From: a virus
Reading direction: 5' to 3' (one strand)
Length of the DNA stretch: 51,970 nt
IMG/VR virus record: IMGVR_UViG_3300010883_000045
Span: 1-51,970 of that record
Shown: positions 1 to 51,970 of the stretch, in pieces
Position numbering within the stretch: position 1 is the stretch's first letter
Layout: every line of letters begins with the position of its first letter
The notes under the pieces: generated by a model
The model's database searches: none
What the model was told of the DNA's origin: nothing
What the model saw: the letters and a program-made list of their open reading frames with translations, nothing else
Program-made: the position numbers and the translations under genes

Positions 1-103
1 CGGAGTCTTCCTCTGACGACATAATCGCAGGGAGTAGGCCCGTGGAATACCCGCTGGGCGTGATCTGGTGTACGCTGGTGTCGTCGTCGATTAGGAACAT
101 CAT
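1..103 (-). CDS. Partial unknown protein, N-terminus only
   Basis: The first 34 codons of a leftward gene that leaves the window at its left edge. The peptide begins MMFLIDDDTSVHQITPSGYS. Its ATG overlaps the TGA of the upstream secreted-protein gene (ATGA), so it looks translationally coupled. Too little is visible to assign a family. Confidence 0.6.
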   Translation of the reverse strand, partial: MMFLIDDDTSVHQITPSGYSTGLLPAIMSSEEDS

Positions 104-1059
104 TCTTCGCCCTCGTACTGGGCCAAGAGTTCTCGCCACTCAGCCAGTGTCGCAGGTAGTGGCCCTTCGTAACTACCACGGTCGCTGCTGATGATTACCC
201 AGGGCATGCCCTCCCTGGTTCGAACTGCAGCTTCTCGCCAGTGAGCCATGTCATTTGCCAAGTCATCATGCGTCGGATCGTACAGCCGAAACTGACCTCC
301 GGCGGCACGGACATCACGCGATGAATTGATAACCACCATAAGCTGGTCTAAAGGCAGCGTGCTACGATCGCCAGTCTCCTCGACGATCATCACATTCAGG
401 CCCGGGGCATTGATTATCGGTGGCGATGGCCGCGGATCGAAGCCACCAAACTCATCTGAGACGGCAGACAGCTCAGCGACCAGACTGCTCAGCAACGCAC
501 CTTCAAGGGGCCGGTCCTCCCCGCCGATGACTGCCTCGATGCGGGCGGCGATTAGCAAAAATGCGGCCTCCATGCCGCTGTCAGCTTCCATGCCTAAGAT
601 ACTTTCGCCGTAGGCAGCGAAGAACTCTTGGGTCATGCTAACACTCTTTGCTACCTTGGCCCACTCGTAGTAAAACTCTGCTAACTGTGATGCTTGGCCA
701 TCCGTGACTAGCTCTCTCAGGGTCTGCTCGGGAAGTGGACTACTACCGCCGGTAACGAGGAATGTTGTCGTTGCAGTCTGTATGTCTATTTCTGCCGTGA
801 CGACGGCGACGACAACATTCAGCCTATGATCTCCGGGCGCGGCCCAGATATAGGCTTGCTGTCCATTGCCGATTGCGATGAGAGACACGCCTTCAAACAC
901 TTCCCACAGGTACGCTACTCTGCAATCCTCTGGTAAGGCTACCTCTGCCGTGACCACTATCGGCACCCCAAGCGAGCTTGTCTCGGGCGCGATGATCTCT
1001 GCGCCTATGGCGCTAGTAACCATGGCCAAAAGCAGCGGCAGTGTCTTCGCCGTCTTCAC
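100..1059 (-). CDS. Exported protein with Ig/PKD-like N-terminal domain
   Basis: 319 residues. It starts at a GTG (1059) preceded by AAGGAG six bases upstream, and the GTG overlaps the stop of the gene before it. Residues 1-20 (MKTAKTLPLLLAMVTSAIGA) look like a Sec signal peptide with an Ala-x-Ala-type cleavage site. Residues about 21-105 have the alternating beta pattern of an Ig/PKD-like domain, with a Trp-Glu-Val strand and a 'PGDHRLNVVV' turn. The middle is helical. The C-terminus (PWVIISSDRGSYEGPLPATL) resembles exported phage proteins I have met in planctomycete-type phage contigs. The likely site is the host periplasm or envelope during infection. The specific function is unknown, and phage lysis or a surface role is only a guess. 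Confidence 0.8.
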   Translation of the reverse strand: MKTAKTLPLLLAMVTSAIGAEIIAPETSSLGVPIVVTAEVALPEDCRVAYLWEVFEGVSLIAIGNGQQAYIWAAPGDHRLNVVVAVVTAEIDIQTATTTFLVTGGSSPLPEQTLRELVTDGQASQLAEFYYEWAKVAKSVSMTQEFFAAYGESILGMEADSGMEAAFLLIAARIEAVIGGEDRPLEGALLSSLVAELSAVSDEFGGFDPRPSPPIINAPGLNVMIVEETGDRSTLPLDQLMVVINSSRDVRAAGGQFRLYDPTHDDLANDMAHWREAAVRTREGMPWVIISSDRGSYEGPLPATLAEWRELLAQYEGEE

Positions 1060-1340
1060 CTGGACTCCTTCGCCATTTCGACGATCTCGATGGCGTCTTC
1101 TTCTGACAGGGCATGCGCCTCAGCTCGGATTTCTCTTGCTCGGCTTAGCGAACCACGTAGCCCTCCCTTGATGCCTAGCGACATGGCCTGCCGGCGAGTT
1201 AGCGTCCGCACGTTTTGCACGACCTTAGCTTCGTTCGAAGGTTCCCGTGCCAGGCACTCTCTAATCAAAATTATGGCGATTTCGATAACTGGCTCCCAGT
1301 TCATGGTGGGGGCATCAGCTTCTTCTTCAATCTCGGACAT
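1056..1340 (-). CDS. Small hypothetical protein (94 aa)
   Basis: The ATG at 1340 has AAGGAG ten bases upstream, inside the end of the alpha/beta hydrolase gene. A longer open frame to 1421 would overlap that gene much more and lacks a ribosome site, so I use 1340. The peptide starts MSEIEEEADAPTMNWEPVIE, is acidic at the N-terminus and helical, with a basic patch (TRRQAMSLGIKGGLRGSLSR). Its stop overlaps the GTG of the exported protein. No family recognised. Confidence 0.65.
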   Translation of the reverse strand: MSEIEEEADAPTMNWEPVIEIAIILIRECLAREPSNEAKVVQNVRTLTRRQAMSLGIKGGLRGSLSRAREIRAEAHALSEEDAIEIVEMAKESR

Positions 1341-1881
1341 CGCTAAGTATCTCCTTGATGGTTGCGGCGTGAACTGCTGAGTGAGAATCCAGCGTCGCAT
1401 GCGGGCCGTGTAATTCAACATGGGCTTTCATCGCAGAGGTCTTGGAGCAAACAACGTGGCAGCCACGGATTAAGCCCTTTGTTTGATACCAGTGCCATAC
1501 CTTAGCCGCGCGATGCGAGATGGTAATCGTGCCTCGCCCCCACAGGGATGCGAAAGACGGCAGCCTCTTGTAGGGTCGCCATACCGGGTCAATCAAAAAC
1601 ACATTGTCGATACCGATTCCTGGCATAGCATCAATTACCGAGGCCAGCGTCGAGCAACCGTAAGAATGGCCGATCATGCTAACCTGCAAGCCCGGCCAGG
1701 TCTCAGCGGCTCGCTCGATCCAACGAACCATCATCCTTTGCGAGTCGTTCCAGTTAAAGCGGACAACCATTACCCCCTCGTCCAGCATCAGGATTTTCCA
1801 CAAAAGCGTCTCTAGGCCGGTTTCACGCATCTCCGTAGAGCCAAAACCAGTGACGCCACACAGCAGCTTTCTCGGTTTCAT
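1327..1881 (-). CDS. Alpha/beta-hydrolase-fold protein (esterase/lipase-like)
   Basis: 184 residues from the ATG at 1881, which has AAGGTGG five bases upstream. The three codons before it are unlikely to be used. The motif MIGHSYGCSTLA (about residues 69-80) is a nucleophile elbow G-x-S-x-G with Ser73. A following strand ends in FLIDPVW (Asp98), and a late His (LDSHSAVHAA, about 164-173) completes a plausible Ser-Asp-His triad. The length is short for the fold, so any cap domain must be minimal. Known relatives hydrolyse esters, lipids or thioesters. Substrate cannot be read from sequence. In a phage it could act on envelope lipids or capsule esters, or process a host metabolite. There is no signal peptide, so it is probably cytoplasmic. 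Confidence 0.75.
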   Translation of the reverse strand: MKPRKLLCGVTGFGSTEMRETGLETLLWKILMLDEGVMVVRFNWNDSQRMMVRWIERAAETWPGLQVSMIGHSYGCSTLASVIDAMPGIGIDNVFLIDPVWRPYKRLPSFASLWGRGTITISHRAAKVWHWYQTKGLIRGCHVVCSKTSAMKAHVELHGPHATLDSHSAVHAATIKEILSDVRD

Positions 1882-1926
1882 CCAAACCACCTTAATGTTA
1901 CCCAGGCAGGTGTGTCAACTTTTTGC

Positions 1927-2337
1927 TTAGCTGCTCAGCATCCCTTCCCCGCGGCAGAACTCCCTGAATTCCAGGTCTGCTCGATCGCTGTCACGACTAA
2001 CAGCCAGCCGAAGAACCGCCTGCCAAGTAACATCGAGTGTCGGTGGACCAATGCCGTTCGCTGCTAGCAAAGTAGTGCTCGGCACGGTGATTAAGTCCCT
2101 GACGAGCAAGACGCCCAGCCTTTCCAGCACATTCGTCGTCCTCTCGATTAGATGCAGCTCGGCGATTGGCACGTCCAGGATTGGAGCCATTCGCTCTGGA
2201 TGGGTAGAGCAATACTCCGCTTCCCCCAGGATCTCCCTCGCACCACTGAAGTTACCGCAAGCGAGCATCATGCTAATGCGATTGCCATAATCACGCTCCG
2301 CTATGTCGATCTTCTCACGACTGACAGGGTCTAGCAT
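1927..2337 (-). CDS. RNA polymerase alpha-CTD-like (helix-hairpin-helix) protein
   Basis: 136 residues. The ATG at 2337 has GGAG five bases upstream, and an in-frame TTG lies directly before it. The first about 55 residues are helical with no clear family. Residues about 56-115 follow the alpha-CTD pattern: 'VPIAELHLIERTTNVLERLG' then 'VLLVRDLITVPSTTLLAANG' then 'IGPPTLDVTWQAVL'. This matches the family layout of L-x-L-S-x-R-x-x-N-x-L-x-x-x-G-I, D-L, and N-x-G-x-x-S-L-x-E-I. The residues that bind UP-element DNA in RpoA (Arg265, Asn268) correspond to an Arg and an Asn here (ERTTN). Possible roles are redirecting host RNA polymerase or simple HhH DNA binding. There is no alpha N-terminal assembly domain. 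The function is inferred from fold similarity only. Confidence 0.6.
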   Translation of the reverse strand: MLDPVSREKIDIAERDYGNRISMMLACGNFSGAREILGEAEYCSTHPERMAPILDVPIAELHLIERTTNVLERLGVLLVRDLITVPSTTLLAANGIGPPTLDVTWQAVLRLAVSRDSDRADLEFREFCRGEGMLSS

Positions 2338-2346
2338 CAACTCTCC

Positions 2347-2517
2347 TTAGTTATAGAAATCGTCTCCAGGAAATGTCCGTTCGTACTTAGGGTTTATCTC
2401 CTGATCGGGTTGAAGGAGTAATCTCTTTATCGTTTCGGAAACATTACCGCACACTTCACATTCGTATCGTCCTGAGCCTAGTTTATCGACCTGGCGGCCA
2501 CATTCGGGGCAATCCAT
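2347..2517 (-). CDS. Small zinc-ribbon protein (56 aa)
   Basis: A short gene between the DUF1064 gene and the alpha-CTD-like gene. The ATG at 2517 has GGAGGT six bases upstream, inside the 3' end of the preceding gene. The protein reads MDCPECGRQVDKLGSGRYEC and continues with a second CxxC (CEVCG), giving a CxxC-x15-CxxC treble-clef or ribbon knuckle. The C-terminal tail is polar (INPKYERTFPGDDFYN). It is probably a zinc-binding accessory or regulatory protein. Target unknown. Confidence 0.75.
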   Translation of the reverse strand: MDCPECGRQVDKLGSGRYECEVCGNVSETIKRLLLQPDQEINPKYERTFPGDDFYN

Positions 2518-2519
2518 GC

Positions 2520-2843
2520 TCATACCTCCGTGATGGTTATATCATAGCTAGCCTCTACTAGCTTCTTCTTTAACTTGTAAACAGGGGTTTTCACGCCCTT
2601 TACGTCTTCCACGATGAACTTGCCATCTTCCACGTAAGAGAAGTCTGCGATGTAGCACCCGCAATCGCAGAGATTCATTACGATGCGATACTTGGGCTGC
2701 AGCTTCAGGGAACTAATAGCACCAGCTGCCTCCATGAACTTTAGTTCGCAGTACCGCTTCATCTCTTTCTTGGAATCAAAGACAATGCCGTCGTAAGTCC
2801 TGTCGGGCTTGGCGGCTACTTTGTATTTATTGTATCGAGTCAT
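2520..2843 (-). CDS. DUF1064 family protein (putative PD-(D/E)XK-type nuclease)
   Basis: 107 residues, the usual length for DUF1064 (PF06356), a family of small phage proteins. Visible hallmarks are the N-terminal KYKVAAKP, then FDSKKEMKRYCELK, LQPKYRI, YIADFSYVEDGKFIVEDVKG and a final Tyr-Lys-Leu-Lys-Lys-Lys segment. The D-F-x-Y ... V-E-D-V-K-G arrangement fits a restriction-endonuclease-like active site (D...ExK-type, here E-D-V-K), so a nuclease role in recombination or junction processing is plausible. It sits with ERF, DnaB-N and HNH-like genes, which supports a DNA-metabolism role. The biochemical activity is inferred. Confidence 0.8.
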   Translation of the reverse strand: MTRYNKYKVAAKPDRTYDGIVFDSKKEMKRYCELKFMEAAGAISSLKLQPKYRIVMNLCDCGCYIADFSYVEDGKFIVEDVKGVKTPVYKLKKKLVEASYDITITEV

Positions 2844-3213
2844 CGAGCAGCCTGCATATATGGGGAATGACTTCAGTAAATGTGATTGCGCCAGGTGCCC
2901 GATCGTGGAGCAGGTTTGTCTTGACTAGGTCGAAGTAATCTCGATCGTAGATCCACTTCACTGCTTGCTGCCTGACCAGCGGCCACTTGCCGGCGCTCGT
3001 TAGCTCCTCAGAATTGCACTGCCAGCAAACAGCCAGCCAGGTACACCGTTGAGGCAGGGCTACCTCTCGGAAACTGCCGCGGAGCATTTCGTGTGGGGTC
3101 AGCGGACCTCCCTGGCCGCAGGTCCAGCAGAATTCGGCGTCACTGAGGAATTGCTGGCGTGCGGGCCGGCAATTTTCCATTAGTACCGCTCGCTTGAGGC
3201 TTTGGTATTTCAT
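2827..3213 (-). CDS. HNH-like zinc-binding protein
   Basis: 128 residues if the ATG at 3213 is used. It has only a weak purine-rich site, and an alternative ATG lies at 3180. It overlaps the DnaB-N-like gene by about 70 bases in another frame and the DUF1064 gene by 17. Two CxxC pairs (FCWTCGQ and VCWQCNSEEL) flank a His-Glu (TPHEM), as in degenerate HNH/NinG-like phage nucleases. The C-terminal half (PLVRQQAVKWIYDRDYFDLV) is helical. Its recombination-module neighbours favour a nuclease or DNA-repair role. The catalytic His-His/Asn set is not clearly complete, so it may be structural zinc only. Confidence 0.6.
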   Translation of the reverse strand: MKYQSLKRAVLMENCRPARQQFLSDAEFCWTCGQGGPLTPHEMLRGSFREVALPQRCTWLAVCWQCNSEELTSAGKWPLVRQQAVKWIYDRDYFDLVKTNLLHDRAPGAITFTEVIPHICRLLDDSIQ

Positions 3214-3709
3214 CGCCGTCCTGGCTAAAGGTGGCGTAGAGATCCTGCGCCCTAGTCCGTGCCCACTCCGCAGTCTCCATCGGGTCACGACGCTGCTGGT
3301 CGTTCATCTCTATTAGATTGACGCCGAGAAAGAACAACGCTCGCCGGGCTCGCTCCCGGCTAAGCACTTTAATGTAGTAATCATCGTGTGCCGATGTGAC
3401 GAATTCCGTTGCCAGCTCCGCCAGCCAAGCATTGTGATTGTTCTCGTAAAAAAGACCACGCAATCGCTTCTTGCAGGCCGGGTTGCTGAGCCAGCGAATG
3501 ATCGCCAGGTGGCAGAATTCTTCGCCGGCCGCGACCATGTCTGTCAGCTCAGTAAATACAGCCCGGCAATCAGGCTCACCGAAAGACCGCTTATGCAAGC
3601 GGCCCAGCAGGGCTACGTTTTCCTTCGCCAGTATGCTAGCCAGGATAAGCCGCTCAGCTTCCGGGCTACCGATGCTCCGCTTCCTTATCAACTCTTGCAA
3701 ACCATCCAC
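3140..3709 (-). CDS. DnaB N-terminal-domain-like protein without ATPase
   Basis: The frame opens with ATG at 3715, but an AAGGAGG sits directly against that ATG. The in-frame GTG at 3709 is at ideal spacing (six bases), so I place the start there (189 aa). Residues about 13-65 (SPEAERLILASILAKENVAL and what follows) match the DnaB-N fold: E-x-x-x-L-x-x-x-L and a D-x-x-x-x-x-F-x-x-L helix. A later helical part (YYIKVLSRERARRALFFLGV) continues the DnaB-N/linker pattern. There is no RecA/Walker A domain. It is probably a helicase-loader or adaptor that docks on host DnaB or primase, or a remnant of a phage DnaB. The C-terminal tail is low complexity and overlaps the next gene. Confidence 0.65.
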   Translation of the reverse strand: MDGLQELIRKRSIGSPEAERLILASILAKENVALLGRLHKRSFGEPDCRAVFTELTDMVAAGEEFCHLAIIRWLSNPACKKRLRGLFYENNHNAWLAELATEFVTSAHDDYYIKVLSRERARRALFFLGVNLIEMNDQQRRDPMETAEWARTRAQDLYATFSQDGDEIPKPQASGTNGKLPARTPAIPQ

Positions 3710-3715
3710 ATCCAT

Positions 3716-4025
3716 CCTCCTTGGTTAAACATCCGTATCTTTGGGACACGGCTTTGTGCGCAGCTCCCCCCTACCCCCCGCCGCCCTTCGGGGGGGCAGT
3801 TGCCCCCCCCGGTAGCGGGGGCAGGGGAGCCTGCATCTTCGGTCCACTGGCCTGAACGCTGGCCCCCTGAAGTGGTCATTTGCAATCGTCCTCCCAGTGC
3901 CTTTTCACGCTCAGCCGAACTGTTTTAGGTGCGTGCCACTTCCACCGGGTCTAGGTTTGCCATCAGCTCCCTTGGGTGCCTGTCGGCAGCCGTAAGTGCG
4001 AAGCCTTGGTCTTCTCACTGGTAAG
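3716..4025. other. 310-bp GC-rich structured intergenic region
   Basis: No convincing gene. On the minus strand a 12-codon ORF (MANLDPVEVART, 3925-3963) has a fair ribosome site. A 64-codon low-complexity frame also runs through it into the next gene. The striking part is 3760-3832: runs of 6-8 C (plus) or G (minus) with at least four G-tracts of three or more on the minus strand, so G-quadruplex or nested hairpin folding is possible (GCTCCCC pairs with GGGGAGC across the element). A second structured block lies at 3844-3875 (CCACT...AGTGG enclosing GGCC...GGCC). It could be a leader RNA element, pause site or replication-associated structure. No function is shown. Confidence 0.5.
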
Positions 4026-4529
4026 TTATCGCTTCCTGTACTGCAGGACGTAGCAGTCGTCATCCGAATCCATGTAGAACCCAGTCAGTATTTCAATCGC
4101 CTGGAATTTCAACTCTTTCAAAAACATCTGAGCAATCAGGTTACGTTCCTCGACGTACACCCGGATGCACTTCTTCTGGGTGTTCGCCATGCCCGATTGG
4201 AGCGATTCCATGACCTGCCGTCCAATGCTCCGCCGGCGTTGATCTTCCCTGATAGCCAGGTTGAGCAAGTAAGCGAATTCCTTGGACGACAGGTCTAAGA
4301 CTGCAAACCCTAAGATGCACCCCGTATCAGGATCGCAGGCCGCTATGCTGAGGCACTTGGGATGCTTCAGGCAACGCCGGAAATCCTTCTTGCCCCACGG
4401 CGAATGGAACGACTCATCCTCAATGTCATAAACGCTCGGCATGTCCTGCGGACGCAGGGCACGCAAGGTGACGCTTTTGAACGTCGATGCTTGGATTCGA
4501 TCAATCACATTAAACTCTGTCGAGATCAT
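4026..4529 (-). CDS. GNAT-family N-acetyltransferase (RimI-like)
   Basis: 167 residues. The start overlaps the preceding stop (ATGA), indicating coupling. The GNAT pattern is present: beta1/alpha1 (VTLRALRPQDMPSVYDIEDE), the SPWG element seen in RimI, beta4 LLNLAIREDQRRRSIGRQVM with the acetyl-CoA pyrophosphate loop (Q/R-x-x-x-x-G, here RRRSIG), and beta5 IRVYVEERNLIAQMFLKELK with the conserved N...A..F...F pattern. It transfers acetyl from acetyl-CoA to an amine, probably a protein N-terminus or a lysine. RimI homology suggests a protein target, host or phage. The substrate is unknown. Confidence 0.85.
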   Translation of the reverse strand: MISTEFNVIDRIQASTFKSVTLRALRPQDMPSVYDIEDESFHSPWGKKDFRRCLKHPKCLSIAACDPDTGCILGFAVLDLSSKEFAYLLNLAIREDQRRRSIGRQVMESLQSGMANTQKKCIRVYVEERNLIAQMFLKELKFQAIEILTGFYMDSDDDCYVLQYRKR

Positions 4530-4801
4530 AGCGGCGCAAGCAGCTCTGGTTCAGATTCGTTGGTGCGTTGTCGAGCAGGTGATTCAATCAGGTTTCCTTC
4601 GTCATCCAGGTGCTTAGCAGCGTGGCGTTTCAGTAGCTTATCCAGATAAAAAATCGCAGCTTTCGCAGCTCCCTCTTCGTCCTTTGTCGATGATCCCGAG
4701 CCCTCTATTAACGTACAGAACGTCTTGACCTCGGTAAACCGGCTTGCTTCGGACCTGGACAGGGTGATTTCGGTCTCTCCCTTAACACTTCTTACATTCA
4801 T
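4526..4801 (-). CDS. Small hypothetical protein (91 aa)
   Basis: I choose the ATG at 4801 because GGAG lies five bases upstream. A TTG twelve codons earlier is possible but would overlap the previous gene's stop. The protein is MNVRSVKGETEITLSRSEAS and onward, amphipathic and helix-rich, with 'AAKAAIFYLDKLLKRHAAKH' in the middle and an acidic C-terminus. It is coupled to the acetyltransferase downstream. No family recognised. Confidence 0.65.
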   Translation of the reverse strand: MNVRSVKGETEITLSRSEASRFTEVKTFCTLIEGSGSSTKDEEGAAKAAIFYLDKLLKRHAAKHLDDEGNLIESPARQRTNESEPELLAPL

Positions 4802-4833
4802 AGTAGCTCCGATGTCGTTGTTGTTCGATGAAC

Positions 4834-5100
4834 TCAAAATTCAAAAGGGTCAGGCTCAGTAGCTGCCGGCTGCGGGGCGTTCTGGGGTGCTTCAATGCCC
4901 TGCGGTGGAGCAAACTTCATTTCGTGCGTGGGTTGTTTCTCCGTCTCTCTCTTGGTATTCAGGAAGACCATGATATGCGAGCCGGCCGGGATTGTGACAT
5001 CGTCCTTCGTCGATCCTCCCAGGTACTGGCCGTTCCCCCCGCTCTTGCTCCATAAACCAGTAACTCGTACCAATGCGCTTGTTCGTCGTTCTTCAGACAT
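4834..5100 (-). CDS. Small single-domain protein (88 aa), DUF736-like in pattern
   Basis: The start ATG shares a base with the helicase stop (TGATG), with GGAG upstream. The core 'VRVTGLWSKSGGNGQYLGGS...VTIPAGSHIMVFLNTK' has the G-L-W...G...Y-x-G layout of small beta-barrel phage proteins such as DUF736. It is followed by a polar linker and an acidic tail ending DPFEF. An acidic C-terminal tip ending in Phe is also seen in ssDNA-binding proteins, and the position beside the helicase, ParB and ERF genes is consistent with a replication accessory role. Neither idea is proven. Confidence 0.65.
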   Translation of the reverse strand: MSEERRTSALVRVTGLWSKSGGNGQYLGGSTKDDVTIPAGSHIMVFLNTKRETEKQPTHEMKFAPPQGIEAPQNAPQPAATEPDPFEF

Positions 5101-6725
5101 CAGGTTGCTCCTTGTGAAGTTATGCCAAGCCTATCATGCACGGCCTGGCGAGTGCGTGCGTCGTGGAACCCATACTTTTCATTCATGTACCTGAGATACC
5201 CCAAGGGCAGCGTGGCGATGGGTTGTGATTTGTACTTGCCGAACATTATTATCGGACCCTGACTGCGAGCGTGGGCGGTGACTTCGTGTGTCACCGCCGG
5301 CAGACCCGCCATGAACGGATCAACAGCAATCTTGGTGAACCGACTGCGAGCGTGGATCCTGGACAGCCGGAGCCGCTCTAGGGCCTCTTCCACTGCTTTG
5401 CGGCTGGCGGCTTCTCGTCGCCGCAGGTTTTCTTCTTCCTCCCTGGCTAGCCGCTCAGCTTCTTCGAGCACTTCATTGACATCTCGGTGAACGTCGGACG
5501 CTTCCAGCAGTTTCTTGGCGATCGTCTGCTCAGCGACAGAATGCTTGCCGCCGAGTACGTCGATCGGCGTAATCAACTTGTGCTTCAGCGATACATCTCG
5601 CAGGTCTGTGAACCGAAAGAAGGGCTTCTCCGACAGAGAAATCGCTTGTTTGCGTAGTTCCGGCGTAGAACCTTGGAAGTCAACAACTCCTTCCAATGCT
5701 CGCGTGCCTCGGCCAAAGCACTGCGTGAACCAAGTCAGCGACTTAGTCGGCCGAGCTAAGAGAATATGCGTCAGCGTGGGGCAATCAAAACCGATCGACA
5801 GCACGCCGACGTTACAGACGACCTGGATGCCGGCCTTATCCCCGCGGAAAGAGTCGAGCACGTCCTGCCGGCGATCGTCACTGCATCGGGCCTTGTCTCC
5901 GCAGACAAAGTCGGCCTTCATGCCGTAAACATCGCACAGCACGCTAGCAACCTTCTCCGCCTGGTTTACGCTAGCCGTGAATACAATCGTCTTATCGTTG
6001 CCAGACTCGTTAAATACAGCTTCCGCGACTTCGAAGACGACTTCATCTTCTTCCATGACATGCCCCAACTGGGACGCTACGAAATCTCCATTGGCGGTGC
6101 TGACCTGAGAGAGGTTCAGGCTTTGCAGCTGCAGGCAGTGCGTCTGGCAGCCAACTAGCCAGCCGTCGTTGATTGCTTCGCGGATCCCGTAGTTGTAGGA
6201 ACATTTGTCGAAGATGTCGCGGAGAGCGACTTTGTCGTGCCGCTTGGGGGTTGCAGTTACGCCCAGTGTCGGGCAATCGAAGTGATCTAGGATGGCGGTG
6301 TACTGCGAAGTTGCTGCCAGATGCGCTTCATCGACTACTACTAAGCCAATGTCCTTGAATCGCTCGTATCGCTTTCGTCCGTCAGGCATCGCGGACACTA
6401 GAGATGCCTTGCAACTGACTACAAAATCACTGCGGTAATCTTCATTGTCAACGCACTCGTTCGACCAGTTGCTGGCTTGCTCGATCGCGGGAGAGCGGCC
6501 GGTCACTTGAAAGATTTTGTCTGCTGCTTGCTTAACCAATTCAATATTTGGGCAGATCACTAAGACTCGGCCGCGATTTTCCCGGTGCCAGATTTCAGCT
6601 AGCATGGCAAAGATGATCGTCTTGCCGAGCCCAGTAGCCAGCACGGCAAGCACTCGCATATCTTCGCCAGATAGCATCTTCGTTGTCTTCGTCAGGCAAT
6701 CAGTTTGGTAATCACGCGGTTGCAT
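5100..6725 (-). CDS. SF2 DEAD/DEAH-box helicase with C-terminal DUF3820-like domain
   Basis: 541 residues. Motif Q region RDYQ at residue 4. Walker A ATGLGKTI (30-37). Motif Ia VICPN. Walker B DEAH (132-135). Motif III TATP (about 154). C-terminal RecA domain with VFTASVNQAEKVASVL, motif V GFDCP and motif VI QCFGRGTR (about 345). The layout fits the UvsW/RadD/SSL2 class of ATP-dependent duplex or branch-migrating helicases. A coiled-coil, Glu/Arg-rich linker (about 415-455) follows. The last about 50 residues (MFGKYKSQPIATLPLGYLRY) match the DUF3820 'FGKY-x-G-x-x-I-x-x-L-P-x-x-Y-L' motif. It is probably used in phage replication or recombination together with ERF. The start overlaps the ParB-like gene by 14 bases. 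Confidence 0.9.
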   Translation of the reverse strand: MQPRDYQTDCLTKTTKMLSGEDMRVLAVLATGLGKTIIFAMLAEIWHRENRGRVLVICPNIELVKQAADKIFQVTGRSPAIEQASNWSNECVDNEDYRSDFVVSCKASLVSAMPDGRKRYERFKDIGLVVVDEAHLAATSQYTAILDHFDCPTLGVTATPKRHDKVALRDIFDKCSYNYGIREAINDGWLVGCQTHCLQLQSLNLSQVSTANGDFVASQLGHVMEEDEVVFEVAEAVFNESGNDKTIVFTASVNQAEKVASVLCDVYGMKADFVCGDKARCSDDRRQDVLDSFRGDKAGIQVVCNVGVLSIGFDCPTLTHILLARPTKSLTWFTQCFGRGTRALEGVVDFQGSTPELRKQAISLSEKPFFRFTDLRDVSLKHKLITPIDVLGGKHSVAEQTIAKKLLEASDVHRDVNEVLEEAERLAREEEENLRRREAASRKAVEEALERLRLSRIHARSRFTKIAVDPFMAGLPAVTHEVTAHARSQGPIIMFGKYKSQPIATLPLGYLRYMNEKYGFHDARTRQAVHDRLGITSQGAT

Positions 6726-7611
6726 TTACAGAACGACCCATCCTTTCCATTCGTTTTGTCCACCAGCCACTCCCGAGGCACTTAGTACAGTCTCTTAATC
6801 CACTGACATTGCCAGTGCCACCGCATTCGTCACACCATTTTTTGGGAGTCAGTTGGTTGCAGGTACTCCTGAGACTCTTCGCCGCAGCGTCCACCCGCGT
6901 GTAGCAGGAGGCAAAGTGCCGGCGGTATCGCGGATCTGCCTGCAACTCCTTGCACACTTTCCGCAAACTATCGAGATCCGCGACGATCTTTCGTAGGGGA
7001 GCGGACAAGTCTTTGAGTTCCTGTTCCGGGGTCTGGGTTGGCTTTTCCTCTATTTCTACGTCTACTTCTACTTCTACTTCTTCTACTACTACCGCAGCCG
7101 GCGGATAAGTCTTGCCGTCTGCCCCCACCCTTTCTTCTGTCTGGTCTCCGTTGCGAAATCGCTGCACCGTTGAGCGTCCAACTCCGCAGGCGTCCGCGAT
7201 CAGACTGTCAGACCATGACCCCATCTCGTCGTCCGCTAAGGCAGCACGGATGACATTCTCACGATCCGCGGGTGTCCGCCGAATTCCATGCTGAGCGTTC
7301 GCACCCAGGGCATGGATCCAAGCGGCCCGCTCCCCACCGCTGCTCACCAGGGCCGGGACAGTCTTGCGGGCGGCGGCAGCGTAGGCTTCGAATGTATGCC
7401 AGCCATCGCCGATGAAATACTTGCCGAGCAGTCTTTCATGGAACACCCGAATGGGGGGTAGCTCATCCCCCTCGGAGACTACTTCGGTGTACTCTTCCCC
7501 GGCAGTCGAGTTCATCTGCAGCCGTAGCTGAGTGGTCTTGGAAATGTCTATTTCCTCTAATTTTACCTGTTCCAGCTTGGTTTTTTGCTCATCCATTCGC
7601 TTCAATTCCAT
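6712..7611 (-). CDS. ParB/Srx-like protein with C-terminal DnaJ-type zinc finger
   Basis: 299 residues. The first ATG (7611) and a second at 7596 both have weak ribosome sites. Residues about 15-110 follow the ParB N-terminal nuclease-like fold: VKLEEIDISKTTQLR, then ELPPIRVF, YFIGDGWHTFEAYAAAARKT and the family's H-G-x-R-R/K-T-x-x-D-R segment (NAQHGIRRTPADRENVI). Next comes an HTH (SLIADACGVGRSTVQRFRNG), a repetitive Glu/Val linker, and a C-terminal CDECGGTG...CTKCLGSGWW zinc knuckle of DnaJ central-domain type. ParB-fold proteins bind DNA and many hydrolyse CTP or cut DNA. Candidate roles are phage regulation, partition-like binding or nicking. A 23-bp palindrome lies just upstream. Confidence 0.8.
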   Translation of the reverse strand: MELKRMDEQKTKLEQVKLEEIDISKTTQLRLQMNSTAGEEYTEVVSEGDELPPIRVFHERLLGKYFIGDGWHTFEAYAAAARKTVPALVSSGGERAAWIHALGANAQHGIRRTPADRENVIRAALADDEMGSWSDSLIADACGVGRSTVQRFRNGDQTEERVGADGKTYPPAAVVVEEVEVEVDVEIEEKPTQTPEQELKDLSAPLRKIVADLDSLRKVCKELQADPRYRRHFASCYTRVDAAAKSLRSTCNQLTPKKWCDECGGTGNVSGLRDCTKCLGSGWWTKRMERMGRSVNATA

Positions 7612-7624
7612 GTCATGTCATTCA

Positions 7625-7647
7625 CAGGCTGCCCAATGGGCAACCTG
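7625..7647. promoter_or_regulatory. 23-bp imperfect palindrome upstream of the ParB-like gene
   Basis: CAGGCTGCCCA-A-TGGGCAACCTG. Eleven-base arms with one mismatch around a single central base, lying 14 bases upstream of the ParB-like ATG. No U-tract follows on either strand, so a terminator is unlikely. It could be an operator or a parS-like site for the adjacent protein. This is inferred from position and symmetry only. Confidence 0.45.
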
Positions 7648-7670
7648 TTGGACGGGTTAAGATAGGTACT

Positions 7671-8696
7671 CTATGGCTGGTCGCCTCCAACCAACCCACG
7701 GTAGGTGCTTCCCAGCAGCGAATCGACCTCGCTGGTTGATTCCTCGGTCCAATTCCCCCGTCCGATTTGGTGCTCCACGTAGGCCGAGCATTGCTTGAGG
7801 AATTCGGCGTAGAGTACAGGGTCCGTTTTGACTCGCTTCCCGGTTTCTACCTGCTGCACCATCTTCAAGAGATCGGCCGGCGTGGCTTTCATGTATATCT
7901 GGATTTTCAGTTGCTCCATGGTAGGGGGAGCCTGGGCTGCGGTCGCAACCTCATCCTTCGACTCTTTTGCAGAGTCCAGCACGGCCTCGCCTGGAGCTGC
8001 AACTGGCCCGGCCGGTGGCCAAGTGTCGCGGGCGTTCTCGACTGGCCGCTTGTCGTCATTCAAGCCATTTGCCCCAAAATTGAAAGACATATCTGAGTCG
8101 CTAAACGTGTGGTTTGTGTCTACGCGGGCATCCCCCCGGGAATGGTTTGCCGTGTTGTTAGGCTTCTCGGCTGGCCATTTAACTGCCTCATGGTCTGGCA
8201 CGCTATCAACCTCGGGATCGTCCTCGGAGTAGAGGTTGAACAACCCCTGCAAGGCGTACTTCCGAGCACCCGTGAACGCCTTGAAATAGCCTTTGTCGCC
8301 CTTGTCATACGCCTCGCCTAATTGGATATGCTCTACCGTTTCGCCTGTGGCGACATGGAGCAACTTCGTGCAGATTGTCACCCGCCAGCCGTTTGGCATC
8401 TTGGCCGAGCTTGTAGAGAAGTTCTCTACTTCTGTTTGCTCGGCCGTGATAAGCAGGCCATGCTTCTGGCAGGGGGGCTCGATCGCTGATAGGTAATCGC
8501 CGAGCGTTGAGTAATCATAGTTGTCAAATTTATTATGGCCCGATTTGCCTATGTGCCCCATTTCCTTGCGGGCAGCCAATCTCGCCTCGTTGATCGACGC
8601 ATGCGGTTCTTCCATTGGGTTCTCCTGTAGTTGGGCTTCCTCGTCATCGAGAATTGCGGCCGTAGAATCGGCAGATATTGACGCGGTATCAGGCAC
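7671..8696 (-). CDS. erf: ERF-family single-strand annealing recombinase
   Basis: I place the start at GTG 8696 (341 aa), which has AAGGAG six bases upstream. A longer frame to 8789 has no site. A third candidate ATG at 8615 also has AGGAG at good spacing and would omit 27 further residues. The ERF core begins at HASINEARLAARKEMG and contains the diagnostic HNKFDNYDYSTLGDYLSAIE, the GLLIT strand and the GDKGYFKAFTGARKYALQGL signature, followed by 'SEDDPEVDS'. The C-terminal half is disordered, acidic and variable, as is usual. ERF proteins bind ssDNA and anneal complementary strands during phage recombination and genome circularisation. It is the first gene of the leftward early module and has its own promoter candidate upstream. 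Confidence 0.88.
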   Translation of the reverse strand: MPDTASISADSTAAILDDEEAQLQENPMEEPHASINEARLAARKEMGHIGKSGHNKFDNYDYSTLGDYLSAIEPPCQKHGLLITAEQTEVENFSTSSAKMPNGWRVTICTKLLHVATGETVEHIQLGEAYDKGDKGYFKAFTGARKYALQGLFNLYSEDDPEVDSVPDHEAVKWPAEKPNNTANHSRGDARVDTNHTFSDSDMSFNFGANGLNDDKRPVENARDTWPPAGPVAAPGEAVLDSAKESKDEVATAAQAPPTMEQLKIQIYMKATPADLLKMVQQVETGKRVKTDPVLYAEFLKQCSAYVEHQIGRGNWTEESTSEVDSLLGSTYRGLVGGDQP

Positions 8697-8760
8697 ATTT
8701 GGCTCCTTGTCCTTGTCCGTGAGCGAAAGTCTCCCTGCCGCTCCGTTTGTCACATCGAGC

Positions 8761-8789
8761 AATTTACTCGCTCTCGAAAAACAATGCAA
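8761..8789 (-). promoter_or_regulatory. Candidate sigma70-type promoter for the ERF-led operon
   Basis: On the minus strand TTGCAT (8789-8784) and TAAATT (8766-8761) are separated by 17 bases, each matching four of six consensus bases. It sits in the about 106-bp gap between the giant gene's stop and the ERF start, which is where a promoter for the early leftward module would be expected. The evidence is sequence similarity and position only. Confidence 0.35.
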
Positions 8790-8802
8790 TGGCAGTGTTC
8801 TT

Positions 8803-11800
8803 TTATTCTCGCCATCTCACCTTGGTACGATCCACCCGATCGCGGTAGTCCTGGTGGGTTTCGCCCTTACGGGGTGATAGCTTCCTCTTGAAGCTACCCT
8901 TCCTGAGAGCGTCGCGCAGTGGTGCATAACCAGACAATTCGGTGATGAAGCGTGATAGCTGATTATGCCAGGCAATGAAATCTTCGACGCGGCCGGCGTA
9001 TTCGCTGTCTGACTCTCCCTTGATCTTACGGGGGTGCCCCATCTCCGACGCAACGACTTTCGAAACATCATAGAGCACATCCAAGAACTTGTCGGAGTCC
9101 TCCCGCTTCGCTCGCTGGCGAAGATCAGGCCACAGTTCCCTGAATATGTCCGACATTGCCCTCCAGTCATCCTGGGAACGGTCGGTGTGGTCTGACTCAT
9201 GCTGGAAGAATTTTTTGGCTAGCAGTAAGGCAGACTCGTTTCTCTCCTTATCTGTAGCGATCATGTAAACATTGAAAGCCTCCTGAGTAGTCAGCCGCTC
9301 GAAGTTCACAGTGAACCAGGGCCGGCTCGCTTCCCGTCGCATACGCTTCATCGCATCTTCGTTGAACGTATCGTACAGGTTTAGGTCAACGAGCGAACGG
9401 TGCTCCCGCATACGTTTGATTGCTTCCCGGCGCAACTCGCTTCGTTCCTTGGCCTGTTTGTCACGGCTGCCTTCCATTCGTCGCTCGGCGAGCATCTGTC
9501 CCATCAGGATTTGGGCAGACGACTTACTGATGTAGCCAGGTGCTACGCCAATGCCAAATGTAGACAGGACCGCGGCTTTGACCGGAGCTACATTGTCCTT
9601 TCTATATTCTTCGTACTGTTTAACGGAGAACGGCAGCAACGCCTTGCCTACGTGCTCGGCCGTGTCCTTGAATTGCTGCACCCAGGGATCGTCTTCGTTC
9701 TTGATTTCGTTGCCGAAGTAATCTTGGTTGTGGGCCAATTCCGACATAATGCCGATTAGCGGGTGCGTCTTATGCTGAAGGGTAGTCAAGGGCCGTGTTA
9801 AGTAGGAAATGTAATCCCGAGCGTAATCAGGCAGGCTAAGTCGCGCTGGCGATCCGTCTGGACGTGTGCCGCCTGTCTTGGGGAAGTAATAATCCTTGAG
9901 TTCTTCGGGTGGCACGCCCGTCATCACGTATTGGAGGATCGCACCGACCGCACCGATATAGAACACACTGCCAAAAAACTCGCCCATACGAAGCGAGACC
10001 ACCGCATCGCCTTCGGCTAGTCGCTGCTTAGTAGTGGCCAGGTCGTAAACCGGCCCGATGACATACTCCCGAATGAAACCAAGGTTCCAGCCTACGGCTC
10101 GGGTGCTAATCATTGCCAGGTCTTTGAGGTAACGATTCCAGAACAGATTGTCGTAGGGGAGCTGCCCGAGGCGGTTGTCTACGCTATCTGTCGCCTTGGT
10201 CAACATTCGCTTCAGTGTTGCGTCCGACAGATCCTGAGTACCCAACCGCTCCATCTCGTCCTCGACGAGCATTTGGAACATGCCGGCCTTGAGAGCGGGC
10301 ACGTAATGCTGCATCATCGGCTTCATTCCAGCTTCCAGGGCAGCCGAGATCGTCGTGAAGGGCAATCGTACAGCACTGCCGACAGTCTTCGCCAGAGACG
10401 GATCGTTCAGCATTGTTTCTAATAGTTTGCTGATCCGATCTGGCGATTGGTTGAAGTAGAACGCATCGGCCTCTGCGTGGAACCCGCCTACCGCCGCGGC
10501 CTCCACCATCTTGGCTATGTATTTGTCAGTGATCTGCTCCGCTCGCTTGTGGAAGCCCTTCTTCCGAAGCTCGGCACCAGAGGTTGCCAGCTTGAGCATA
10601 GGGCCGACCACCGTGGCAGCTAGCGCCAGTTGTCCAATGCCCTTGACCATCATGCGAGGCTGGAAAGTCGATAGGTTCCGCAAAGCCTGCCCGGTGTACG
10701 TCGCCGGCGTGGAGATCGTGGCAAAGGTCGCATGGAACAGCGAGAACAACTGGGCCTGGTTCACCGAGTTACCGACAGCCCGGGTGGCCCCATAGGCACC
10801 CCGCACCCCTGCGTGGGGGTGTTGCCAGAAGCCAGGACTTAGATGATTGTTCAAAAGCCGAGCGGCATTCTCGGGCATGTAATAGTGCCCCAGCGTTGTC
10901 ACGCCTGGCACGGGAACCTGCCCAGTGCTGGTGCCACGGGTCAGGCTCGGCCGGATCCCCAGTAAAGGCTTTAGCTCGGAGTGAGCGTTAAGGAACTTCT
11001 CGTAGAGCGTGTGAACGTCCGGTGCTATTTTCTTCATCAGATCGGGGGCGTGGATGTACGCCTCCAACAGCACCGCTTCCTTCTCGGCTTCTTTCAGGAT
11101 ATAGCGACGGCGACTGTCTGTTACGTCTTTCTCGGCGTCTAGCCTGGCGAGTGCCAGTGCCCGCCACTGCTCTTTGATCTTCTTGCGGTTGTCGATGCTC
11201 GATCGTTCTTCGCGGAATTCTTGCTGGCCCGCTCGCGGCCCCTTCGTTATTGTGCGGTAGCTGCCTTCTTTCTGCTGCAGCATCCATTCGAACAGGTTGT
11301 ACTTGTAACCGAGCTGATGCCCCAGTTCGTGAATGTAGGTGCCTTCGGTGGAGCCGAACTTGGTTGTGATCTTTCCATCTCTGCTCGCCTGCCCCAGTGC
11401 CCCGCCTGGCAGTTTCATTAGCCGTTCGTGGCTTACTCCAATAGACGTAGCGAACGAATCTAGTTGCTCAATCAACAGGGCGTCGAAGTGCTCGTCAACT
11501 TCCACCCACGGCTTGGCGAAGATCGTAAACAGGGGGTCGTTTATCTTAACCCAGTCGGCTGGCGGCTTAGATTTCTCATACACAAACTGCGTCAGGCCGG
11601 CTCTCCCATGCCCTTCGATGATCGCATTGGCTTCCAGGAACTTCAGTATCTCGCCGGCCTTGCTGTAGACCATGTCTACCGGGTTCCAGCTGACGGGCTC
11701 TAGCTGGCGTTGCTCCACGCCTTCGCGGAATGTCGGGATGGTACGCTTCTTCAAGAATGCCTTGCTCCCAGACAACGGAGCCCTCGCCTGCCCCATAAAC

Positions 11801-14800
11801 TCTCGGGCCTTGTCTTGTTGCCCCAGTTTCCAGGCGTGAGGGAAGTAATACTCGTCAAACTTCGACAGGTAGCCGAGCTTCTGCACCCGTCCACGTAGGT
11901 CGTCAAGCATCTCACGGAAAACGACAGCCAACTCTCGTAGTTTCTTGTCCTTGAGCTTGGCCACTTCCTTGGGGCCGTGCTCCACCGCGTCGATGAAGTC
12001 CACAACCTGTTTACGGTTGAGCTTCCGCATGTATCTACGGTACTTCCTTAGCTCATGGAACAGGGCCGTCTTGGCCTGCGACGTGCGGGCAAATGCCTCG
12101 CGGTTAATCTGCTCAGCGGTCTCGCTGATCTTCGAGACCTTGGGCGGATTGATGGCCTTGAGCACTTCCTGCTGGACAGCTCGCAAGCGGCCGACATCCT
12201 CTTCGATCGGAATGACCTTGCCCATCACGCCTGGCGTCGAGGAGGGAGCGGAGAAGTCCTTGGGTTTCTTGCGAGCCGCACCGACAGGGCCGTAACCCTT
12301 CATGGGTATGCGGTCTGCCTCGCCGGCTGCTTCAAGCGATTCCATCGCTCCTGCCAGATCAGGCTCGCGGCGCGCCCCCTTTGCCTTGCGGCCGGGCCGT
12401 ATCGGCGGGCGGGGAGTGGGTGTGGTCGCGGCGGGCTGGTCCTGGTCGGTCGATCGCCTGGACCCGCGCCGTACTCCGATGATCGCATTGTCGTTGATGA
12501 GCTGCTCAAGCACCCGCACGCCGCTCTCGTCGGTAGGAACGAAATGCCTAACGCGATAGTCTATCCGCCGGCGGAACGCACCCTTGGTTTCCAGAGGGTC
12601 AAAGTCCTCGGCCGTGGGGCCAACGATCTCGATGCTAGTCTCCCCTTCGGCCCGGACTCGCTTGATTTGCCAGTCGTTTGCCAGGGTAATAGATCCGCCA
12701 TCGTCAAAGATTAGAGTAAACGCTTCCTGCGGGGTGAGCTGCGGAGCATCGACCGCAACGCCAAGCCGCGTCAGGACTTCGTAGACATCGTCTTCGTCAA
12801 TATGCCGGCCCAGGATGTGCTCGCCGTCGTCGGTAAGCAGTCGTCTTACCTGCGGGTGAGTCGCCGGCAATTTGTTCCAGATAGGCAATAGCACGCCCGA
12901 GATAATGTGCATCTCCTCATGCTGCATCGCTGGCGTGTTGGCTACTTGCTCTCCCCAATTCTTCCTGGCGACTTTCTCGTCAACGCGGGTCCAGTTATCA
13001 CCTTCCAGCTTGGCGGCAGTGCTGTAGGAATAGGATGTGGGATACAGCAGTTTAAGCCGCTCGGTCATGTTGCCATGCCGGTCCTGGTCGGTAACGCCCG
13101 TGCCGCGAATAATCGCAACCCTGCCCGTCTTGGCACTGCGGACATATCCGTTGTTGCGATCGGCAGTCGCTTCGAGCATTTCTTCCCAGCCGACCGGCTT
13201 GGTTTTCTTGCCAACAGACATAACAACATGCTTTGTCTCCGAGCCAGTCTCATGCGTGTAAACGACCTCTTCGCTAACTTTCGTGATGGAGTCCGCTTTG
13301 ACGGTCTCCATGCCCTGGTCTAGCGTGCCGCCCTCAATCGCTGCTTCCGTGTGAGCAATCACACGCTGGTCGAACATCTCATAGAACTCGTTTTGCTGCT
13401 CCACTCCAAGAGTCAGCACGCGGTTGAGGAATTGCTGAATCGTGGGCCACTGGGCCTTGACCGTGCCGTCCTCGTTGAGCAGCTTGAGGCCCATTCTTGT
13501 GTTCAGGAACTCCATGTCGTAAGCACCCGTCTCTCCACGCAGCATGGCATGGAAGAGGCTCGCCAGTGCGGCCCGAGCTTCAGTGCTTTCCAGGTTATCG
13601 GCAGCGGAGAATACACCCGATTCGCCGGCCTTTCGTTCGCCTTTCGTGAGAGCACCCAACTGACCAAGGCGACGGGCAATCGTAGAGATAAACCGCTTCT
13701 GCCCTTTGAGATTCGTTTGAATTAAGAAGAACTTGGGGGCCTGGGCCTGGTTGGATCTGTGCGAGCGTCCCAATCCTTGAATAGCAACGTCTGCCCGCCA
13801 GCCAGCTTGCAGCAGGTAGTGGTGCCGTTTCTGTTGGTTCTTCCTCGACAGATCCGCATGGTAACTAGCACCTGTGCCGCCGGCTTCCGAGAAGATCAGG
13901 ATACGCTTCTCGCCATCCATGAAATCATTGGCGTCTGACTCTAAGTTTGCCGGCTTTCTCTTCTGCCGGATCAGCTTGCCATCTTTATCGTGGACAAGCC
14001 GTTCCGAGCGTCCGGTGATCTCTGCGACGTTATCTGCACCAAAGTGCTCGATAATCATATCCAACGCACCCTGACCTGCAGATTCCATGGCACCGCTAAG
14101 CTCATCCAAGAGCCTTTCCTTCGCCGCCACGGCTTCCGGGTTGTGGACAGGCTTCCCCTGCGAATCAACGACCGGCCGGGTGCGTTCGTTTCCGTTAGCG
14201 TCGATGTACGTTTCGTACTGCTGAGTGGGGAAGGATCTTTCCAGGTAATCCATAAGGATGTACCCTGGGCTCAAGTCCAACGCTTCAAGGTCCTCTTCGG
14301 TCTCCTCCCCGGCCTGCCGACCAATGGCACGGGTCAGTGCTGCTTCGTTGGTGTTTGTTAGCTGAACAATAGACGAACGGCCTGCAGCCATGTCCGCTTC
14401 TATAGCCTGAATCACTACAGGAGTCTGCATGGAAGTGATAACAGAGTTGCCGAACCTGAGCTGTGCCGCACGGAATTGACTGCGGGCCTGGGAAGCAGCT
14501 CGGCCTGTCTGGCCAGTGGTCCCGAGTGCTTCTTCGATGTTCGTGTAAACAACCTGCCAGGCGTCAGCCATCTTTGAGTAAGCCGTGGTTTGGCTAGGCG
14601 TCAACTTGTGCTCTAGTCGCTCGTACTCGACCTTTCCTTTTTTCGTGCCATCGTTGAATGAAATGTTACGGGCCAGGTACATGCCCATTGCTTTCATATC
14701 GCCGGCCGTTTGCTCCATGGCACCCACGCCCCCGGCAGCAATGGCAGCAATAAACTTATCCCTAGTTTCAAACGCGGTGTCCTCACCCCACAAGCCGAGC

Positions 14801-17800
14801 CGCGTAGCATACGCCAGGTTGGATACTTCCGTCGCACTGGTGGCAGACAGGTAAACGATACGGGCCAGTGGCAAGCGATCCTGCAAGTCGATCCCCGCTA
14901 ACGCCTGCGACGAGGCTTCCTTGCGACTCAGGCCAGTGCCCGACGTTATGCCAGACTGCATCTGGTGGGCTTCGTCAAACACGATCACACCGTCGTAATC
15001 CTCGCCGAACCACTCAACAATCTGGTCAACACGGCTGAGGACATTGCCGGCCGCTATCGCTTGCGTGGAAGCAGTCGTTCGCAAAGTACTGTAAGTTGTG
15101 AACAGGATCCCGTCGCTCTTGTCGATAGAAGCACCACTTTTAGTTGACTTGTTATGCGGGAACACTTCTTTGTGGTGCCCGCCGACCTTCTCCCATTCTT
15201 CCTTGGCTGGCTTGAGGAGCTTGTCATTCTTCGACACCCACACCGCCTTGGTGCGTCCTCGATTAAAGTTATCCTGGATGATGCCGGCGATCTCGCGGGC
15301 TTTGCCTACACCCGTGCCATCGCCAATCATAAACCCACGTCGTTTACCATCAGGCAACATCTGCTCATGGGCCTGGCCGGCGTTAACAACCGCTTCAAGC
15401 TGGATATCGGAGATGCCGACATGAACACCCCCTTCCGTCACATATCCCTTGACGGTTTCCTGGTTGATCCGTGGTGCGTAGGTGGGCTTCGGGGAAGAGA
15501 TCGCCGCCATAGCAGCGGATTCCACCAAAGAAGCGGGGTGCGTGGTAGAGCCTTCGACTATTACGGACGGTTGATAAGGCTGGTAAGTCGAGTCGTCAAG
15601 TATGCCAACTGTTGTCTTTTCAGCGGCCGAGACTTTGAGCGGCTTTACGTCCAACTTGCCTCGGGTGGACGTAGGCTCGGTATCTTCTCCTGCAGGTTTT
15701 CGTACAGGTTCTCTACCAGAAGTGTCACCAGTCGTTGATGGCTGACCCCTGCGTCCCGGGCGACGTCCGCCTGGGCGTCGGACAGATGTTCCTGATCCCC
15801 CAGGTGAACCAGTGCCCGTTGTGCCTCCTGGTCGCCCAGTAGCGGGAGTTGTTCCGCTAGCTGTCCCAGAAACTGGCTCGCTGGGTACGGCACCAGGTTC
15901 GGCCGGTTGGCTAGTGCCCACGACACCAGTTGGAGTGCCGGGTCTACTTGCGGTTCCCTCGCTACCAGGAACTTCTTCAGTGCCTTTGTCGCTGATGCGT
16001 TCAGATCGTGCATTGCGTACTCCCTCTAAGAGATCGACGGCTTCCGCCAGGGTAGCGACAGAGCCCGTGACCCTATCTACATTATCGCCGGGTTTCTTAT
16101 CAATGACAAGCAAACGGGTGGGAAACGTGGTTCCGTAGCCTTTATAGACATCTCGGCCGATCTCAACGTCGGCCACAACAGCGTAGGGCAGGTCTGCCAG
16201 CCAGTTGTCAAAGCCCTTTCCACGGCCGTGCAAGCCAGCCCCGACGATCGCGGACACTCGGCCGCCATCCGGCAATAGCTTCAAGACCTGGTCGATATGC
16301 TTCCGATCGGTGCCCGTTTGGATTTTGTTGCCCATCCTGCGTCCCGCCCTGCTGAACGGGGGATTCATTATTGCATCGGTTATCGGCGGCATCTGGTCGG
16401 GCAGTATTGCCGCGATCTGTTCAGCGTCCTCAGTAAACACTTTCTCAGGCGACAGAGCTGATAGCGGGCCGGCCCGGGCCTTGTCGATCTCGTTCGTGTA
16501 AACATCGGCACCCGAGTTGATTGCATGAACAGCCAGGCCGCCCATGCCAGCGCTAGGTTCCAAGACAACGCTGTTCTCGGACAGGTTCAAAGCCCATGCC
16601 GCGAGGAAACCGTAAGCCGGCGGCGTGGAGAATTGCTGCAGCGTATCCTTCTCGCCGGTGCGAGTTTTGTGCTTTGGTAGTCGCTTGCCCAATTTCTCCA
16701 GAATGGCAATGCTTTCCTTGGCCTGCTCGGCCGTGCCAGTAGGCTGTATAGCAAGCGTGTTACGAATGTACTTGTTGACGCCTAGCTCTAGTGCGTCGTA
16801 GGCTTCGCTATCTCCGTACTTCCCTTCCGACCGCGTGCCGCCGAACATCTCGTTGGCGGCTTGGAAGAAATCAGGCGATCCAATGGCTTCGTCGTTCTCG
16901 TTAAGTTTCCCTTCCACCCATGAAGCGAGCATGAGCTGGGAAGTCACGGTCGGGTTTGCTTTGTCAAGAACGCCATCGCCAACGATGCCGCCGGCAAATG
17001 TCCAGCCTTGCTCTAGTTCACTGCGAATCTTCCGAGTCATGGTCACGCCAAACTCGTTGATTACCGTTTCAAGGAATTCAGCAAAGGTCAGCACGCCGGC
17101 CTTGATGGACTTAGCTACCGACCTGGCGACTGCCGAGACGATCTTAGGATTGATCGGAGTAGAGCCGAAGAAGCCTTCTTCTCCCAGGGCGTCCCGCAAG
17201 TCCTGCAAGCTATCCTTCGCTTCGCCGCGTGCCTTCTGAGCGGCATCGCCTAGCTTGGTCTTGCCGCCAGGCTTGATCGGTTCGTCTTTGACATTGGCAC
17301 CGAACTGGAAGTCGGTATCCCCTTCAGTCTCCTCGTATGGCTCATCTTTAAGTCCAGCACGCGCTTCTTCCATTACATCGGGTAAGAAGTCATCCGCCTT
17401 CTTGAGCTTGAACTGAGCGACGCCGCCCTTCAACACTTCCCACAGGCCATTCTCTATGTCACCATCGCCTAGCCTATCTGCTAGTCCGTAGATTGTTGGG
17501 GCTATGCTGGGGTCATCTCTCAACGGTGCTACCTGAACATCGAAGTTTTTGACCCCCGCCGCATCGCCCTCCGATCGACGCGCCCTAGCCACCAACTTAT
17601 CGGAATTTCTGCCGAAAACTGTGGTGAACTGGTCGCGGTCTTCCTGCTGCTTTACGTTATGCTCTGCAGCTCTCCTCTCAGCTTCATTGAACACACCCCC
17701 CACAGAGCCTAAGTCGGCGTCTAGCTTGTCTTCGAGCAGCTTAACGTCAGAGTCGTCCAGGGTGCCGTTACGTTTGAGCGTAGCAATACGCTTCTTGAGG

Positions 17801-20800
17801 CTGGCAGCTTTCTGCTCGGGCGTCTGGGTCTTCTTGCGATTGCCGGGCCGCTTGACAGGCTTCTTTTCTTCTGGCAGCTTGCCGGCTTCTTCCTGTGCCG
17901 CGAACGCTTCTTCAATCTTCGCGGCTATCTCATCTTCGGTAAGCTCGGGGGCAAGGAGTATCTGCCGGCCCTTCTTCGTCCACTTCGCGGGATCCAGGTA
18001 ATCACGGAACAAGAACGCCCGCCGCGGCGTTTTTTTTTCCGAGACTCCCCAAAATTCCTCCCCGATATCGGCATTGACTTGCTCGATTGCTTTCTCGACC
18101 TGCCCTTCGCTAGCGTCGTACTTGTCTTGCAGCATGCGAGCCAATTCAGCTTCGGGGAGGATGTAGGCACGATTGGGCTTGCCTCTTTTGGTAGTCCCTT
18201 CCGCCCCATCCAGTAAGGCAATGACGCCCTTCTGGTGCAGGACATGCACAGCCTCATATACCGCACGCGGGTGATCCGCGAGGAGATCATCTAAGTCTTG
18301 GTATGTAATCGGGCCTTCCCTTAGCCGGTCCAGCGTTTGGGGGATGCCCGCCTTTAGCTCTGCTAATTCGCGGGCAAGGCGATCCCAAGAGCCTATGCCC
18401 TTCACCCCGTAGTCCTCCATCGCCCTCTTGGCAACCTCGAACTTCGTTTTTTTCTTTGACCCGATCTTGGGAAGCTCCGCCGCCTTCATTATCTTGCGGA
18501 ACCACTTCGGACCTGTGGCCCCGACTTTGCCGAGCTTCTTCTTGCCCCGCCGCCTTTCACTGATCTCCTTTGTTTCGGCATCTCCCGCAATCCCCCAATG
18601 CGTGATGCCTTCCTCCTCAACGCGGGCCATCAAGGACTGCACCTTCGGCACGCCGCCGCCAAGCAAGTGAATCGGGTGTTTGACCCCATGCTTGCTGCCC
18701 ATGTCTTTCAACAGTTGGACAACTTCATCTTCGTTCCAAGCGGCAGCGTTAAACGGTATCCCTAATGTGTATTCCTCGTTTAGTTCCTCGGGGTAGTAGT
18801 CGGTCAGGTCGGCCAGCTGGGTGGAAATCGTCTGCTCCCCACCCCTGCCCTTCTGCACGGGCATGATGATGGTTACGCCGCTATCAAAGAACTTCTCAAA
18901 CTCCTTGCGGAACGGACCCCGCAACAACTTTTCGTTGGCCTCTGGATCCCCGATGACGTCGGGAGCGACCAGGGAAACATTATGCCGCTTGTCACGATCA
19001 ACGTGGTTGACCAGTTCGCCATAGCGGAATAATGCCTTAGCCCAGTCAACTTGCTGTTTCTTCTTGAAGGCTGAGTAGGATCCCGAATCAATGAACACCT
19101 TGCCGCCCGAGTTGGCGTAGTTCACTAGCTCTGTGCGGACTGTTTCGGACAAACCGAGCCATACTGAAACGCCAACAGGCTTGCCTTCGGCAATGTGTGC
19201 TCGTATCTCCGTAGGTGATCTGGAAAGGCCACTGGCGTAGCTGACGCCTTCCGGTTCTTCGATTGTTTCCTTGACGGGCCGGAACTCGCCAGTAGACGTG
19301 TCATACACGCCGACCACGTACTTGTTCGGTATAGAGCCAGACCGTGTAGGACTCAAGGAATGTGTTTTATGCTCGGCAAATGGCACATCCATAAGGAGGA
19401 CAAACGGGCCAAAGTCTCCCCTTGTAAATGCCCCAGTTTTGCCCCTGGCGATTACGTCAGCGACTTCTTCGGGCGTCTGGAACGCATCGGTCGAGCCGCC
19501 TACATCGCCACGTTTGCCGTAGTTGAAATCCTGCCCGCCTTCGACCACATTAGATACAGTGTTCGGATTCCCAAAGAAGTGCGTCAGCCGCACGCTCCCC
19601 TCAGTGATCGGGGGTAGCTTAGCCGCGATCTCCTTGGCATCGCCGGTCTGGAATCTCTTGGGCTTATCAATCGCCTCAACGACCGCTTCCTTGAGCGTCA
19701 TCCCCTTACCGTCGTTGGCGGCCTTGAGATACTGCCCGTAATACTGCGGCCCCCATCGCGTTTCCTCATGCCGAACAATTTCATCGACAGCACCGGCCGC
19801 ATCCATGTCGCCCGTCCAGCGGCTTACTACGTCGGCAATGTGCCGCTTTCCATCGGCAGGGTTCTTGTCTACGCCGCGTTTCGTCCGCAGCTCACCCTTG
19901 TCAGCACGCATCTTGTCGCGGAGTGCGTCGAGGCTACTGGCCCTTATCTCTGCGTCGTCGTAGCCGGCGTCGTTGAGATACTTCCGCTCTTCTTTGGAAA
20001 GGACTCGGTTGTAAGGCTGTATCTCTGGCACGGTGGGCTTGGCTTGCGGGACCTTGCCGGGCCGCTTCTGCGGGGCTTTCTTTACATCGTAAGCTAACGG
20101 GAAAACAAGAGTACCATCCTCAAGTCGTGCGGTGAGATTGTTTGGTCTTTCTCCGACCGACTCTTCGATGGTCGCTGTAGATCCGCCCGGGAGTATGACG
20201 CGATCGCCAACCTTGTACGTGCCCGCTTCAATAATTTCCCTGGATCGCTGCCGGCGTAGTCCAGGTGATAAGATTTCTTCGATCCCCCCTGCCTCGTCCT
20301 CTTCTTCAACCTGCTCGCCACGCGGATCATCCTCGGCCTGCAGCTCAATGTCGCCTAGCTGCTCTTCGGTGAACGTAGCTGGCTGTATCTCTGGCACGGT
20401 GGGCTTGGCTTGCGGGACCTTGCCGGGCCGCTTCCCCGGCTTGCTGGGATGAACGCGGGCCTTCACTTCGGATGCGGGAAGGTCGAGGGCTTTGGCGACG
20501 TTGTCAATGACGCCTTCGTTGATCTCACGGCCCTGAACGTCCATCTCATTAAAAATGACATCGACAGCACGACGCTTTGCTTTTGTGGTCAACGCATCCA
20601 GGGGAACTCGTTGCTTAATGACCCCTTCAGCATCCTTCTCCACTTTGATGCCAAGATCATCTAGCTTGGATTCAGAAAACACCAGGGGAGCCATGCCGCC
20701 CTGGTTTTGCAGGCGTACCCTCGCAGCTTGGCCAGGGCCACGATTCACGAAGATTCCGACATCGTCTACGTTGTATGCGGGGTCAAGCCGGCCATCACCG

Positions 20801-23562
20801 TCAACGGCTACCGCAACGAGTGCATCGCCGGCCATGACATGGCCAAAGCCTTCGTCTCCAAAGTCGTCCGCTTTCCAACCGTTTATGTCAAAGAACTGCC
20901 TGCCCTCTGCGGCGGCAGCCTGCTTGTGTGCCTGGTCTTTCTCTAGCCCCTTTCGCCGCCCGCTTATTTTCGCCAAGAGAAGTTTTTTTTCTTCTTCGTC
21001 TATCTCCTGATCCTGACGAATAAACTTCTCGGCATTGTCGAGCTGATCTATGGCGTCATCGACGGGCAGGGTGTTGATGTCATTCTCGACGATCCTTGCC
21101 GCTTCCTGCCACTTCCCCGGCTTGATGGGAATTTTAACCCGACCTTTTCCAGTTATCCCCGATTTCTCGCTAGGTGTGACAGTGTCAGTGACAGGTGCCG
21201 GCGGAGCAGCTTCGGTAATTATCTGGTCCTTCGGTATTTTCAGCAGCTCATTGCCGCCGCGGCCCTTCACGCGGATAGAGACCGATTCGCCCTCATCACG
21301 CCGCACCTTACCAGTGACCGCTTTGCCCGTAGAGGGATGCGTGTATTGCACCGTCTCGCCAGTCTCGTAGGTAATGTCGAACGGAGCTTGCGAGGCATCG
21401 GCCGCCGCGTCGGATCGCTGCTGTGCTGCTACTGCCTCTTGCTCACTGGCCCGGCCGGCCAGGTTCTCGCGTAATGAAGGACCTTTTGGCATCGGTAGTT
21501 CTTCAGGCGACAACGGCCGTGTCGGCGGTTGAGAACCAGGAACAAGTCGTTCCGATACATAAGTCTTCCAATCCTCTGCTGTTTGGGGGCGAACATGCTG
21601 CAGATCCTCCGCGAATTCCTCGGGAGTAAGTGGCCTTTCGTTTGCCGGGTTGCTTAGCGTTTCCCACGCTTCCTTGACATCGTCAGGCAGGGCATATGGC
21701 TGATCCTTAATCATCTGCAGGACGTCGTCTGCATACTCCTGTGCTTCCACATCTTCTGGAGAAGCAACGTCACCTGGTTCGACGCCGACATCTTTGAGTA
21801 CGTTCGTGGCGATCTTCTCAGCGGCGACCTGGTCGGTAGCTGATGGCTTGGGATAGCCAGGGCCAGGTAGGTCGGGTGCAGACGGATCGCTCGGCGGGCC
21901 AGGCGGGCCAGGCGGGCCAGGCGGAGCATCAGCGGGCTGATCGCCGACAAGTTTTCTTACTATAGCGGCACCCGTTCTGGCGATAGCTGGAGCAGCAAAG
22001 CCACCGAACTCCGTGGAAATCTGATAGAGCCCCCTCTTCATGCGTTCCAGATCGCCCGAGAGAACATCCCCCGTGGCACCGTAATCATCTTCGATCCCTA
22101 TGACGCCTCGTAGGATTTCGCCAAAGCGCTCTTCGCCAACTTCCTCAATCAGGCCATCGAAACCGCCTACCTTAAAGACATCGTCGATATGCTGGACCGT
22201 CGCACCATCCAGCTTGAGCGCTTTCGTAACTGCATCCTTGACTTTCTTAGCTGCCCCCTTCGCACCGAGTTTCTTGCCAATGATCCCCAGCACATCGCCG
22301 ATCGACTCGCCAGACATTTCAGAAAAGGCTTCAACGTAGGTATCGCCGAAACCCTTAACGAGAGCTGCAGCAAAATCCTCGCCTTTTTCGCGGGTCTCGA
22401 TGTAGGCACGCCCGCCAGTGATGCCATCCTCTGTTTCCGTGGGAGGCGTAGAATCCCAACGATCAACTTTTAGGATTTCAGGATCTAGCTTGTCGCCCAT
22501 TCTCTGCACAGTGCTTTCAACAACCATGTCAGGCATGAACACTGCACGCGGGGCAGCGTTGATCGCAGCTCCGCCGAGCTTGCTTACTGCCCCAGCAGCT
22601 TTGAACCCTGCTCGACCGAGCTTATCGAAGCCCCGCTTCTTCATGTGCTTGGCCATCATCTTCTTGATGCCGACCTTGAGTGCCGCCTGGGCACCAGCCT
22701 TCGTGCCGAGACCAACAGCAGAAGTCATGCCGCCCGATGCCGCAAACCCTGCCATGAAACCCGGGATCTCGGCAGCTAAGTTAAAGACGATCTGCCCCCA
22801 CCCGCGTTCGTCGATGTTCTTTTGCTGCTGCGTCAGTCCCATGACGACGTTAAAGTCACGCTCGGTTGCATAGCCGGCGTCGATACGCCTCAGTGAGTTA
22901 GCAAGCTCCTCGTAGTTGTTCAGGACCATGGCCGTTCCCACTAACGGAACCTTGCCCAACGTCCATTCAACCCAATCTTCGTCGAAGTCGCCCTTCTCAG
23001 CTCGCTTTTGAGCACTGGTGATCCACTTGTCGTAGTTGACCGCCCGCTCGTCGTCCATTTGCAGGCGAGTCCGCTCATGCCGGTCCCAGATGTTCTTCTC
23101 AACTGCCCACCGGCTATACTCGGGCGTGCTTTCCTGGGGCGGGGCGATTGGGAACGGAGCTGCATCTGGGTCAAGCGGAGCGGCTTCTGGCACCGGCGTA
23201 AGCAGCTTTCGTTCCCGGGCCGGCTCGGGCTCGGGCGGTGCTTCTGGCGGAGGCGGTGCATAGCCGGCCTCGGGAGGAACGTAATCGTCCGGCCGTGGCG
23301 GCGGCGGAGGAGGCGGGGCCTGCGAGTCTGCGAGTGCCAGCATCTCTTCAGGCGTAGTCATTTGCGGGGGCGGCACTTCTTCTGGCTGGGCCGCCTCATC
23401 AGGTAGCGGTGCCTGCAACGCTGGTGGCTCCACCGTTGGCGGAGCGACAACCGGAGCGTACTGCTGCATCAGTTCGTCGAACGTCAGCGTGCCGTCGTCG
23501 GATTCTCCGGGCGGCGGACTGTCGAGCGTAGCCATCAGGTCATCGAAGCTGAGCACACTCAT
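8803..23562 (-). CDS. Giant polyvalent virion protein: ART-like, TGT/DpdA-like, DNA methyltransferase, SBNO helicase, zincin
   Basis: 4,919 residues, more than twice P1 DarB. The ATG overlaps the preceding virion gene (ATGA). Order: two FD[D/E]LM motifs and Pro-rich tail (1-150); Gly/Ala helical region (about 190-540); collagen-like PGPPGPPGPP (about 550); SH3-like modules; ART-like domain with VRLTHFFGN (about 1324); TGT/DpdA-like barrel with IDSGSYSAF (about 1491), MPVQKGR, LLGGGVP and HWGIAGD (about 1655); winged helix; N6-adenine methyltransferase with LEPSAGMGG (2334) and NPPF (2400); Gly/Thr/Pro linker; Strawberry-notch-type helicase with GDGTGVGK (2747), DEAH (2863) and GLGRSHRSNQ (about 3263), plus its LLPIW C-terminal domain; zincin HELGH (4078-4082); hydrophobic helices (about 4265-4550). 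DarB-type proteins are packaged and ejected to protect incoming DNA. That role here is inferred from homology and from its place at the end of the virion operon. Confidence 0.85.
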   Translation of the reverse strand: MSVLSFDDLMATLDSPPPGESDDGTLTFDELMQQYAPVVAPPTVEPPALQAPLPDEAAQPEEVPPPQMTTPEEMLALADSQAPPPPPPPRPDDYVPPEAGYAPPPPEAPPEPEPARERKLLTPVPEAAPLDPDAAPFPIAPPQESTPEYSRWAVEKNIWDRHERTRLQMDDERAVNYDKWITSAQKRAEKGDFDEDWVEWTLGKVPLVGTAMVLNNYEELANSLRRIDAGYATERDFNVVMGLTQQQKNIDERGWGQIVFNLAAEIPGFMAGFAASGGMTSAVGLGTKAGAQAALKVGIKKMMAKHMKKRGFDKLGRAGFKAAGAVSKLGGAAINAAPRAVFMPDMVVESTVQRMGDKLDPEILKVDRWDSTPPTETEDGITGGRAYIETREKGEDFAAALVKGFGDTYVEAFSEMSGESIGDVLGIIGKKLGAKGAAKKVKDAVTKALKLDGATVQHIDDVFKVGGFDGLIEEVGEERFGEILRGVIGIEDDYGATGDVLSGDLERMKRGLYQISTEFGGFAAPAIARTGAAIVRKLVGDQPADAPPGPPGPPGPPSDPSAPDLPGPGYPKPSATDQVAAEKIATNVLKDVGVEPGDVASPEDVEAQEYADDVLQMIKDQPYALPDDVKEAWETLSNPANERPLTPEEFAEDLQHVRPQTAEDWKTYVSERLVPGSQPPTRPLSPEELPMPKGPSLRENLAGRASEQEAVAAQQRSDAAADASQAPFDITYETGETVQYTHPSTGKAVTGKVRRDEGESVSIRVKGRGGNELLKIPKDQIITEAAPPAPVTDTVTPSEKSGITGKGRVKIPIKPGKWQEAARIVENDINTLPVDDAIDQLDNAEKFIRQDQEIDEEEKKLLLAKISGRRKGLEKDQAHKQAAAAEGRQFFDINGWKADDFGDEGFGHVMAGDALVAVAVDGDGRLDPAYNVDDVGIFVNRGPGQAARVRLQNQGGMAPLVFSESKLDDLGIKVEKDAEGVIKQRVPLDALTTKAKRRAVDVIFNEMDVQGREINEGVIDNVAKALDLPASEVKARVHPSKPGKRPGKVPQAKPTVPEIQPATFTEEQLGDIELQAEDDPRGEQVEEEDEAGGIEEILSPGLRRQRSREIIEAGTYKVGDRVILPGGSTATIEESVGERPNNLTARLEDGTLVFPLAYDVKKAPQKRPGKVPQAKPTVPEIQPYNRVLSKEERKYLNDAGYDDAEIRASSLDALRDKMRADKGELRTKRGVDKNPADGKRHIADVVSRWTGDMDAAGAVDEIVRHEETRWGPQYYGQYLKAANDGKGMTLKEAVVEAIDKPKRFQTGDAKEIAAKLPPITEGSVRLTHFFGNPNTVSNVVEGGQDFNYGKRGDVGGSTDAFQTPEEVADVIARGKTGAFTRGDFGPFVLLMDVPFAEHKTHSLSPTRSGSIPNKYVVGVYDTSTGEFRPVKETIEEPEGVSYASGLSRSPTEIRAHIAEGKPVGVSVWLGLSETVRTELVNYANSGGKVFIDSGSYSAFKKKQQVDWAKALFRYGELVNHVDRDKRHNVSLVAPDVIGDPEANEKLLRGPFRKEFEKFFDSGVTIIMPVQKGRGGEQTISTQLADLTDYYPEELNEEYTLGIPFNAAAWNEDEVVQLLKDMGSKHGVKHPIHLLGGGVPKVQSLMARVEEEGITHWGIAGDAETKEISERRRGKKKLGKVGATGPKWFRKIMKAAELPKIGSKKKTKFEVAKRAMEDYGVKGIGSWDRLARELAELKAGIPQTLDRLREGPITYQDLDDLLADHPRAVYEAVHVLHQKGVIALLDGAEGTTKRGKPNRAYILPEAELARMLQDKYDASEGQVEKAIEQVNADIGEEFWGVSEKKTPRRAFLFRDYLDPAKWTKKGRQILLAPELTEDEIAAKIEEAFAAQEEAGKLPEEKKPVKRPGNRKKTQTPEQKAASLKKRIATLKRNGTLDDSDVKLLEDKLDADLGSVGGVFNEAERRAAEHNVKQQEDRDQFTTVFGRNSDKLVARARRSEGDAAGVKNFDVQVAPLRDDPSIAPTIYGLADRLGDGDIENGLWEVLKGGVAQFKLKKADDFLPDVMEEARAGLKDEPYEETEGDTDFQFGANVKDEPIKPGGKTKLGDAAQKARGEAKDSLQDLRDALGEEGFFGSTPINPKIVSAVARSVAKSIKAGVLTFAEFLETVINEFGVTMTRKIRSELEQGWTFAGGIVGDGVLDKANPTVTSQLMLASWVEGKLNENDEAIGSPDFFQAANEMFGGTRSEGKYGDSEAYDALELGVNKYIRNTLAIQPTGTAEQAKESIAILEKLGKRLPKHKTRTGEKDTLQQFSTPPAYGFLAAWALNLSENSVVLEPSAGMGGLAVHAINSGADVYTNEIDKARAGPLSALSPEKVFTEDAEQIAAILPDQMPPITDAIMNPPFSRAGRRMGNKIQTGTDRKHIDQVLKLLPDGGRVSAIVGAGLHGRGKGFDNWLADLPYAVVADVEIGRDVYKGYGTTFPTRLLVIDKKPGDNVDRVTGSVATLAEAVDLLEGVRNARSERISDKGTEEVPGSEGTASRPGTPTGVVGTSQPAEPGAVPSEPVSGTASGTTPATGRPGGTTGTGSPGGSGTSVRRPGGRRPGRRGQPSTTGDTSGREPVRKPAGEDTEPTSTRGKLDVKPLKVSAAEKTTVGILDDSTYQPYQPSVIVEGSTTHPASLVESAAMAAISSPKPTYAPRINQETVKGYVTEGGVHVGISDIQLEAVVNAGQAHEQMLPDGKRRGFMIGDGTGVGKAREIAGIIQDNFNRGRTKAVWVSKNDKLLKPAKEEWEKVGGHHKEVFPHNKSTKSGASIDKSDGILFTTYSTLRTTASTQAIAAGNVLSRVDQIVEWFGEDYDGVIVFDEAHQMQSGITSGTGLSRKEASSQALAGIDLQDRLPLARIVYLSATSATEVSNLAYATRLGLWGEDTAFETRDKFIAAIAAGGVGAMEQTAGDMKAMGMYLARNISFNDGTKKGKVEYERLEHKLTPSQTTAYSKMADAWQVVYTNIEEALGTTGQTGRAASQARSQFRAAQLRFGNSVITSMQTPVVIQAIEADMAAGRSSIVQLTNTNEAALTRAIGRQAGEETEEDLEALDLSPGYILMDYLERSFPTQQYETYIDANGNERTRPVVDSQGKPVHNPEAVAAKERLLDELSGAMESAGQGALDMIIEHFGADNVAEITGRSERLVHDKDGKLIRQKRKPANLESDANDFMDGEKRILIFSEAGGTGASYHADLSRKNQQKRHHYLLQAGWRADVAIQGLGRSHRSNQAQAPKFFLIQTNLKGQKRFISTIARRLGQLGALTKGERKAGESGVFSAADNLESTEARAALASLFHAMLRGETGAYDMEFLNTRMGLKLLNEDGTVKAQWPTIQQFLNRVLTLGVEQQNEFYEMFDQRVIAHTEAAIEGGTLDQGMETVKADSITKVSEEVVYTHETGSETKHVVMSVGKKTKPVGWEEMLEATADRNNGYVRSAKTGRVAIIRGTGVTDQDRHGNMTERLKLLYPTSYSYSTAAKLEGDNWTRVDEKVARKNWGEQVANTPAMQHEEMHIISGVLLPIWNKLPATHPQVRRLLTDDGEHILGRHIDEDDVYEVLTRLGVAVDAPQLTPQEAFTLIFDDGGSITLANDWQIKRVRAEGETSIEIVGPTAEDFDPLETKGAFRRRIDYRVRHFVPTDESGVRVLEQLINDNAIIGVRRGSRRSTDQDQPAATTPTPRPPIRPGRKAKGARREPDLAGAMESLEAAGEADRIPMKGYGPVGAARKKPKDFSAPSSTPGVMGKVIPIEEDVGRLRAVQQEVLKAINPPKVSKISETAEQINREAFARTSQAKTALFHELRKYRRYMRKLNRKQVVDFIDAVEHGPKEVAKLKDKKLRELAVVFREMLDDLRGRVQKLGYLSKFDEYYFPHAWKLGQQDKAREFMGQARAPLSGSKAFLKKRTIPTFREGVEQRQLEPVSWNPVDMVYSKAGEILKFLEANAIIEGHGRAGLTQFVYEKSKPPADWVKINDPLFTIFAKPWVEVDEHFDALLIEQLDSFATSIGVSHERLMKLPGGALGQASRDGKITTKFGSTEGTYIHELGHQLGYKYNLFEWMLQQKEGSYRTITKGPRAGQQEFREERSSIDNRKKIKEQWRALALARLDAEKDVTDSRRRYILKEAEKEAVLLEAYIHAPDLMKKIAPDVHTLYEKFLNAHSELKPLLGIRPSLTRGTSTGQVPVPGVTTLGHYYMPENAARLLNNHLSPGFWQHPHAGVRGAYGATRAVGNSVNQAQLFSLFHATFATISTPATYTGQALRNLSTFQPRMMVKGIGQLALAATVVGPMLKLATSGAELRKKGFHKRAEQITDKYIAKMVEAAAVGGFHAEADAFYFNQSPDRISKLLETMLNDPSLAKTVGSAVRLPFTTISAALEAGMKPMMQHYVPALKAGMFQMLVEDEMERLGTQDLSDATLKRMLTKATDSVDNRLGQLPYDNLFWNRYLKDLAMISTRAVGWNLGFIREYVIGPVYDLATTKQRLAEGDAVVSLRMGEFFGSVFYIGAVGAILQYVMTGVPPEELKDYYFPKTGGTRPDGSPARLSLPDYARDYISYLTRPLTTLQHKTHPLIGIMSELAHNQDYFGNEIKNEDDPWVQQFKDTAEHVGKALLPFSVKQYEEYRKDNVAPVKAAVLSTFGIGVAPGYISKSSAQILMGQMLAERRMEGSRDKQAKERSELRREAIKRMREHRSLVDLNLYDTFNEDAMKRMRREASRPWFTVNFERLTTQEAFNVYMIATDKERNESALLLAKKFFQHESDHTDRSQDDWRAMSDIFRELWPDLRQRAKREDSDKFLDVLYDVSKVVASEMGHPRKIKGESDSEYAGRVEDFIAWHNQLSRFITELSGYAPLRDALRKGSFKRKLSPRKGETHQDYRDRVDRTKVRWRE
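20015..20434. repeat. Exact 54-bp direct repeat inside the giant gene (20015-20068 and 20381-20434)
   Basis: Both copies begin GGCTGTATCTCTGGCACGGT and are identical over 54 bases. On the coding strand each encodes KRPGKVPQAKPTVPEIQP, a Pro/Lys linker flanking an SH3-like module. The identity at DNA level points to recent duplication or gene conversion of the 366-bp unit, and recombination between copies would delete in frame (366 is divisible by 3). Confidence 0.9.
21171..21236. repeat. Copy A of a 66-bp dispersed direct repeat (within the giant gene)
   Basis: 64 of 66 bases match 49098-49163, same orientation. It starts TAGGTGTGACAGTGTCAGTG and contains the small palindrome TGACA-G-TGTCA. 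Here it encodes the segment PKDQIITEAAPPAPVTDTVT of the giant protein, a linker after an SH3-like module. Confidence 0.92.
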
Positions 23563-25754
23563 TTAGGGAATACCTCTTCGTATTTATTGGGGCCTTTAAC
23601 TAAAAACCACTTGCCATTGAAAAGGAAAGTCTGGCCCTTCTTTATTTTCAAAACATTGTCTGGCACGTACCAATCCTTATTGCTTGCGTAATCCATTTGC
23701 TCCCCTGTTTCTGGGTCGATTTCGGCAGCAACTGTACGGGTTTTGTCGCCGTCTTTTGTTCGGAGAAGCACGTTTTCGTATGTCGCCCCACTGTCTCCTA
23801 TGTATCGCTCGCCGGGCGGGATATCAGGCCAACGGCGGTCGCCTATCGGCCGTGCCTTCTTCATCCATGTTGGTACGCCGGCCTTCGCCGCTTGCTCCTT
23901 TGCCCTACGCTCAGCGGCGGAGGTCGGCACGGCTGTCGGCACTTCCGCCTGCTCCGGCACTTCCGCCTGCGGTTGTCGCCGGCCACGCTTCGGCCTTCCC
24001 CCGCGGGCACTGCCAGAAGGAGATGGCTTCGCCGCCTGCTCCGGCACCGCATCCTTCATCACCCACTCCCCATCGGCGTTCTTGACTGGTGGTCCGTTAG
24101 GCCAGGTCTGGCCGAACGGCCAGTTCGGCTGCGGCCAATCCTCTGGATCTAAAAGTGGATACATGACGGAGTTCATGTAGTCCGAGCCCTCTGTAGCCTG
24201 CGAGCGGGGGCCTTCTTCCGGCGGTGCCTGCTCTTGTTGTTCCCCGCGTTCTCTATTAAGTTGTTCCCAGATTACCGACTCATCAACGTCTCTCCACTCC
24301 GGCCGACTTTGCCTTAGTTCTTCCAGGTAAGAATACTTTTCTTGCTCCGCCTGGGTTGGCTGGGCGTTTGATGCCGGCCCTTCCGCTGGTATCGGCCCTT
24401 CCGCTGGTATCGGCGCTTGATCTTGCTGCATCTGCTCAACGGGCGTCGGCTGATTCTCTGGCAGCGGCTGCTGCGGAGGCTGAGATTGCTCCTGCTCCTG
24501 CTGCGGAGGTTGCTGCTGCGGAGGCTGCTGCTGCGGAGGTTGCTGCTGCGGAGGCTGCTGCTGCTGCGGAGGCTGCTCCTGCTTCTGCCGGGTGCGTTCG
24601 GCTTCCTCCTGTTGTTCGTATGCCGCCAGTTCCTCTTCATACCTGATAGTTTCCGCTACTATCTCCTCGACCGGGGGCTCATGGCCGGGGCCGTAAAGAT
24701 CACCGGCCATGAGCCTTGCCTTCGACGCTTTGTGCCGCTTGGCGGGCGTGGAGGCGGTCGCTATATCACGCGCATGCTCCCGGTCCAATCCTTCCTTGAG
24801 CACGGCGGCTTTGGCATCCAGGTCAGGGCGAGGGCGTGGCACAAATTCATAAGTGTAGCTGCCATCCTCCTCCTTCTTGCGATGGATCCAACCGTGGTCG
24901 CCGCTCGGCGTGTAACTCTCTGCAAATCCCGCATCCGGCGTTGGCGGCTGCTGGAGGTGTTGATTGGGGATGTCCTGCTCAGCTGCATTTTCCAGGACGG
25001 GACCCATGGCGTCGATGAATGGAGCGGGTCGCAACTCCGAGCCGTACTGGCCTTGGATCCCTTTGATCTCCGCGATCTTCGCATTGGCTTTCGCCTGGCC
25101 GGAAGGGCTCAGGTTCGGCAGGGATTCTTCCAGGTCAGCGATGACAGCGTCTGCGTTCGCGTTCATCTTGTCTGCGGCCTTGCTTTCCCAGTCGCGGTTC
25201 CATACCTCCTCCCCTCGGCGAAAGGCGCTTTCTTCCTGTCCCTCCACAATATCCGCGGCTTGGTCTTTTAGGTCAAAGTCATGCTGTCGGCCCTGCTCTA
25301 CTATTAAACGATTTTCTTGTATTTCCTGATTAATTTCCTCTTTGCGATCTGCACGGGCCTGCTGGGCCGCCTCTTGGGTTGCCTGTTGTTTGCTTTGGTT
25401 CTGCTGGAAGTCTAGGTCGAACTGTCGCTGCGACTCGCCCAGTCTTACATAGAACTCGTCCTGGCGTTGCAAATAGGTGAGATCGCGCCACCGCTGGGTT
25501 TCACCCAATGACGTATCGTACTGACGCTGCTTTTCGTCGAATGACGTATCATACTGGCGCTGGCCTTCACCAAACGTCATATCATACTGTCGCTGATTTT
25601 CGCCAAGCGTGCGGCCAAACTGGTCTACCTGGTGGGCGACCTTCTCCTCTTGTAAGTTAAACTTGTCTTGCTCCTGCAGGAAGCGACCACGGCCCGCTTC
25701 CTTAGCAACCAAGCCGGGGAGATTGTAGTTCTGGTAACTTACATTGATGGCCAT
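23559..25754 (-). CDS. Low-complexity virion protein with hendecad coiled-coil and PQ repeats
   Basis: 731 residues. Residues about 50-115 carry six near-11-residue repeats of the form G-E-x-Q-R-Q-Y-D-x-x-F (GENQRQYDMTF, GEGQRQYDTSF, DEKQRQYDTSL and others), a pattern of right-handed coiled coils seen in phage structural proteins. A long helical region follows, then a Pro/Gln tract (PPQQQ repeated about five times, near residues 420-450) and a second Pro/Glu-rich tract. The last about 90 residues look folded: WPDIPPGERYIGDSGATYEN, then beta strands ending FLFNGKWFLVKGPNKYEE. It is coupled to the giant protein. It is probably an internal virion or ejection-channel protein. There is no enzymatic motif, and the ribosome site is weak. 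Confidence 0.75.
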   Translation of the reverse strand: MAINVSYQNYNLPGLVAKEAGRGRFLQEQDKFNLQEEKVAHQVDQFGRTLGENQRQYDMTFGEGQRQYDTSFDEKQRQYDTSLGETQRWRDLTYLQRQDEFYVRLGESQRQFDLDFQQNQSKQQATQEAAQQARADRKEEINQEIQENRLIVEQGRQHDFDLKDQAADIVEGQEESAFRRGEEVWNRDWESKAADKMNANADAVIADLEESLPNLSPSGQAKANAKIAEIKGIQGQYGSELRPAPFIDAMGPVLENAAEQDIPNQHLQQPPTPDAGFAESYTPSGDHGWIHRKKEEDGSYTYEFVPRPRPDLDAKAAVLKEGLDREHARDIATASTPAKRHKASKARLMAGDLYGPGHEPPVEEIVAETIRYEEELAAYEQQEEAERTRQKQEQPPQQQQPPQQQPPQQQPPQQQPPQQEQEQSQPPQQPLPENQPTPVEQMQQDQAPIPAEGPIPAEGPASNAQPTQAEQEKYSYLEELRQSRPEWRDVDESVIWEQLNRERGEQQEQAPPEEGPRSQATEGSDYMNSVMYPLLDPEDWPQPNWPFGQTWPNGPPVKNADGEWVMKDAVPEQAAKPSPSGSARGGRPKRGRRQPQAEVPEQAEVPTAVPTSAAERRAKEQAAKAGVPTWMKKARPIGDRRWPDIPPGERYIGDSGATYENVLLRTKDGDKTRTVAAEIDPETGEQMDYASNKDWYVPDNVLKIKKGQTFLFNGKWFLVKGPNKYEEVFPK

Positions 25755-25808
25755 TGAAATCTACTACCCATGTGTTCTGGCTTAACTACCGCAATCCCAT
25801 TGCATTGC

Positions 25809-27155
25809 CTAAACGAGGCCGGGCCGCTGCCCCATCATTGCCTGCCCCGTCATTTGGTAGGGTATATCACGTTGCCTCCCGGCCCAGGGCCGGTCCAGGT
25901 GGACAGGACCACTTGGGTCCTGGAAGTCCCAGTCTATGCCGGATGTGATTCTGTCTCGCTTTTTCTGAAGTTTCTTCTTGTATAAATCACGCTTTCTCAT
26001 GTGGTCTTGCATCTCATGTTGTCGTTTTAGATCTTCCTTGCTTGATTGTTTGTATGGTTTTAAGGGTTGGTAAGGCTTGGTTGAAACTCCATGATAATCA
26101 TTTTGGCGCTTCTTTCTTTCCCAAGATTCCCGCCGCTGGGCTTCTTGTCGCCGGTGCTTCCCTTCCAGATTAGCGTCTCTTCCTTTGTATTTTTGGGCCA
26201 TCGCTAAGTCTTGCCGGTCCCAATTTTGCTGCATGTTGTAATCCTCCTGGTCCATTGCAGCTATATAGCCTTCCAGGTCGCCGTACTTTTGCCTCACTTC
26301 CCTGAAACCTTGTTGTTTATAGCTTTCTTGTTTGTACTTGGCCGCTTGGGCCTGCTGGGCCACCTTGGCTTCGTGACGCCTTGCTGTCTCTTCCCGCCCG
26401 CTCGCCTTCCTCTCCTTCTCATACTTGCGCACGCGGATGTCCGCGTCTTGCTGGGTCTCGCCTTCGAGAGGCTGACGCCGCCTCTCTTCGCCTACCGCCG
26501 CTGGGTCATAGGGGTCTAAACTACCGTCTGACGGTTGGCCACCGTAGTTAAGCTGCCACTCCTCGTCCATTCGGTCCTGGCGAGCCTTGTTTTCCAACAT
26601 GCGGGATCTCTTGTCCAACATCGCTTGAGGGTAGGGGCTTCCCGCGGCAGCTCCGCCAAGCCCACCCTGGGTTAGGAATCGCTGTATTCCGTTTTGTTGA
26701 CTGGAATCCCCTTGCGGGCCAGAGGCATACATTTCCTCGGATGCCGGGCGCTGAAGGCCGCCTACCTGATCGCCCATTTGGCCGGGAAGACTTTGATTCG
26801 GCTGTATTCCGTTTTGTTGACTAGAATCCCCTTGCGGGCCAGAAGCATACATTCCCCCGGATGCCGGGCGCTGAAGGCCGACTACCTGATCGCCCATTTG
26901 GCCGGGAAGACTTTGGTTCGGCTGTATTCCGTTCGTCCCAAGGGGCTTGTTTATGCCTTGGTTTAGCCGCTGACCAGCGAAGCCAAGGTTCGCACCTGCC
27001 TGATCTTGCTGCTGCTGGCCGAACTGCTGCTGCTGCTGGCCGGGCTGCTGCTGCTGGCCGGGCTGCTGCCAGTTGCGCTGCGAATCATAAGGGTTCGTCG
27101 GCGCGGGAGTGCCCGTAAGACCAGTCGGCAGTTTGTTTTGATTGTATTGGTACAT
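25809..27155 (-). CDS. Gln/Gly-rich virion protein with tandem 40-residue duplication
   Basis: 448 residues. The N-terminal 50 residues are Gln-rich (QQPGQQQQPGQQQQQFGQQQ). Two consecutive 40-residue units follow, each starting NGIQPNQSLPGQMGDQV and ending ASGPQGDSSQQ, with a partial third start. The second half is highly charged and helical (EKERKASGREETARRHEAKV, RRESWERKKRQND), a likely coiled coil, and ends with a Gly/Pro/Arg tail. It sits between two other low-complexity virion genes upstream of the giant protein. No enzymatic motif. It is probably an internal core or tail-associated structural protein, and function is not recognised. Confidence 0.7.
   Translation of the reverse strand: MYQYNQNKLPTGLTGTPAPTNPYDSQRNWQQPGQQQQPGQQQQQFGQQQQDQAGANLGFAGQRLNQGINKPLGTNGIQPNQSLPGQMGDQVVGLQRPASGGMYASGPQGDSSQQNGIQPNQSLPGQMGDQVGGLQRPASEEMYASGPQGDSSQQNGIQRFLTQGGLGGAAAGSPYPQAMLDKRSRMLENKARQDRMDEEWQLNYGGQPSDGSLDPYDPAAVGEERRRQPLEGETQQDADIRVRKYEKERKASGREETARRHEAKVAQQAQAAKYKQESYKQQGFREVRQKYGDLEGYIAAMDQEDYNMQQNWDRQDLAMAQKYKGRDANLEGKHRRQEAQRRESWERKKRQNDYHGVSTKPYQPLKPYKQSSKEDLKRQHEMQDHMRKRDLYKKKLQKKRDRITSGIDWDFQDPSGPVHLDRPWAGRQRDIPYQMTGQAMMGQRPGLV
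26681..26920. repeat. Two tandem 120-bp units (26681-26800, 26801-26920)
   Basis: Both units begin GCTGTATTCCGTTTTGTTGA and differ at six of 120 positions, two of them in one stretch that changes GG to EE in the protein. A third partial unit begins at 26921 (GCTGTATTCCGTT). The repeat is coding and in frame (40 codons), so copy number can change without a frameshift. Confidence 0.92.
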
Positions 27156-27211
27156 GGTATTTCTTTCTTGCTTTTAACTATCAACTAACCCACCAGGCAG
27201 GCCCCCCTCAT

Positions 27212-28744
27212 CTAAACGAAGCCACCAGGCTTGCCCCCCCATCTATCAGGTTTGTAAAGCCGTTTCCCCTCCTTAACACGACTCTCGGGATGGTCATACC
27301 TTGGCGTGTAAAAGTAACCATATTCATCGGGCACCCTCTCGCCACCTGTTGACCATGGATTCTGGGTCTGGGCGTTCGAGACAATGCCCGGCCGGCCTTG
27401 ACCTGCGTTCTGCATGCCGCCTAAGAACTGATCCATCTGCTGTACTTGGTTCCCGCCCACGAATATCGGACTAAGATCCTGCTTGCCCCACTTCCTCGCT
27501 ACCCCCCAGGGGGTATTTATTGGCTGCTGTTGAGTGGGCCGAGTTACCTGGCCTGGCTGCAACGCGGAATAGCTGCTCGGCGGCACGCCCGGTCGAGACT
27601 TGCCGCCGGCCGGGGGTCGAGACTTGCCGCCGGCCATGATGGCCTTGAGCGCCGCGGAAGAACCCGTGTAAGGAACTCCCGGCGGGGCTGGCTGCGGTGT
27701 TTGACCTGGCTGGCCGGGTTTCTGATTGGCCAAGCGATCAAACCCTTGACCTTCATTGCCTAGCCCGAATTTCTCAGCCAGTTGAGCAAACGAAGCGTAA
27801 TCCGGCGGAATATCGTTCCGCTCCTTAATGAAGTTCACTAAGTTGCCCGTCATTTGCATATCGTACTTCGCCGAGCGATCGTCTACCTGCTCAGAGATTC
27901 GCTGTGTCTCCCTGGCCGTGTCTCTTGCGTTGCGGCCTGCAAAAGCAGGGATCACCGACGAACCGCCCAACCCTTTCGCTGACAGGCTGGCCTTGTTTGT
28001 GCCAAGCGACTCTTCCATGCGTTCTTCAAGATCACCCTGGGCCGCCTCGCCCCAGTTAGCGACACGTTCCATGTTGCGATCACGGAGCGTTGTCAGCTCG
28101 CCCTTGCCTTCGTCATATCGCTCGATATTCGCGGCATTCGCCTCATCTTTCAGGCGTTCTGTTTCCTCTAAGAAGTCAGCGAATAAGTCGCCGCTTTGGT
28201 CGTCTTTTTCGTAGATATCCCCTGATGGTGCATACTGCTGACGCTGGCCATATCCCTGGCCGGCATCGGCCATCTGCTGCAGGTAATCGCCTGCGCCTAC
28301 GCCTGCGCCGGCAGTGGCTGGCGGTTGGTAGCCGTCAGATTGCGGGCGAATCATGCCTTGGCGGCCCGGCGCTTGCTGGGGGAATTTAGCGTAGTACCGC
28401 TCCTTGCTGTAAGGGTTGCCGCCTATGGACTCAACGTACTGATCCCATTTGGCAGGGCTGATCGACTGCCCGTACTTCATAGGCACCGCCCCGCCGTGGT
28501 ATTTCTTGTTGAACTCTTTATCGAAGAGTTTCTGCCCGCCAGCCCTCTGGGCCCATAGGCCAAGTGGAGACCGACTGAACCGATGCCTGTTCTGCGATTC
28601 TGCATGGTCGGCAGCGCCACCACCCCCGCCGGAGAGGGTGGAGCCTACGCCTAGCTCATGCTCTCTATTAGCTTTTTGGTAGTCGTTCCAGTTCCGTTCC
28701 GCTAATATCCGTCTGTGCTCTGTTGGCATATCCTGTAAAGCCAT
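27212..28744 (-). CDS. Virion protein with long central helical region
   Basis: 510 residues, TAGGAG upstream of the ATG. The N-terminal about 170 residues are Gly/Gln/Tyr-rich and disordered. Residues about 180-330 are predicted helical and charged (FADFLEETERLKDEANAANI, RDRNMERVANWGEAAQGDLE, then a Gly-rich turn LSAKGLGGSSVIPAFAGRNA). This is a recurrent pattern in internal virion proteins of short-tailed phages. The C-terminal third is Pro/Gly/Gln-rich with a repeated GGKSRP. The location upstream of two similar low-complexity genes and the giant protein suggests part of an ejectosome. This is inferred; no family name is assigned. Confidence 0.7.
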   Translation of the reverse strand: MALQDMPTEHRRILAERNWNDYQKANREHELGVGSTLSGGGGGAADHAESQNRHRFSRSPLGLWAQRAGGQKLFDKEFNKKYHGGAVPMKYGQSISPAKWDQYVESIGGNPYSKERYYAKFPQQAPGRQGMIRPQSDGYQPPATAGAGVGAGDYLQQMADAGQGYGQRQQYAPSGDIYEKDDQSGDLFADFLEETERLKDEANAANIERYDEGKGELTTLRDRNMERVANWGEAAQGDLEERMEESLGTNKASLSAKGLGGSSVIPAFAGRNARDTARETQRISEQVDDRSAKYDMQMTGNLVNFIKERNDIPPDYASFAQLAEKFGLGNEGQGFDRLANQKPGQPGQTPQPAPPGVPYTGSSAALKAIMAGGKSRPPAGGKSRPGVPPSSYSALQPGQVTRPTQQQPINTPWGVARKWGKQDLSPIFVGGNQVQQMDQFLGGMQNAGQGRPGIVSNAQTQNPWSTGGERVPDEYGYFYTPRYDHPESRVKEGKRLYKPDRWGGKPGGFV

Positions 28745-28754
28745 GATTTATCTC

Positions 28755-28967
28755 CTACCAAATTTCGCCATTATCGTACTGGACATCTAACCCGAGTCGC
28801 CTAGCTAGGGCATGCAGCCATCGGCAGCGATTGATCTTCCTTCGTAAGCCTCCGCAGTAACATCCCTTGAACCCCATCCACTGATACCATCGCTCTGCTT
28901 TGTCCTCAGTGATTCCTCGCCCGGCTAACCAATCACGCAATACATCACCTAAGCCGGGAGATCGCAT
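28755..28967 (-). CDS. Small Cys-containing protein (70 aa)
   Basis: The ATG at 28967 overlaps the preceding stop (TGATG), and a GTG one codon earlier is possible. MRSPGLGDVLRDWLAGRGIT is followed by GFKGCYCGGLRRKINRCRWL. It resembles a recurring family of very small phage proteins with a 'GLGD...GI...C-x-C...RR..LN' pattern, often next to tail genes, possibly metal-binding. The tail LGLDVQYDNGEIW is polar. Function unknown. Confidence 0.65.
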   Translation of the reverse strand: MRSPGLGDVLRDWLAGRGITEDKAERWYQWMGFKGCYCGGLRRKINRCRWLHALARRLGLDVQYDNGEIW

Positions 28968-29326
28968 CACACCGTTGCTACTTCCTCCGACAAGAGCAAG
29001 TAAGCAGTGGCAATGTCTGTGTTGCCCATGCTAGTCGATGCCGAAACTATGAACTTGGCTGTCTGTGTTCCCTGAATACTTGTCGTCGGGGCATAACGCC
29101 ATTCAACCGCTCGGGCGATCGCTGCTGTGAGTGCCCCGTCTACCAAAGCGGTTGCATTGAAAGCCACTGCGGTAATGTCCGCACTAACGTCGATTGTGTT
29201 CACCGTGCCAGTGACCGTAGGAGTGCCTGTTATCAACTCGCCAAGTCTCAGCCTGTTTTCGAACGAGACAAAGAATACCTGGGAGCTTCCGGGTGAAGCA
29301 ATTTGTCCTAAGTAAGTCTGACCCAT
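28967..29326 (-). CDS. Small beta-rich virion protein (119 aa)
   Basis: MGQTYLGQIASPGSSQVFFV and onward, with alternating hydrophobic strands throughout (TVTGTVNTIDVSADITAVAF, TQTAKFIVSASTSM). This reads as an Ig-like or beta-sandwich fold. It lies in a run of small beta-rich structural genes between the tail genes and the low-complexity virion genes, so it is probably a tail or fibre component. No specific family recognised. Confidence 0.65.
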   Translation of the reverse strand: MGQTYLGQIASPGSSQVFFVSFENRLRLGELITGTPTVTGTVNTIDVSADITAVAFNATALVDGALTAAIARAVEWRYAPTTSIQGTQTAKFIVSASTSMGNTDIATAYLLLSEEVATV

Positions 29327-29349
29327 TCGAAATCCATTCCGAGCAAGAG

Positions 29350-29745
29350 CTAGCTGGAAGCAAACTCAAAAGTAATCTGGCCGGGACCCAGGGAGGCCGT
29401 GTCGTCATCTTTAATCTGAACTGGAGAACTAATGAGCGAAGATCCCAGGTAATTTCCACTCGTCAATGCGTCATAAACGACAACGTGCGTCGGCGTGCCC
29501 CAGCTGGCGGTTGCCGTGGGGAACGTAATCAATACGTTATTCTCTACCAATGCTCCATCCACTACCCAATCCGTCACGGCCACTCTCGCATAAGAGCCTC
29601 CCGAGGGCTCAGTAACATTAGTGCCCGCGGCGGTCGGTCCTGTCGTAGAAAACCCCAGGAAGAAACCAGCCGGCACCGTCCACGTAGCCAGACCAAACAT
29701 ATGCTGAGTTGCGGCAAGTCGAGTTGCAGATGCAATGCTAATCAT
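29350..29745 (-). CDS. Phage tail fibre-type structural protein, paralogue 1
   Basis: 131 residues. It matches a common phage structural family in layout: N-terminal helix (MISIASATRLAATQHMFGLA), then A-T-W-T-x-P, the PSGGSYARVAVTDW segment, ITFPTATASWGTPTHVVVYD, SGNYLGSS and a final 'G-Q-I-T-F-E' strand. Its neighbour upstream (29748-30143) has the same length and the same motifs, so the two are tandem paralogues. They are likely surface-exposed tail or fibre subunits whose divergence could broaden binding. Confidence 0.75.
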   Translation of the reverse strand: MISIASATRLAATQHMFGLATWTVPAGFFLGFSTTGPTAAGTNVTEPSGGSYARVAVTDWVVDGALVENNVLITFPTATASWGTPTHVVVYDALTSGNYLGSSLISSPVQIKDDDTASLGPGQITFEFASS

Positions 29746-29747
29746 CG

Positions 29748-30143
29748 TTATGCAATCGCTATGGTGATCTGGCCGTCTGCAAAGGAAACGACATCTGTGT
29801 TGCTTACGGTTTTTGAGACCGTCAAAGTCCCGCCAACTAGGTAATTACCGCCGGTAACTGCGTCGAATAAACCAAAGTGCGTCACGGTTCCCCAGCCGGC
29901 GGTTGCTGCGGCGAAAGTGATCGCCGTGTTACTCTCCGCCTGGCGAGCATTGCCGACAGTCATTATCCAAGCGTTGTGGTTAATCCGAGCGTAAGAGCCG
30001 CCCGTGACCTCCGTGCCCGCACCTGCATTGCCAGGGTCTGTCGTAAACAACGCCACCCAGATATTTGACGGGGCTGTCCAGGTAGCTACCTTGAGCTGAT
30101 GGGAAAGCATGTTTGTGGTAGATAGATCGCCTATGCTTGCCAT
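29748..30143 (-). CDS. Phage tail fibre-type structural protein, paralogue 2
   Basis: 131 residues, GGAG about ten bases upstream of the ATG. Same family as the following gene: NMLSHQLKVATWTAPSNIWV, ALFTTDPGNAGAGTEVTGGS, YARINHNAW, ITFAAATAGWGTVTHFGLFD, TGGNYLVGGTLTVSKTV, ending DGQITIAIA. This copy is nearer the usual family consensus (WVALFTTDPG...) than its partner. Its 5' end overlaps the upstream gene by 13 bases. Confidence 0.78.
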   Translation of the reverse strand: MASIGDLSTTNMLSHQLKVATWTAPSNIWVALFTTDPGNAGAGTEVTGGSYARINHNAWIMTVGNARQAESNTAITFAAATAGWGTVTHFGLFDAVTGGNYLVGGTLTVSKTVSNTDVVSFADGQITIAIA

Positions 30144-30448
30144 TTTGGTTGAACTCCTGTTTGCAGGGCTGGAGCGGCTACGCCCTTGCTCTGCTTGACT
30201 AGGTTCAGCGTGATTCCAACCTCCGCAACTACAGCGGCAGCCACGGTGGATGGGACAGTATCAATCAGCTTACTCAGGGTGCCGGCTGAGGCAACTGTGG
30301 AAGTGGACGCGGATCGCAGGTCTATTTCGGGCCGAGCGAGGGCTTTCGCTATGACGCCCAGTTCAGCAGCTAACTGCATTGTCAGAGTGGGCGAGGCCGC
30401 ATTAGCTGCGTAGGCCGTGGTCACTCCGGTAAGGGGTATTGCTGCCAT
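30131..30448 (-). CDS. Small Ala/Val/Thr-rich virion protein (105 aa)
   Basis: AGGA six bases upstream of the ATG. MAAIPLTGVTTAYAANAASP then helical, Ala-rich segments (LAAELGVIAKALARPEIDLR, VPSTVAAAVVAEVGITLNLV). There is no signal peptide and no motif. It is part of the tail-gene run and overlaps the next gene. Function unknown. Confidence 0.6.
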   Translation of the reverse strand: MAAIPLTGVTTAYAANAASPTLTMQLAAELGVIAKALARPEIDLRSASTSTVASAGTLSKLIDTVPSTVAAAVVAEVGITLNLVKQSKGVAAPALQTGVQPKWQA

Positions 30449-30456
30449 GGGTATTC

Positions 30457-32223
30457 CTAAGTAAGTCCGTCAGCGAGGGGGATTAAAAACTTGTACTCAT
30501 GAACGTTTACTTTATTGCCATCTAGCAACGAGACTTGAAACTGCGTGCTATTGATTTTTACCAAGCGGCGAGTTAGGTCGTCATTGAAATAATTGCAGGT
30601 ATCCTCCGTTCCCTGAATCTCAGCTTCAACTGCGGCATATTCAGACCAGCCGTTCATAGTTGCGAACGCTACCCCCCTCAGGGTACCGCCCCAGAAAGCG
30701 TACAACGCAGGTGTGAGAATCTCCAAATCCCCCGCTAATTTTGCTGTAGTAGTGAGGGTGAAGTTCTCGTGAGGGGGATCGGGGGTTAAAGCCAAGGAAT
30801 TGCCCGTTCGGCTTTCATAAAAGGTTTTCACAGTCCCGTCATAATAATGCTCCGAGGTGCCCGCCGGCAGAAATAGACTTCGGAACTTATCCCTACCGTA
30901 GGAACTTGAGTCATGCCATCCCGGAAGTGTCATGCCGTCATGATAAGGGTGACTTTCTGCCGCATCGAAATCCATGTCTACAGGTCCGTTCGCGTCTATT
31001 TGAACCTGGCTTAAAGCCGGCGAGATCGTGCCGCTAATGGGACCCGGTAGGTTCCATGTGTAATAAGAATCTTCCCCTAAAACTTCGCTACCCCCGACGC
31101 CTTGACGAAAGCTCCGTAATGCCCCGCCGAACCTGTACCACAAGTCCTCCGTCAGATCGTTGTTTGATGCAAAGGAGGAGCCGTGGGGCACACTATTGGA
31201 ACGATGGTAAACACCACGATGACCTTCTTTGCCAAACACTTGGTAGCCACTGCGCGGAGAAAAGTCGGGCTTGCCAGTCACCACGTGATAAGAGGCATCC
31301 GGCATAACTGCAACACCAGCCCCCGGCTCACCGATGCTGCCCGAGGAGGAGCCCAGGGTGTCGCCTGGCAAAATAGAACTATAACCATCCAAGGCTACAG
31401 CTTCTGTCCATTCAATGGGCACCGAACATGACCCTACCGAGGGCGGATCAGTGGAGTAATACTCGTTTTCATCGTCAATCAGCAAATCGACTGGACCTGC
31501 ACGGCTATGCAGAGTAAGGGTGCTGGCTGCACTCACAAGACTAATCCTTCCGTAGTAAGTGGGATAGCTGCTGCCCCAGTTACGGAAGTATTCAGGATCA
31601 ACAGTCTCTGTGTCGGTTATGGGATCACCCAACTCGTAAGACTCGGGATAGCTGGCCATCAGTTGGGTGTTTGTGCAGAAGAGTGTCCTCACGCCCAGGA
31701 GGTAGTGGTACGTGCCTACTTTCGAAGCCCTGTAGGGGAAGAGTGCCGACCCGTCCTCTCGCACTACAGCTATGTACGATTTCCGCAGCTGCGGATAGGG
31801 ACGAGACACGGGGAGGTAAAATATGCACAATCCGTCAGTAAGCCAATGGGGTCTTGGGAACTCAAAAGGCGGCAGGGGATCGGGGCTCAAGGAGGATTGC
31901 AGTATGGAGTACACTTCCGTTGCATCCTCAGTCGCTATCTTGAATATCCTGCCTTCAGAAGTCTGGCCTGGCCCCGTCACTATCGGCCAGTACCAGTAGG
32001 TGTGCTTAGGGGTGATTCCCCAGAACGTAGGTGATATTGTGTGGTAAGGCCCTTCTGCCTGATCGGGAAACCGGTAGATCCAATTATCGTTAGCTTCGGT
32101 GGTATCGCCCTTGAAATTGCTCCGCACTATCCGAAAACGGGTGTCCGTCTGGTCGGGAACTAACCCGACGATGACCTGGAAACCACAACACTTACAACCC
32201 CCGGGCGACCACTTAAACGCCAT
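30457..32223 (-). CDS. Large tail-associated virion protein with N-terminal Cys cluster
   Basis: 588 residues from ATG 32223, which overlaps the upstream stop (TGATG) and has GGAGGG upstream. A GTG three codons earlier is less well placed. The protein opens MAFKWSPGGCKCCGFQVIVG. This P-G-G-C-x-C-C start recurs in large tail proteins of related environmental phages, by my recollection. The rest is beta-rich with many aromatic residues (YHTISPTFWGITPKHTYWYW), as expected for a host-contacting fibre or tailspike. No enzymatic triad is obvious. Its position directly after a fibre-like gene supports a receptor-binding role. This is inferred. Confidence 0.65.
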   Translation of the reverse strand: MAFKWSPGGCKCCGFQVIVGLVPDQTDTRFRIVRSNFKGDTTEANDNWIYRFPDQAEGPYHTISPTFWGITPKHTYWYWPIVTGPGQTSEGRIFKIATEDATEVYSILQSSLSPDPLPPFEFPRPHWLTDGLCIFYLPVSRPYPQLRKSYIAVVREDGSALFPYRASKVGTYHYLLGVRTLFCTNTQLMASYPESYELGDPITDTETVDPEYFRNWGSSYPTYYGRISLVSAASTLTLHSRAGPVDLLIDDENEYYSTDPPSVGSCSVPIEWTEAVALDGYSSILPGDTLGSSSGSIGEPGAGVAVMPDASYHVVTGKPDFSPRSGYQVFGKEGHRGVYHRSNSVPHGSSFASNNDLTEDLWYRFGGALRSFRQGVGGSEVLGEDSYYTWNLPGPISGTISPALSQVQIDANGPVDMDFDAAESHPYHDGMTLPGWHDSSSYGRDKFRSLFLPAGTSEHYYDGTVKTFYESRTGNSLALTPDPPHENFTLTTTAKLAGDLEILTPALYAFWGGTLRGVAFATMNGWSEYAAVEAEIQGTEDTCNYFNDDLTRRLVKINSTQFQVSLLDGNKVNVHEYKFLIPLADGLT

Positions 32224-33680
32224 CAGTGACACCCCTCCGTGTCAACAAAGTATGAACCGTCTGTCACCTTCTTGATTTGTATGTATGTTCCTACGCCAAT
32301 GGAGCCCCTGACCATATTAAACACTTCAACTACTACGTCCTCACCCGCTTGGTTTTTCTTGGGACTATACCTATTGTATTTCTTACTTCTAAAAAATTCA
32401 GGAGGCCCCGGAGAGGGTTCGTAAAGCACGGCCGAGCCAACGCCGCATAGTATGTCTCCGTGAGGCGGGTTGGCAGCTGGGTCAAAGAAAGCACCGTTGA
32501 TCTCTAAGATTACTTTCACTATGTTTCCCTCTGGCCCTTCCCTCCACTCCACCTGCCCCTGCCCTTCGTGGGTCAAGTATTGTATTTCTTCGTCGTCGTA
32601 TTCCGCCATACCCCTGAGTAGCACTGGAAGATTGTAAGCAGTAGTGACATCCCACTTCCCCAGGGTGCCCGTGCCGCTTAGGTCCCACCTAGCGTAAACA
32701 AGATCACCAGAGTCAACCCAGATCGGCTCCGCTGCCCGTGCAGTGACAACTTCGGTTGGACTCGAAACCGGAGTTTCGCCGTCGATTGCAGCGATGTTGT
32801 TAATCGACACCGACCCGCTACTAGGGTGGTAATCTTGTGTAGCAAGGCCATTGATCCAACCAAAGCGTCGCTTGGAACGTAAGTTACCCGGCGAACCCGT
32901 GTCGTACTCAAGGCCAGAAAGGTCCGCCAGGTCTGTCTTTATAATCGAGCCGTAGATATTGATTCCGTCGCCGGCTATGTACTTCTGACCTCCGCTAGTA
33001 CCACCGCCACCCGTGCCCGTGCCTGGGCCAGGGCCAGGCTGGTCGCCGGGGTCAACGCCCGATGGCGGTATTGCAATCTCTACCTCTGCCTCTGCCTCCG
33101 GGACTGAGCCTGACCCGTAATTGTGCGTAACATTGCTGACCACGGGGACGTAACCGCAAGTGCCGTTGCCCGTCCCTTCCAGAGAGCCGGTTTTCTCTCG
33201 CAAGACATACCCCGTGCCGACCGGCATGTTGACGCTATTATCGACCAAAGTAAGGTGCGTGGCGTCTTGCCAAGAGAGTACATCTACTGGCAGGGCCGTG
33301 CCGTTTACGTCGATGGTCATGGTGGCATTAGTAGACCAGTCAGCGAAAGTCGTGTCTGATCCAATGACAGCACCGGCGACAATCTCAACCGTGCCACCAA
33401 TTCCCCGCCGGCGAGTCGGGTCGAATATCGACAGGATTGCTTGGCCGGGCAAGGCACGGTAATACTCGTCAACATACACGGCGGTTGCCACGCCATCTGT
33501 GTAGTGCGAAGTCAGGCAAGTCCTAGTCTGGTAAGGCAGATCAAAGGCAGGTTCGTCTGGCCCTTGCGGTGGGCCGGGGAAGCCCAGTGACTCAAAGACA
33601 GCGTTCACTTGGCGGGCCAAGTCCTGCACATTCACACAGGATGACGGGTTAATCATCGGCCGGTTAAGCGAAATGGCCAT
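32223..33680 (-). CDS. Tail fibre-like protein with Gly-rich hinge
   Basis: 485 residues. An N-terminal domain (MAISLNRPMINPSSCVNVQD, then a beta-rich DEYYRALPGQAILSIFDPTR) is followed by repeated Glu-Val and a Pro/Gly hinge (about residues 210-240, GPGPGTGTGGGGTSGG). The fibre-like signature KYIAGDGINIYGSIIKTDLA and LSGLEYDTGSPGNLRSK then appears, and a C-terminal beta-rich domain. The G-D-G-I-x-I-x-G ... D-L-x-x-x-S-G-L-E-x-D pattern is typical of phage fibre shafts. The start overlaps the upstream stop (TAATG). Confidence 0.65.
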   Translation of the reverse strand: MAISLNRPMINPSSCVNVQDLARQVNAVFESLGFPGPPQGPDEPAFDLPYQTRTCLTSHYTDGVATAVYVDEYYRALPGQAILSIFDPTRRRGIGGTVEIVAGAVIGSDTTFADWSTNATMTIDVNGTALPVDVLSWQDATHLTLVDNSVNMPVGTGYVLREKTGSLEGTGNGTCGYVPVVSNVTHNYGSGSVPEAEAEVEIAIPPSGVDPGDQPGPGPGTGTGGGGTSGGQKYIAGDGINIYGSIIKTDLADLSGLEYDTGSPGNLRSKRRFGWINGLATQDYHPSSGSVSINNIAAIDGETPVSSPTEVVTARAAEPIWVDSGDLVYARWDLSGTGTLGKWDVTTAYNLPVLLRGMAEYDDEEIQYLTHEGQGQVEWREGPEGNIVKVILEINGAFFDPAANPPHGDILCGVGSAVLYEPSPGPPEFFRSKKYNRYSPKKNQAGEDVVVEVFNMVRGSIGVGTYIQIKKVTDGSYFVDTEGCH

Positions 33681-35248
33681 TACATAATCCTCCGCCGGCT
33701 CTTGGGGTAAGACTCAGCTAGAATCTCCTCCACTGAGATCCGTCCCAGCCCCGTGCCGCTAATCACAATGTAAGCCACTCGGCCGCGGGTCCGTGGATGT
33801 TGCCAGTAATTGAAACCCTGTCGGTCCCAGTCGGCACCTGTGAACGCCGCAGTGCTATTGATTGCTTCTTCCTCGCTGTCTCCGGTCCGCACTTCCCAGT
33901 TCACATTCGACGAGTTTGCAGCCAACGTGGCCGTCACCCTAGCCAAAACTCCGTCATCAAAAGCAGAGCTTAGTTCGATCGGCCCGTATGCCAGTGTTGA
34001 AGTTATCAACTCCGATTGCGGTTCTTCCAGGCTGTAGTGCCAGGCACGTCCATCAATATCATGGACGACAATGCCTCCCCTTTCTTCGCTAGCGGTGGAT
34101 TTTAAGGCGACATTCATCACAGGGACTACGCTGCTACTGTCCATCTCCCAGAAAGAGGGGGGCATGCTAGGATTGCGACTTGGAGGAACAAAGAACCACC
34201 ACTTCGTTTTTACAGGCGTGAATGAGGAGGTCAGGTTTGGTCGATCTAGCATGGGTCTCTCAGTGATCGTAATATGCACGCCACCAAAGCGGCCGTCCCA
34301 GGCCAAACTGCAGTAATCGCCGGGTGTGATATCGAGATTCCGCAGCTCGTCAGGCACATGATTGTCGCTAATCTGTTCGGGAATCGCACCGCAACCCGGA
34401 GGTATAATGAACAAACCCTCGCGGGTCATAAACACCGTGTCTTCACTGCCGGTCTTGCACCACGCTTGTTGGGAGAGCGGGCCAATCTGATGGGACAGTG
34501 TCTCCAAAGATCCGCCGACCCTTGGATTGCCCCTCACGATATACAAGGAGTCCGTACAGCCGACAAGCAGGCAAGCCCGATTATGGCTAATCAAGCTCGT
34601 AATCGGCTCACCAACACGGCCTTCGCCTCCGCCTGCGTTAGCAATCGCTGCTCCTGCATGAACCGCACTGTAATCCCAATTAGTCGCGTCATCGACAGCG
34701 GACATATAGAGAGCATGTGGGAAATTCTTGTCGCCCGCCAAAACGAGACGATTCTGATGCGTATTCACTAGGCCACAGTTAGTCGGAACAACACCCCTGT
34801 TTGCAGGAGCAGTGAGTACGGAAAACCCAGTGCCTCCCAAGGTGTGATACCAGACTTGCGAGAGTTCCGAAGATGCCTGGTAGATCGTATCCCGGTAATT
34901 AACGCAAGAAGCAAGCGGACCATCGGGTCGAACAGTAATGATCCTGGAGAATTCTATGCCGTCATTTGTAAGAAAGGTGCCCACCTTGCACGTAAAAGCA
35001 TAACCGCGACCACCACTCCACTCCGCAATACACGAATTAAGTGCTCCACCCATTAGCAGAGTCGGCTCGCCTGCTCGGCCATCGACTAGCCCAGCCCGAG
35101 TGCCACCCCTGGCCCGCTCCGTGCCCGGTTGACGAGGCCAGATATTCAGAGCCAGCGGAGTCGTGCCCTTTAGCTGGCCAGCATACCCAGCCGCGGAGTT
35201 GTAGCCGTTGATAGGAAACGGCATGACGTTCTGATTAGCCTTGGCCAA
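33680..35248 (-). CDS. Beta-propeller-like tail protein
   Basis: 522 residues. It starts at TTG 35248 with AGGTGG four bases upstream, and no nearer ATG has a better site. The repeated blade-like strands include TLLMGGALNSCIAEWSGGRG, the short core SLYIVRGNPRVGG, and TVFMTREGLFIIPPGCGAIP followed by ISDNHVPDELRN. The order '...D-S-L-Y-I-V-R-G-x-P...G-P-x-S-Q-Q-A-W-C...D-x-V-F-M-T-R-E-G-L-F...' matches tail tubular/nozzle-type proteins that I know from short-tailed phages. A T7 gp12-like role at the tail tip is likely but inferred. Confidence 0.7.
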   Translation of the reverse strand: MAKANQNVMPFPINGYNSAAGYAGQLKGTTPLALNIWPRQPGTERARGGTRAGLVDGRAGEPTLLMGGALNSCIAEWSGGRGYAFTCKVGTFLTNDGIEFSRIITVRPDGPLASCVNYRDTIYQASSELSQVWYHTLGGTGFSVLTAPANRGVVPTNCGLVNTHQNRLVLAGDKNFPHALYMSAVDDATNWDYSAVHAGAAIANAGGGEGRVGEPITSLISHNRACLLVGCTDSLYIVRGNPRVGGSLETLSHQIGPLSQQAWCKTGSEDTVFMTREGLFIIPPGCGAIPEQISDNHVPDELRNLDITPGDYCSLAWDGRFGGVHITITERPMLDRPNLTSSFTPVKTKWWFFVPPSRNPSMPPSFWEMDSSSVVPVMNVALKSTASEERGGIVVHDIDGRAWHYSLEEPQSELITSTLAYGPIELSSAFDDGVLARVTATLAANSSNVNWEVRTGDSEEEAINSTAAFTGADWDRQGFNYWQHPRTRGRVAYIVISGTGLGRISVEEILAESYPKSRRRIM

Positions 35249-35274
35249 GATGCCACCTAAGTTTCGTTAGCCAT

Positions 35275-35646
35275 CTAATCTTCGATTATCATGTACTCAA
35301 GCTCAGGCGTTCCTGTTGCCGAGAAAGCATACGGCGCTGTTGCAGCAAGCCGGCAACAGCAAGATTCGCCCGGTTCCAGTAGGATGCAGGGGCTCGAACC
35401 GTCAGCCTCTGGCGTAATCTTGATGTTCTCTCCCGCTGTCGTACTGTTGTTGGTGGCAAAGAACCAACCAGGCGTGCCAACCCCAGCTTGGGGGATCGCT
35501 GCCCCCGGCGTCGTCGCCGTGACCATGGTTGCCTTCACGAAATCCGTGCCCGCCATATCGAACTTAGCAGCCAAGTCCTGCAAGGTTTCGCTCTTGGCAC
35601 CTTTGGTGAATGATAGCGTCAAAGATACTGTAATTTCACTGGCCAT
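35275..35646 (-). CDS. Beta-rich virion protein (123 aa)
   Basis: GAGGG upstream of ATG 35646. It begins MASEITVSLTLSFTKGAKSE and ends FSATGTPELEYMIIED, with a central beta-rich part (VTATTPGAAIPQAG, GWFFATNNSTTAGENIKITP, and a Cys-Cys-Cys cluster ESCCCRLAATAP). It looks like a decoration or tail-accessory jelly roll. A 42-residue miniature with matching ends is encoded at 39868-39996. Function unknown. Confidence 0.7.
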   Translation of the reverse strand: MASEITVSLTLSFTKGAKSETLQDLAAKFDMAGTDFVKATMVTATTPGAAIPQAGVGTPGWFFATNNSTTAGENIKITPEADGSSPCILLEPGESCCCRLAATAPYAFSATGTPELEYMIIED

Positions 35647-35648
35647 GG

Positions 35649-38570
35649 TCAGCCCTCTCTAATGTAAGTGACTAAGTTTCCGTCGAACGTATGCCAATCC
35701 AGCGACCCTTCGGAGCCGTCAACGCTGTGATCTCGCATAGGGCCGAGATTGCCGCCGCAGGAAACGCGACGGTCGTGACCGATACTGGCCACCATCCTTC
35801 TCTCGTATTCAGCCTTGTGCGGTCCAGGAACGCCGCGGGCTAGCTCGGCAGCAGCCAAGCAAGACTCGATTAGCGTCTGTGCATGAGCCTGCCCACCAGG
35901 CGGCAGTGCCGCTTCGTCGTCCAGCAAACTCGGATTGATGAAGTACGGGTAATTCAGGTCATACGCCGCATCAGGCGTAGGGTAAAACAAGACCTCATAC
36001 CTGGTGCCTGCCTGTTCTTCCGTGTTGATCTTCACTCGCAGAGCTGCCAACAGTGGCCGAGCGGACGTGACCGACAACTGCTGACGGTATCGCACCCGCT
36101 CCTCGCTAGTGACCTGTATGCGTGGGTACAGCACTGACTGGCCGGCGGCGTAGGTAAACGCACCATTAAGCGATGCGAAATCGTCCGGCATGTCATAGAT
36201 GTACTGGCCAGAGACCAACGCAAGCGTTGACGTGGGAGCCATGAACTTCCAGAAGTGCGGCGAGCGTTCGCCAGGCATGGTCGGCGGATTGTAGAAGTTC
36301 CGCATACCAGTGCGGAGCACTTCTAAGATTTCAGACTTCTCGCTATGTGTCCAAGTAACACTGTTCGAGCCAAAGAGCAGGTAATTCCCAATAGTACGCT
36401 TCAAGTAAGCCTTGCTGACTTCGAGCGTACCAGTCTCGCCTTCCAGGTTCGTCGCTCCCCAGCTAGCCAGGCTGCCCATGCGTGATATGCTTTTGCGGTC
36501 CAGCTCCACCGAAGAGACCAACATCGCCCCATAACTTTCGGTATGTGGCCGCTTTTCGGCGTTGGTCTGGCTTTCCGCAGCAACTAAACAGCTCTCTACG
36601 ATCGTCTGCGAGTGAGCCATGCCACCAAGCGGCAAGGGGTTCTCCGTTGTCAGCAAGGGAGGCTCGAAGATGTAACGGTATTCAATCGTGATCGCCGAGT
36701 CTGCTGTCGGGTACAAGAGCACTTCATGCTCAGAATTCCCGCCTTCTCGCGTGCGGACAGCATAGTAAAGCGGAGTCGCCTGCAACGTGTCAGTAGCCTG
36801 CAGGGCTCGCAGTTCTGTCTCGCCAATCTCTAGCAAGGGCGTACTGGCCGTGGCACTCGTAATCAATAACGACGAAGAAAGTTTAGTGAAATCGGTTGGT
36901 AGCTTTACGGCCTCGTCGCCAAGTACCAGGTTCAATGATGCAGTACGCTCTAGGAAACTCCAACTATACTGCTCGTTTGTTTTGGGGTCAGGGACAGGCC
37001 AGTAGAAATTCCGTAGCCCTGTGCGTAATGCCTCGCCAATCTCCGCTGTCTGGCTGTGCGTCCAGGATATGTCGTTAGAGCCAAAGCCAAACTGCCGACC
37101 AATCACACGCTCTAGGTACTGCTTATTGACTGCAAGCGTGCCAGTCTCGCCTTGCAGGTTCGTCGCTCCCCAACTCGACAAACCAAAGCTATCGGATGTG
37201 CTTTTCTTGTCCAGCTCTACAGAAGAGACAAGCATGGCACCGAAACGGCCGGCATGTTCTTTGCTTTCACTATCAAGCCAACTTTCCACGGCTGCCAGGC
37301 AGCTTTCAATCAACGTCTGCGCATGAGCGGCACCGCCAAGCGGGACTGGGCTGTCTTCCGTCAGTAGCGGAGCCTCAAAGGCATAGCGGTACTCGATCGT
37401 AATTGCCGCGTCCGCCAAGGGGTGCAGTAATACCTCGTACTCTGACTTACCCTCGTCCCTAGTGCGAATTGCGTAGTAGAGAGGAGTGCCTTGAGTTGTG
37501 TCGGCAGCCTGCAAGGCCCGCAGCTCGCCCTCACTGATTTCCAAGAGCGGCGACTTGTCTGCCGAGCCTGTAATAAGCAAGCTGGAAGTCAGCTTCGTGA
37601 AGTTGTCGGGAAGCCTCACCACCCCGACGCCGGCCGTGAGAGACAGGGCTGCGCTCTTCTTTAGAAAGGACCAACAGTATTGCTCGTTTGTCTTTGGGTC
37701 CGGCACAGGCCAGTAGAATTGACGTAAGCCTGTTCGGAGGATTTCGTTTACTTCAGCCCTTTGGGAGTGCGTCCAAACAATCTTGTTTGGCCCGTACTGC
37801 AGATCCCGGCCGATTATTCGCTCAAGGTAGTCACGATTGACTTCCAGGGTGCCCGTCTCGCCGTCAAGGTCGGCTGCGTCCCAGCTAACTGACGCATCAG
37901 CGGGCTTGCTCTTGCGGTCTAGCTCGATCGACGACACCAGGGCCGCAGAGAATAGTTCCGAGTGCCGGGATTCCGCAGATTCAGAATCCAGGATATTTTC
38001 GGCGGCTGCCAGGCACGCTTCCATAATCGTTTGGGCATGAGCTGCCCCGCCATGGGGCGTAGGGTCTGTCGATGTGACCCTTGCAGGCTCAAAGATGTAG
38101 CGATACTGAATTGTCGTTGCGGCGGACGTTGCGGGATGGAATAGGATTTCGTTGTCGTCTTTGCCTGGCTCCTTTGTGCGAATCGCATAGTAGATCGGCG
38201 TACCCTGATTCACATCGCCAGCTTGCAATGCCCGCAGTTCACCCTCTCCGATCTCTACTAGCGGTGCGTTCCCGATGCTGCTGGTAATCAGCATTGAGGA
38301 AGTGATCTTGGTGAAGTCGGCAGCTAACGTCGCCACATCTTCGCCGGACTGCAAAGTGATCGTACCGCTACGCTCTAGGAAGCTCCAACTATACTGCTCG
38401 CTCGTCTTGGCGTCAGGGACAGGCCAATAGAACTTACGCATGCCAGCGTCGATGATGTCATCTACGTCAACGACAGCTGTAGCCGAAAGCTCAGAGGCAG
38501 TGCGACTAGCACCGATGAAGCGAGAGACTGTTCGCCGGAGTTCGTCGTAAGTTAGAGTAAATGCCGACAT
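35649..38570 (-). CDS. Head-tail adaptor protein made of four tandem domain repeats
   Basis: 973 residues from ATG 38570 (a GTG two codons earlier is possible; both have weak sites). A domain of about 237 residues is repeated four times, each beginning with a helix and the motif 'G-[ML]-R-x-F-Y-[W/N]-P'. The copies are MRKFYWPVPDAK, LRQFYWPVPDPK, LRNFYWPVPDPK and MRNFYNPPTMPG, 711-714 bp apart. Each copy also repeats 'S-x-L-I-T-x', 'G-E-x-E-L-R-A-L-Q-A', '[TA]-P-x-Y-Y-A-[IV]-R-T', 'F-E-P' and 'G-G-x-A-H-[AS]-Q-T-[IL]-x-E-[SA]-C-L-A-A'. Repeat 4 is the most divergent. A single copy is the length of the usual tail-adaptor (gp11-like/DUF6682-type) proteins that form a 12-fold ring below the portal. 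I infer that role from the unit. Confidence 0.8.
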   Translation of the reverse strand: MSAFTLTYDELRRTVSRFIGASRTASELSATAVVDVDDIIDAGMRKFYWPVPDAKTSEQYSWSFLERSGTITLQSGEDVATLAADFTKITSSMLITSSIGNAPLVEIGEGELRALQAGDVNQGTPIYYAIRTKEPGKDDNEILFHPATSAATTIQYRYIFEPARVTSTDPTPHGGAAHAQTIMEACLAAAENILDSESAESRHSELFSAALVSSIELDRKSKPADASVSWDAADLDGETGTLEVNRDYLERIIGRDLQYGPNKIVWTHSQRAEVNEILRTGLRQFYWPVPDPKTNEQYCWSFLKKSAALSLTAGVGVVRLPDNFTKLTSSLLITGSADKSPLLEISEGELRALQAADTTQGTPLYYAIRTRDEGKSEYEVLLHPLADAAITIEYRYAFEAPLLTEDSPVPLGGAAHAQTLIESCLAAVESWLDSESKEHAGRFGAMLVSSVELDKKSTSDSFGLSSWGATNLQGETGTLAVNKQYLERVIGRQFGFGSNDISWTHSQTAEIGEALRTGLRNFYWPVPDPKTNEQYSWSFLERTASLNLVLGDEAVKLPTDFTKLSSSLLITSATASTPLLEIGETELRALQATDTLQATPLYYAVRTREGGNSEHEVLLYPTADSAITIEYRYIFEPPLLTTENPLPLGGMAHSQTIVESCLVAAESQTNAEKRPHTESYGAMLVSSVELDRKSISRMGSLASWGATNLEGETGTLEVSKAYLKRTIGNYLLFGSNSVTWTHSEKSEILEVLRTGMRNFYNPPTMPGERSPHFWKFMAPTSTLALVSGQYIYDMPDDFASLNGAFTYAAGQSVLYPRIQVTSEERVRYRQQLSVTSARPLLAALRVKINTEEQAGTRYEVLFYPTPDAAYDLNYPYFINPSLLDDEAALPPGGQAHAQTLIESCLAAAELARGVPGPHKAEYERRMVASIGHDRRVSCGGNLGPMRDHSVDGSEGSLDWHTFDGNLVTYIREG

Positions 38571-38601
38571 AAGCACGAACGTCCATGTTTCGTGAAGGTA
38601 A

Positions 38602-38925
38602 CTACACTACGTCCCTGACATACAGGCCGGCAACTAGCACATCTAAAGTCGTGTCGGTGGCGGTATTGACAGCAGCACTGCCGATAGCACGAAGCTGACA
38701 AGCGCCCCAGACCATAGATTTCGTGCCGCCCACCGTGAACACCAGATTCGTGGCATCCAAAGTGAACCAAGTAGTGCCACGATCTACGCTAAACTCAACC
38801 GTAATCGTCCCTAGCGTCTGGCCAACAACCGCAAACTGCACCCAATTCGTACCATGCAACTCGACAACTTTGCTAGTAAATCCAGTGGTGACTCCAAAGC
38901 CGGTGGCAGGTTCAAGGCTAATCAT
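38602..38925 (-). CDS. Small beta-sandwich virion protein (107 aa)
   Basis: AGGAG five bases upstream of ATG 38925, which overlaps the upstream gene (ATGA). MISLEPATGFGVTTGFTSKV, then strands NWVQFAVVG, GTITVEFSVDRGTTWFTLDA and LDVLVAGLYVRDVV. It resembles small Ig-like head or tail completion proteins. Function not assigned beyond virion. Confidence 0.65.
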   Translation of the reverse strand: MISLEPATGFGVTTGFTSKVVELHGTNWVQFAVVGQTLGTITVEFSVDRGTTWFTLDATNLVFTVGGTKSMVWGACQLRAIGSAAVNTATDTTLDVLVAGLYVRDVV

Positions 38926-39587
38926 TTCGACTCCTGTAAGACCTTCGGCAGTGACACCTTGGCCACTGACGCTAAAGATGTCCGGGTTTTGTTGCCGTCA
39001 TACTTCACGCGAAGCATGCCAGGCCCTTCAATAGAGACGAACTCGGCATTGCGATTGCCCTTGCCTTCGACCGAGACCACAACCGCCTCGCCCTCCTCCA
39101 CGCCTAGCCAGGATGCCATTTCGCTGTCGTCACGCTGGGCCTCCATGAGATGACGAGTGCCTGCGATGCCAAGGTCAGGGTCAATGCCGCTATCGTCGAT
39201 CTCCACCATGGAGAACGGGAATAAGTCCACCGATTGATGTCCGTCGAGTACAACGGCCGCCTTGCCCGACTCGGGCACCCCCTTGAATACACCGTTGTAA
39301 GTGCCTCGGCTTTGCAGGTCGATCTTCACTCTTGCACCGTTTTCGATACGACTCCAATCGGAAGCCTGCGATCCTTGCAACAATCCCTCCACGTCCGTAT
39401 GGCCGTGCATATGCAATAGCATGTGCAGGAAGTCCCGCGGCAAAGGGCCGCTGCCACCCGTGCGATGCCAGGCTTTTAGCTCGACCCAGTAAATCATCAG
39501 AAAGCCTTTTGGCATTTCCTGTTTACAAGTGAGTCGCTGAATTAGCGTTTCGTCTTCTGGGAAAAACTGTGGTTCCATACCTGACAT
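38922..39587 (-). CDS. SH3-like-domain virion protein (221 aa)
   Basis: I use ATG 39587 (MSGMEPQFFPEDETLIQRLT) with GGAG seven bases upstream. The longer frame to 39647 would overlap the upstream gene. Helical N-terminal third (LPRDFLHMLLHMHGHTDVEG), then two small-barrel modules: ARVKIDLQSRGTYNGVFKGV with VVLDGHQSVDLFPFSMVEID, and EAVVVSVEGKGNRNAEFVSI with LRVKYDGNKTRTSLASVAKV. It reads like tandem SH3-like domains. It is a structural or connector protein by position. No family recognised. Confidence 0.65.
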   Translation of the reverse strand: MSGMEPQFFPEDETLIQRLTCKQEMPKGFLMIYWVELKAWHRTGGSGPLPRDFLHMLLHMHGHTDVEGLLQGSQASDWSRIENGARVKIDLQSRGTYNGVFKGVPESGKAAVVLDGHQSVDLFPFSMVEIDDSGIDPDLGIAGTRHLMEAQRDDSEMASWLGVEEGEAVVVSVEGKGNRNAEFVSIEGPGMLRVKYDGNKTRTSLASVAKVSLPKVLQESK

Positions 39588-39622
39588 AGCCTTGCTCCGC
39601 TTGGGCTGATGGACTGGTAAAC

Positions 39623-39865
39623 TTAACTCTTGGGCTTCTCGTAGCACGCATCGTTGCGACCGAGTAGCAAAGCTGCGACCGCTACGACAGTCCCACCTTT
39701 GAGCAGCCTGTCTGCCTGGGCTAAAGCCGCCGTCTGCTTATCATCGAGAGACGTTAGCTTCAGAGCCTTGGCCAGGGCCTGTGCGTCTTTCTGCCCTCCA
39801 GACTTCGGTTTGCTTTCCAGCCCGGTGGTCTTATCTTCAGATTTCGTTTTTGTGGTAAAAGCCAT
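39623..39865 (-). CDS. Small hypothetical protein (80 aa)
   Basis: GGAG five bases upstream of ATG 39865, overlapping the 3' end of the mini gene before it. The N-terminal 30 residues are Lys/Ser/Thr-rich (KTKSEDKTTGLESKPKSGGQ), followed by a helix (AQALAKALKLTSLDDKQTAA) and a short hydrophobic stretch (GGTVVAVAALLLG). The hydrophobic part is too short to be sure it spans a membrane. Function unknown. Confidence 0.55.
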   Translation of the reverse strand: MAFTTKTKSEDKTTGLESKPKSGGQKDAQALAKALKLTSLDDKQTAALAQADRLLKGGTVVAVAALLLGRNDACYEKPKS

Positions 39866-39867
39866 AA

Positions 39868-39996
39868 CTACTCCTCAATTAGCAGGTATTCGATTTCAGG
39901 TGTGCCGGCGTCGGCGATCACAAAGGGTGTCAATCTGTCAGGCATATTGTCCTTGGAGAAAGACAACGCCATTGAGGTTGTGATCTCGTCAGCCAT
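39868..39996 (-). CDS. Miniature paralogue (42 aa) of the 123-aa virion protein
   Basis: ATG 39996 with AAGGG upstream; the stop at 39868 lies in the ribosome site of the next gene. It begins MADEITTSMALSFSKDN, aligning with MASEITVSLTLSFTKGA of the protein at 35275-35646, and ends DAGTPEIEYLLIEE, aligning with ATGTPELEYMIIED. The about 80-residue middle of the larger protein is absent. Both ends kept in frame suggest selection or a recent internal deletion of a duplicate. Confidence 0.65.
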   Translation of the reverse strand: MADEITTSMALSFSKDNMPDRLTPFVIADAGTPEIEYLLIEE

Positions 39997-40017
39997 GGAC
40001 AACCCTTTGTTGCATAC

Positions 40018-40062
40018 AAAAAAAAGAGCGGCACCGATCTGGAGCAAAGAAGATGCCGCTCT
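40018..40062 (-). terminator. Rho-independent terminator (leftward)
   Basis: On the minus strand AGAGCGGCA (40062-40054) pairs with TGCCGCTCT (40033-40025) around a 20-nt loop, followed by eight T (40024-40018 and the paired base). It lies 29 bases after the decoration-protein stop, so it would reduce transcription of the tail genes relative to the capsid genes. Confidence 0.8.
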
Positions 40063-40090
40063 ACCGAGCCAATCGGAATCAGCTTGGGTC

Positions 40091-40930
40091 TTATTGCTCC
40101 TGGTACACAGCCCACCAGTTCAGGTTCAAGTCCTGCGCCACTGCACCGCCGTTCTTGAAGCCACACAGCAACGACAGGAAATCGCCGTTAGGGAAGTTAG
40201 CAGCGACATCCATCAGGGTCGCCGTGACATACGTGGACTGCACTGCACCGTTCACGTATATCGCAATCTTCTTGGCGTCTTCCGCGTCTGGATCGTAGAC
40301 AAAACCCAGCTTAACGGCAGCGTCAACTACGGGCACATGAACTGTAGGAATCAAGACCGTCTGGGCACCACCTGTCTTGTTGTAGACAAAGTCCATCTTA
40401 TCGCCGTCAGCCTGGTCAATGTGGAACCCGATGTAGTCCTTATTGACCAGGTTGGCATCGGTGTCCGTTAAAGTTTCAACGACAGCCATGCCGACCTCGC
40501 CAAGGCCGACGAACATACCCGAGCTATTGTTACCGATCTGGCCCTTGGAAATCTCCGCTTCAAACACAGTCAACTTGTCCTGGCCTGCAGTGCGAGAAAT
40601 CCGAGCTTGAGCACCAACACCGCCGGCACCCTGGACCCATACTTCATCGTTATCAGTCCCATCGGTGGTCAACGTGATGCCACCTAGACGAGTTGCGTTG
40701 GCTAGGATCGTATTCGACGAATCGACGTAAGTGCCGTAGCCCTGGTTAGTGGAAGTGGTCGTGCCAGGAGCACCCCAGTTCTGGAAGCGATCTTCCCAGT
40801 AAAACGCACTGCGGCCGCTGCCAGCCGACATTTCGGATTCGATAGCCTTTTCCCAAACCTTCGGGGAGCGATAGTCGTTCGACTGCCCCTGATGAATGGT
40901 GTAAAGGTTTTCGGGTCGTAAACCATACAT
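40091..40930 (-). CDS. ConA-like (LamG-type) head decoration or fibre protein
   Basis: 279 residues, GGAGG about nine bases upstream of ATG 40930. The first 45 residues (MYGLRPENLYTIHQGQSNDY) look like a capsid- or virion-anchoring arm. Residues about 90-279 are a beta-sandwich: FEAEISKGQIGNNSSGMFVG, DYIGFHIDQADGDKMDFVYN, VKLGFVYDPDAEDAKKIAIY and VNGAVQSTYV with a final LNLNWWAVYQEQ. This is the classical concanavalin A/LamG strand pattern. It follows the major capsid gene directly, the usual place for a decoration protein. Sugar binding is possible but unproven. Confidence 0.7.
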   Translation of the reverse strand: MYGLRPENLYTIHQGQSNDYRSPKVWEKAIESEMSAGSGRSAFYWEDRFQNWGAPGTTTSTNQGYGTYVDSSNTILANATRLGGITLTTDGTDNDEVWVQGAGGVGAQARISRTAGQDKLTVFEAEISKGQIGNNSSGMFVGLGEVGMAVVETLTDTDANLVNKDYIGFHIDQADGDKMDFVYNKTGGAQTVLIPTVHVPVVDAAVKLGFVYDPDAEDAKKIAIYVNGAVQSTYVTATLMDVAANFPNGDFLSLLCGFKNGGAVAQDLNLNWWAVYQEQ

Positions 40931-40969
40931 TTTATTTTTCCTCCATGAAAGGAATCTGTAAGAGAGTTT

Positions 40970-41007
40970 CCTGCGGCCAGGGCAAATTAGTCCACCCTGA
41001 CCGCAGG
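40970..41007 (-). promoter_or_regulatory. Stem-loop between capsid and decoration genes
   Basis: CCTGCGG-C-CAGGG, a 12-nt loop, then CCCTG-A-CCGCAGG: 12 paired bases with one mismatch, starting eight bases after the capsid stop. No T-run follows leftward, so I read it as an mRNA-protecting or processing hairpin rather than a terminator. Confidence 0.6.
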
Positions 41008-41014
41008 CGAATCA

Positions 41015-42067
41015 TCAAGCGATGTTACCTACGAAGCCGGTTCGACGGTTGTAATTGGCGTAGTTCATCCAGTTGTCGTAATGAACTTCACGAACGCTGT
41101 GCTGTCGAGCAGCTGCCTTCGGCGGGTTACGCCGCATATTCCGTCCCTTTTTGGTGAAAGGCCGGAAGTCTTTCCAGCTAATTCCATAGAGAGGATCTGA
41201 CGTATCGTTGTTCTCCAAGTAGGAGACCCACTTCATGGGAACACGGCCGACTGTGACTGCGTCCATGTAGCGTGCAACGTCCGCACCCAAGTTCTCGTTG
41301 CGAGTCTCAGCGATCGCTTCGAGTGGCTCCTGGACACGGTAGGTCGTGTAAATCTTGTACTTCGCTTCCCCATACCCCAGCTCGGGGTGACGGTTGGGGG
41401 CTTCGAAGTTGGTCATTGCGATAGAACGCTTCAACCTGGCAACCAAGTCATCCAGGGTGTAGGACGTATATCCGAAGGTCCAGTTGCTATACTGGGGGTA
41501 ATCCGTTGAACTGATGCCAGCACAACCGCCCGTAAAGCCGGCGGGATTGCCGCCGTTCAGGCCGCCTGTCGGCGTCGTGGTAGGATCCTTCACGTACCAA
41601 TACGGAATACCAAACGGGCGATTGTCATTCGCTCCGCTTGGCAGCGACCATAGGTTCGTCTCCTGCAGCTCGGACATATCGTTCATAGCCGAGTGTTGAC
41701 GGATCATCAGCTCTTTGATGATCGTCTCAGGGTCGCTTTGGAACTCAGGCTCATCAATGTCGTAACTGAAATTGACGGTCTGCTTACGCCATGGAACCGT
41801 ACCAGTCACCATGATGTCTTCAACCTTGGTGATATCTTCGGCGTACATATCAGTATTCCGGGCATTGCCCATGTTCTTGACTTGCACGCGGAAGCTCAAC
41901 TGGGTGCCGCCACGTTCCTCGACACCCATGGTCTTTATCATGTCCTGGGAGCAGTAATTCTGCTTGTCCATGGATATATCAGTCCACTTGCCTTTCTTGA
42001 ATAAGGGAAGTGTTGTCTGAACCAAGTCATCCAGCGCATCTGGGGACAACGGAGGAGCATTAGCCAT
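41015..42067 (-). CDS. Major capsid protein (HK97-fold)
   Basis: 350 residues, TAGGAG upstream of the ATG. It sits directly after the scaffold gene in transcription order, as expected. N-terminal arm MANAPPLSPDALDDLVQTTL, then DISMDKQNYCSQDMIKTMGV, an E-loop-like segment (GGTQLSFRVQVKNMGNARNT), and a P-domain region with SIAMTNFEAPNRHPELGYGE and IYTTYRVQEPLEAIAETRNE. 'VPMKWVSYLENND...DPLYGISWKDFRPFTKKG' is the near-C-terminal signature of this capsid subfamily found in environmental short-tailed phages. It assembles the icosahedral head on the portal. Confidence 0.85.
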   Translation of the reverse strand: MANAPPLSPDALDDLVQTTLPLFKKGKWTDISMDKQNYCSQDMIKTMGVEERGGTQLSFRVQVKNMGNARNTDMYAEDITKVEDIMVTGTVPWRKQTVNFSYDIDEPEFQSDPETIIKELMIRQHSAMNDMSELQETNLWSLPSGANDNRPFGIPYWYVKDPTTTPTGGLNGGNPAGFTGGCAGISSTDYPQYSNWTFGYTSYTLDDLVARLKRSIAMTNFEAPNRHPELGYGEAKYKIYTTYRVQEPLEAIAETRNENLGADVARYMDAVTVGRVPMKWVSYLENNDTSDPLYGISWKDFRPFTKKGRNMRRNPPKAAARQHSVREVHYDNWMNYANYNRRTGFVGNIA

Positions 42068-42093
42068 TTCGATCTCCTAAATCCTAAAGTTGT

Positions 42094-42111
42094 GTGGTTG
42101 CTCCAAACCAC
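42094..42111. other. Small hairpin in the capsid-gene leader
   Basis: GTGGTT-GCTCCA-AACCAC: six-base arms, six-base loop, in the 66-bp gap upstream of the capsid ATG. It is too weak and lacks a T-run for a terminator. It may shape the capsid mRNA leader. Confidence 0.35.
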
Positions 42112-42133
42112 GAAACAGTAAATGTGTTAAAAG

Positions 42134-43237
42134 TCACCAGCCTGCATTGTCTAAAATTGCCCGCACGTCGGGGTGTTGAACGATTTCCGCAGCTGTCATG
42201 TCGCCATCAGGGCTCTTAGCCGCGAACGTGCCATTCGCCATTCGGCGTGGTGAACTACGCACCCTTCGCCGGCTGTTTGACTGGGCCTTCAGAGTATCGG
42301 GGCGGCCCGACAGCTTTGTCTCCCCGGCGGGGGTTCCCGCGTCACGGCCAAACGTCAAGTTGTAAGCCCGGCGAATGACGGCAGATAGCGGCACGTCCTT
42401 CTTGCCGCGGCCTTCCAGGTCTTGACTGATCTTGAGAGATTGATCGAGCAGCACCTGCCGGCGGTGTGCGTTCTCTTCCGGCAATTCAATAGCGTTGCCC
42501 TTGTCATCCAAGCTGTTGCCGAAGAACTCCGGGTCCAGCTCGTCCACGATGTCGTGGTAAGTATTGATTTGATTTACTTCTTGCTCGCGGGCCTGGTTGC
42601 CATAGTATTGATTAGCCTGATTCTCCACGCCGCCGAGCTTGTCCAGCAAGCGATTAAGCGTCTCTTGCTGGTATTGCATCACCTTGACAGCGTCTGGGTC
42701 CCAATCCGCAAATTGCTCAGGATCAAGCTGCCCATTCTCAATGCCTTCGGGCTCGTCGATGTCTTTGAAGAACCGCTCTCGAAATGTGCCAGAGTCAGGC
42801 TCGGCGGCCAGCTCGGGTGCCGGCTCAACCGGCTCGGCCGGCTCTACAGGAGCAGCCAGCGAATCCGGGTCGGCTGCATCGCCCTGCGCCGAGAAGTCGT
42901 CATGCCCGAATATCGTGCGATCGTAGAACGCACCAAACCTCTCCAGCTCGTCAGGCCCCGACAACTTGGCAATCTCTTCTTTGCCCAAGCCGTAGGTTTC
43001 GCCCAAGCCAACCAGCTCTTCCGTTGCCCACTCAGGCATAATCTCGCCGGCAGAAACATCTTCGACGCCCGCTCCTGACTCCGCACTACTGCTGGCCTCG
43101 TCTTCGGGCGGAGCAACTTCGTCGGGATCCTCGCCGGCAGCAATCGCTTTCATGCGATCGGTGATCTCGACAGGCCCCGCGTCTTCGACATCTTCGGCCG
43201 GAACGTCAGGTTCGGTTGTGGTAGGTTCTTCGGACAT
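42134..43237 (-). CDS. Capsid scaffolding protein
   Basis: 367 residues, GGAG about seven bases upstream. The N-terminal about 160 residues are acidic and Pro-rich (VEPAEPVEPAPELAAEPDSG). The centre is helical (DAVKVMQYQQETLNRLLDKL, YGNQAREQEVNQINTYHDIV). The C-terminus is basic (SNSRRRVRSSPRRMANGTFA) with a terminal helix VQHPDVRAILDNAGW. Acidic/helical protein with a basic capsid-binding tail, located between portal and major capsid genes, is the standard scaffold arrangement. It directs procapsid assembly and is then released. It is assigned from layout and composition. Confidence 0.8.
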   Translation of the reverse strand: MSEEPTTTEPDVPAEDVEDAGPVEITDRMKAIAAGEDPDEVAPPEDEASSSAESGAGVEDVSAGEIMPEWATEELVGLGETYGLGKEEIAKLSGPDELERFGAFYDRTIFGHDDFSAQGDAADPDSLAAPVEPAEPVEPAPELAAEPDSGTFRERFFKDIDEPEGIENGQLDPEQFADWDPDAVKVMQYQQETLNRLLDKLGGVENQANQYYGNQAREQEVNQINTYHDIVDELDPEFFGNSLDDKGNAIELPEENAHRRQVLLDQSLKISQDLEGRGKKDVPLSAVIRRAYNLTFGRDAGTPAGETKLSGRPDTLKAQSNSRRRVRSSPRRMANGTFAAKSPDGDMTAAEIVQHPDVRAILDNAGW

Positions 43238-43310
43238 TGAAATGCTCCATCGTGCTCGGATTGATGTTTCCGTACATCACTGAAACTACGCTCCCAATAA
43301 GGTGGGTCAA

Positions 43311-43778
43311 CTATGTATTTTTATTAGGGAACCTAGAAAGGACCTGCGACTGGCTCCGTAAAACCTGCTCCGGCGTCAAGCCGTGCCCGCTTCCATTGCG
43401 GCTACTGCGATCGTGCATGTGGAGATGGCCAAGATATGACGCCTTGGTTTCAGGCGTCATGTGCGCCTGGTAGAACTCGGGAACCATGGGATCAGGCTTG
43501 AAAGTCACGTCATAGCCATGCGATAAACAGTCCTGCCGGGCCGCGTCCACCTGGCCAAAGCCGACGCCCAAGGCATCGCTGACAATCATACCCGACTTGT
43601 TCATCTCGATTGCCCGCTGCTTGGGCTGCTTTTTCTCCGCGGGACGCTGGTAAACAGCTGAGACAATCTTTCCGTCAATACCGATCTCAATGCCGCCAGA
43701 CGGATCACGGTTAATCATCGTCTGGTAGTCTACCTCGATAATCTCGCCGGTGTCTTCACGCTTAAAGAAGTGTTTCAT
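43311..43778 (-). CDS. Hypothetical head-module protein (155 aa)
   Basis: AGGAG seven bases upstream; the ATG overlaps the portal stop (TAATG). MKHFFKREDTGEIIEVDYQT opens with a beta hairpin. A middle segment (MNKSGMIVSDALGVGFGQVD) and a His-rich helix (KASYLGHLHMHDRSSRNGSG) follow. It sits between portal and scaffold, where small head proteins of unknown role are common. No catalytic motif identified. Confidence 0.65.
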   Translation of the reverse strand: MKHFFKREDTGEIIEVDYQTMINRDPSGGIEIGIDGKIVSAVYQRPAEKKQPKQRAIEMNKSGMIVSDALGVGFGQVDAARQDCLSHGYDVTFKPDPMVPEFYQAHMTPETKASYLGHLHMHDRSSRNGSGHGLTPEQVLRSQSQVLSRFPNKNT

Positions 43779-45622
43779 TAGTAAGCTCCTGCTCCGTTGC
43801 TGTCGCCGTTCGCACTCGCTACGCCGGTCCAGTTCTGTTGGCTTTGTATTCGCTTGCCTTCCTCAGTTCCTCCGTTGGACACGGACTGCCGCACATAGTT
43901 CCGAGTAGTCTCGCCTTGCTTTGAACGTGTGCTTGTTTTCGGCTGGTCTTCTTTACCTTTCACATCTTTATCGAACCTCACGATCTGGTGAAGTTGCGGT
44001 ATGTTAAGCATTTCAGCGTAAATATCAGTGAGCCGCGAGAAGTCGATTTGCCCGCCTTGCTGGGCCACCTGTTCCTGGAGGGGGAGGTAGACGTTCTGCA
44101 GTAAGCCATTGATAGCCTGCACCTTTTCAGAGGGCGGCTGGAACGCCATGGAATGCGTGGCGACTTCCAGGTTGTATTGGATGAAGTTACCTTCGCGGTC
44201 GCCCGGCTTCCAGCTCGAATCAACCTGCTTGCCCTGCTGGCCGGCAACGGGGATCGTACTGGCGATTTCCTTAAACTCGTCGGCCCACATCAGTTGCCCG
44301 AGACCCGAAATAAGCTGGTTCGTAGCTGCAAGGACGCGATACTGCAATGCACCGCCGCGGCGATTGCTAGCACCGTGGATCAACTGCTCCTGGCCAACTG
44401 TGTCTGTCTGAGCACCCAGGCCAAGCATAGCCGTGATGTTGCCGCCTTGCGTGTCGAGCATTCCCAATGTGTCTTGCAAGAACGCTTGCAAGCTCGGGTC
44501 AATGCCGCCGAGCTGCCGAGGTACAACGCCATCAGGGTTATCCGAGCAGACCAAATCTCCATCGTTTGCTTGCTGACCCCTTTTGGCATCTTCCTCTGAA
44601 CCAGGTGCAAAAAAGTTGACGTTCTTGGCTCGCCGGGCCTTGTTCGCCTGCTTATTCATTATCAAGTTAGCCAGGCGGTCGAGCGGTTCTATGTCGCCCG
44701 CAGTGCTGGTCGGCATGACCTCGCCCGAAACCTCATCCAACTGCAGCAAGACAAAAGGCCCCAGTTCAGGACCTTTCCACGGAAACCCGCCCAGTGGGTT
44801 CGGCCTGATTTCAAACGTGGAGCGGTCCAGGACTGGGAACGTCTTGATCTGACCCTCTTTGGCGATCCAGATGTCGGCAACGTCAATCGGCGGATCGTAC
44901 TCAGACTGGTTGACTTCTGCTCCGCCAATCAGTTCATCCGCCCGATGGCCCTGGCCAAGCCGGCTGCGGTCAGGCGTCAGCGTGTCAGCAACCTTCTTGT
45001 CGTACATGCCGTCTTCAACGCCCTGCTTGAGGTCGTCCATTGTGATCTGGTACATATCACCCTGGAACCTAGCGGCTTCGATGTTCGATGCTGTTACGTC
45101 ATAAACGTAATCATCAAGCAGGACATTGCTGGCAAACGGTGAGCCGGGGTCCATGGACAGGTCGCCTTCATTGGCGACGTAGCCGGAGTCGGCCAGGTGC
45201 AACTTGCACACCCCCATGCACATAAACGAATCAAAGATCCATCGTCTTAGCGTTTTCTCAATAACGATCTCTTTAAGCAGGTTATTGAGATTGATCTGGA
45301 AATGATGCGAAAACGCCGTCAACGCCAGGTAATCACTAGAGATGTTTACGTGCGGCCGACTGCCGCCCAGCAATACCATGTGAGCGATGACTGACTGGCG
45401 GACTTTATTGAGATACTTAGGCAATCGCTTTTGAGCGGAGCCGTAAGTCGGGCCGACATAGGATTCGACCATCTTGCGGTTCAGTGATCGGAAGGGATCG
45501 AGAGCCATGTAACTGCTCTTGATTGCGTCTCGTAGCGAACCGTAGCTGCTGTCGCCCGTTGCTTTCGTTGTACCGGAGCCCTCGCGGGCTCGCATATGCA
45601 CGTCGCTTTGTTTAGGACCCAT
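43778..45622 (-). CDS. Portal protein
   Basis: 614 residues from ATG 45622, chosen because GAAGG lies seven bases upstream; the earlier ATG at 45637 has no site. Typical podovirus portal features are SYMALDPFRSLNRKMVESYV near the N-terminus (stem/wing), repeated long helices (LNNLLKEIVIEKTLRRWIFD) and DPGSPFASNVLLDDYVYDVT. A conserved segment 'GDIEPLDRLANLIMNKQANK' leads into a Gly/Asn-rich loop, then TQGGNITAMLGLG and VLAATNQLISGLGQLMWADE. The C-terminus is Gln/Ser-rich. The dodecameric portal is the DNA entry channel and binds the adaptor protein. It is assigned from order (TerL, one gene, portal, scaffold, capsid) and length. Confidence 0.85.
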   Translation of the reverse strand: MGPKQSDVHMRAREGSGTTKATGDSSYGSLRDAIKSSYMALDPFRSLNRKMVESYVGPTYGSAQKRLPKYLNKVRQSVIAHMVLLGGSRPHVNISSDYLALTAFSHHFQINLNNLLKEIVIEKTLRRWIFDSFMCMGVCKLHLADSGYVANEGDLSMDPGSPFASNVLLDDYVYDVTASNIEAARFQGDMYQITMDDLKQGVEDGMYDKKVADTLTPDRSRLGQGHRADELIGGAEVNQSEYDPPIDVADIWIAKEGQIKTFPVLDRSTFEIRPNPLGGFPWKGPELGPFVLLQLDEVSGEVMPTSTAGDIEPLDRLANLIMNKQANKARRAKNVNFFAPGSEEDAKRGQQANDGDLVCSDNPDGVVPRQLGGIDPSLQAFLQDTLGMLDTQGGNITAMLGLGAQTDTVGQEQLIHGASNRRGGALQYRVLAATNQLISGLGQLMWADEFKEIASTIPVAGQQGKQVDSSWKPGDREGNFIQYNLEVATHSMAFQPPSEKVQAINGLLQNVYLPLQEQVAQQGGQIDFSRLTDIYAEMLNIPQLHQIVRFDKDVKGKEDQPKTSTRSKQGETTRNYVRQSVSNGGTEEGKRIQSQQNWTGVASANGDSNGAGAY

Positions 45623-45651
45623 CGCTTTGCCTTCCATGGCGATCTTTGCAA

Positions 45652-46164
45652 CTACAGCCAGGAGAAATCCCGAGGGGATGTTGGCTGCAGACCGCAGGAT
45701 ACGCGGTAACGCATCACAGAGACCTTATCCCATGTTCCTGGGGTGTGGGGTGTAGGGAACTTCGACTCCGGCGCGTCCTCTTCGATCGTTTCGCCGTACT
45801 CATCATCTAACTGGCCACGCAGTACCCGTTTCCGGTTGGCGCACATCACGCACGGCAGATAGCCAATCGCGTTGTGGCATTCCCGGCAATACAACGTATC
45901 CCAAAAAACGCGACTGCGGATGCTCACTGAAGCGCTGAGATCCAAGCCCTCCGCCAATACCCTTTTGAGCACGGGGTGACTGCTGGCTCGGCAACGGAAT
46001 AGAAAGTCCGCTACGTCCGACTCCAAGAGACCGAGGATCTTGCTTATCTCTGCTTCGCTCTTGATCTTGCATGCTGTTAGTATTCCCAATATAAACCTTG
46101 ACTCAACCGTCAAATCGTCCTGGCTTGTCGGCATTCCCTTCCACGCCTGGAATATAGTAATCAT
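45652..46164 (-). CDS. Zinc-finger/HTH-like protein between terminase and portal (170 aa)
   Basis: GGAG nine bases upstream of ATG 46164. The N-terminal part has an HTH-like run (SRFILGILTACKIKSEAEIS then KILGLLESDVADFLFRC). Residues about 92-108 are a zinc finger, YCRECHNAIGYLPCVMC. The C-terminal part is acidic and Pro/Thr-rich, ending in a short aromatic tail. It may be a DNA-binding regulator of head genes or a packaging accessory. Neither role is shown by the sequence. Confidence 0.6.
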   Translation of the reverse strand: MITIFQAWKGMPTSQDDLTVESRFILGILTACKIKSEAEISKILGLLESDVADFLFRCRASSHPVLKRVLAEGLDLSASVSIRSRVFWDTLYCRECHNAIGYLPCVMCANRKRVLRGQLDDEYGETIEEDAPESKFPTPHTPGTWDKVSVMRYRVSCGLQPTSPRDFSWL

Positions 46165-46182
46165 TTCTTGCTCCTCTGGGAT

Positions 46183-48132
46183 TTAGGTCCATCCAGCCAG
46201 GCCATCTTCTACCTCAACATCAATAAGCCAGCCAGCCTCGCCTTTCTTGTCGTCCTTTTCGTATTGCATCTCCCGCCAAGCCAATGTTCCAGACGGCGGA
46301 TCCTTCGACAATCGCGTTGTCTCCTCCTTCTTGGAGACCTTGGGCCGGTCCTTCATCGCCTGGATTGCTACTCCAAAGCCGATGACACGGTCGCCGTGAT
46401 TGTCTGCTGTCTCACTGGGATTCGATGTACCGACCGACTTCACATGGACGATCTTCTCGCCGTCTAGTACGTACTGCGAAGTCTCGTTTGCCAGCTCCGG
46501 CGAACGAATGATGTAATCGCCCACGCATACCCCGTTGCGAACACCGCCAAACAGAACACTGCGAGTCTCCCGGTTGGACAGCCAGCCAGGCTTAGTGCGA
46601 TGCTTTCGCTGCTTGCTTCGTCGCCAGAGTATTGTTCGCATGTAGATATTCGGGTACATCTGCTCCAGGACTCGCCGGCCGAACTCGTTGCCGGGTCCGT
46701 TCGACTCCCAAGCCAAGTAAGCGTTGAAGAACAGTTTGGAAAGTGCGATCACCATATCGGCAAACTCAGTCGGGCGGACAATACACGTAGCGATCTCAGC
46801 AACCTGCTCGCCCGTGTTCTGATCCAAGACAATCGCCGTAGAGTTAGACGTGTAACTCCCCCCGGTGCCCGTAGATATATCGCAACCTATCACGTAGTCT
46901 CGGTGCGGCGGCATGCCCATGTGATCTAACTCGCACCACAGTCTGCAATCTCCGCCTTCTACTGATTCAAACTCTGGCGTTAAATCCTCTGTATCAAAAA
47001 TGATCCGGCCGACCTGCCGGGATGGCTGCGTGTAACGATTGGCAGCTTTGGCGAACGTGTCGCCGAAGTAGAGCGTTGTGCTACCTCCGTAATCTATGTC
47101 TAACTCTTGAGCAATCGACGAAGGAGTAGAGCCAGGGCGATCGCACTGCAGGTCATACCATTCGCTGCGGACACTCTTCGTCAGATTAAACCCCTTACGC
47201 TCTAACCGTCGCCAGCGATCCTTAGCTTCCGGCGTGGGCGGGTCGTAACTGCCTGGCAGTGGGTTTTCACTAGGTTCTACTGCGACAGGTTTTCCATTCT
47301 CGAAGCGATAGAGTCCACGGTTCTTGGAAATGTTTTTGGACCAGTGGACAGTAAACTTCTTCATGCCCGAATCTTCGAGCTGCATAATGCTGTAGTATGC
47401 TCCGCGTGCCCCATAGGGCGTTCCCACTATAAGACGCGAATCCGTCGTGCTCAAGAGTGCGGTAATGGCGTTGTAGTCATTGCCTTCGCGGAACTTAGAC
47501 AGCTCATCCATAAGCACCCATGTCTTACGACCGCCCGAGCCAACTTCGCCTGTCGCGGCCCAGCTGACGATCGTGGAATTCATGCGGTAGTTAAGCAGTG
47601 AATGCTTTGACCGATCTCGCTTCCAATCTACCTTTTCGATGCCGACCATCCAGGGCGGCATCTGCGTTAGCTCCCAGTCGATCTTCCAGAATAGACTATC
47701 AGGGTCGTCTGGATTGTCGCCGGCCAGCTCGTTGCGAGAGACCATGCCAATCGCAGATAACTCCTGGAATGTCCAGTCATGCAGTGCCAAGAGAGCACCA
47801 ATCCAGCTCAACCCTTCACCGCGGGACTTCTCCACGCCGGCGTCTTCCACTCCCAGCAAGGCACGTAGGTCATCAATGAGCTGGACCTGGTGCGGCCAGG
47901 GAATGAAGGGAACCTTGTTCGGCTTGCGAGTGCCATCACTGAAGTAGCGGCGACGAGGCTCGAACAACCAGCAGAACGCGGAGAGCCAGAAAAGAACGTC
48001 TTCTTTACAGACTTCCATGATCTCGCGGCGGAAGCCTCTATCTAATTCGCAGCGAATGCGCAGGTCGTCTCGATAAACTATGTTTGCAGCATAGTCCGAG
48101 GGGATGGACCTAAAGTGTTCCGTCTGCGCCAT
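46183..48132 (-). CDS. terL: Terminase large subunit
   Basis: 649 residues. The ATPase has PWPHQVQLIDD (adenine-binding area, about 79-88), a variant Walker A KSRGEGLSW (about 102-110) of the K-S-R-x-x-G-x-S-W type, and Walker B WVLMDE (205-210). The middle has SRLIVGTPYGARGAYYSIM (coupling motif). The nuclease domain has VIGCDISTGTGGSYTSNSTA (first catalytic Asp), a Glu-containing WESNGPGNEFG, and a C-terminal Asp (VSVGTSNPSETADNHGDRVI region). It cuts concatemeric DNA and pumps it into the procapsid with ATP. The small subunit gene precedes it. The ribosome site is weak. Confidence 0.9.
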   Translation of the reverse strand: MAQTEHFRSIPSDYAANIVYRDDLRIRCELDRGFRREIMEVCKEDVLFWLSAFCWLFEPRRRYFSDGTRKPNKVPFIPWPHQVQLIDDLRALLGVEDAGVEKSRGEGLSWIGALLALHDWTFQELSAIGMVSRNELAGDNPDDPDSLFWKIDWELTQMPPWMVGIEKVDWKRDRSKHSLLNYRMNSTIVSWAATGEVGSGGRKTWVLMDELSKFREGNDYNAITALLSTTDSRLIVGTPYGARGAYYSIMQLEDSGMKKFTVHWSKNISKNRGLYRFENGKPVAVEPSENPLPGSYDPPTPEAKDRWRRLERKGFNLTKSVRSEWYDLQCDRPGSTPSSIAQELDIDYGGSTTLYFGDTFAKAANRYTQPSRQVGRIIFDTEDLTPEFESVEGGDCRLWCELDHMGMPPHRDYVIGCDISTGTGGSYTSNSTAIVLDQNTGEQVAEIATCIVRPTEFADMVIALSKLFFNAYLAWESNGPGNEFGRRVLEQMYPNIYMRTILWRRSKQRKHRTKPGWLSNRETRSVLFGGVRNGVCVGDYIIRSPELANETSQYVLDGEKIVHVKSVGTSNPSETADNHGDRVIGFGVAIQAMKDRPKVSKKEETTRLSKDPPSGTLAWREMQYEKDDKKGEAGWLIDVEVEDGLAGWT

Positions 48133-48150
48133 CTAAGGAAAAAACCATAA

Positions 48151-48951
48151 TTACCCTGATTGTGATTCGCCTTGTACGGCTTGCTTGCTTGCGATCCCTA
48201 ACGCTTTCAGCGCTTCTAATGTATTCTCCCGCGGATCGGAGTAGGGTCCAGTAACCTCCTCGTCAATAACGCTCGGGTCGGCAGGGCCTGCGGTGTCGGT
48301 TCGCTTGATGTCTGTCTTGAAGAATTCGCCGGCGTGGTTCGACCAATACTGCAAACTGATGTAAGCGGCCTTCGACGGTGCCGGCCCGTGCTTACAGTTG
48401 AGAATGTCGTCAATCGTGATGATGATTGTCTTGGTGGGATCCTTTGATCGAGCCAGTCGCACCATCGCGGGGTGAGCCCTAATCCAGGCCCGCTCCTTTT
48501 CGACAGGGGCTTCGTCAGGCAGTGAGTCAATGGCCAGCTGGATGGCCAGCTCCTTGTCGGCCTCGCTGACGATCTTTCGTTTCTCGCGGAAGGTCGCCTG
48601 GGCTACGCGGGTCGCTCGTTGATGAACGGTTTCAATCAGATTTGAAGCGTGGCCAGCGGCCCACTCCCAGTACGCCTTATATTCGTCCTGCGCTCCGGTG
48701 TGCCCGAACTTCCGCATGACAAAGTGGGAAGAAGCCTGGTAGGTCTTTTTGGTGAGATCAGCGTGATCCTTAATCGCCTGATGAAATTCCTTGTACTTGC
48801 CGGCCCGCTGCATGCGTTCACGAAAGAGCTTGAACGTACTGAACCGCTTGCCATAGCTGTTAAGCGGTATTTCCCAACTACCGTCTTCCTTTAGACCGGC
48901 TACGATCTCGCCTTTTCTAGGCGGGGCTCCGTCCGACATGATTCCATCCAT
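48151..48951 (-). CDS. terS: Probable terminase small subunit
   Basis: 266 residues from ATG 48951. A second ATG at 48939 is slightly better spaced to a weak GGA. A longer GTG start at 49035 would run through a strong stem-loop and is unlikely. Helix-rich with conserved-looking blocks FSTFKLFRERMQRAGKYKEF, SHFVMRKFGHTGAQDEYKAY and NLIETVHQRATRVAQATFRE. The middle helical region would suit the ring-forming TerS oligomerisation domain, and a basic N-terminal HTH could bind pac/cos DNA. It is assigned from position directly upstream of terL. No sequence motif alone proves it. Confidence 0.6.
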   Translation of the reverse strand: MDGIMSDGAPPRKGEIVAGLKEDGSWEIPLNSYGKRFSTFKLFRERMQRAGKYKEFHQAIKDHADLTKKTYQASSHFVMRKFGHTGAQDEYKAYWEWAAGHASNLIETVHQRATRVAQATFREKRKIVSEADKELAIQLAIDSLPDEAPVEKERAWIRAHPAMVRLARSKDPTKTIIITIDDILNCKHGPAPSKAAYISLQYWSNHAGEFFKTDIKRTDTAGPADPSVIDEEVTGPYSDPRENTLEALKALGIASKQAVQGESQSG

Positions 48952-48966
48952 GAAATAGAAAAAGAA

Positions 48967-48994
48967 TCTCCGGGCTACTCTCGTAGCCCGGAGA
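48967..48994 (-). terminator. Strong stem-loop with T-rich tail just before terS
   Basis: TCTCCGGGCTAC-(4)-GTAGCCCGGAGA, a perfect 12-bp inverted repeat with a 4-base loop. On the minus strand it is followed by TTCTTTTTCTATTTC and then the terS ATG, so leftward transcripts meet a rho-independent-type terminator or attenuator immediately before the late operon. A promoter hardly fits between it and the ATG. Confidence 0.6.
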
Positions 48995-49012
48995 CCCCTA
49001 CAAGGAGAAGCC

Positions 49013-49360
49013 GTGCAGCGCTTGGCAAAGTTCACTGCAGATAAGCCAAGCGATACCCAACTCTTTCAAAATACCCGAAAGGGCCAGATTCCGTCAATAG
49101 GTGTGACAGTGTCAGTGACAGGTGCCGCCGGAGCAGCTTCGGTAATTATCTGGTCTTTCGGTACTGCTTTCCTGGCTCCTAGTAGCCGTGCGGCTTGGGC
49201 TTGGGCTTGGGCTTGGGTTTTGGCTTGGGTTTTGGCTTGGAAGGCTTGGGGTGACTACAGGTTTCTCTCATCACTGACCTCCTTAACGTGGGTGCTGTTG
49301 GGACATAGCCACCAGCCGCAGCTTATTTATGGGCCTAGGCTACTGCTTTCCTGGCAATGA
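49013..49360 (+). CDS. Doubtful rightward ORF with W/A-rich hydrophobic segment
   Basis: 115 codons. The GTG at 49013 has AAGGAG five bases upstream, the main argument for it. The translation includes GVTVSVTGAAGAASVIIWSF, encoded by the dispersed 66-bp repeat, and a strange AWAWAWAWVLAWVLAWKAW that is simply the opposite strand of the Lys-Pro repeat. A membrane peptide or holin-like role would be a guess. The opposite-strand small ORF at 49179 competes for the same DNA. Confidence 0.2.
   Translation: MQRLAKFTADKPSDTQLFQNTRKGQIPSIGVTVSVTGAAGAASVIIWSFGTAFLAPSSRAAWAWAWAWVLAWVLAWKAWGDYRFLSSLTSLTWVLLGHSHQPQLIYGPRLLLSWQ
49098..49163. repeat. Copy B of the 66-bp dispersed direct repeat (leader region)
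   Basis: 64/66 identical to 21171-21236 in the giant gene, same orientation. The minus strand keeps the giant protein's reading frame (PKDQIITEAAPAAPVTDTVT). The two changes are one synonymous and one Pro-to-Ala. That frame is open for about 60 codons with no start codon. It may be a copied gene fragment or a functional DNA site; neither is proven. Confidence 0.9.
49179..49271 (-). CDS. Possible 30-residue Lys-Pro repeat peptide
   Basis: ATG 49271 with an excellent GGAGGT five bases upstream. Translation MRETCSHPKPSKPKPKPKPK ending HGY: eight or more Lys-Pro dipeptides after a short Cys-containing start. The stop lies 15 bases from copy B of the dispersed repeat. Proline-lysine repeats often occur as rigid spacers in TonB-like or envelope proteins, but here it is a free peptide if translated. 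Confidence 0.4.
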   Translation of the reverse strand: MRETCSHPKPSKPKPKPKPKPKPKPKPHGY

Positions 49361-49527
49361 GGAGGCCCCCCGACGATTGGTGTCTTCCCAGCCTGAAGGA
49401 ATCAAGGACTAGAAAATCAGATCGCGCCGGAGGGCCTTCAACATGCTCCTAGGTAAGTCTTACCCAGCTCGCCTTTCCAGGCAATAGATAAACTGCCCTT
49501 GCGGATATACTTCGATTGTCGTACACC
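49272..49527. other. Intergenic leader between secreted-protein gene and Lys-Pro ORF
   Basis: No gene supported. It holds a second copy of the 15-mer TACTGCTTTCCTGGC (49341-49355; first copy 49162-49176), a minus-strand 11-codon ORF with an AGGAG site (MLKALRRDLIF, near 49443-49410), and GGCCC/GGGCC-rich potential stems around 49362-49437. It is probably untranslated leader of the leftward transcript. Confidence 0.4.
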
Positions 49528-49815
49528 TTACCACGAAGGAGCAACTTCTAACGTATGGAACGGACGACAAAGCACCCGGCCACGGGCATTGAGCCCATAA
49601 TTCCCACGGCGATATCCATAGCGGTCGTATTGCCGGCATCCGTACCCCCTGCTGGACCCGCGGCCGCCGTAATACCCGAAGCCATACGCAGCTCCGCCGT
49701 AGTAGCCCCCGCCAATAATACGGCCGTGCGGCACATCCCAACCGCCCTGGAATTGCCCGTAGGCGGTGCCGCCGGCCAAGGCGAAACAAAACACAATCAA
49801 TCGTAGGATCCTCAT
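49528..49815 (-). CDS. Secreted Gly/Tyr/Arg-rich protein (95 aa)
   Basis: ATG 49815 with AAGGAG six bases upstream. Residues 1-20 (MRILRLIVFCFALAGGTAYG) form a signal peptide. The mature part (FQGGWDVPHGRIIGGGYYGG, then repeated GGAAYGFGYYGGRGSSRGYG) is a low-complexity Gly/Tyr/Arg matrix with two Cys. Such exported GY-rich proteins could coat or aggregate at the cell surface. It is the only leftward gene upstream of the late operon's leader and has a promoter-like sequence upstream. Function unknown. Confidence 0.7.
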   Translation of the reverse strand: MRILRLIVFCFALAGGTAYGQFQGGWDVPHGRIIGGGYYGGAAYGFGYYGGRGSSRGYGCRQYDRYGYRRGNYGLNARGRVLCRPFHTLEVAPSW

Positions 49816-50053
49816 GGTTCGCTCCTTGTTAGTGAAAAACAGCACTGTACCTCTTCCCAGCGATGTAGTGCAAGGAAGCCGGCCAAAGTGCCATATTTGC
49901 GGGTCTGAGAACTACACCGAGTCGTCCGTCCACCAGGGCTGGACCGTGCGGCTGGACTGTGCAGACTGCTGGCAGTACGACAGAAAAGGCAAAGAAAAGT
50001 GGCGGCCGTTCATTGCGTTCGCCAGGTGGCATGAAGAGGAGAACCCTTATTAG
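49814..50053 (+). CDS. Zinc-ribbon protein (79 aa)
   Basis: Rightward. The ATG at 49814 overlaps the divergent gene's start and leaves no promoter room, so the true start may be further in (for example a GTG near 49835 or 49868). The C-terminal 50 residues are convincing: CHICGSENYTESSVHQGWTV, RLDCADCWQYDRKGKEKW, two CxxC pairs of a zinc ribbon. The stop is followed directly by the HNH gene's ATG. It is probably a small DNA/RNA-binding accessory. Confidence 0.6.
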   Translation: MVRSLLVKNSTVPLPSDVVQGSRPKCHICGSENYTESSVHQGWTVRLDCADCWQYDRKGKEKWRPFIAFARWHEEENPY

Positions 50054-50377
50054 ATGGAACTCAGCAGCTACAAGCTGCGTAAGTGGAGGCGGTTTTGCTT
50101 AGTGCGAGACAAAGCAACATGCCAGATGTGTGCTGTGGTGCCAGGGGTACGCCGGCTGGAAGTACATCACAGCTACCCGAAATCGCTGTATCCCGCGAGA
50201 GCTTGCCTGCTGGACAACGGCGTTACCCTATGCGTGCGGTGTCATCGAGGTTGCGTACACGCTGAGAACACTTGGGACTTGAACAACTGGAAACGCTTCG
50301 TAGTGCTATTCAGATACTGGCAAAACCTGAAACACTGCCGTGAATTTAATAGGCGAGAACAACATAGAATTGACTGA
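50054..50377 (+). CDS. HNH endonuclease
   Basis: 107 residues starting directly after the preceding stop, with a GGAG about 12 bases upstream. The HNH layout is complete: RDKATCQMCA (CxxC), RLEVHHSYPKSLYP (His-His), DNGVTLCVRCHRGCVH (N, CxxC, H). The aromatic C-terminal tail is variable. Stand-alone HNH proteins near terminase genes often help DNA packaging by nicking or cleaving. Homing or accessory roles are also possible. The terS/terL genes lie about 1 kb away on the opposite strand. Confidence 0.85.
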   Translation: MELSSYKLRKWRRFCLVRDKATCQMCAVVPGVRRLEVHHSYPKSLYPARACLLDNGVTLCVRCHRGCVHAENTWDLNNWKRFVVLFRYWQNLKHCREFNRREQHRID

Positions 50378-50385
50378 GTCGGTGT

Positions 50386-50425
50386 CGCCCCCGGGGGTTA
50401 TGTGTGCCCCTCACAAGCGGGGGCG
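50386..50425 (+). terminator. GC-rich hairpin after the HNH gene
   Basis: CGCCCCCG (50386-50393) pairs with CGGGGGCG (50418-50425); an inner GGGG/CCCC can also pair. It lies just after the HNH stop. Only a short CTTT follows, so termination may be weak or rho-assisted. Confidence 0.4.
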
Positions 50426-50427
50426 CT

Positions 50428-50471
50428 TTGGTAGATAGTTAGTTCACAGTTGGTAGATAGTTAGTTCACAG
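50428..50471. repeat. Exact 22-bp tandem repeat (two copies)
   Basis: TTGGTAGATAGTTAGTTCAC-AG occurs twice without gap (50428-50449, 50450-50471), directly after the hairpin and 17 bases before the next ATG. The 22-bp period is about two helical turns, which would place repeated sites on one DNA face. It may be an operator or a small duplication. Confidence 0.85.
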
Positions 50472-50488
50472 AGTGCGAGGAGGATCCT

Positions 50489-50689
50489 ATGCCCAACCAG
50501 CCGAAGTATCTCTTGGAGAACTCTGTCCGTTGCAGCGGCTGTGGCGGGATGATTTACCTGCATCCGTGCCTTGTATGCGCGATGGAAAAAGCGAGAAAGA
50601 ATGCCGGCTACTTCAGAGAGGAGACACCTGAACGTGATGGACGACCGACGAACGCAAACGACAATAGACCAGACGCTCCGCATTGCTAA
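50489..50689 (+). CDS. Small zinc-finger protein (66 aa)
   Basis: Perfect AGGAGG five bases upstream of the ATG. NSVRCSGCGGMIYLHPCLVC contains two CxxC pairs (zinc knuckle), followed by a basic helix AMEKARKNAGYF and a polar C-terminus. It overlaps the next gene's 5' end. Probably nucleic-acid binding. Function unknown. Confidence 0.75.
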   Translation: MPNQPKYLLENSVRCSGCGGMIYLHPCLVCAMEKARKNAGYFREETPERDGRPTNANDNRPDAPHC

Positions 50690-50897
50690 GCTAACATCCC
50701 TGCTGGATGAGACGAAGGCGAAGCTGTTCGAGTTTGAAAATCGAATGGGCGACATCAAGAGTCGCCTGCACGGTATAATCGACGAGCGGGATGAAGCCCG
50801 GCGGGTGGCGAGGGAGCTGCTGGGCTATTTGAATCGCGGGGCGTGGGACATGCACGATAAGATCGCTGAAATCGAATGGATGTTGATGATCGACTAA
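50637..50897 (+). CDS. Small coiled-coil protein (86 aa)
   Basis: ATG 50637 (a GTG one codon earlier is possible) lies in the end of the zinc-finger gene, with GAGGAG about 13 bases upstream. MDDRRTQTTIDQTLRIAKLT then SLLDETKAKLFEFENRMGDI is heptad-like and probably coiled coil; a second helix is RDEARRVARELLGYLNRG. It has an acidic C-terminal helix. Function unknown. Confidence 0.65.
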   Translation: MDDRRTQTTIDQTLRIAKLTSLLDETKAKLFEFENRMGDIKSRLHGIIDERDEARRVARELLGYLNRGAWDMHDKIAEIEWMLMID

Positions 50898-50915
50898 CCC
50901 TAAAAGGAATTGGTT

Positions 50916-51230
50916 ATGAAGACCCTAGCATTACTTCTTTTGTTTATTGTTGCCGCACCAAATAGCCCAGCTCAAGAACCGCCACAAAAATCGCCGGCTA
51001 TTGCAAAGGTAGTATCCCTGGCGCAACGCAAGGCCGACCGGATGGCCAAGTGCCGAGTGATGCGACACTGGGGCGGCGGGTTTGGCAAGGGGAGATCGGA
51101 AGGCGTCGGGGTGGGCAGCACCCGCGACCGCGCTATCCGCAACTGCTGCTACTGGGGCCGGCGTAAAGCCATCGACATCGGCGCAGCGCTCAATGGCCGG
51201 CGATGGTATGCGTGTGTCATTTACAAATAA
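50916..51230 (+). CDS. Exported protein with RxGGGFGxG...C motif (104 aa)
   Basis: ATG 50916 with AGGA seven bases upstream. MKTLALLLLFIVAAPNSPAQ is a signal peptide. The mature domain has MRHWGGGFGKGRSEGVGVGS, TRDRAIRNCCYWGRRKAIDI and GRRWYACVIYK. This G-G-x-x-G...E-G-V-G...A-I-x-x-C-C-Y-x-G pattern recurs in small exported proteins of related environmental phages, by my recollection. The two adjacent Cys and the Tyr-Ala-C-V-x-Y end suggest a disulphide-stabilised periplasmic fold. Function unknown. Confidence 0.75.
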   Translation: MKTLALLLLFIVAAPNSPAQEPPQKSPAIAKVVSLAQRKADRMAKCRVMRHWGGGFGKGRSEGVGVGSTRDRAIRNCCYWGRRKAIDIGAALNGRRWYACVIYK

Positions 51231-51236
51231 GGGGCC

Positions 51237-51347
51237 ATGCTCGAAACCCGCAGAGGATTCATAGTCAAACACAACCAAGGGCACGATGAAGACTATAATT
51301 CATGTCAACCAGCACGTCATCAAAAAGAACGTCAAAGAAGGTACTAG
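51237..51347 (+). CDS. Short ORF with duplicated N-terminus (36 aa)
   Basis: ATG 51237 with AAGGGG two bases upstream (tight). MLETRRGFIVKHNQGHDEDY, then a basic tail. Its first residues ETRRGFIVK come from a 27-bp segment identical to the start of the gene at 51509. The reading then departs and overlaps the next gene. It could be a decayed fragment of a Tat-leader gene or a real micropeptide. Confidence 0.35.
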   Translation: MLETRRGFIVKHNQGHDEDYNSCQPARHQKERQRRY

Positions 51348-51507
51348 CAAGCCCTGCTTGACTGTTAAAACCTATAAATCTAATACCTATGCCTCTTCGG
51401 TAGAAATCTTGGGTCCAAGCAGGGTAATTTATAATCCTCATAAACCCCTCTCATGTGGGGCTAGATGTTGGATTGAGACGGATTCTCCTGTAGTAACGGA
51501 ACCATGA
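51286..51507 (+). CDS. Small conserved-looking phage protein (73 aa)
   Basis: ATG 51286 with AAGGG four bases upstream. TIIHVNQHVIKKNVKEGTSK, then PCLTVKTYKSNTYASSVEIL, SRVIYNPHKPLSCGARCWIE and a short tail. The pattern H-V-N-Q-H-x-I ... L-T-V-K-x-Y-x-x-N-x-Y-A-x-x-V-E-I ... P-L-S-C-G-A-x-x-W-I-E-T is a small phage family I recognise by pattern only. It looks like a compact beta-rich protein. Function unknown. Confidence 0.75.
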   Translation: MKTIIHVNQHVIKKNVKEGTSKPCLTVKTYKSNTYASSVEILGPSRVIYNPHKPLSCGARCWIETDSPVVTEP

Positions 51508-51508
51508 T

Positions 51509-51721
51509 ATGACTGAAACCCGCAGAGGATTCATAGTCAAAACCATAGCCTTCCTAGCCGCCCCGTTCGTGGCCAAGAAAGCAGCCTGCGATCACAATAT
51601 ACAGCGCTACTTCAGTGGCACGATTCGTCAGGACTTGAAAAAAAGCGATTTCATTTCCCGGCAAACATGGCCAAGGGTCGGGTTACAAAATAATCTAGAA
51701 ACCCACACTAACCCACACTAA
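51509..51721 (+). CDS. Small protein with Tat-like leader (70 aa)
   Basis: ATG 51509. MTETRRGFIVKTIAFLAAPF then VAKKAAC. The T-R-R-G-F-I-V-K followed by a hydrophobic stretch resembles a twin-arginine signal (S/T-R-R-x-F-L-K). The mature part is short and polar, and its end runs through the 10-bp repeat at 51701-51730. Export by the Tat route is inferred. Mature function unknown. Confidence 0.6.
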   Translation: MTETRRGFIVKTIAFLAAPFVAKKAACDHNIQRYFSGTIRQDLKKSDFISRQTWPRVGLQNNLETHTNPH

Positions 51722-51730
51722 CCCACACCT
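51701..51730. repeat. Three tandem copies of a 10-bp unit
   Basis: ACCCACACTA repeated three times, the last ending CT instead of TA. It covers the stop of the Tat-leader gene and the gap before the next gene. Possibly a slippage product or a binding site. Confidence 0.8.
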
Positions 51731-51756
51731 GTTTGGACTCTGCGGAAGGAGAAACC

Positions 51757-51970
51757 ATGATTAAAGTCAAGCGAATAAGGGAAGAATGCCTCTCCTGCAA
51801 TGACTTACTGCCCAGGGTAAAGGAACTGCCCGAAAAGAATGAGGAGGACGCACTCCCACCAGGAGACATAGCCAAGATCCAGGACATGCTGCTAATGCAC
51901 TGCTACCCATGTGCCCTAGAGAAAGCAGGCATCCATGCAAGGGCGGGCCAGCCAGGAACATTCAATAAAG
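51757..51970 (+). CDS. Partial zinc-ribbon protein, runs off the window
   Basis: ATG 51757 with AAGGAG five bases upstream. MIKVKRIREECLSCNDLLPR, an acidic linker, then MLLMHCYPCALEKAGIHARA. Two CxxC pairs about 35 residues apart suggest a zinc finger, similar in layout to the zinc-knuckle gene at 50489. 71 codons are visible and the 3' end is outside the window. Confidence 0.7.
   Translation, partial: MIKVKRIREECLSCNDLLPRVKELPEKNEEDALPPGDIAKIQDMLLMHCYPCALEKAGIHARAGQPGTFNK

Follow-up and report, generated by a model that had tools for sequence, protein, structure and literature searches.

Base exchange with two aspartates is the established mechanism of TGT and DpdA enzymes. In phages, deazaguanine systems have been described from jumbo phages (PMC7824862). 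Polyvalent proteins, for which a methylase-helicase dyad has been described, are thought to be injected, and one of them, DarB of phage P1, is a head protein that shields phage DNA in cis (PMC5512222). A text search of this 2017 description found no mention of queuine, TGT or deazaguan, and a search of mainly open-access literature returned no report of a TGT/DpdA-like domain in polyvalent proteins. Here we describe a giant protein that carries such a domain.

The stretch of DNA analyzed, hereafter the window, is the whole 51,970-base virus record IMGVR_UViG_3300010883_000045, which may be only a fragment of the virus genome. On its minus strand a single intact ORF of 4919 aa (8803..23562) encodes a giant polyvalent-type protein, in which Pfam recognized the Strawberry-notch helicase alone. 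This SNF2-type helicase spans aa ~2658-3690 (12493..15591, minus strand; AAA_34 4.2e-103, Helicase_C_4 2.8e-83) and is 42% identical to that of the related protein L048 over 1049 aa. An adenine-methylase-like region precedes it (aa ~2212-2562; 15877..16929, minus strand) with QFSTPP, EPSAG and NPPF motifs, sharing 38% identity with L048 and 27% with L019; the Pfam N6_Mtase model matches those two weakly. Further toward the C terminus, aa 4220-4784 (9211..10905, minus strand) are common to L019 (24% identity, 610 aa, 4.8e-38). A HELGH motif at aa 4078 (window 11317-11331) marks a possible zinc-peptidase domain, and 3′ of the giant gene lie genes for a GNAT acetyltransferase (4026-4529), a DEAD/ResIII helicase (5100-6725) and an ERF recombinase (7671-8789).

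The order TGT/DpdA-like domain, methylase, helicase is found in four giant proteins: the window protein, L019, L046 and L048. Relatives also carry LPD1, ddrB-ParB, InPase and RadC, which mark polyvalent proteins, and the window protein itself combines several unrelated enzymatic domains (TGT-like, methylase-like and helicase) in one polypeptide. Like the P1 DarB-type proteins, it is a very large multidomain phage/plasmid protein with a methylase followed by an SNF2/Strawberry-notch helicase; unlike them, it has an extra TGT/DpdA-like domain.

A preliminary description of this DNA had placed a TGT/DpdA-like base-exchange domain at 18550-19242. Residues 1441-1671 map exactly to those positions and the six motifs it listed are all present and in order, but the barrel is slightly wider at both ends, at about aa 1438-1673 (18544..19251, minus strand) as judged from phrog_887, the family profile, the AlphaFold2 model and BLAST boundaries, the last being common to the window and other giant proteins. 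The region ahead of the domain (window ~19290-19900, aa ~1225-1425) appears ADP-ribosyltransferase-like by eye.

The proposed homology to TGT/DpdA was borne out by a phrog_887 match, by reciprocal profiles and by hhalign against DpdA. In a PHROGs search, phrog_887 (‘queuine tRNA-ribosyltransferase’) matched the window domain at E 1.6e-8, and phrog_887 represents the DpdA family because its model scores phage 9g DpdA at 2.5e-100. A profile of the relatives built without the window found the giant ORF at 8.7e-54; run against 530 ORFs taken from controls and from records that bear DpdA, the same profile placed the DpdA ORFs on top, from 2.8e-6 downwards, with one further match in L056. In the opposite direction, a phage-DpdA profile searched against 400 window ORFs had the giant ORF as its sole match (E 3.9e-4). 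Aligning the family and DpdA alignments with hhalign gave a probability of 97 and an E of 1.2e-10 over 165 columns, which span DSG, PDV-GD and the HxLG/HGFG histidine. The family matched TGT weakly by hhalign, as did DpdA, the profiles being shallow, and this result was counted neither way.

Several other searches were negative. The window domain had no Pfam match up to E 10, including PF01702; NCBIfam and PADLOC gave nothing within the domain, with no match to the DpdA equivalog NF041059; single-protein searches of phage and viral collections returned no relatives; and PDB sequence searches, single and profile, returned nothing meaningful. Chance similarity is ruled out by the reciprocal family/DpdA profile matches. 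A mixed MAFFT alignment paired the second half of the domain with DpdA wrongly, as within-family and profile alignments pair HLLG with HGFG.

The barrel fold was reproduced by AlphaFold2. It modeled the window domain as a beta/alpha barrel (pLDDT 80, pTM 0.78) and stand-alone L028 as a better one (pLDDT 92, pTM 0.89), each with strands and helices alternating about eight times. In a Foldseek search of viral models, the window domain matched an ART-PolyVal-like protein best (1.1e-13, TM 0.72), and several of the following matches are labelled queuine tRNA-ribosyltransferases. Against the PDB, the 50 best matches of the window model were generic TIM barrels with no TGT among them, and the L028 model matched aldolases first, with TGT entries at ranks 5, 9, 20, 31 and 48 (4gi4 at 3.2e-5, 1q2r at 3.8e-5). 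Because the PDB matches are mainly generic TIM barrels or aldolases with TGT lower down, the modeled fold by itself indicates a TIM barrel; it is the sequence profiles that indicate DpdA. We conclude that residues ~1438-1673 are, on profile and model evidence, a TGT/DpdA-superfamily barrel.

Conservation was counted in an alignment of 24 family members, all of which share D1492 (DSG), P1534-D1535, H1632, L1634-G1635, D1661 and R1672. D1492 of FIDSG (19087..19089, minus strand) occupies the position of E. coli TGT D89, the general acid/base in known TGTs, and in hhalign the DSG motif pairs with DpdA and, weakly, with TGT. D1535 belongs to V-x-P-D-V (18958..18960, minus strand). H1632 of HLLGG (18667..18669, minus strand) is paired by hhalign with 9g DpdA H196, so the HGFG histidine of canonical DpdA is retained in 24/24. 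D1661 of AGDA (18580..18582, minus strand) lies at the position of the TGT/DpdA nucleophile Asp; it was paired with DpdA D215 and TGT D264 by motif order alone, being outside the hhalign-aligned stretch. The surrounding motif reads GDA-ETKE in the window versus S/T-x-DAN-x-LRS in stand-alone members, with the Asp kept. Both catalytic aspartates on which the preliminary TGT/DpdA reading depended, D1492 and (by motif order) D1661, are therefore kept. Q1570 of P-V-Q-K-G (18853..18855, minus strand) is Gln in 22 members and His in two, the residue of canonical DpdA being His. A CxCxxC zinc site is absent, with no Cys within the barrel or the next ~60 residues.

Relatives were gathered stepwise, by DpdA-alignment-guided scans of viral contigs and then by plasmid searches; the first guided search yielded two viral contigs, one coding a 5421-aa giant protein. 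Giant phage members comprise the window protein, L019, L045, L046, L048 and L017, which runs off its contig. Smaller multidomain members are L051, L053 and the plasmid L023, and stand-alone members, mostly 250-430 aa, come from Pseudomonas, Shewanella, Alteromonas and other plasmids and contigs. At least five further giant proteins can be aligned with the window domain, as can stand-alone proteins of plasmids; it matches 49 plasmids (best 9e-21, 34% identity across 85% of its length). Two weak matches, L055 and L054, were excluded from the family alignment. A family member on plasmid NZ_CP095924.1 (26503-27033) is labelled ‘phage tail protein’, probably in error, and L009 (Microbacterium phage Megan) has two DpdA-type genes side by side.

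In a maximum-likelihood tree, some of whose branches are long, a 100/100 branch separates ten DpdAs from 29 family members, and the window groups beside L017 and L019. Multidomain and stand-alone forms are intermixed, suggesting that the domain has probably switched between protein architectures. Canonical DpdA membership is excluded by Q1570, a His in DpdA, together with the separate 100/100 clade. The earlier term DpdA-like therefore holds for homology but not for canonical membership, as the clade is distinct and the histidine of the DpdA P-x-x-H-x-G motif (9g H141) is usually Gln. By tree and alignment, the family is a separate, so far undescribed clade, represented both within giant polyvalent proteins of phages or plasmids and as small plasmid proteins that stand alone.

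The window domain shares with phage DpdA (9g type, phrog_887) the homologous barrel, DSG-A/S, P/L-D-V-x-GD, the histidine equivalent to 9g H196 and the C-terminal nucleophile Asp, but it differs in clade and in the mostly Gln position, and in sitting inside a protein of ~4900 aa. With bacterial TGT (PF01702) it has in common the barrel fold and the two-aspartate layout, and the PDB search with the family model returned TGT entries; it differs in lacking a PF01702 match and the zinc cysteines and in its weak profile match.

Canonical DpdA also differs in gene context, since the DpdA locus L056 has FolE, QueC and QueE, whereas the window has no preQ0 genes near the domain. The earlier statement that preQ0 synthesis genes are missing from the window is supported for QueC and QueD: both were absent from it and from seven related virus records, with L056 as the QueC positive control, though all of these records may be fragments, so that the absence weighs little. 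A tgt gene is present in each of the eight bacterial genomes that carry stand-alone members, and equally in every control. On the Vibrio coralliilyticus plasmid p380 (L024:5434-7131), a DUF6884 domain (dpdC/YaaA-like) is fused to the DpdA-like domain; DUF6884 has been named as the dpdC domain (PMC11888242). This plasmid member provides a likeness to the dpdA-C genes of Dpd genomic islands, but no dpdB or restriction operon was seen and NF041059 did not match. A Mom-like gene adjoins the stand-alone member in L033 (9204-9989; matched to phage Mom-like proteins). Mom-like genes also occur near stand-alone members in L035 and L041 (8222-9160, minus strand), and in three marine genera a PAPS-reductase-like PP-loop protein, a possible partner, lies close to a member that stands alone or is fused (L022:2706-4343; L024:3330-4985; L038:11154-12848). 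Computation supports the homology, the fold, the retained active site, the order of the domains and the lack of QueC and QueD.

The giant gene lies in a co-directional minus-strand block that starts at the terminase gene, and the stop of the gene upstream (23559-25754) overlaps its ATG (ATGA overlap), as for a polyvalent protein coded with late virion genes. Annotation of the virion genes is poor in the window itself, and the arrangement is clearer in L046: a few genes separate its giant gene from an upstream gene for an internal virion protein (phrog_511, 3.8e-102). The gene position in both is compatible with a virion protein, and by analogy with known polyvalent proteins the giant protein probably travels in the virion and enters the cell together with the DNA.

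From gene position, domain partners and neighbors we infer catalytic activity, a DNA substrate, a preQ0 donor, and packaging with injection. We propose that an active TGT-superfamily domain, sister to phage DpdA, within a late-expressed polyvalent protein exchanges guanine for 7-deazaguanine on phage DNA, using host preQ0 and acting alongside methylation, a reading that we consider about evenly balanced between right and wrong. Selected guanines in phage DNA would be replaced by a 7-deazaguanine, namely preQ0 or a derivative from the host queuosine pathway. D1661 would attack C1′ and hold the sugar as guanine departs, and D1492 would handle the proton, after which the deazabase would be attached. 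The neighboring SNF2 ATPase would move the giant protein along DNA, and the adenine methylase would mark that DNA too, in the manner suggested for P1 DarB.

By guilt by association, DNA is favored as the target, given the DNA-acting fusion partners, the DUF6884 fusion and the Mom-like neighbor in L033. The domain might instead act on RNA, exchanging guanine in host or phage tRNA like canonical TGT and re-tuning translation after injection. The superfamily includes tRNA enzymes, Q1570 resembles by eye the TGT G-I-x-Q-G motif, and RNA-targeting domains also occur in polyvalent proteins (PMC5512222), but the profile similarity is to DpdA rather than TGT (with DpdA versus TGT equally weak for these shallow profiles), the CxCxxC zinc site is missing, and fusion partners and neighbors act on DNA; we regard an RNA target as unlikely.

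Being expressed late, the giant protein could also work as a late modification enzyme, with the same DNA chemistry, inside the producing cell and ahead of packaging. Because its gene overlaps and is co-directional with late virion genes, the protein would be made while DNA is packaged, and Mu Mom, by its annotation, provides a precedent for DNA modified just before packaging. Against this stands the view that polyvalent proteins are injected (PMC5512222). The L046 giant gene, moreover, is located where ejected internal virion proteins are coded, and action confined to the producing cell seems to us improbable. Base exchange is reversible in principle, and the domain might remove or reverse a modified guanine, by glycosylase activity or reverse exchange, as a counter-defense against Dpd-type DNA marking by the host. 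DUF6884 proteins are also tied to DNA lesions (PMC11701544), yet no sequence feature indicates hydrolysis and an exchanger's main active-site residues remain in place, making this role very unlikely. A catalytically dead domain serving only as a structural or DNA-binding module, to which the divergent C-terminal motif in the window, L017 and L019 might point, is scarcely credible, given that D1492, D1535, H1632 and D1661 do not vary among relatives that have diverged widely, every aligned giant-protein member included.

Guanine exchange on phage DNA could be placed at entry: a single virion-delivered polypeptide would translocate on the incoming DNA, methylate adenines and swap guanines for a host-made 7-deazaguanine, camouflaging the genome in the first minutes of infection, and the same domain family would serve conjugative plasmids. 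We offer this fuller scenario tentatively, as possible rather than probable. The preliminary description had called such an enzyme a new way of modifying DNA on entry; modification by an injected protein has a precedent in P1 DarB (PMC5512222), but a base-exchange domain in that setting is new. Lying just before the methylase and helicase, the domain hints that this phage masks its DNA by more than one means during cell entry. If true, polyvalent proteins would be extended from methylation to base exchange, a branch of DpdA would borrow host preQ0, and a set of ‘hypothetical’ genes carried by Pseudomonas and marine plasmids would be explained. It would also tie 7-deazaguanine camouflage to plasmid and phage entry, in a form that is directly testable.

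Follow-up and report, generated by a model that had tools for sequence, protein, structure and literature searches.

The virus record IMGVR_UViG_3300010883_000045, of which the whole stretch of 51,970 nucleotides was analysed (hereafter the window), contains a gene for a head-tail adaptor with four tandem units in a single reading frame. In its single-unit form the adaptor is a ring of twelve individual chains that connects the phage head with the tail, in a neck where a 12-fold portal meets a sixfold nozzle. The solved adaptors in the open-access literature that we searched always have one unit per chain, and no description of a fused multi-unit adaptor was found there. The comparison with about 180 related loci revealed a natural series from one to four units, and it is discussed below how such chains may be arranged in the neck.

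Structure and identity of the four-unit adaptor

The adaptor frame (35649-38576, minus strand; Table 1) is uninterrupted, with neither an internal stop nor an internal frameshift. Its ATG, two codons downstream of the GTG, fits the N-terminus of the family (MAESTLSLTY...) better. The FY[WN]P motif starts at residues 49, 287, 524 and 761, which corresponds to a spacing of 238, 237 and 237 aa (714, 711 and 711 bp). Four stretches of the protein match the Pfam family SU10_adaptor (PF24175; E 3.4e-37 for the whole protein), and each of them exceeds the curated cut-off individually (E 2.7e-14 to 7.2e-9, more than 27 bits each). The regular spacing and the four profile matches bear out the original prediction of four tandem copies in one frame, and the four-repeat structure is confirmed to be far beyond chance. 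The units have diverged to different extents: units 2 and 3 are 66% identical with each other and 51% and 49% identical with unit 1, whereas unit 4 shares 27% with unit 1 and 27-36% with units 1-3 overall.

Table 1. Units, linkers and neighbouring structural genes of the four-unit adaptor.
Feature	Positions	Strand	Description	Basis
Four-unit head-tail adaptor gene	35649..38576	minus	GTG start at 38576 (975 aa) or ATG start at 38570 (973 aa)	
Unit 1	37911..38549	minus	A type, canonical N-terminus, without C-terminal arm	profile match
Linker 1-2	37830..37910	minus	27 aa, SWDAADLDGETGTLEV	
Unit 2	37203..37829	minus	A type	unit modelled at pLDDT 90.8
Linker 2-3	37119..37202	minus	28 aa	
Unit 3	36492..37118	minus	A type	profile match
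Linker 3-4	36408..36491	minus	28 aa	mostly pLDDT <50 in two-unit model
Unit 4	35766..36407	minus	B type, resembles single-unit adaptors	profile and tree
Unit 4 C-terminal tail	35652..35765	minus	38 aa; position equivalent to portal-embracing arm of SU10/T7 adaptors	
Terminase large subunit (context)	46183..48132	minus		PHROG 2, E 1.9e-14
Portal protein (context)	43778..45637	minus	homologues in related loci	weak SU10_portal match
Putative major capsid protein (context)	41015..42067	minus	61% identity with the L037 protein; 39 homologous ORFs among the loci	role inferred from synteny
Nozzle-like tail protein (context)	33680..35248	minus	homologues in many adaptor-bearing loci	weak PHROG 376 tail match

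The model of unit 2, built from an alignment of 48 sequences, is a four-helix bundle with a beta dock domain. Its comparison with solved structures agrees with the proposed kinship to gp11-like adaptors: it matches the SU10 adaptor (PDB 7z47) with a Foldseek E of 8e-8 and a Z score of 13.2 (rmsd 3.8, 199 residues aligned) and T7 gp11 with a Z score of 9.4. The top fold matches in the PDB are the adaptors of VP1, Pa223, A4 and SU10 (Z 13-14), followed by those of GP4, KHP30, Kp7, N4 and T7 and the ring proteins of crAss001 (Z 8-11). A PDB search with the adaptor sequence returned no adaptor match, and the adaptors were found by fold comparison alone.

The order of genes in the direction of transcription is terminase large subunit, portal, putative capsid, four-unit adaptor, a 123-aa protein and the nozzle-like tail protein, and the same terminase-portal-capsid-adaptor-nozzle order is present among the homologues in relatives. 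Sequence profile, fold and the place between the putative capsid and nozzle genes thus support the identity originally assigned, and the protein is filed as a variant of the SU10/T7 gp11-type head-tail adaptor despite its four units per chain. With SU10 gp11 and T7 gp11 it shares the sequence family, the four-helix bundle with beta dock, a C-terminal tail with the length and position of the arm, the gene order near the nozzle and, by homology, the position between portal and nozzle. In SU10 and T7, twelve chains of one unit each make the ring; here each chain comprises four units, only one of which has such a tail.

The gene that immediately follows the putative capsid gene (40091-40930, minus strand) encodes a possible head decoration protein, which has homologues in related loci and a weak concanavalin-like match (Laminin_G_3).

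Distribution and evolution of the adaptor units

The full-length adaptor as a query gave no match in viral contigs or cultured phages, and relatives in IMG/VR were retrieved with profiles of the adaptor units. The following counts refer to loci (L numbers) and not to independent viruses, because several loci are one contig taken twice. A single adaptor unit is present in 157 of the 186 loci, among them L037, the closest relative by capsid protein (61% identity). Two units are fused in L063, L064, L070 and L175 and encoded by two adjacent genes in L024; three are fused in L061 and encoded by three adjacent genes in L103-L105, and L149 has at least three units at a contig end. A second four-unit chain was found in the distant virus L007, which is of the same kind as the partial loci L006, L057, L069 and L101. 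The original statement that no such quadrupled adaptor is known has therefore to give way to a graded series of one, two, three and four units, which also provides the one-, two- and four-unit homologues that the survey was meant to find. A five-unit form was not seen among the 186 loci. L056, L080, L087 and L093-L095, initially considered as two-unit candidates, actually have one unit each, which contains an insert or is interrupted by a break of the frame.

A frame that is split in other isolates had been named as a reason to doubt the fusion. No near-identical isolate of the window virus was found; the distant loci L058-L060 do distribute four units over three genes (2+1+1). An assembly or sequencing artefact fusing separate genes is highly improbable. 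The record is a single metagenomic contig for which no near-identical copy was found, but the four-unit chain of L007 lies independently on another contig, accompanied by the partial L006, L057 and L069, and fused chains of three (L061) and two units (L063, L064, L070, L175) exist as well. The units of the window moreover differ by at least 34% and hence are not assembly repeats.

L100 (4599-9794) has three units with a broken middle one. The break lies in the dock domain, near the site of a 55-aa insert carried by many relatives; the first half of the unit ends a 355-aa gene and the second half is part of a 639-aa gene; the two genes inserted between them are possibly fibre-like. A split protein and a chimeric assembly are both compatible with this arrangement, and an Rfam search of L100 gave no match explaining the broken adaptor. 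One contig of Cerasicoccus (Verrucomicrobiota) and one of Phycisphaerae also encode relatives of the adaptor, making hosts of the window virus in that part of the bacterial tree possible.

The C-terminal arm is the most conspicuous difference between the units. Single adaptors have a tail of about 39 residues beyond the last helix (median of 179 genes), and in the adaptors of SU10 (PMC9509320) and T7 (PMC6702177) the C-terminal part embraces the portal. Every complete multi-unit system examined has one such tail, carried either by the last unit or by the product of one of the genes. The remaining units are followed by linkers of 18-28 residues where they are fused and have short ends of 5-23 residues where they are encoded separately. 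In the window a tail of arm-like length and position is confined to unit 4, for which portal contact is expected by homology. Units 1-3 are derived copies with linkers of 27-28 residues in place of the arm, and unit 4 is the conventional one. The originally proposed specialisation of the copies is thus supported by the sequence, but in the reverse direction, because unit 4 had been regarded as the deviating copy due to the missing Trp in its FYNP motif. The corresponding column is variable in the family; W marks units 1-3 and is found in only two of 152 single-unit relatives, and hence unit 4 has lost nothing.

The linkers of several viruses follow a common pattern with an aromatic residue. 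Some genes of L058 and L103-L105 start with a P-TYGTYxWL-like segment. Its similarity to the linkers in the fused chains of L007 and L061 suggests a later split of a fused gene. The dock domain is extended by an insert of some 55 residues in many single adaptors and several last units (unit 4 of L007 and L058, unit 3 of L061, unit 2 of L070, L018, L037 and others) and in no arm-less unit examined; unit 4 of the window is devoid of it, though its relative L037 has the insert. L033 (2267-2998) is the sole arm-less single adaptor among those examined and clusters with the first gene of L024, which is likewise arm-less; a partner may thus have disappeared or been overlooked.

Better topologies than those of the quick trees exist, and the relationships reported here are from a careful tree, whose bootstrap was not settled and whose backbone is weak. 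In this tree, unit 4 of the window is placed among single adaptors including L037 and together with the second unit of the two-unit L070 (100/90), and units 1-3 form one clade (100/100) adjoining an arm-less unit of L104 (99/80). The favoured scenario is an ancestor with one A and one B unit and a subsequent amplification of A in the window (AB to AAAB). It is unproven, since neither a single origin of all four window units (p 0.39) nor one of all A units (p 0.11, quick tree) was rejected. Units 2 and 3 of L007 are sister to each other (100/94), which indicates that the four-unit chain has probably arisen twice, in the window and in L007. The two units of L175 are located within the single adaptors of their own clade (99/98), and judging from this position the two-unit form of L175 is an independent duplication.

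Arrangement of the chains in the neck

We modestly favour a single ring over stacked rings and give about an even chance to an arrangement in which three chains form one pseudo-12-fold ring. In-frame duplications would have fused four ring units of an SU10/T7 gp11-kind adaptor into one chain, and three of these chains would close the ring under the portal. The linkers, presumably on the portal-facing side, would tie neighbouring units, and the portal would be embraced by three arms only, one from each copy of unit 4; units 1-3 would retain the ring scaffold, with their dock domains drifting. The advantage may be fewer assembly steps and a fixed order of units. T7 gp11 is a monomer whose ring is formed only on the portal (PMC6702177), so that a fused chain could cut the docking events from twelve to three. 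Just short of even is the chance of the more general proposal that the 12-position neck ring is built from 12, 6, 4 or 3 chains in viruses related by descent, the portal arms and conserved fibre docks being reduced from twelve to three and the neck becoming truly threefold.

A tentative alternative, to which we give somewhat less credence, is a barrel of twelve chains in which the units form four stacked dodecameric rings, with unit 4 by the portal and unit 1 by the nozzle, resulting in a longer neck. A precedent exists in crAss001 with five stacked rings from four paralogous adaptor-fold proteins (PMC10172136), whose ring chains match the unit model, as do two different chains of phage GP4. 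Podophages are said to carry one to three dodecameric adaptors (PMC11784390). The presence of a single arm per system even where the units are separate genes (L024, L103-L105) counts against one ring and suits stacked rings. Three-unit systems occur and are about as frequent as four-unit ones, and the poor fit of a 4 x 3 ring to the hexameric nozzle is a further point against the single ring. The copy numbers themselves do not discriminate, because 2, 3 and 4 all divide 12.

The geometry of the linkers points in the other direction. T7-type adaptors are up-down four-helix bundles with the C-terminal helix toward the portal (PMC6702177), and, deduced from this topology, the N- and C-termini of a unit are both expected to face the portal. 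A lateral hop to the neighbouring unit would suit linkers of 18-28 aa, whereas in stacked rings they would have to climb about 46 Å (estimated from about 23 nm per five crAss001 rings; PMC10172136), that is the full ring height, even where they comprise only 18-20 aa as in L061 and L007. Each unit of the window keeps about the same fraction of the positions that are conserved in single adaptors and presumed, from topology, to be on the portal side (0.81, 0.88, 0.88 and 0.88 in units 1-4). Contrary to what stacking would predict, the middle units of the series keep them as well as singles do (0.80 vs 0.80), and the difference between last and first units is small (0.045, p 0.066). Conservation of the nozzle is unchanged in multi-unit systems and gives no sign of an altered partner, and the single-unit adaptor of L037 also speaks against a stacked barrel. 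With regard to the loss of arms, the portals of multi-unit systems show a slight drop in conservation in two stretches of their C-terminal part. The two-unit AlphaFold model (pTM 0.50) has a disordered linker and does not fix the relative placement of the units.

The dock domains behave differently from the helix bundle, with 0.55-0.63 of the conserved positions kept in units 1-3 vs 0.84 in unit 4. Their divergence and the flexible linkers (pLDDT <50) would be in agreement with a protease that releases single adaptors from the chain, or with a twelve-chain ring containing one unit per chain and the rest hanging outside. This explanation is improbable, given that units 1-3 retain the conserved positions of the helix bundle and that the linkers share their aromatic pattern in several viruses. 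Asp222 (unit-model numbering) is kept in all 20 A units, which, like the divergence of units 1-3 mainly in their dock domains, speaks for a single ring.

Known systems resemble parts of this architecture. The tail rings of T5 pb6 (tail tube) and pb3 (baseplate hub) originate from duplication and fusion of a ring domain, which is repeated in one chain, and three chains make a pseudo-sixfold ring (PMC10038345), a precedent for a single ring of fused units; they differ from the window in fold, in place (tail tube) and in having two units instead of four. The ring proteins R1-R5 of phicrAss001 exemplify several paralogous adaptor-fold units per genome, but these are separate genes whose products form stacked rings, whereas the units of the window are fused in one chain. 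Separately encoded paralogous units are absent from the window and present in L024, L103-L105 and partly L058-L060. More than one adaptor paralogue per genome has likewise been reported as dual tubeA (tail tubular protein A) of phiGT1 and Bcep22-like phages, which unlike the window have separate, unfused genes united by recombination of distant lineages (PMC10386132).

The natural series of one to four units amounts to an experiment, already at hand, on the determinants of ring size and symmetry. It bears on the need for all twelve arms to hold the portal and on the question whether the number of fibres tracks that of docking units. If the rings are stacked, the chain would be a crAss001-like barrel in one piece and a route to lengthening a short tail.

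Further genes of the window

The window also harbors a giant gene (8803-23562, minus strand) for a protein of 4919 aa, which has a Strawberry-notch type helicase (AAA_34 and Helicase_C_4) in its middle part and no Pfam match elsewhere; the protein is possibly injected along with the DNA. The adjoining stretch at 5100-8789 (minus strand) encodes a ResIII/DEAD helicase and an ERF-family recombination protein.
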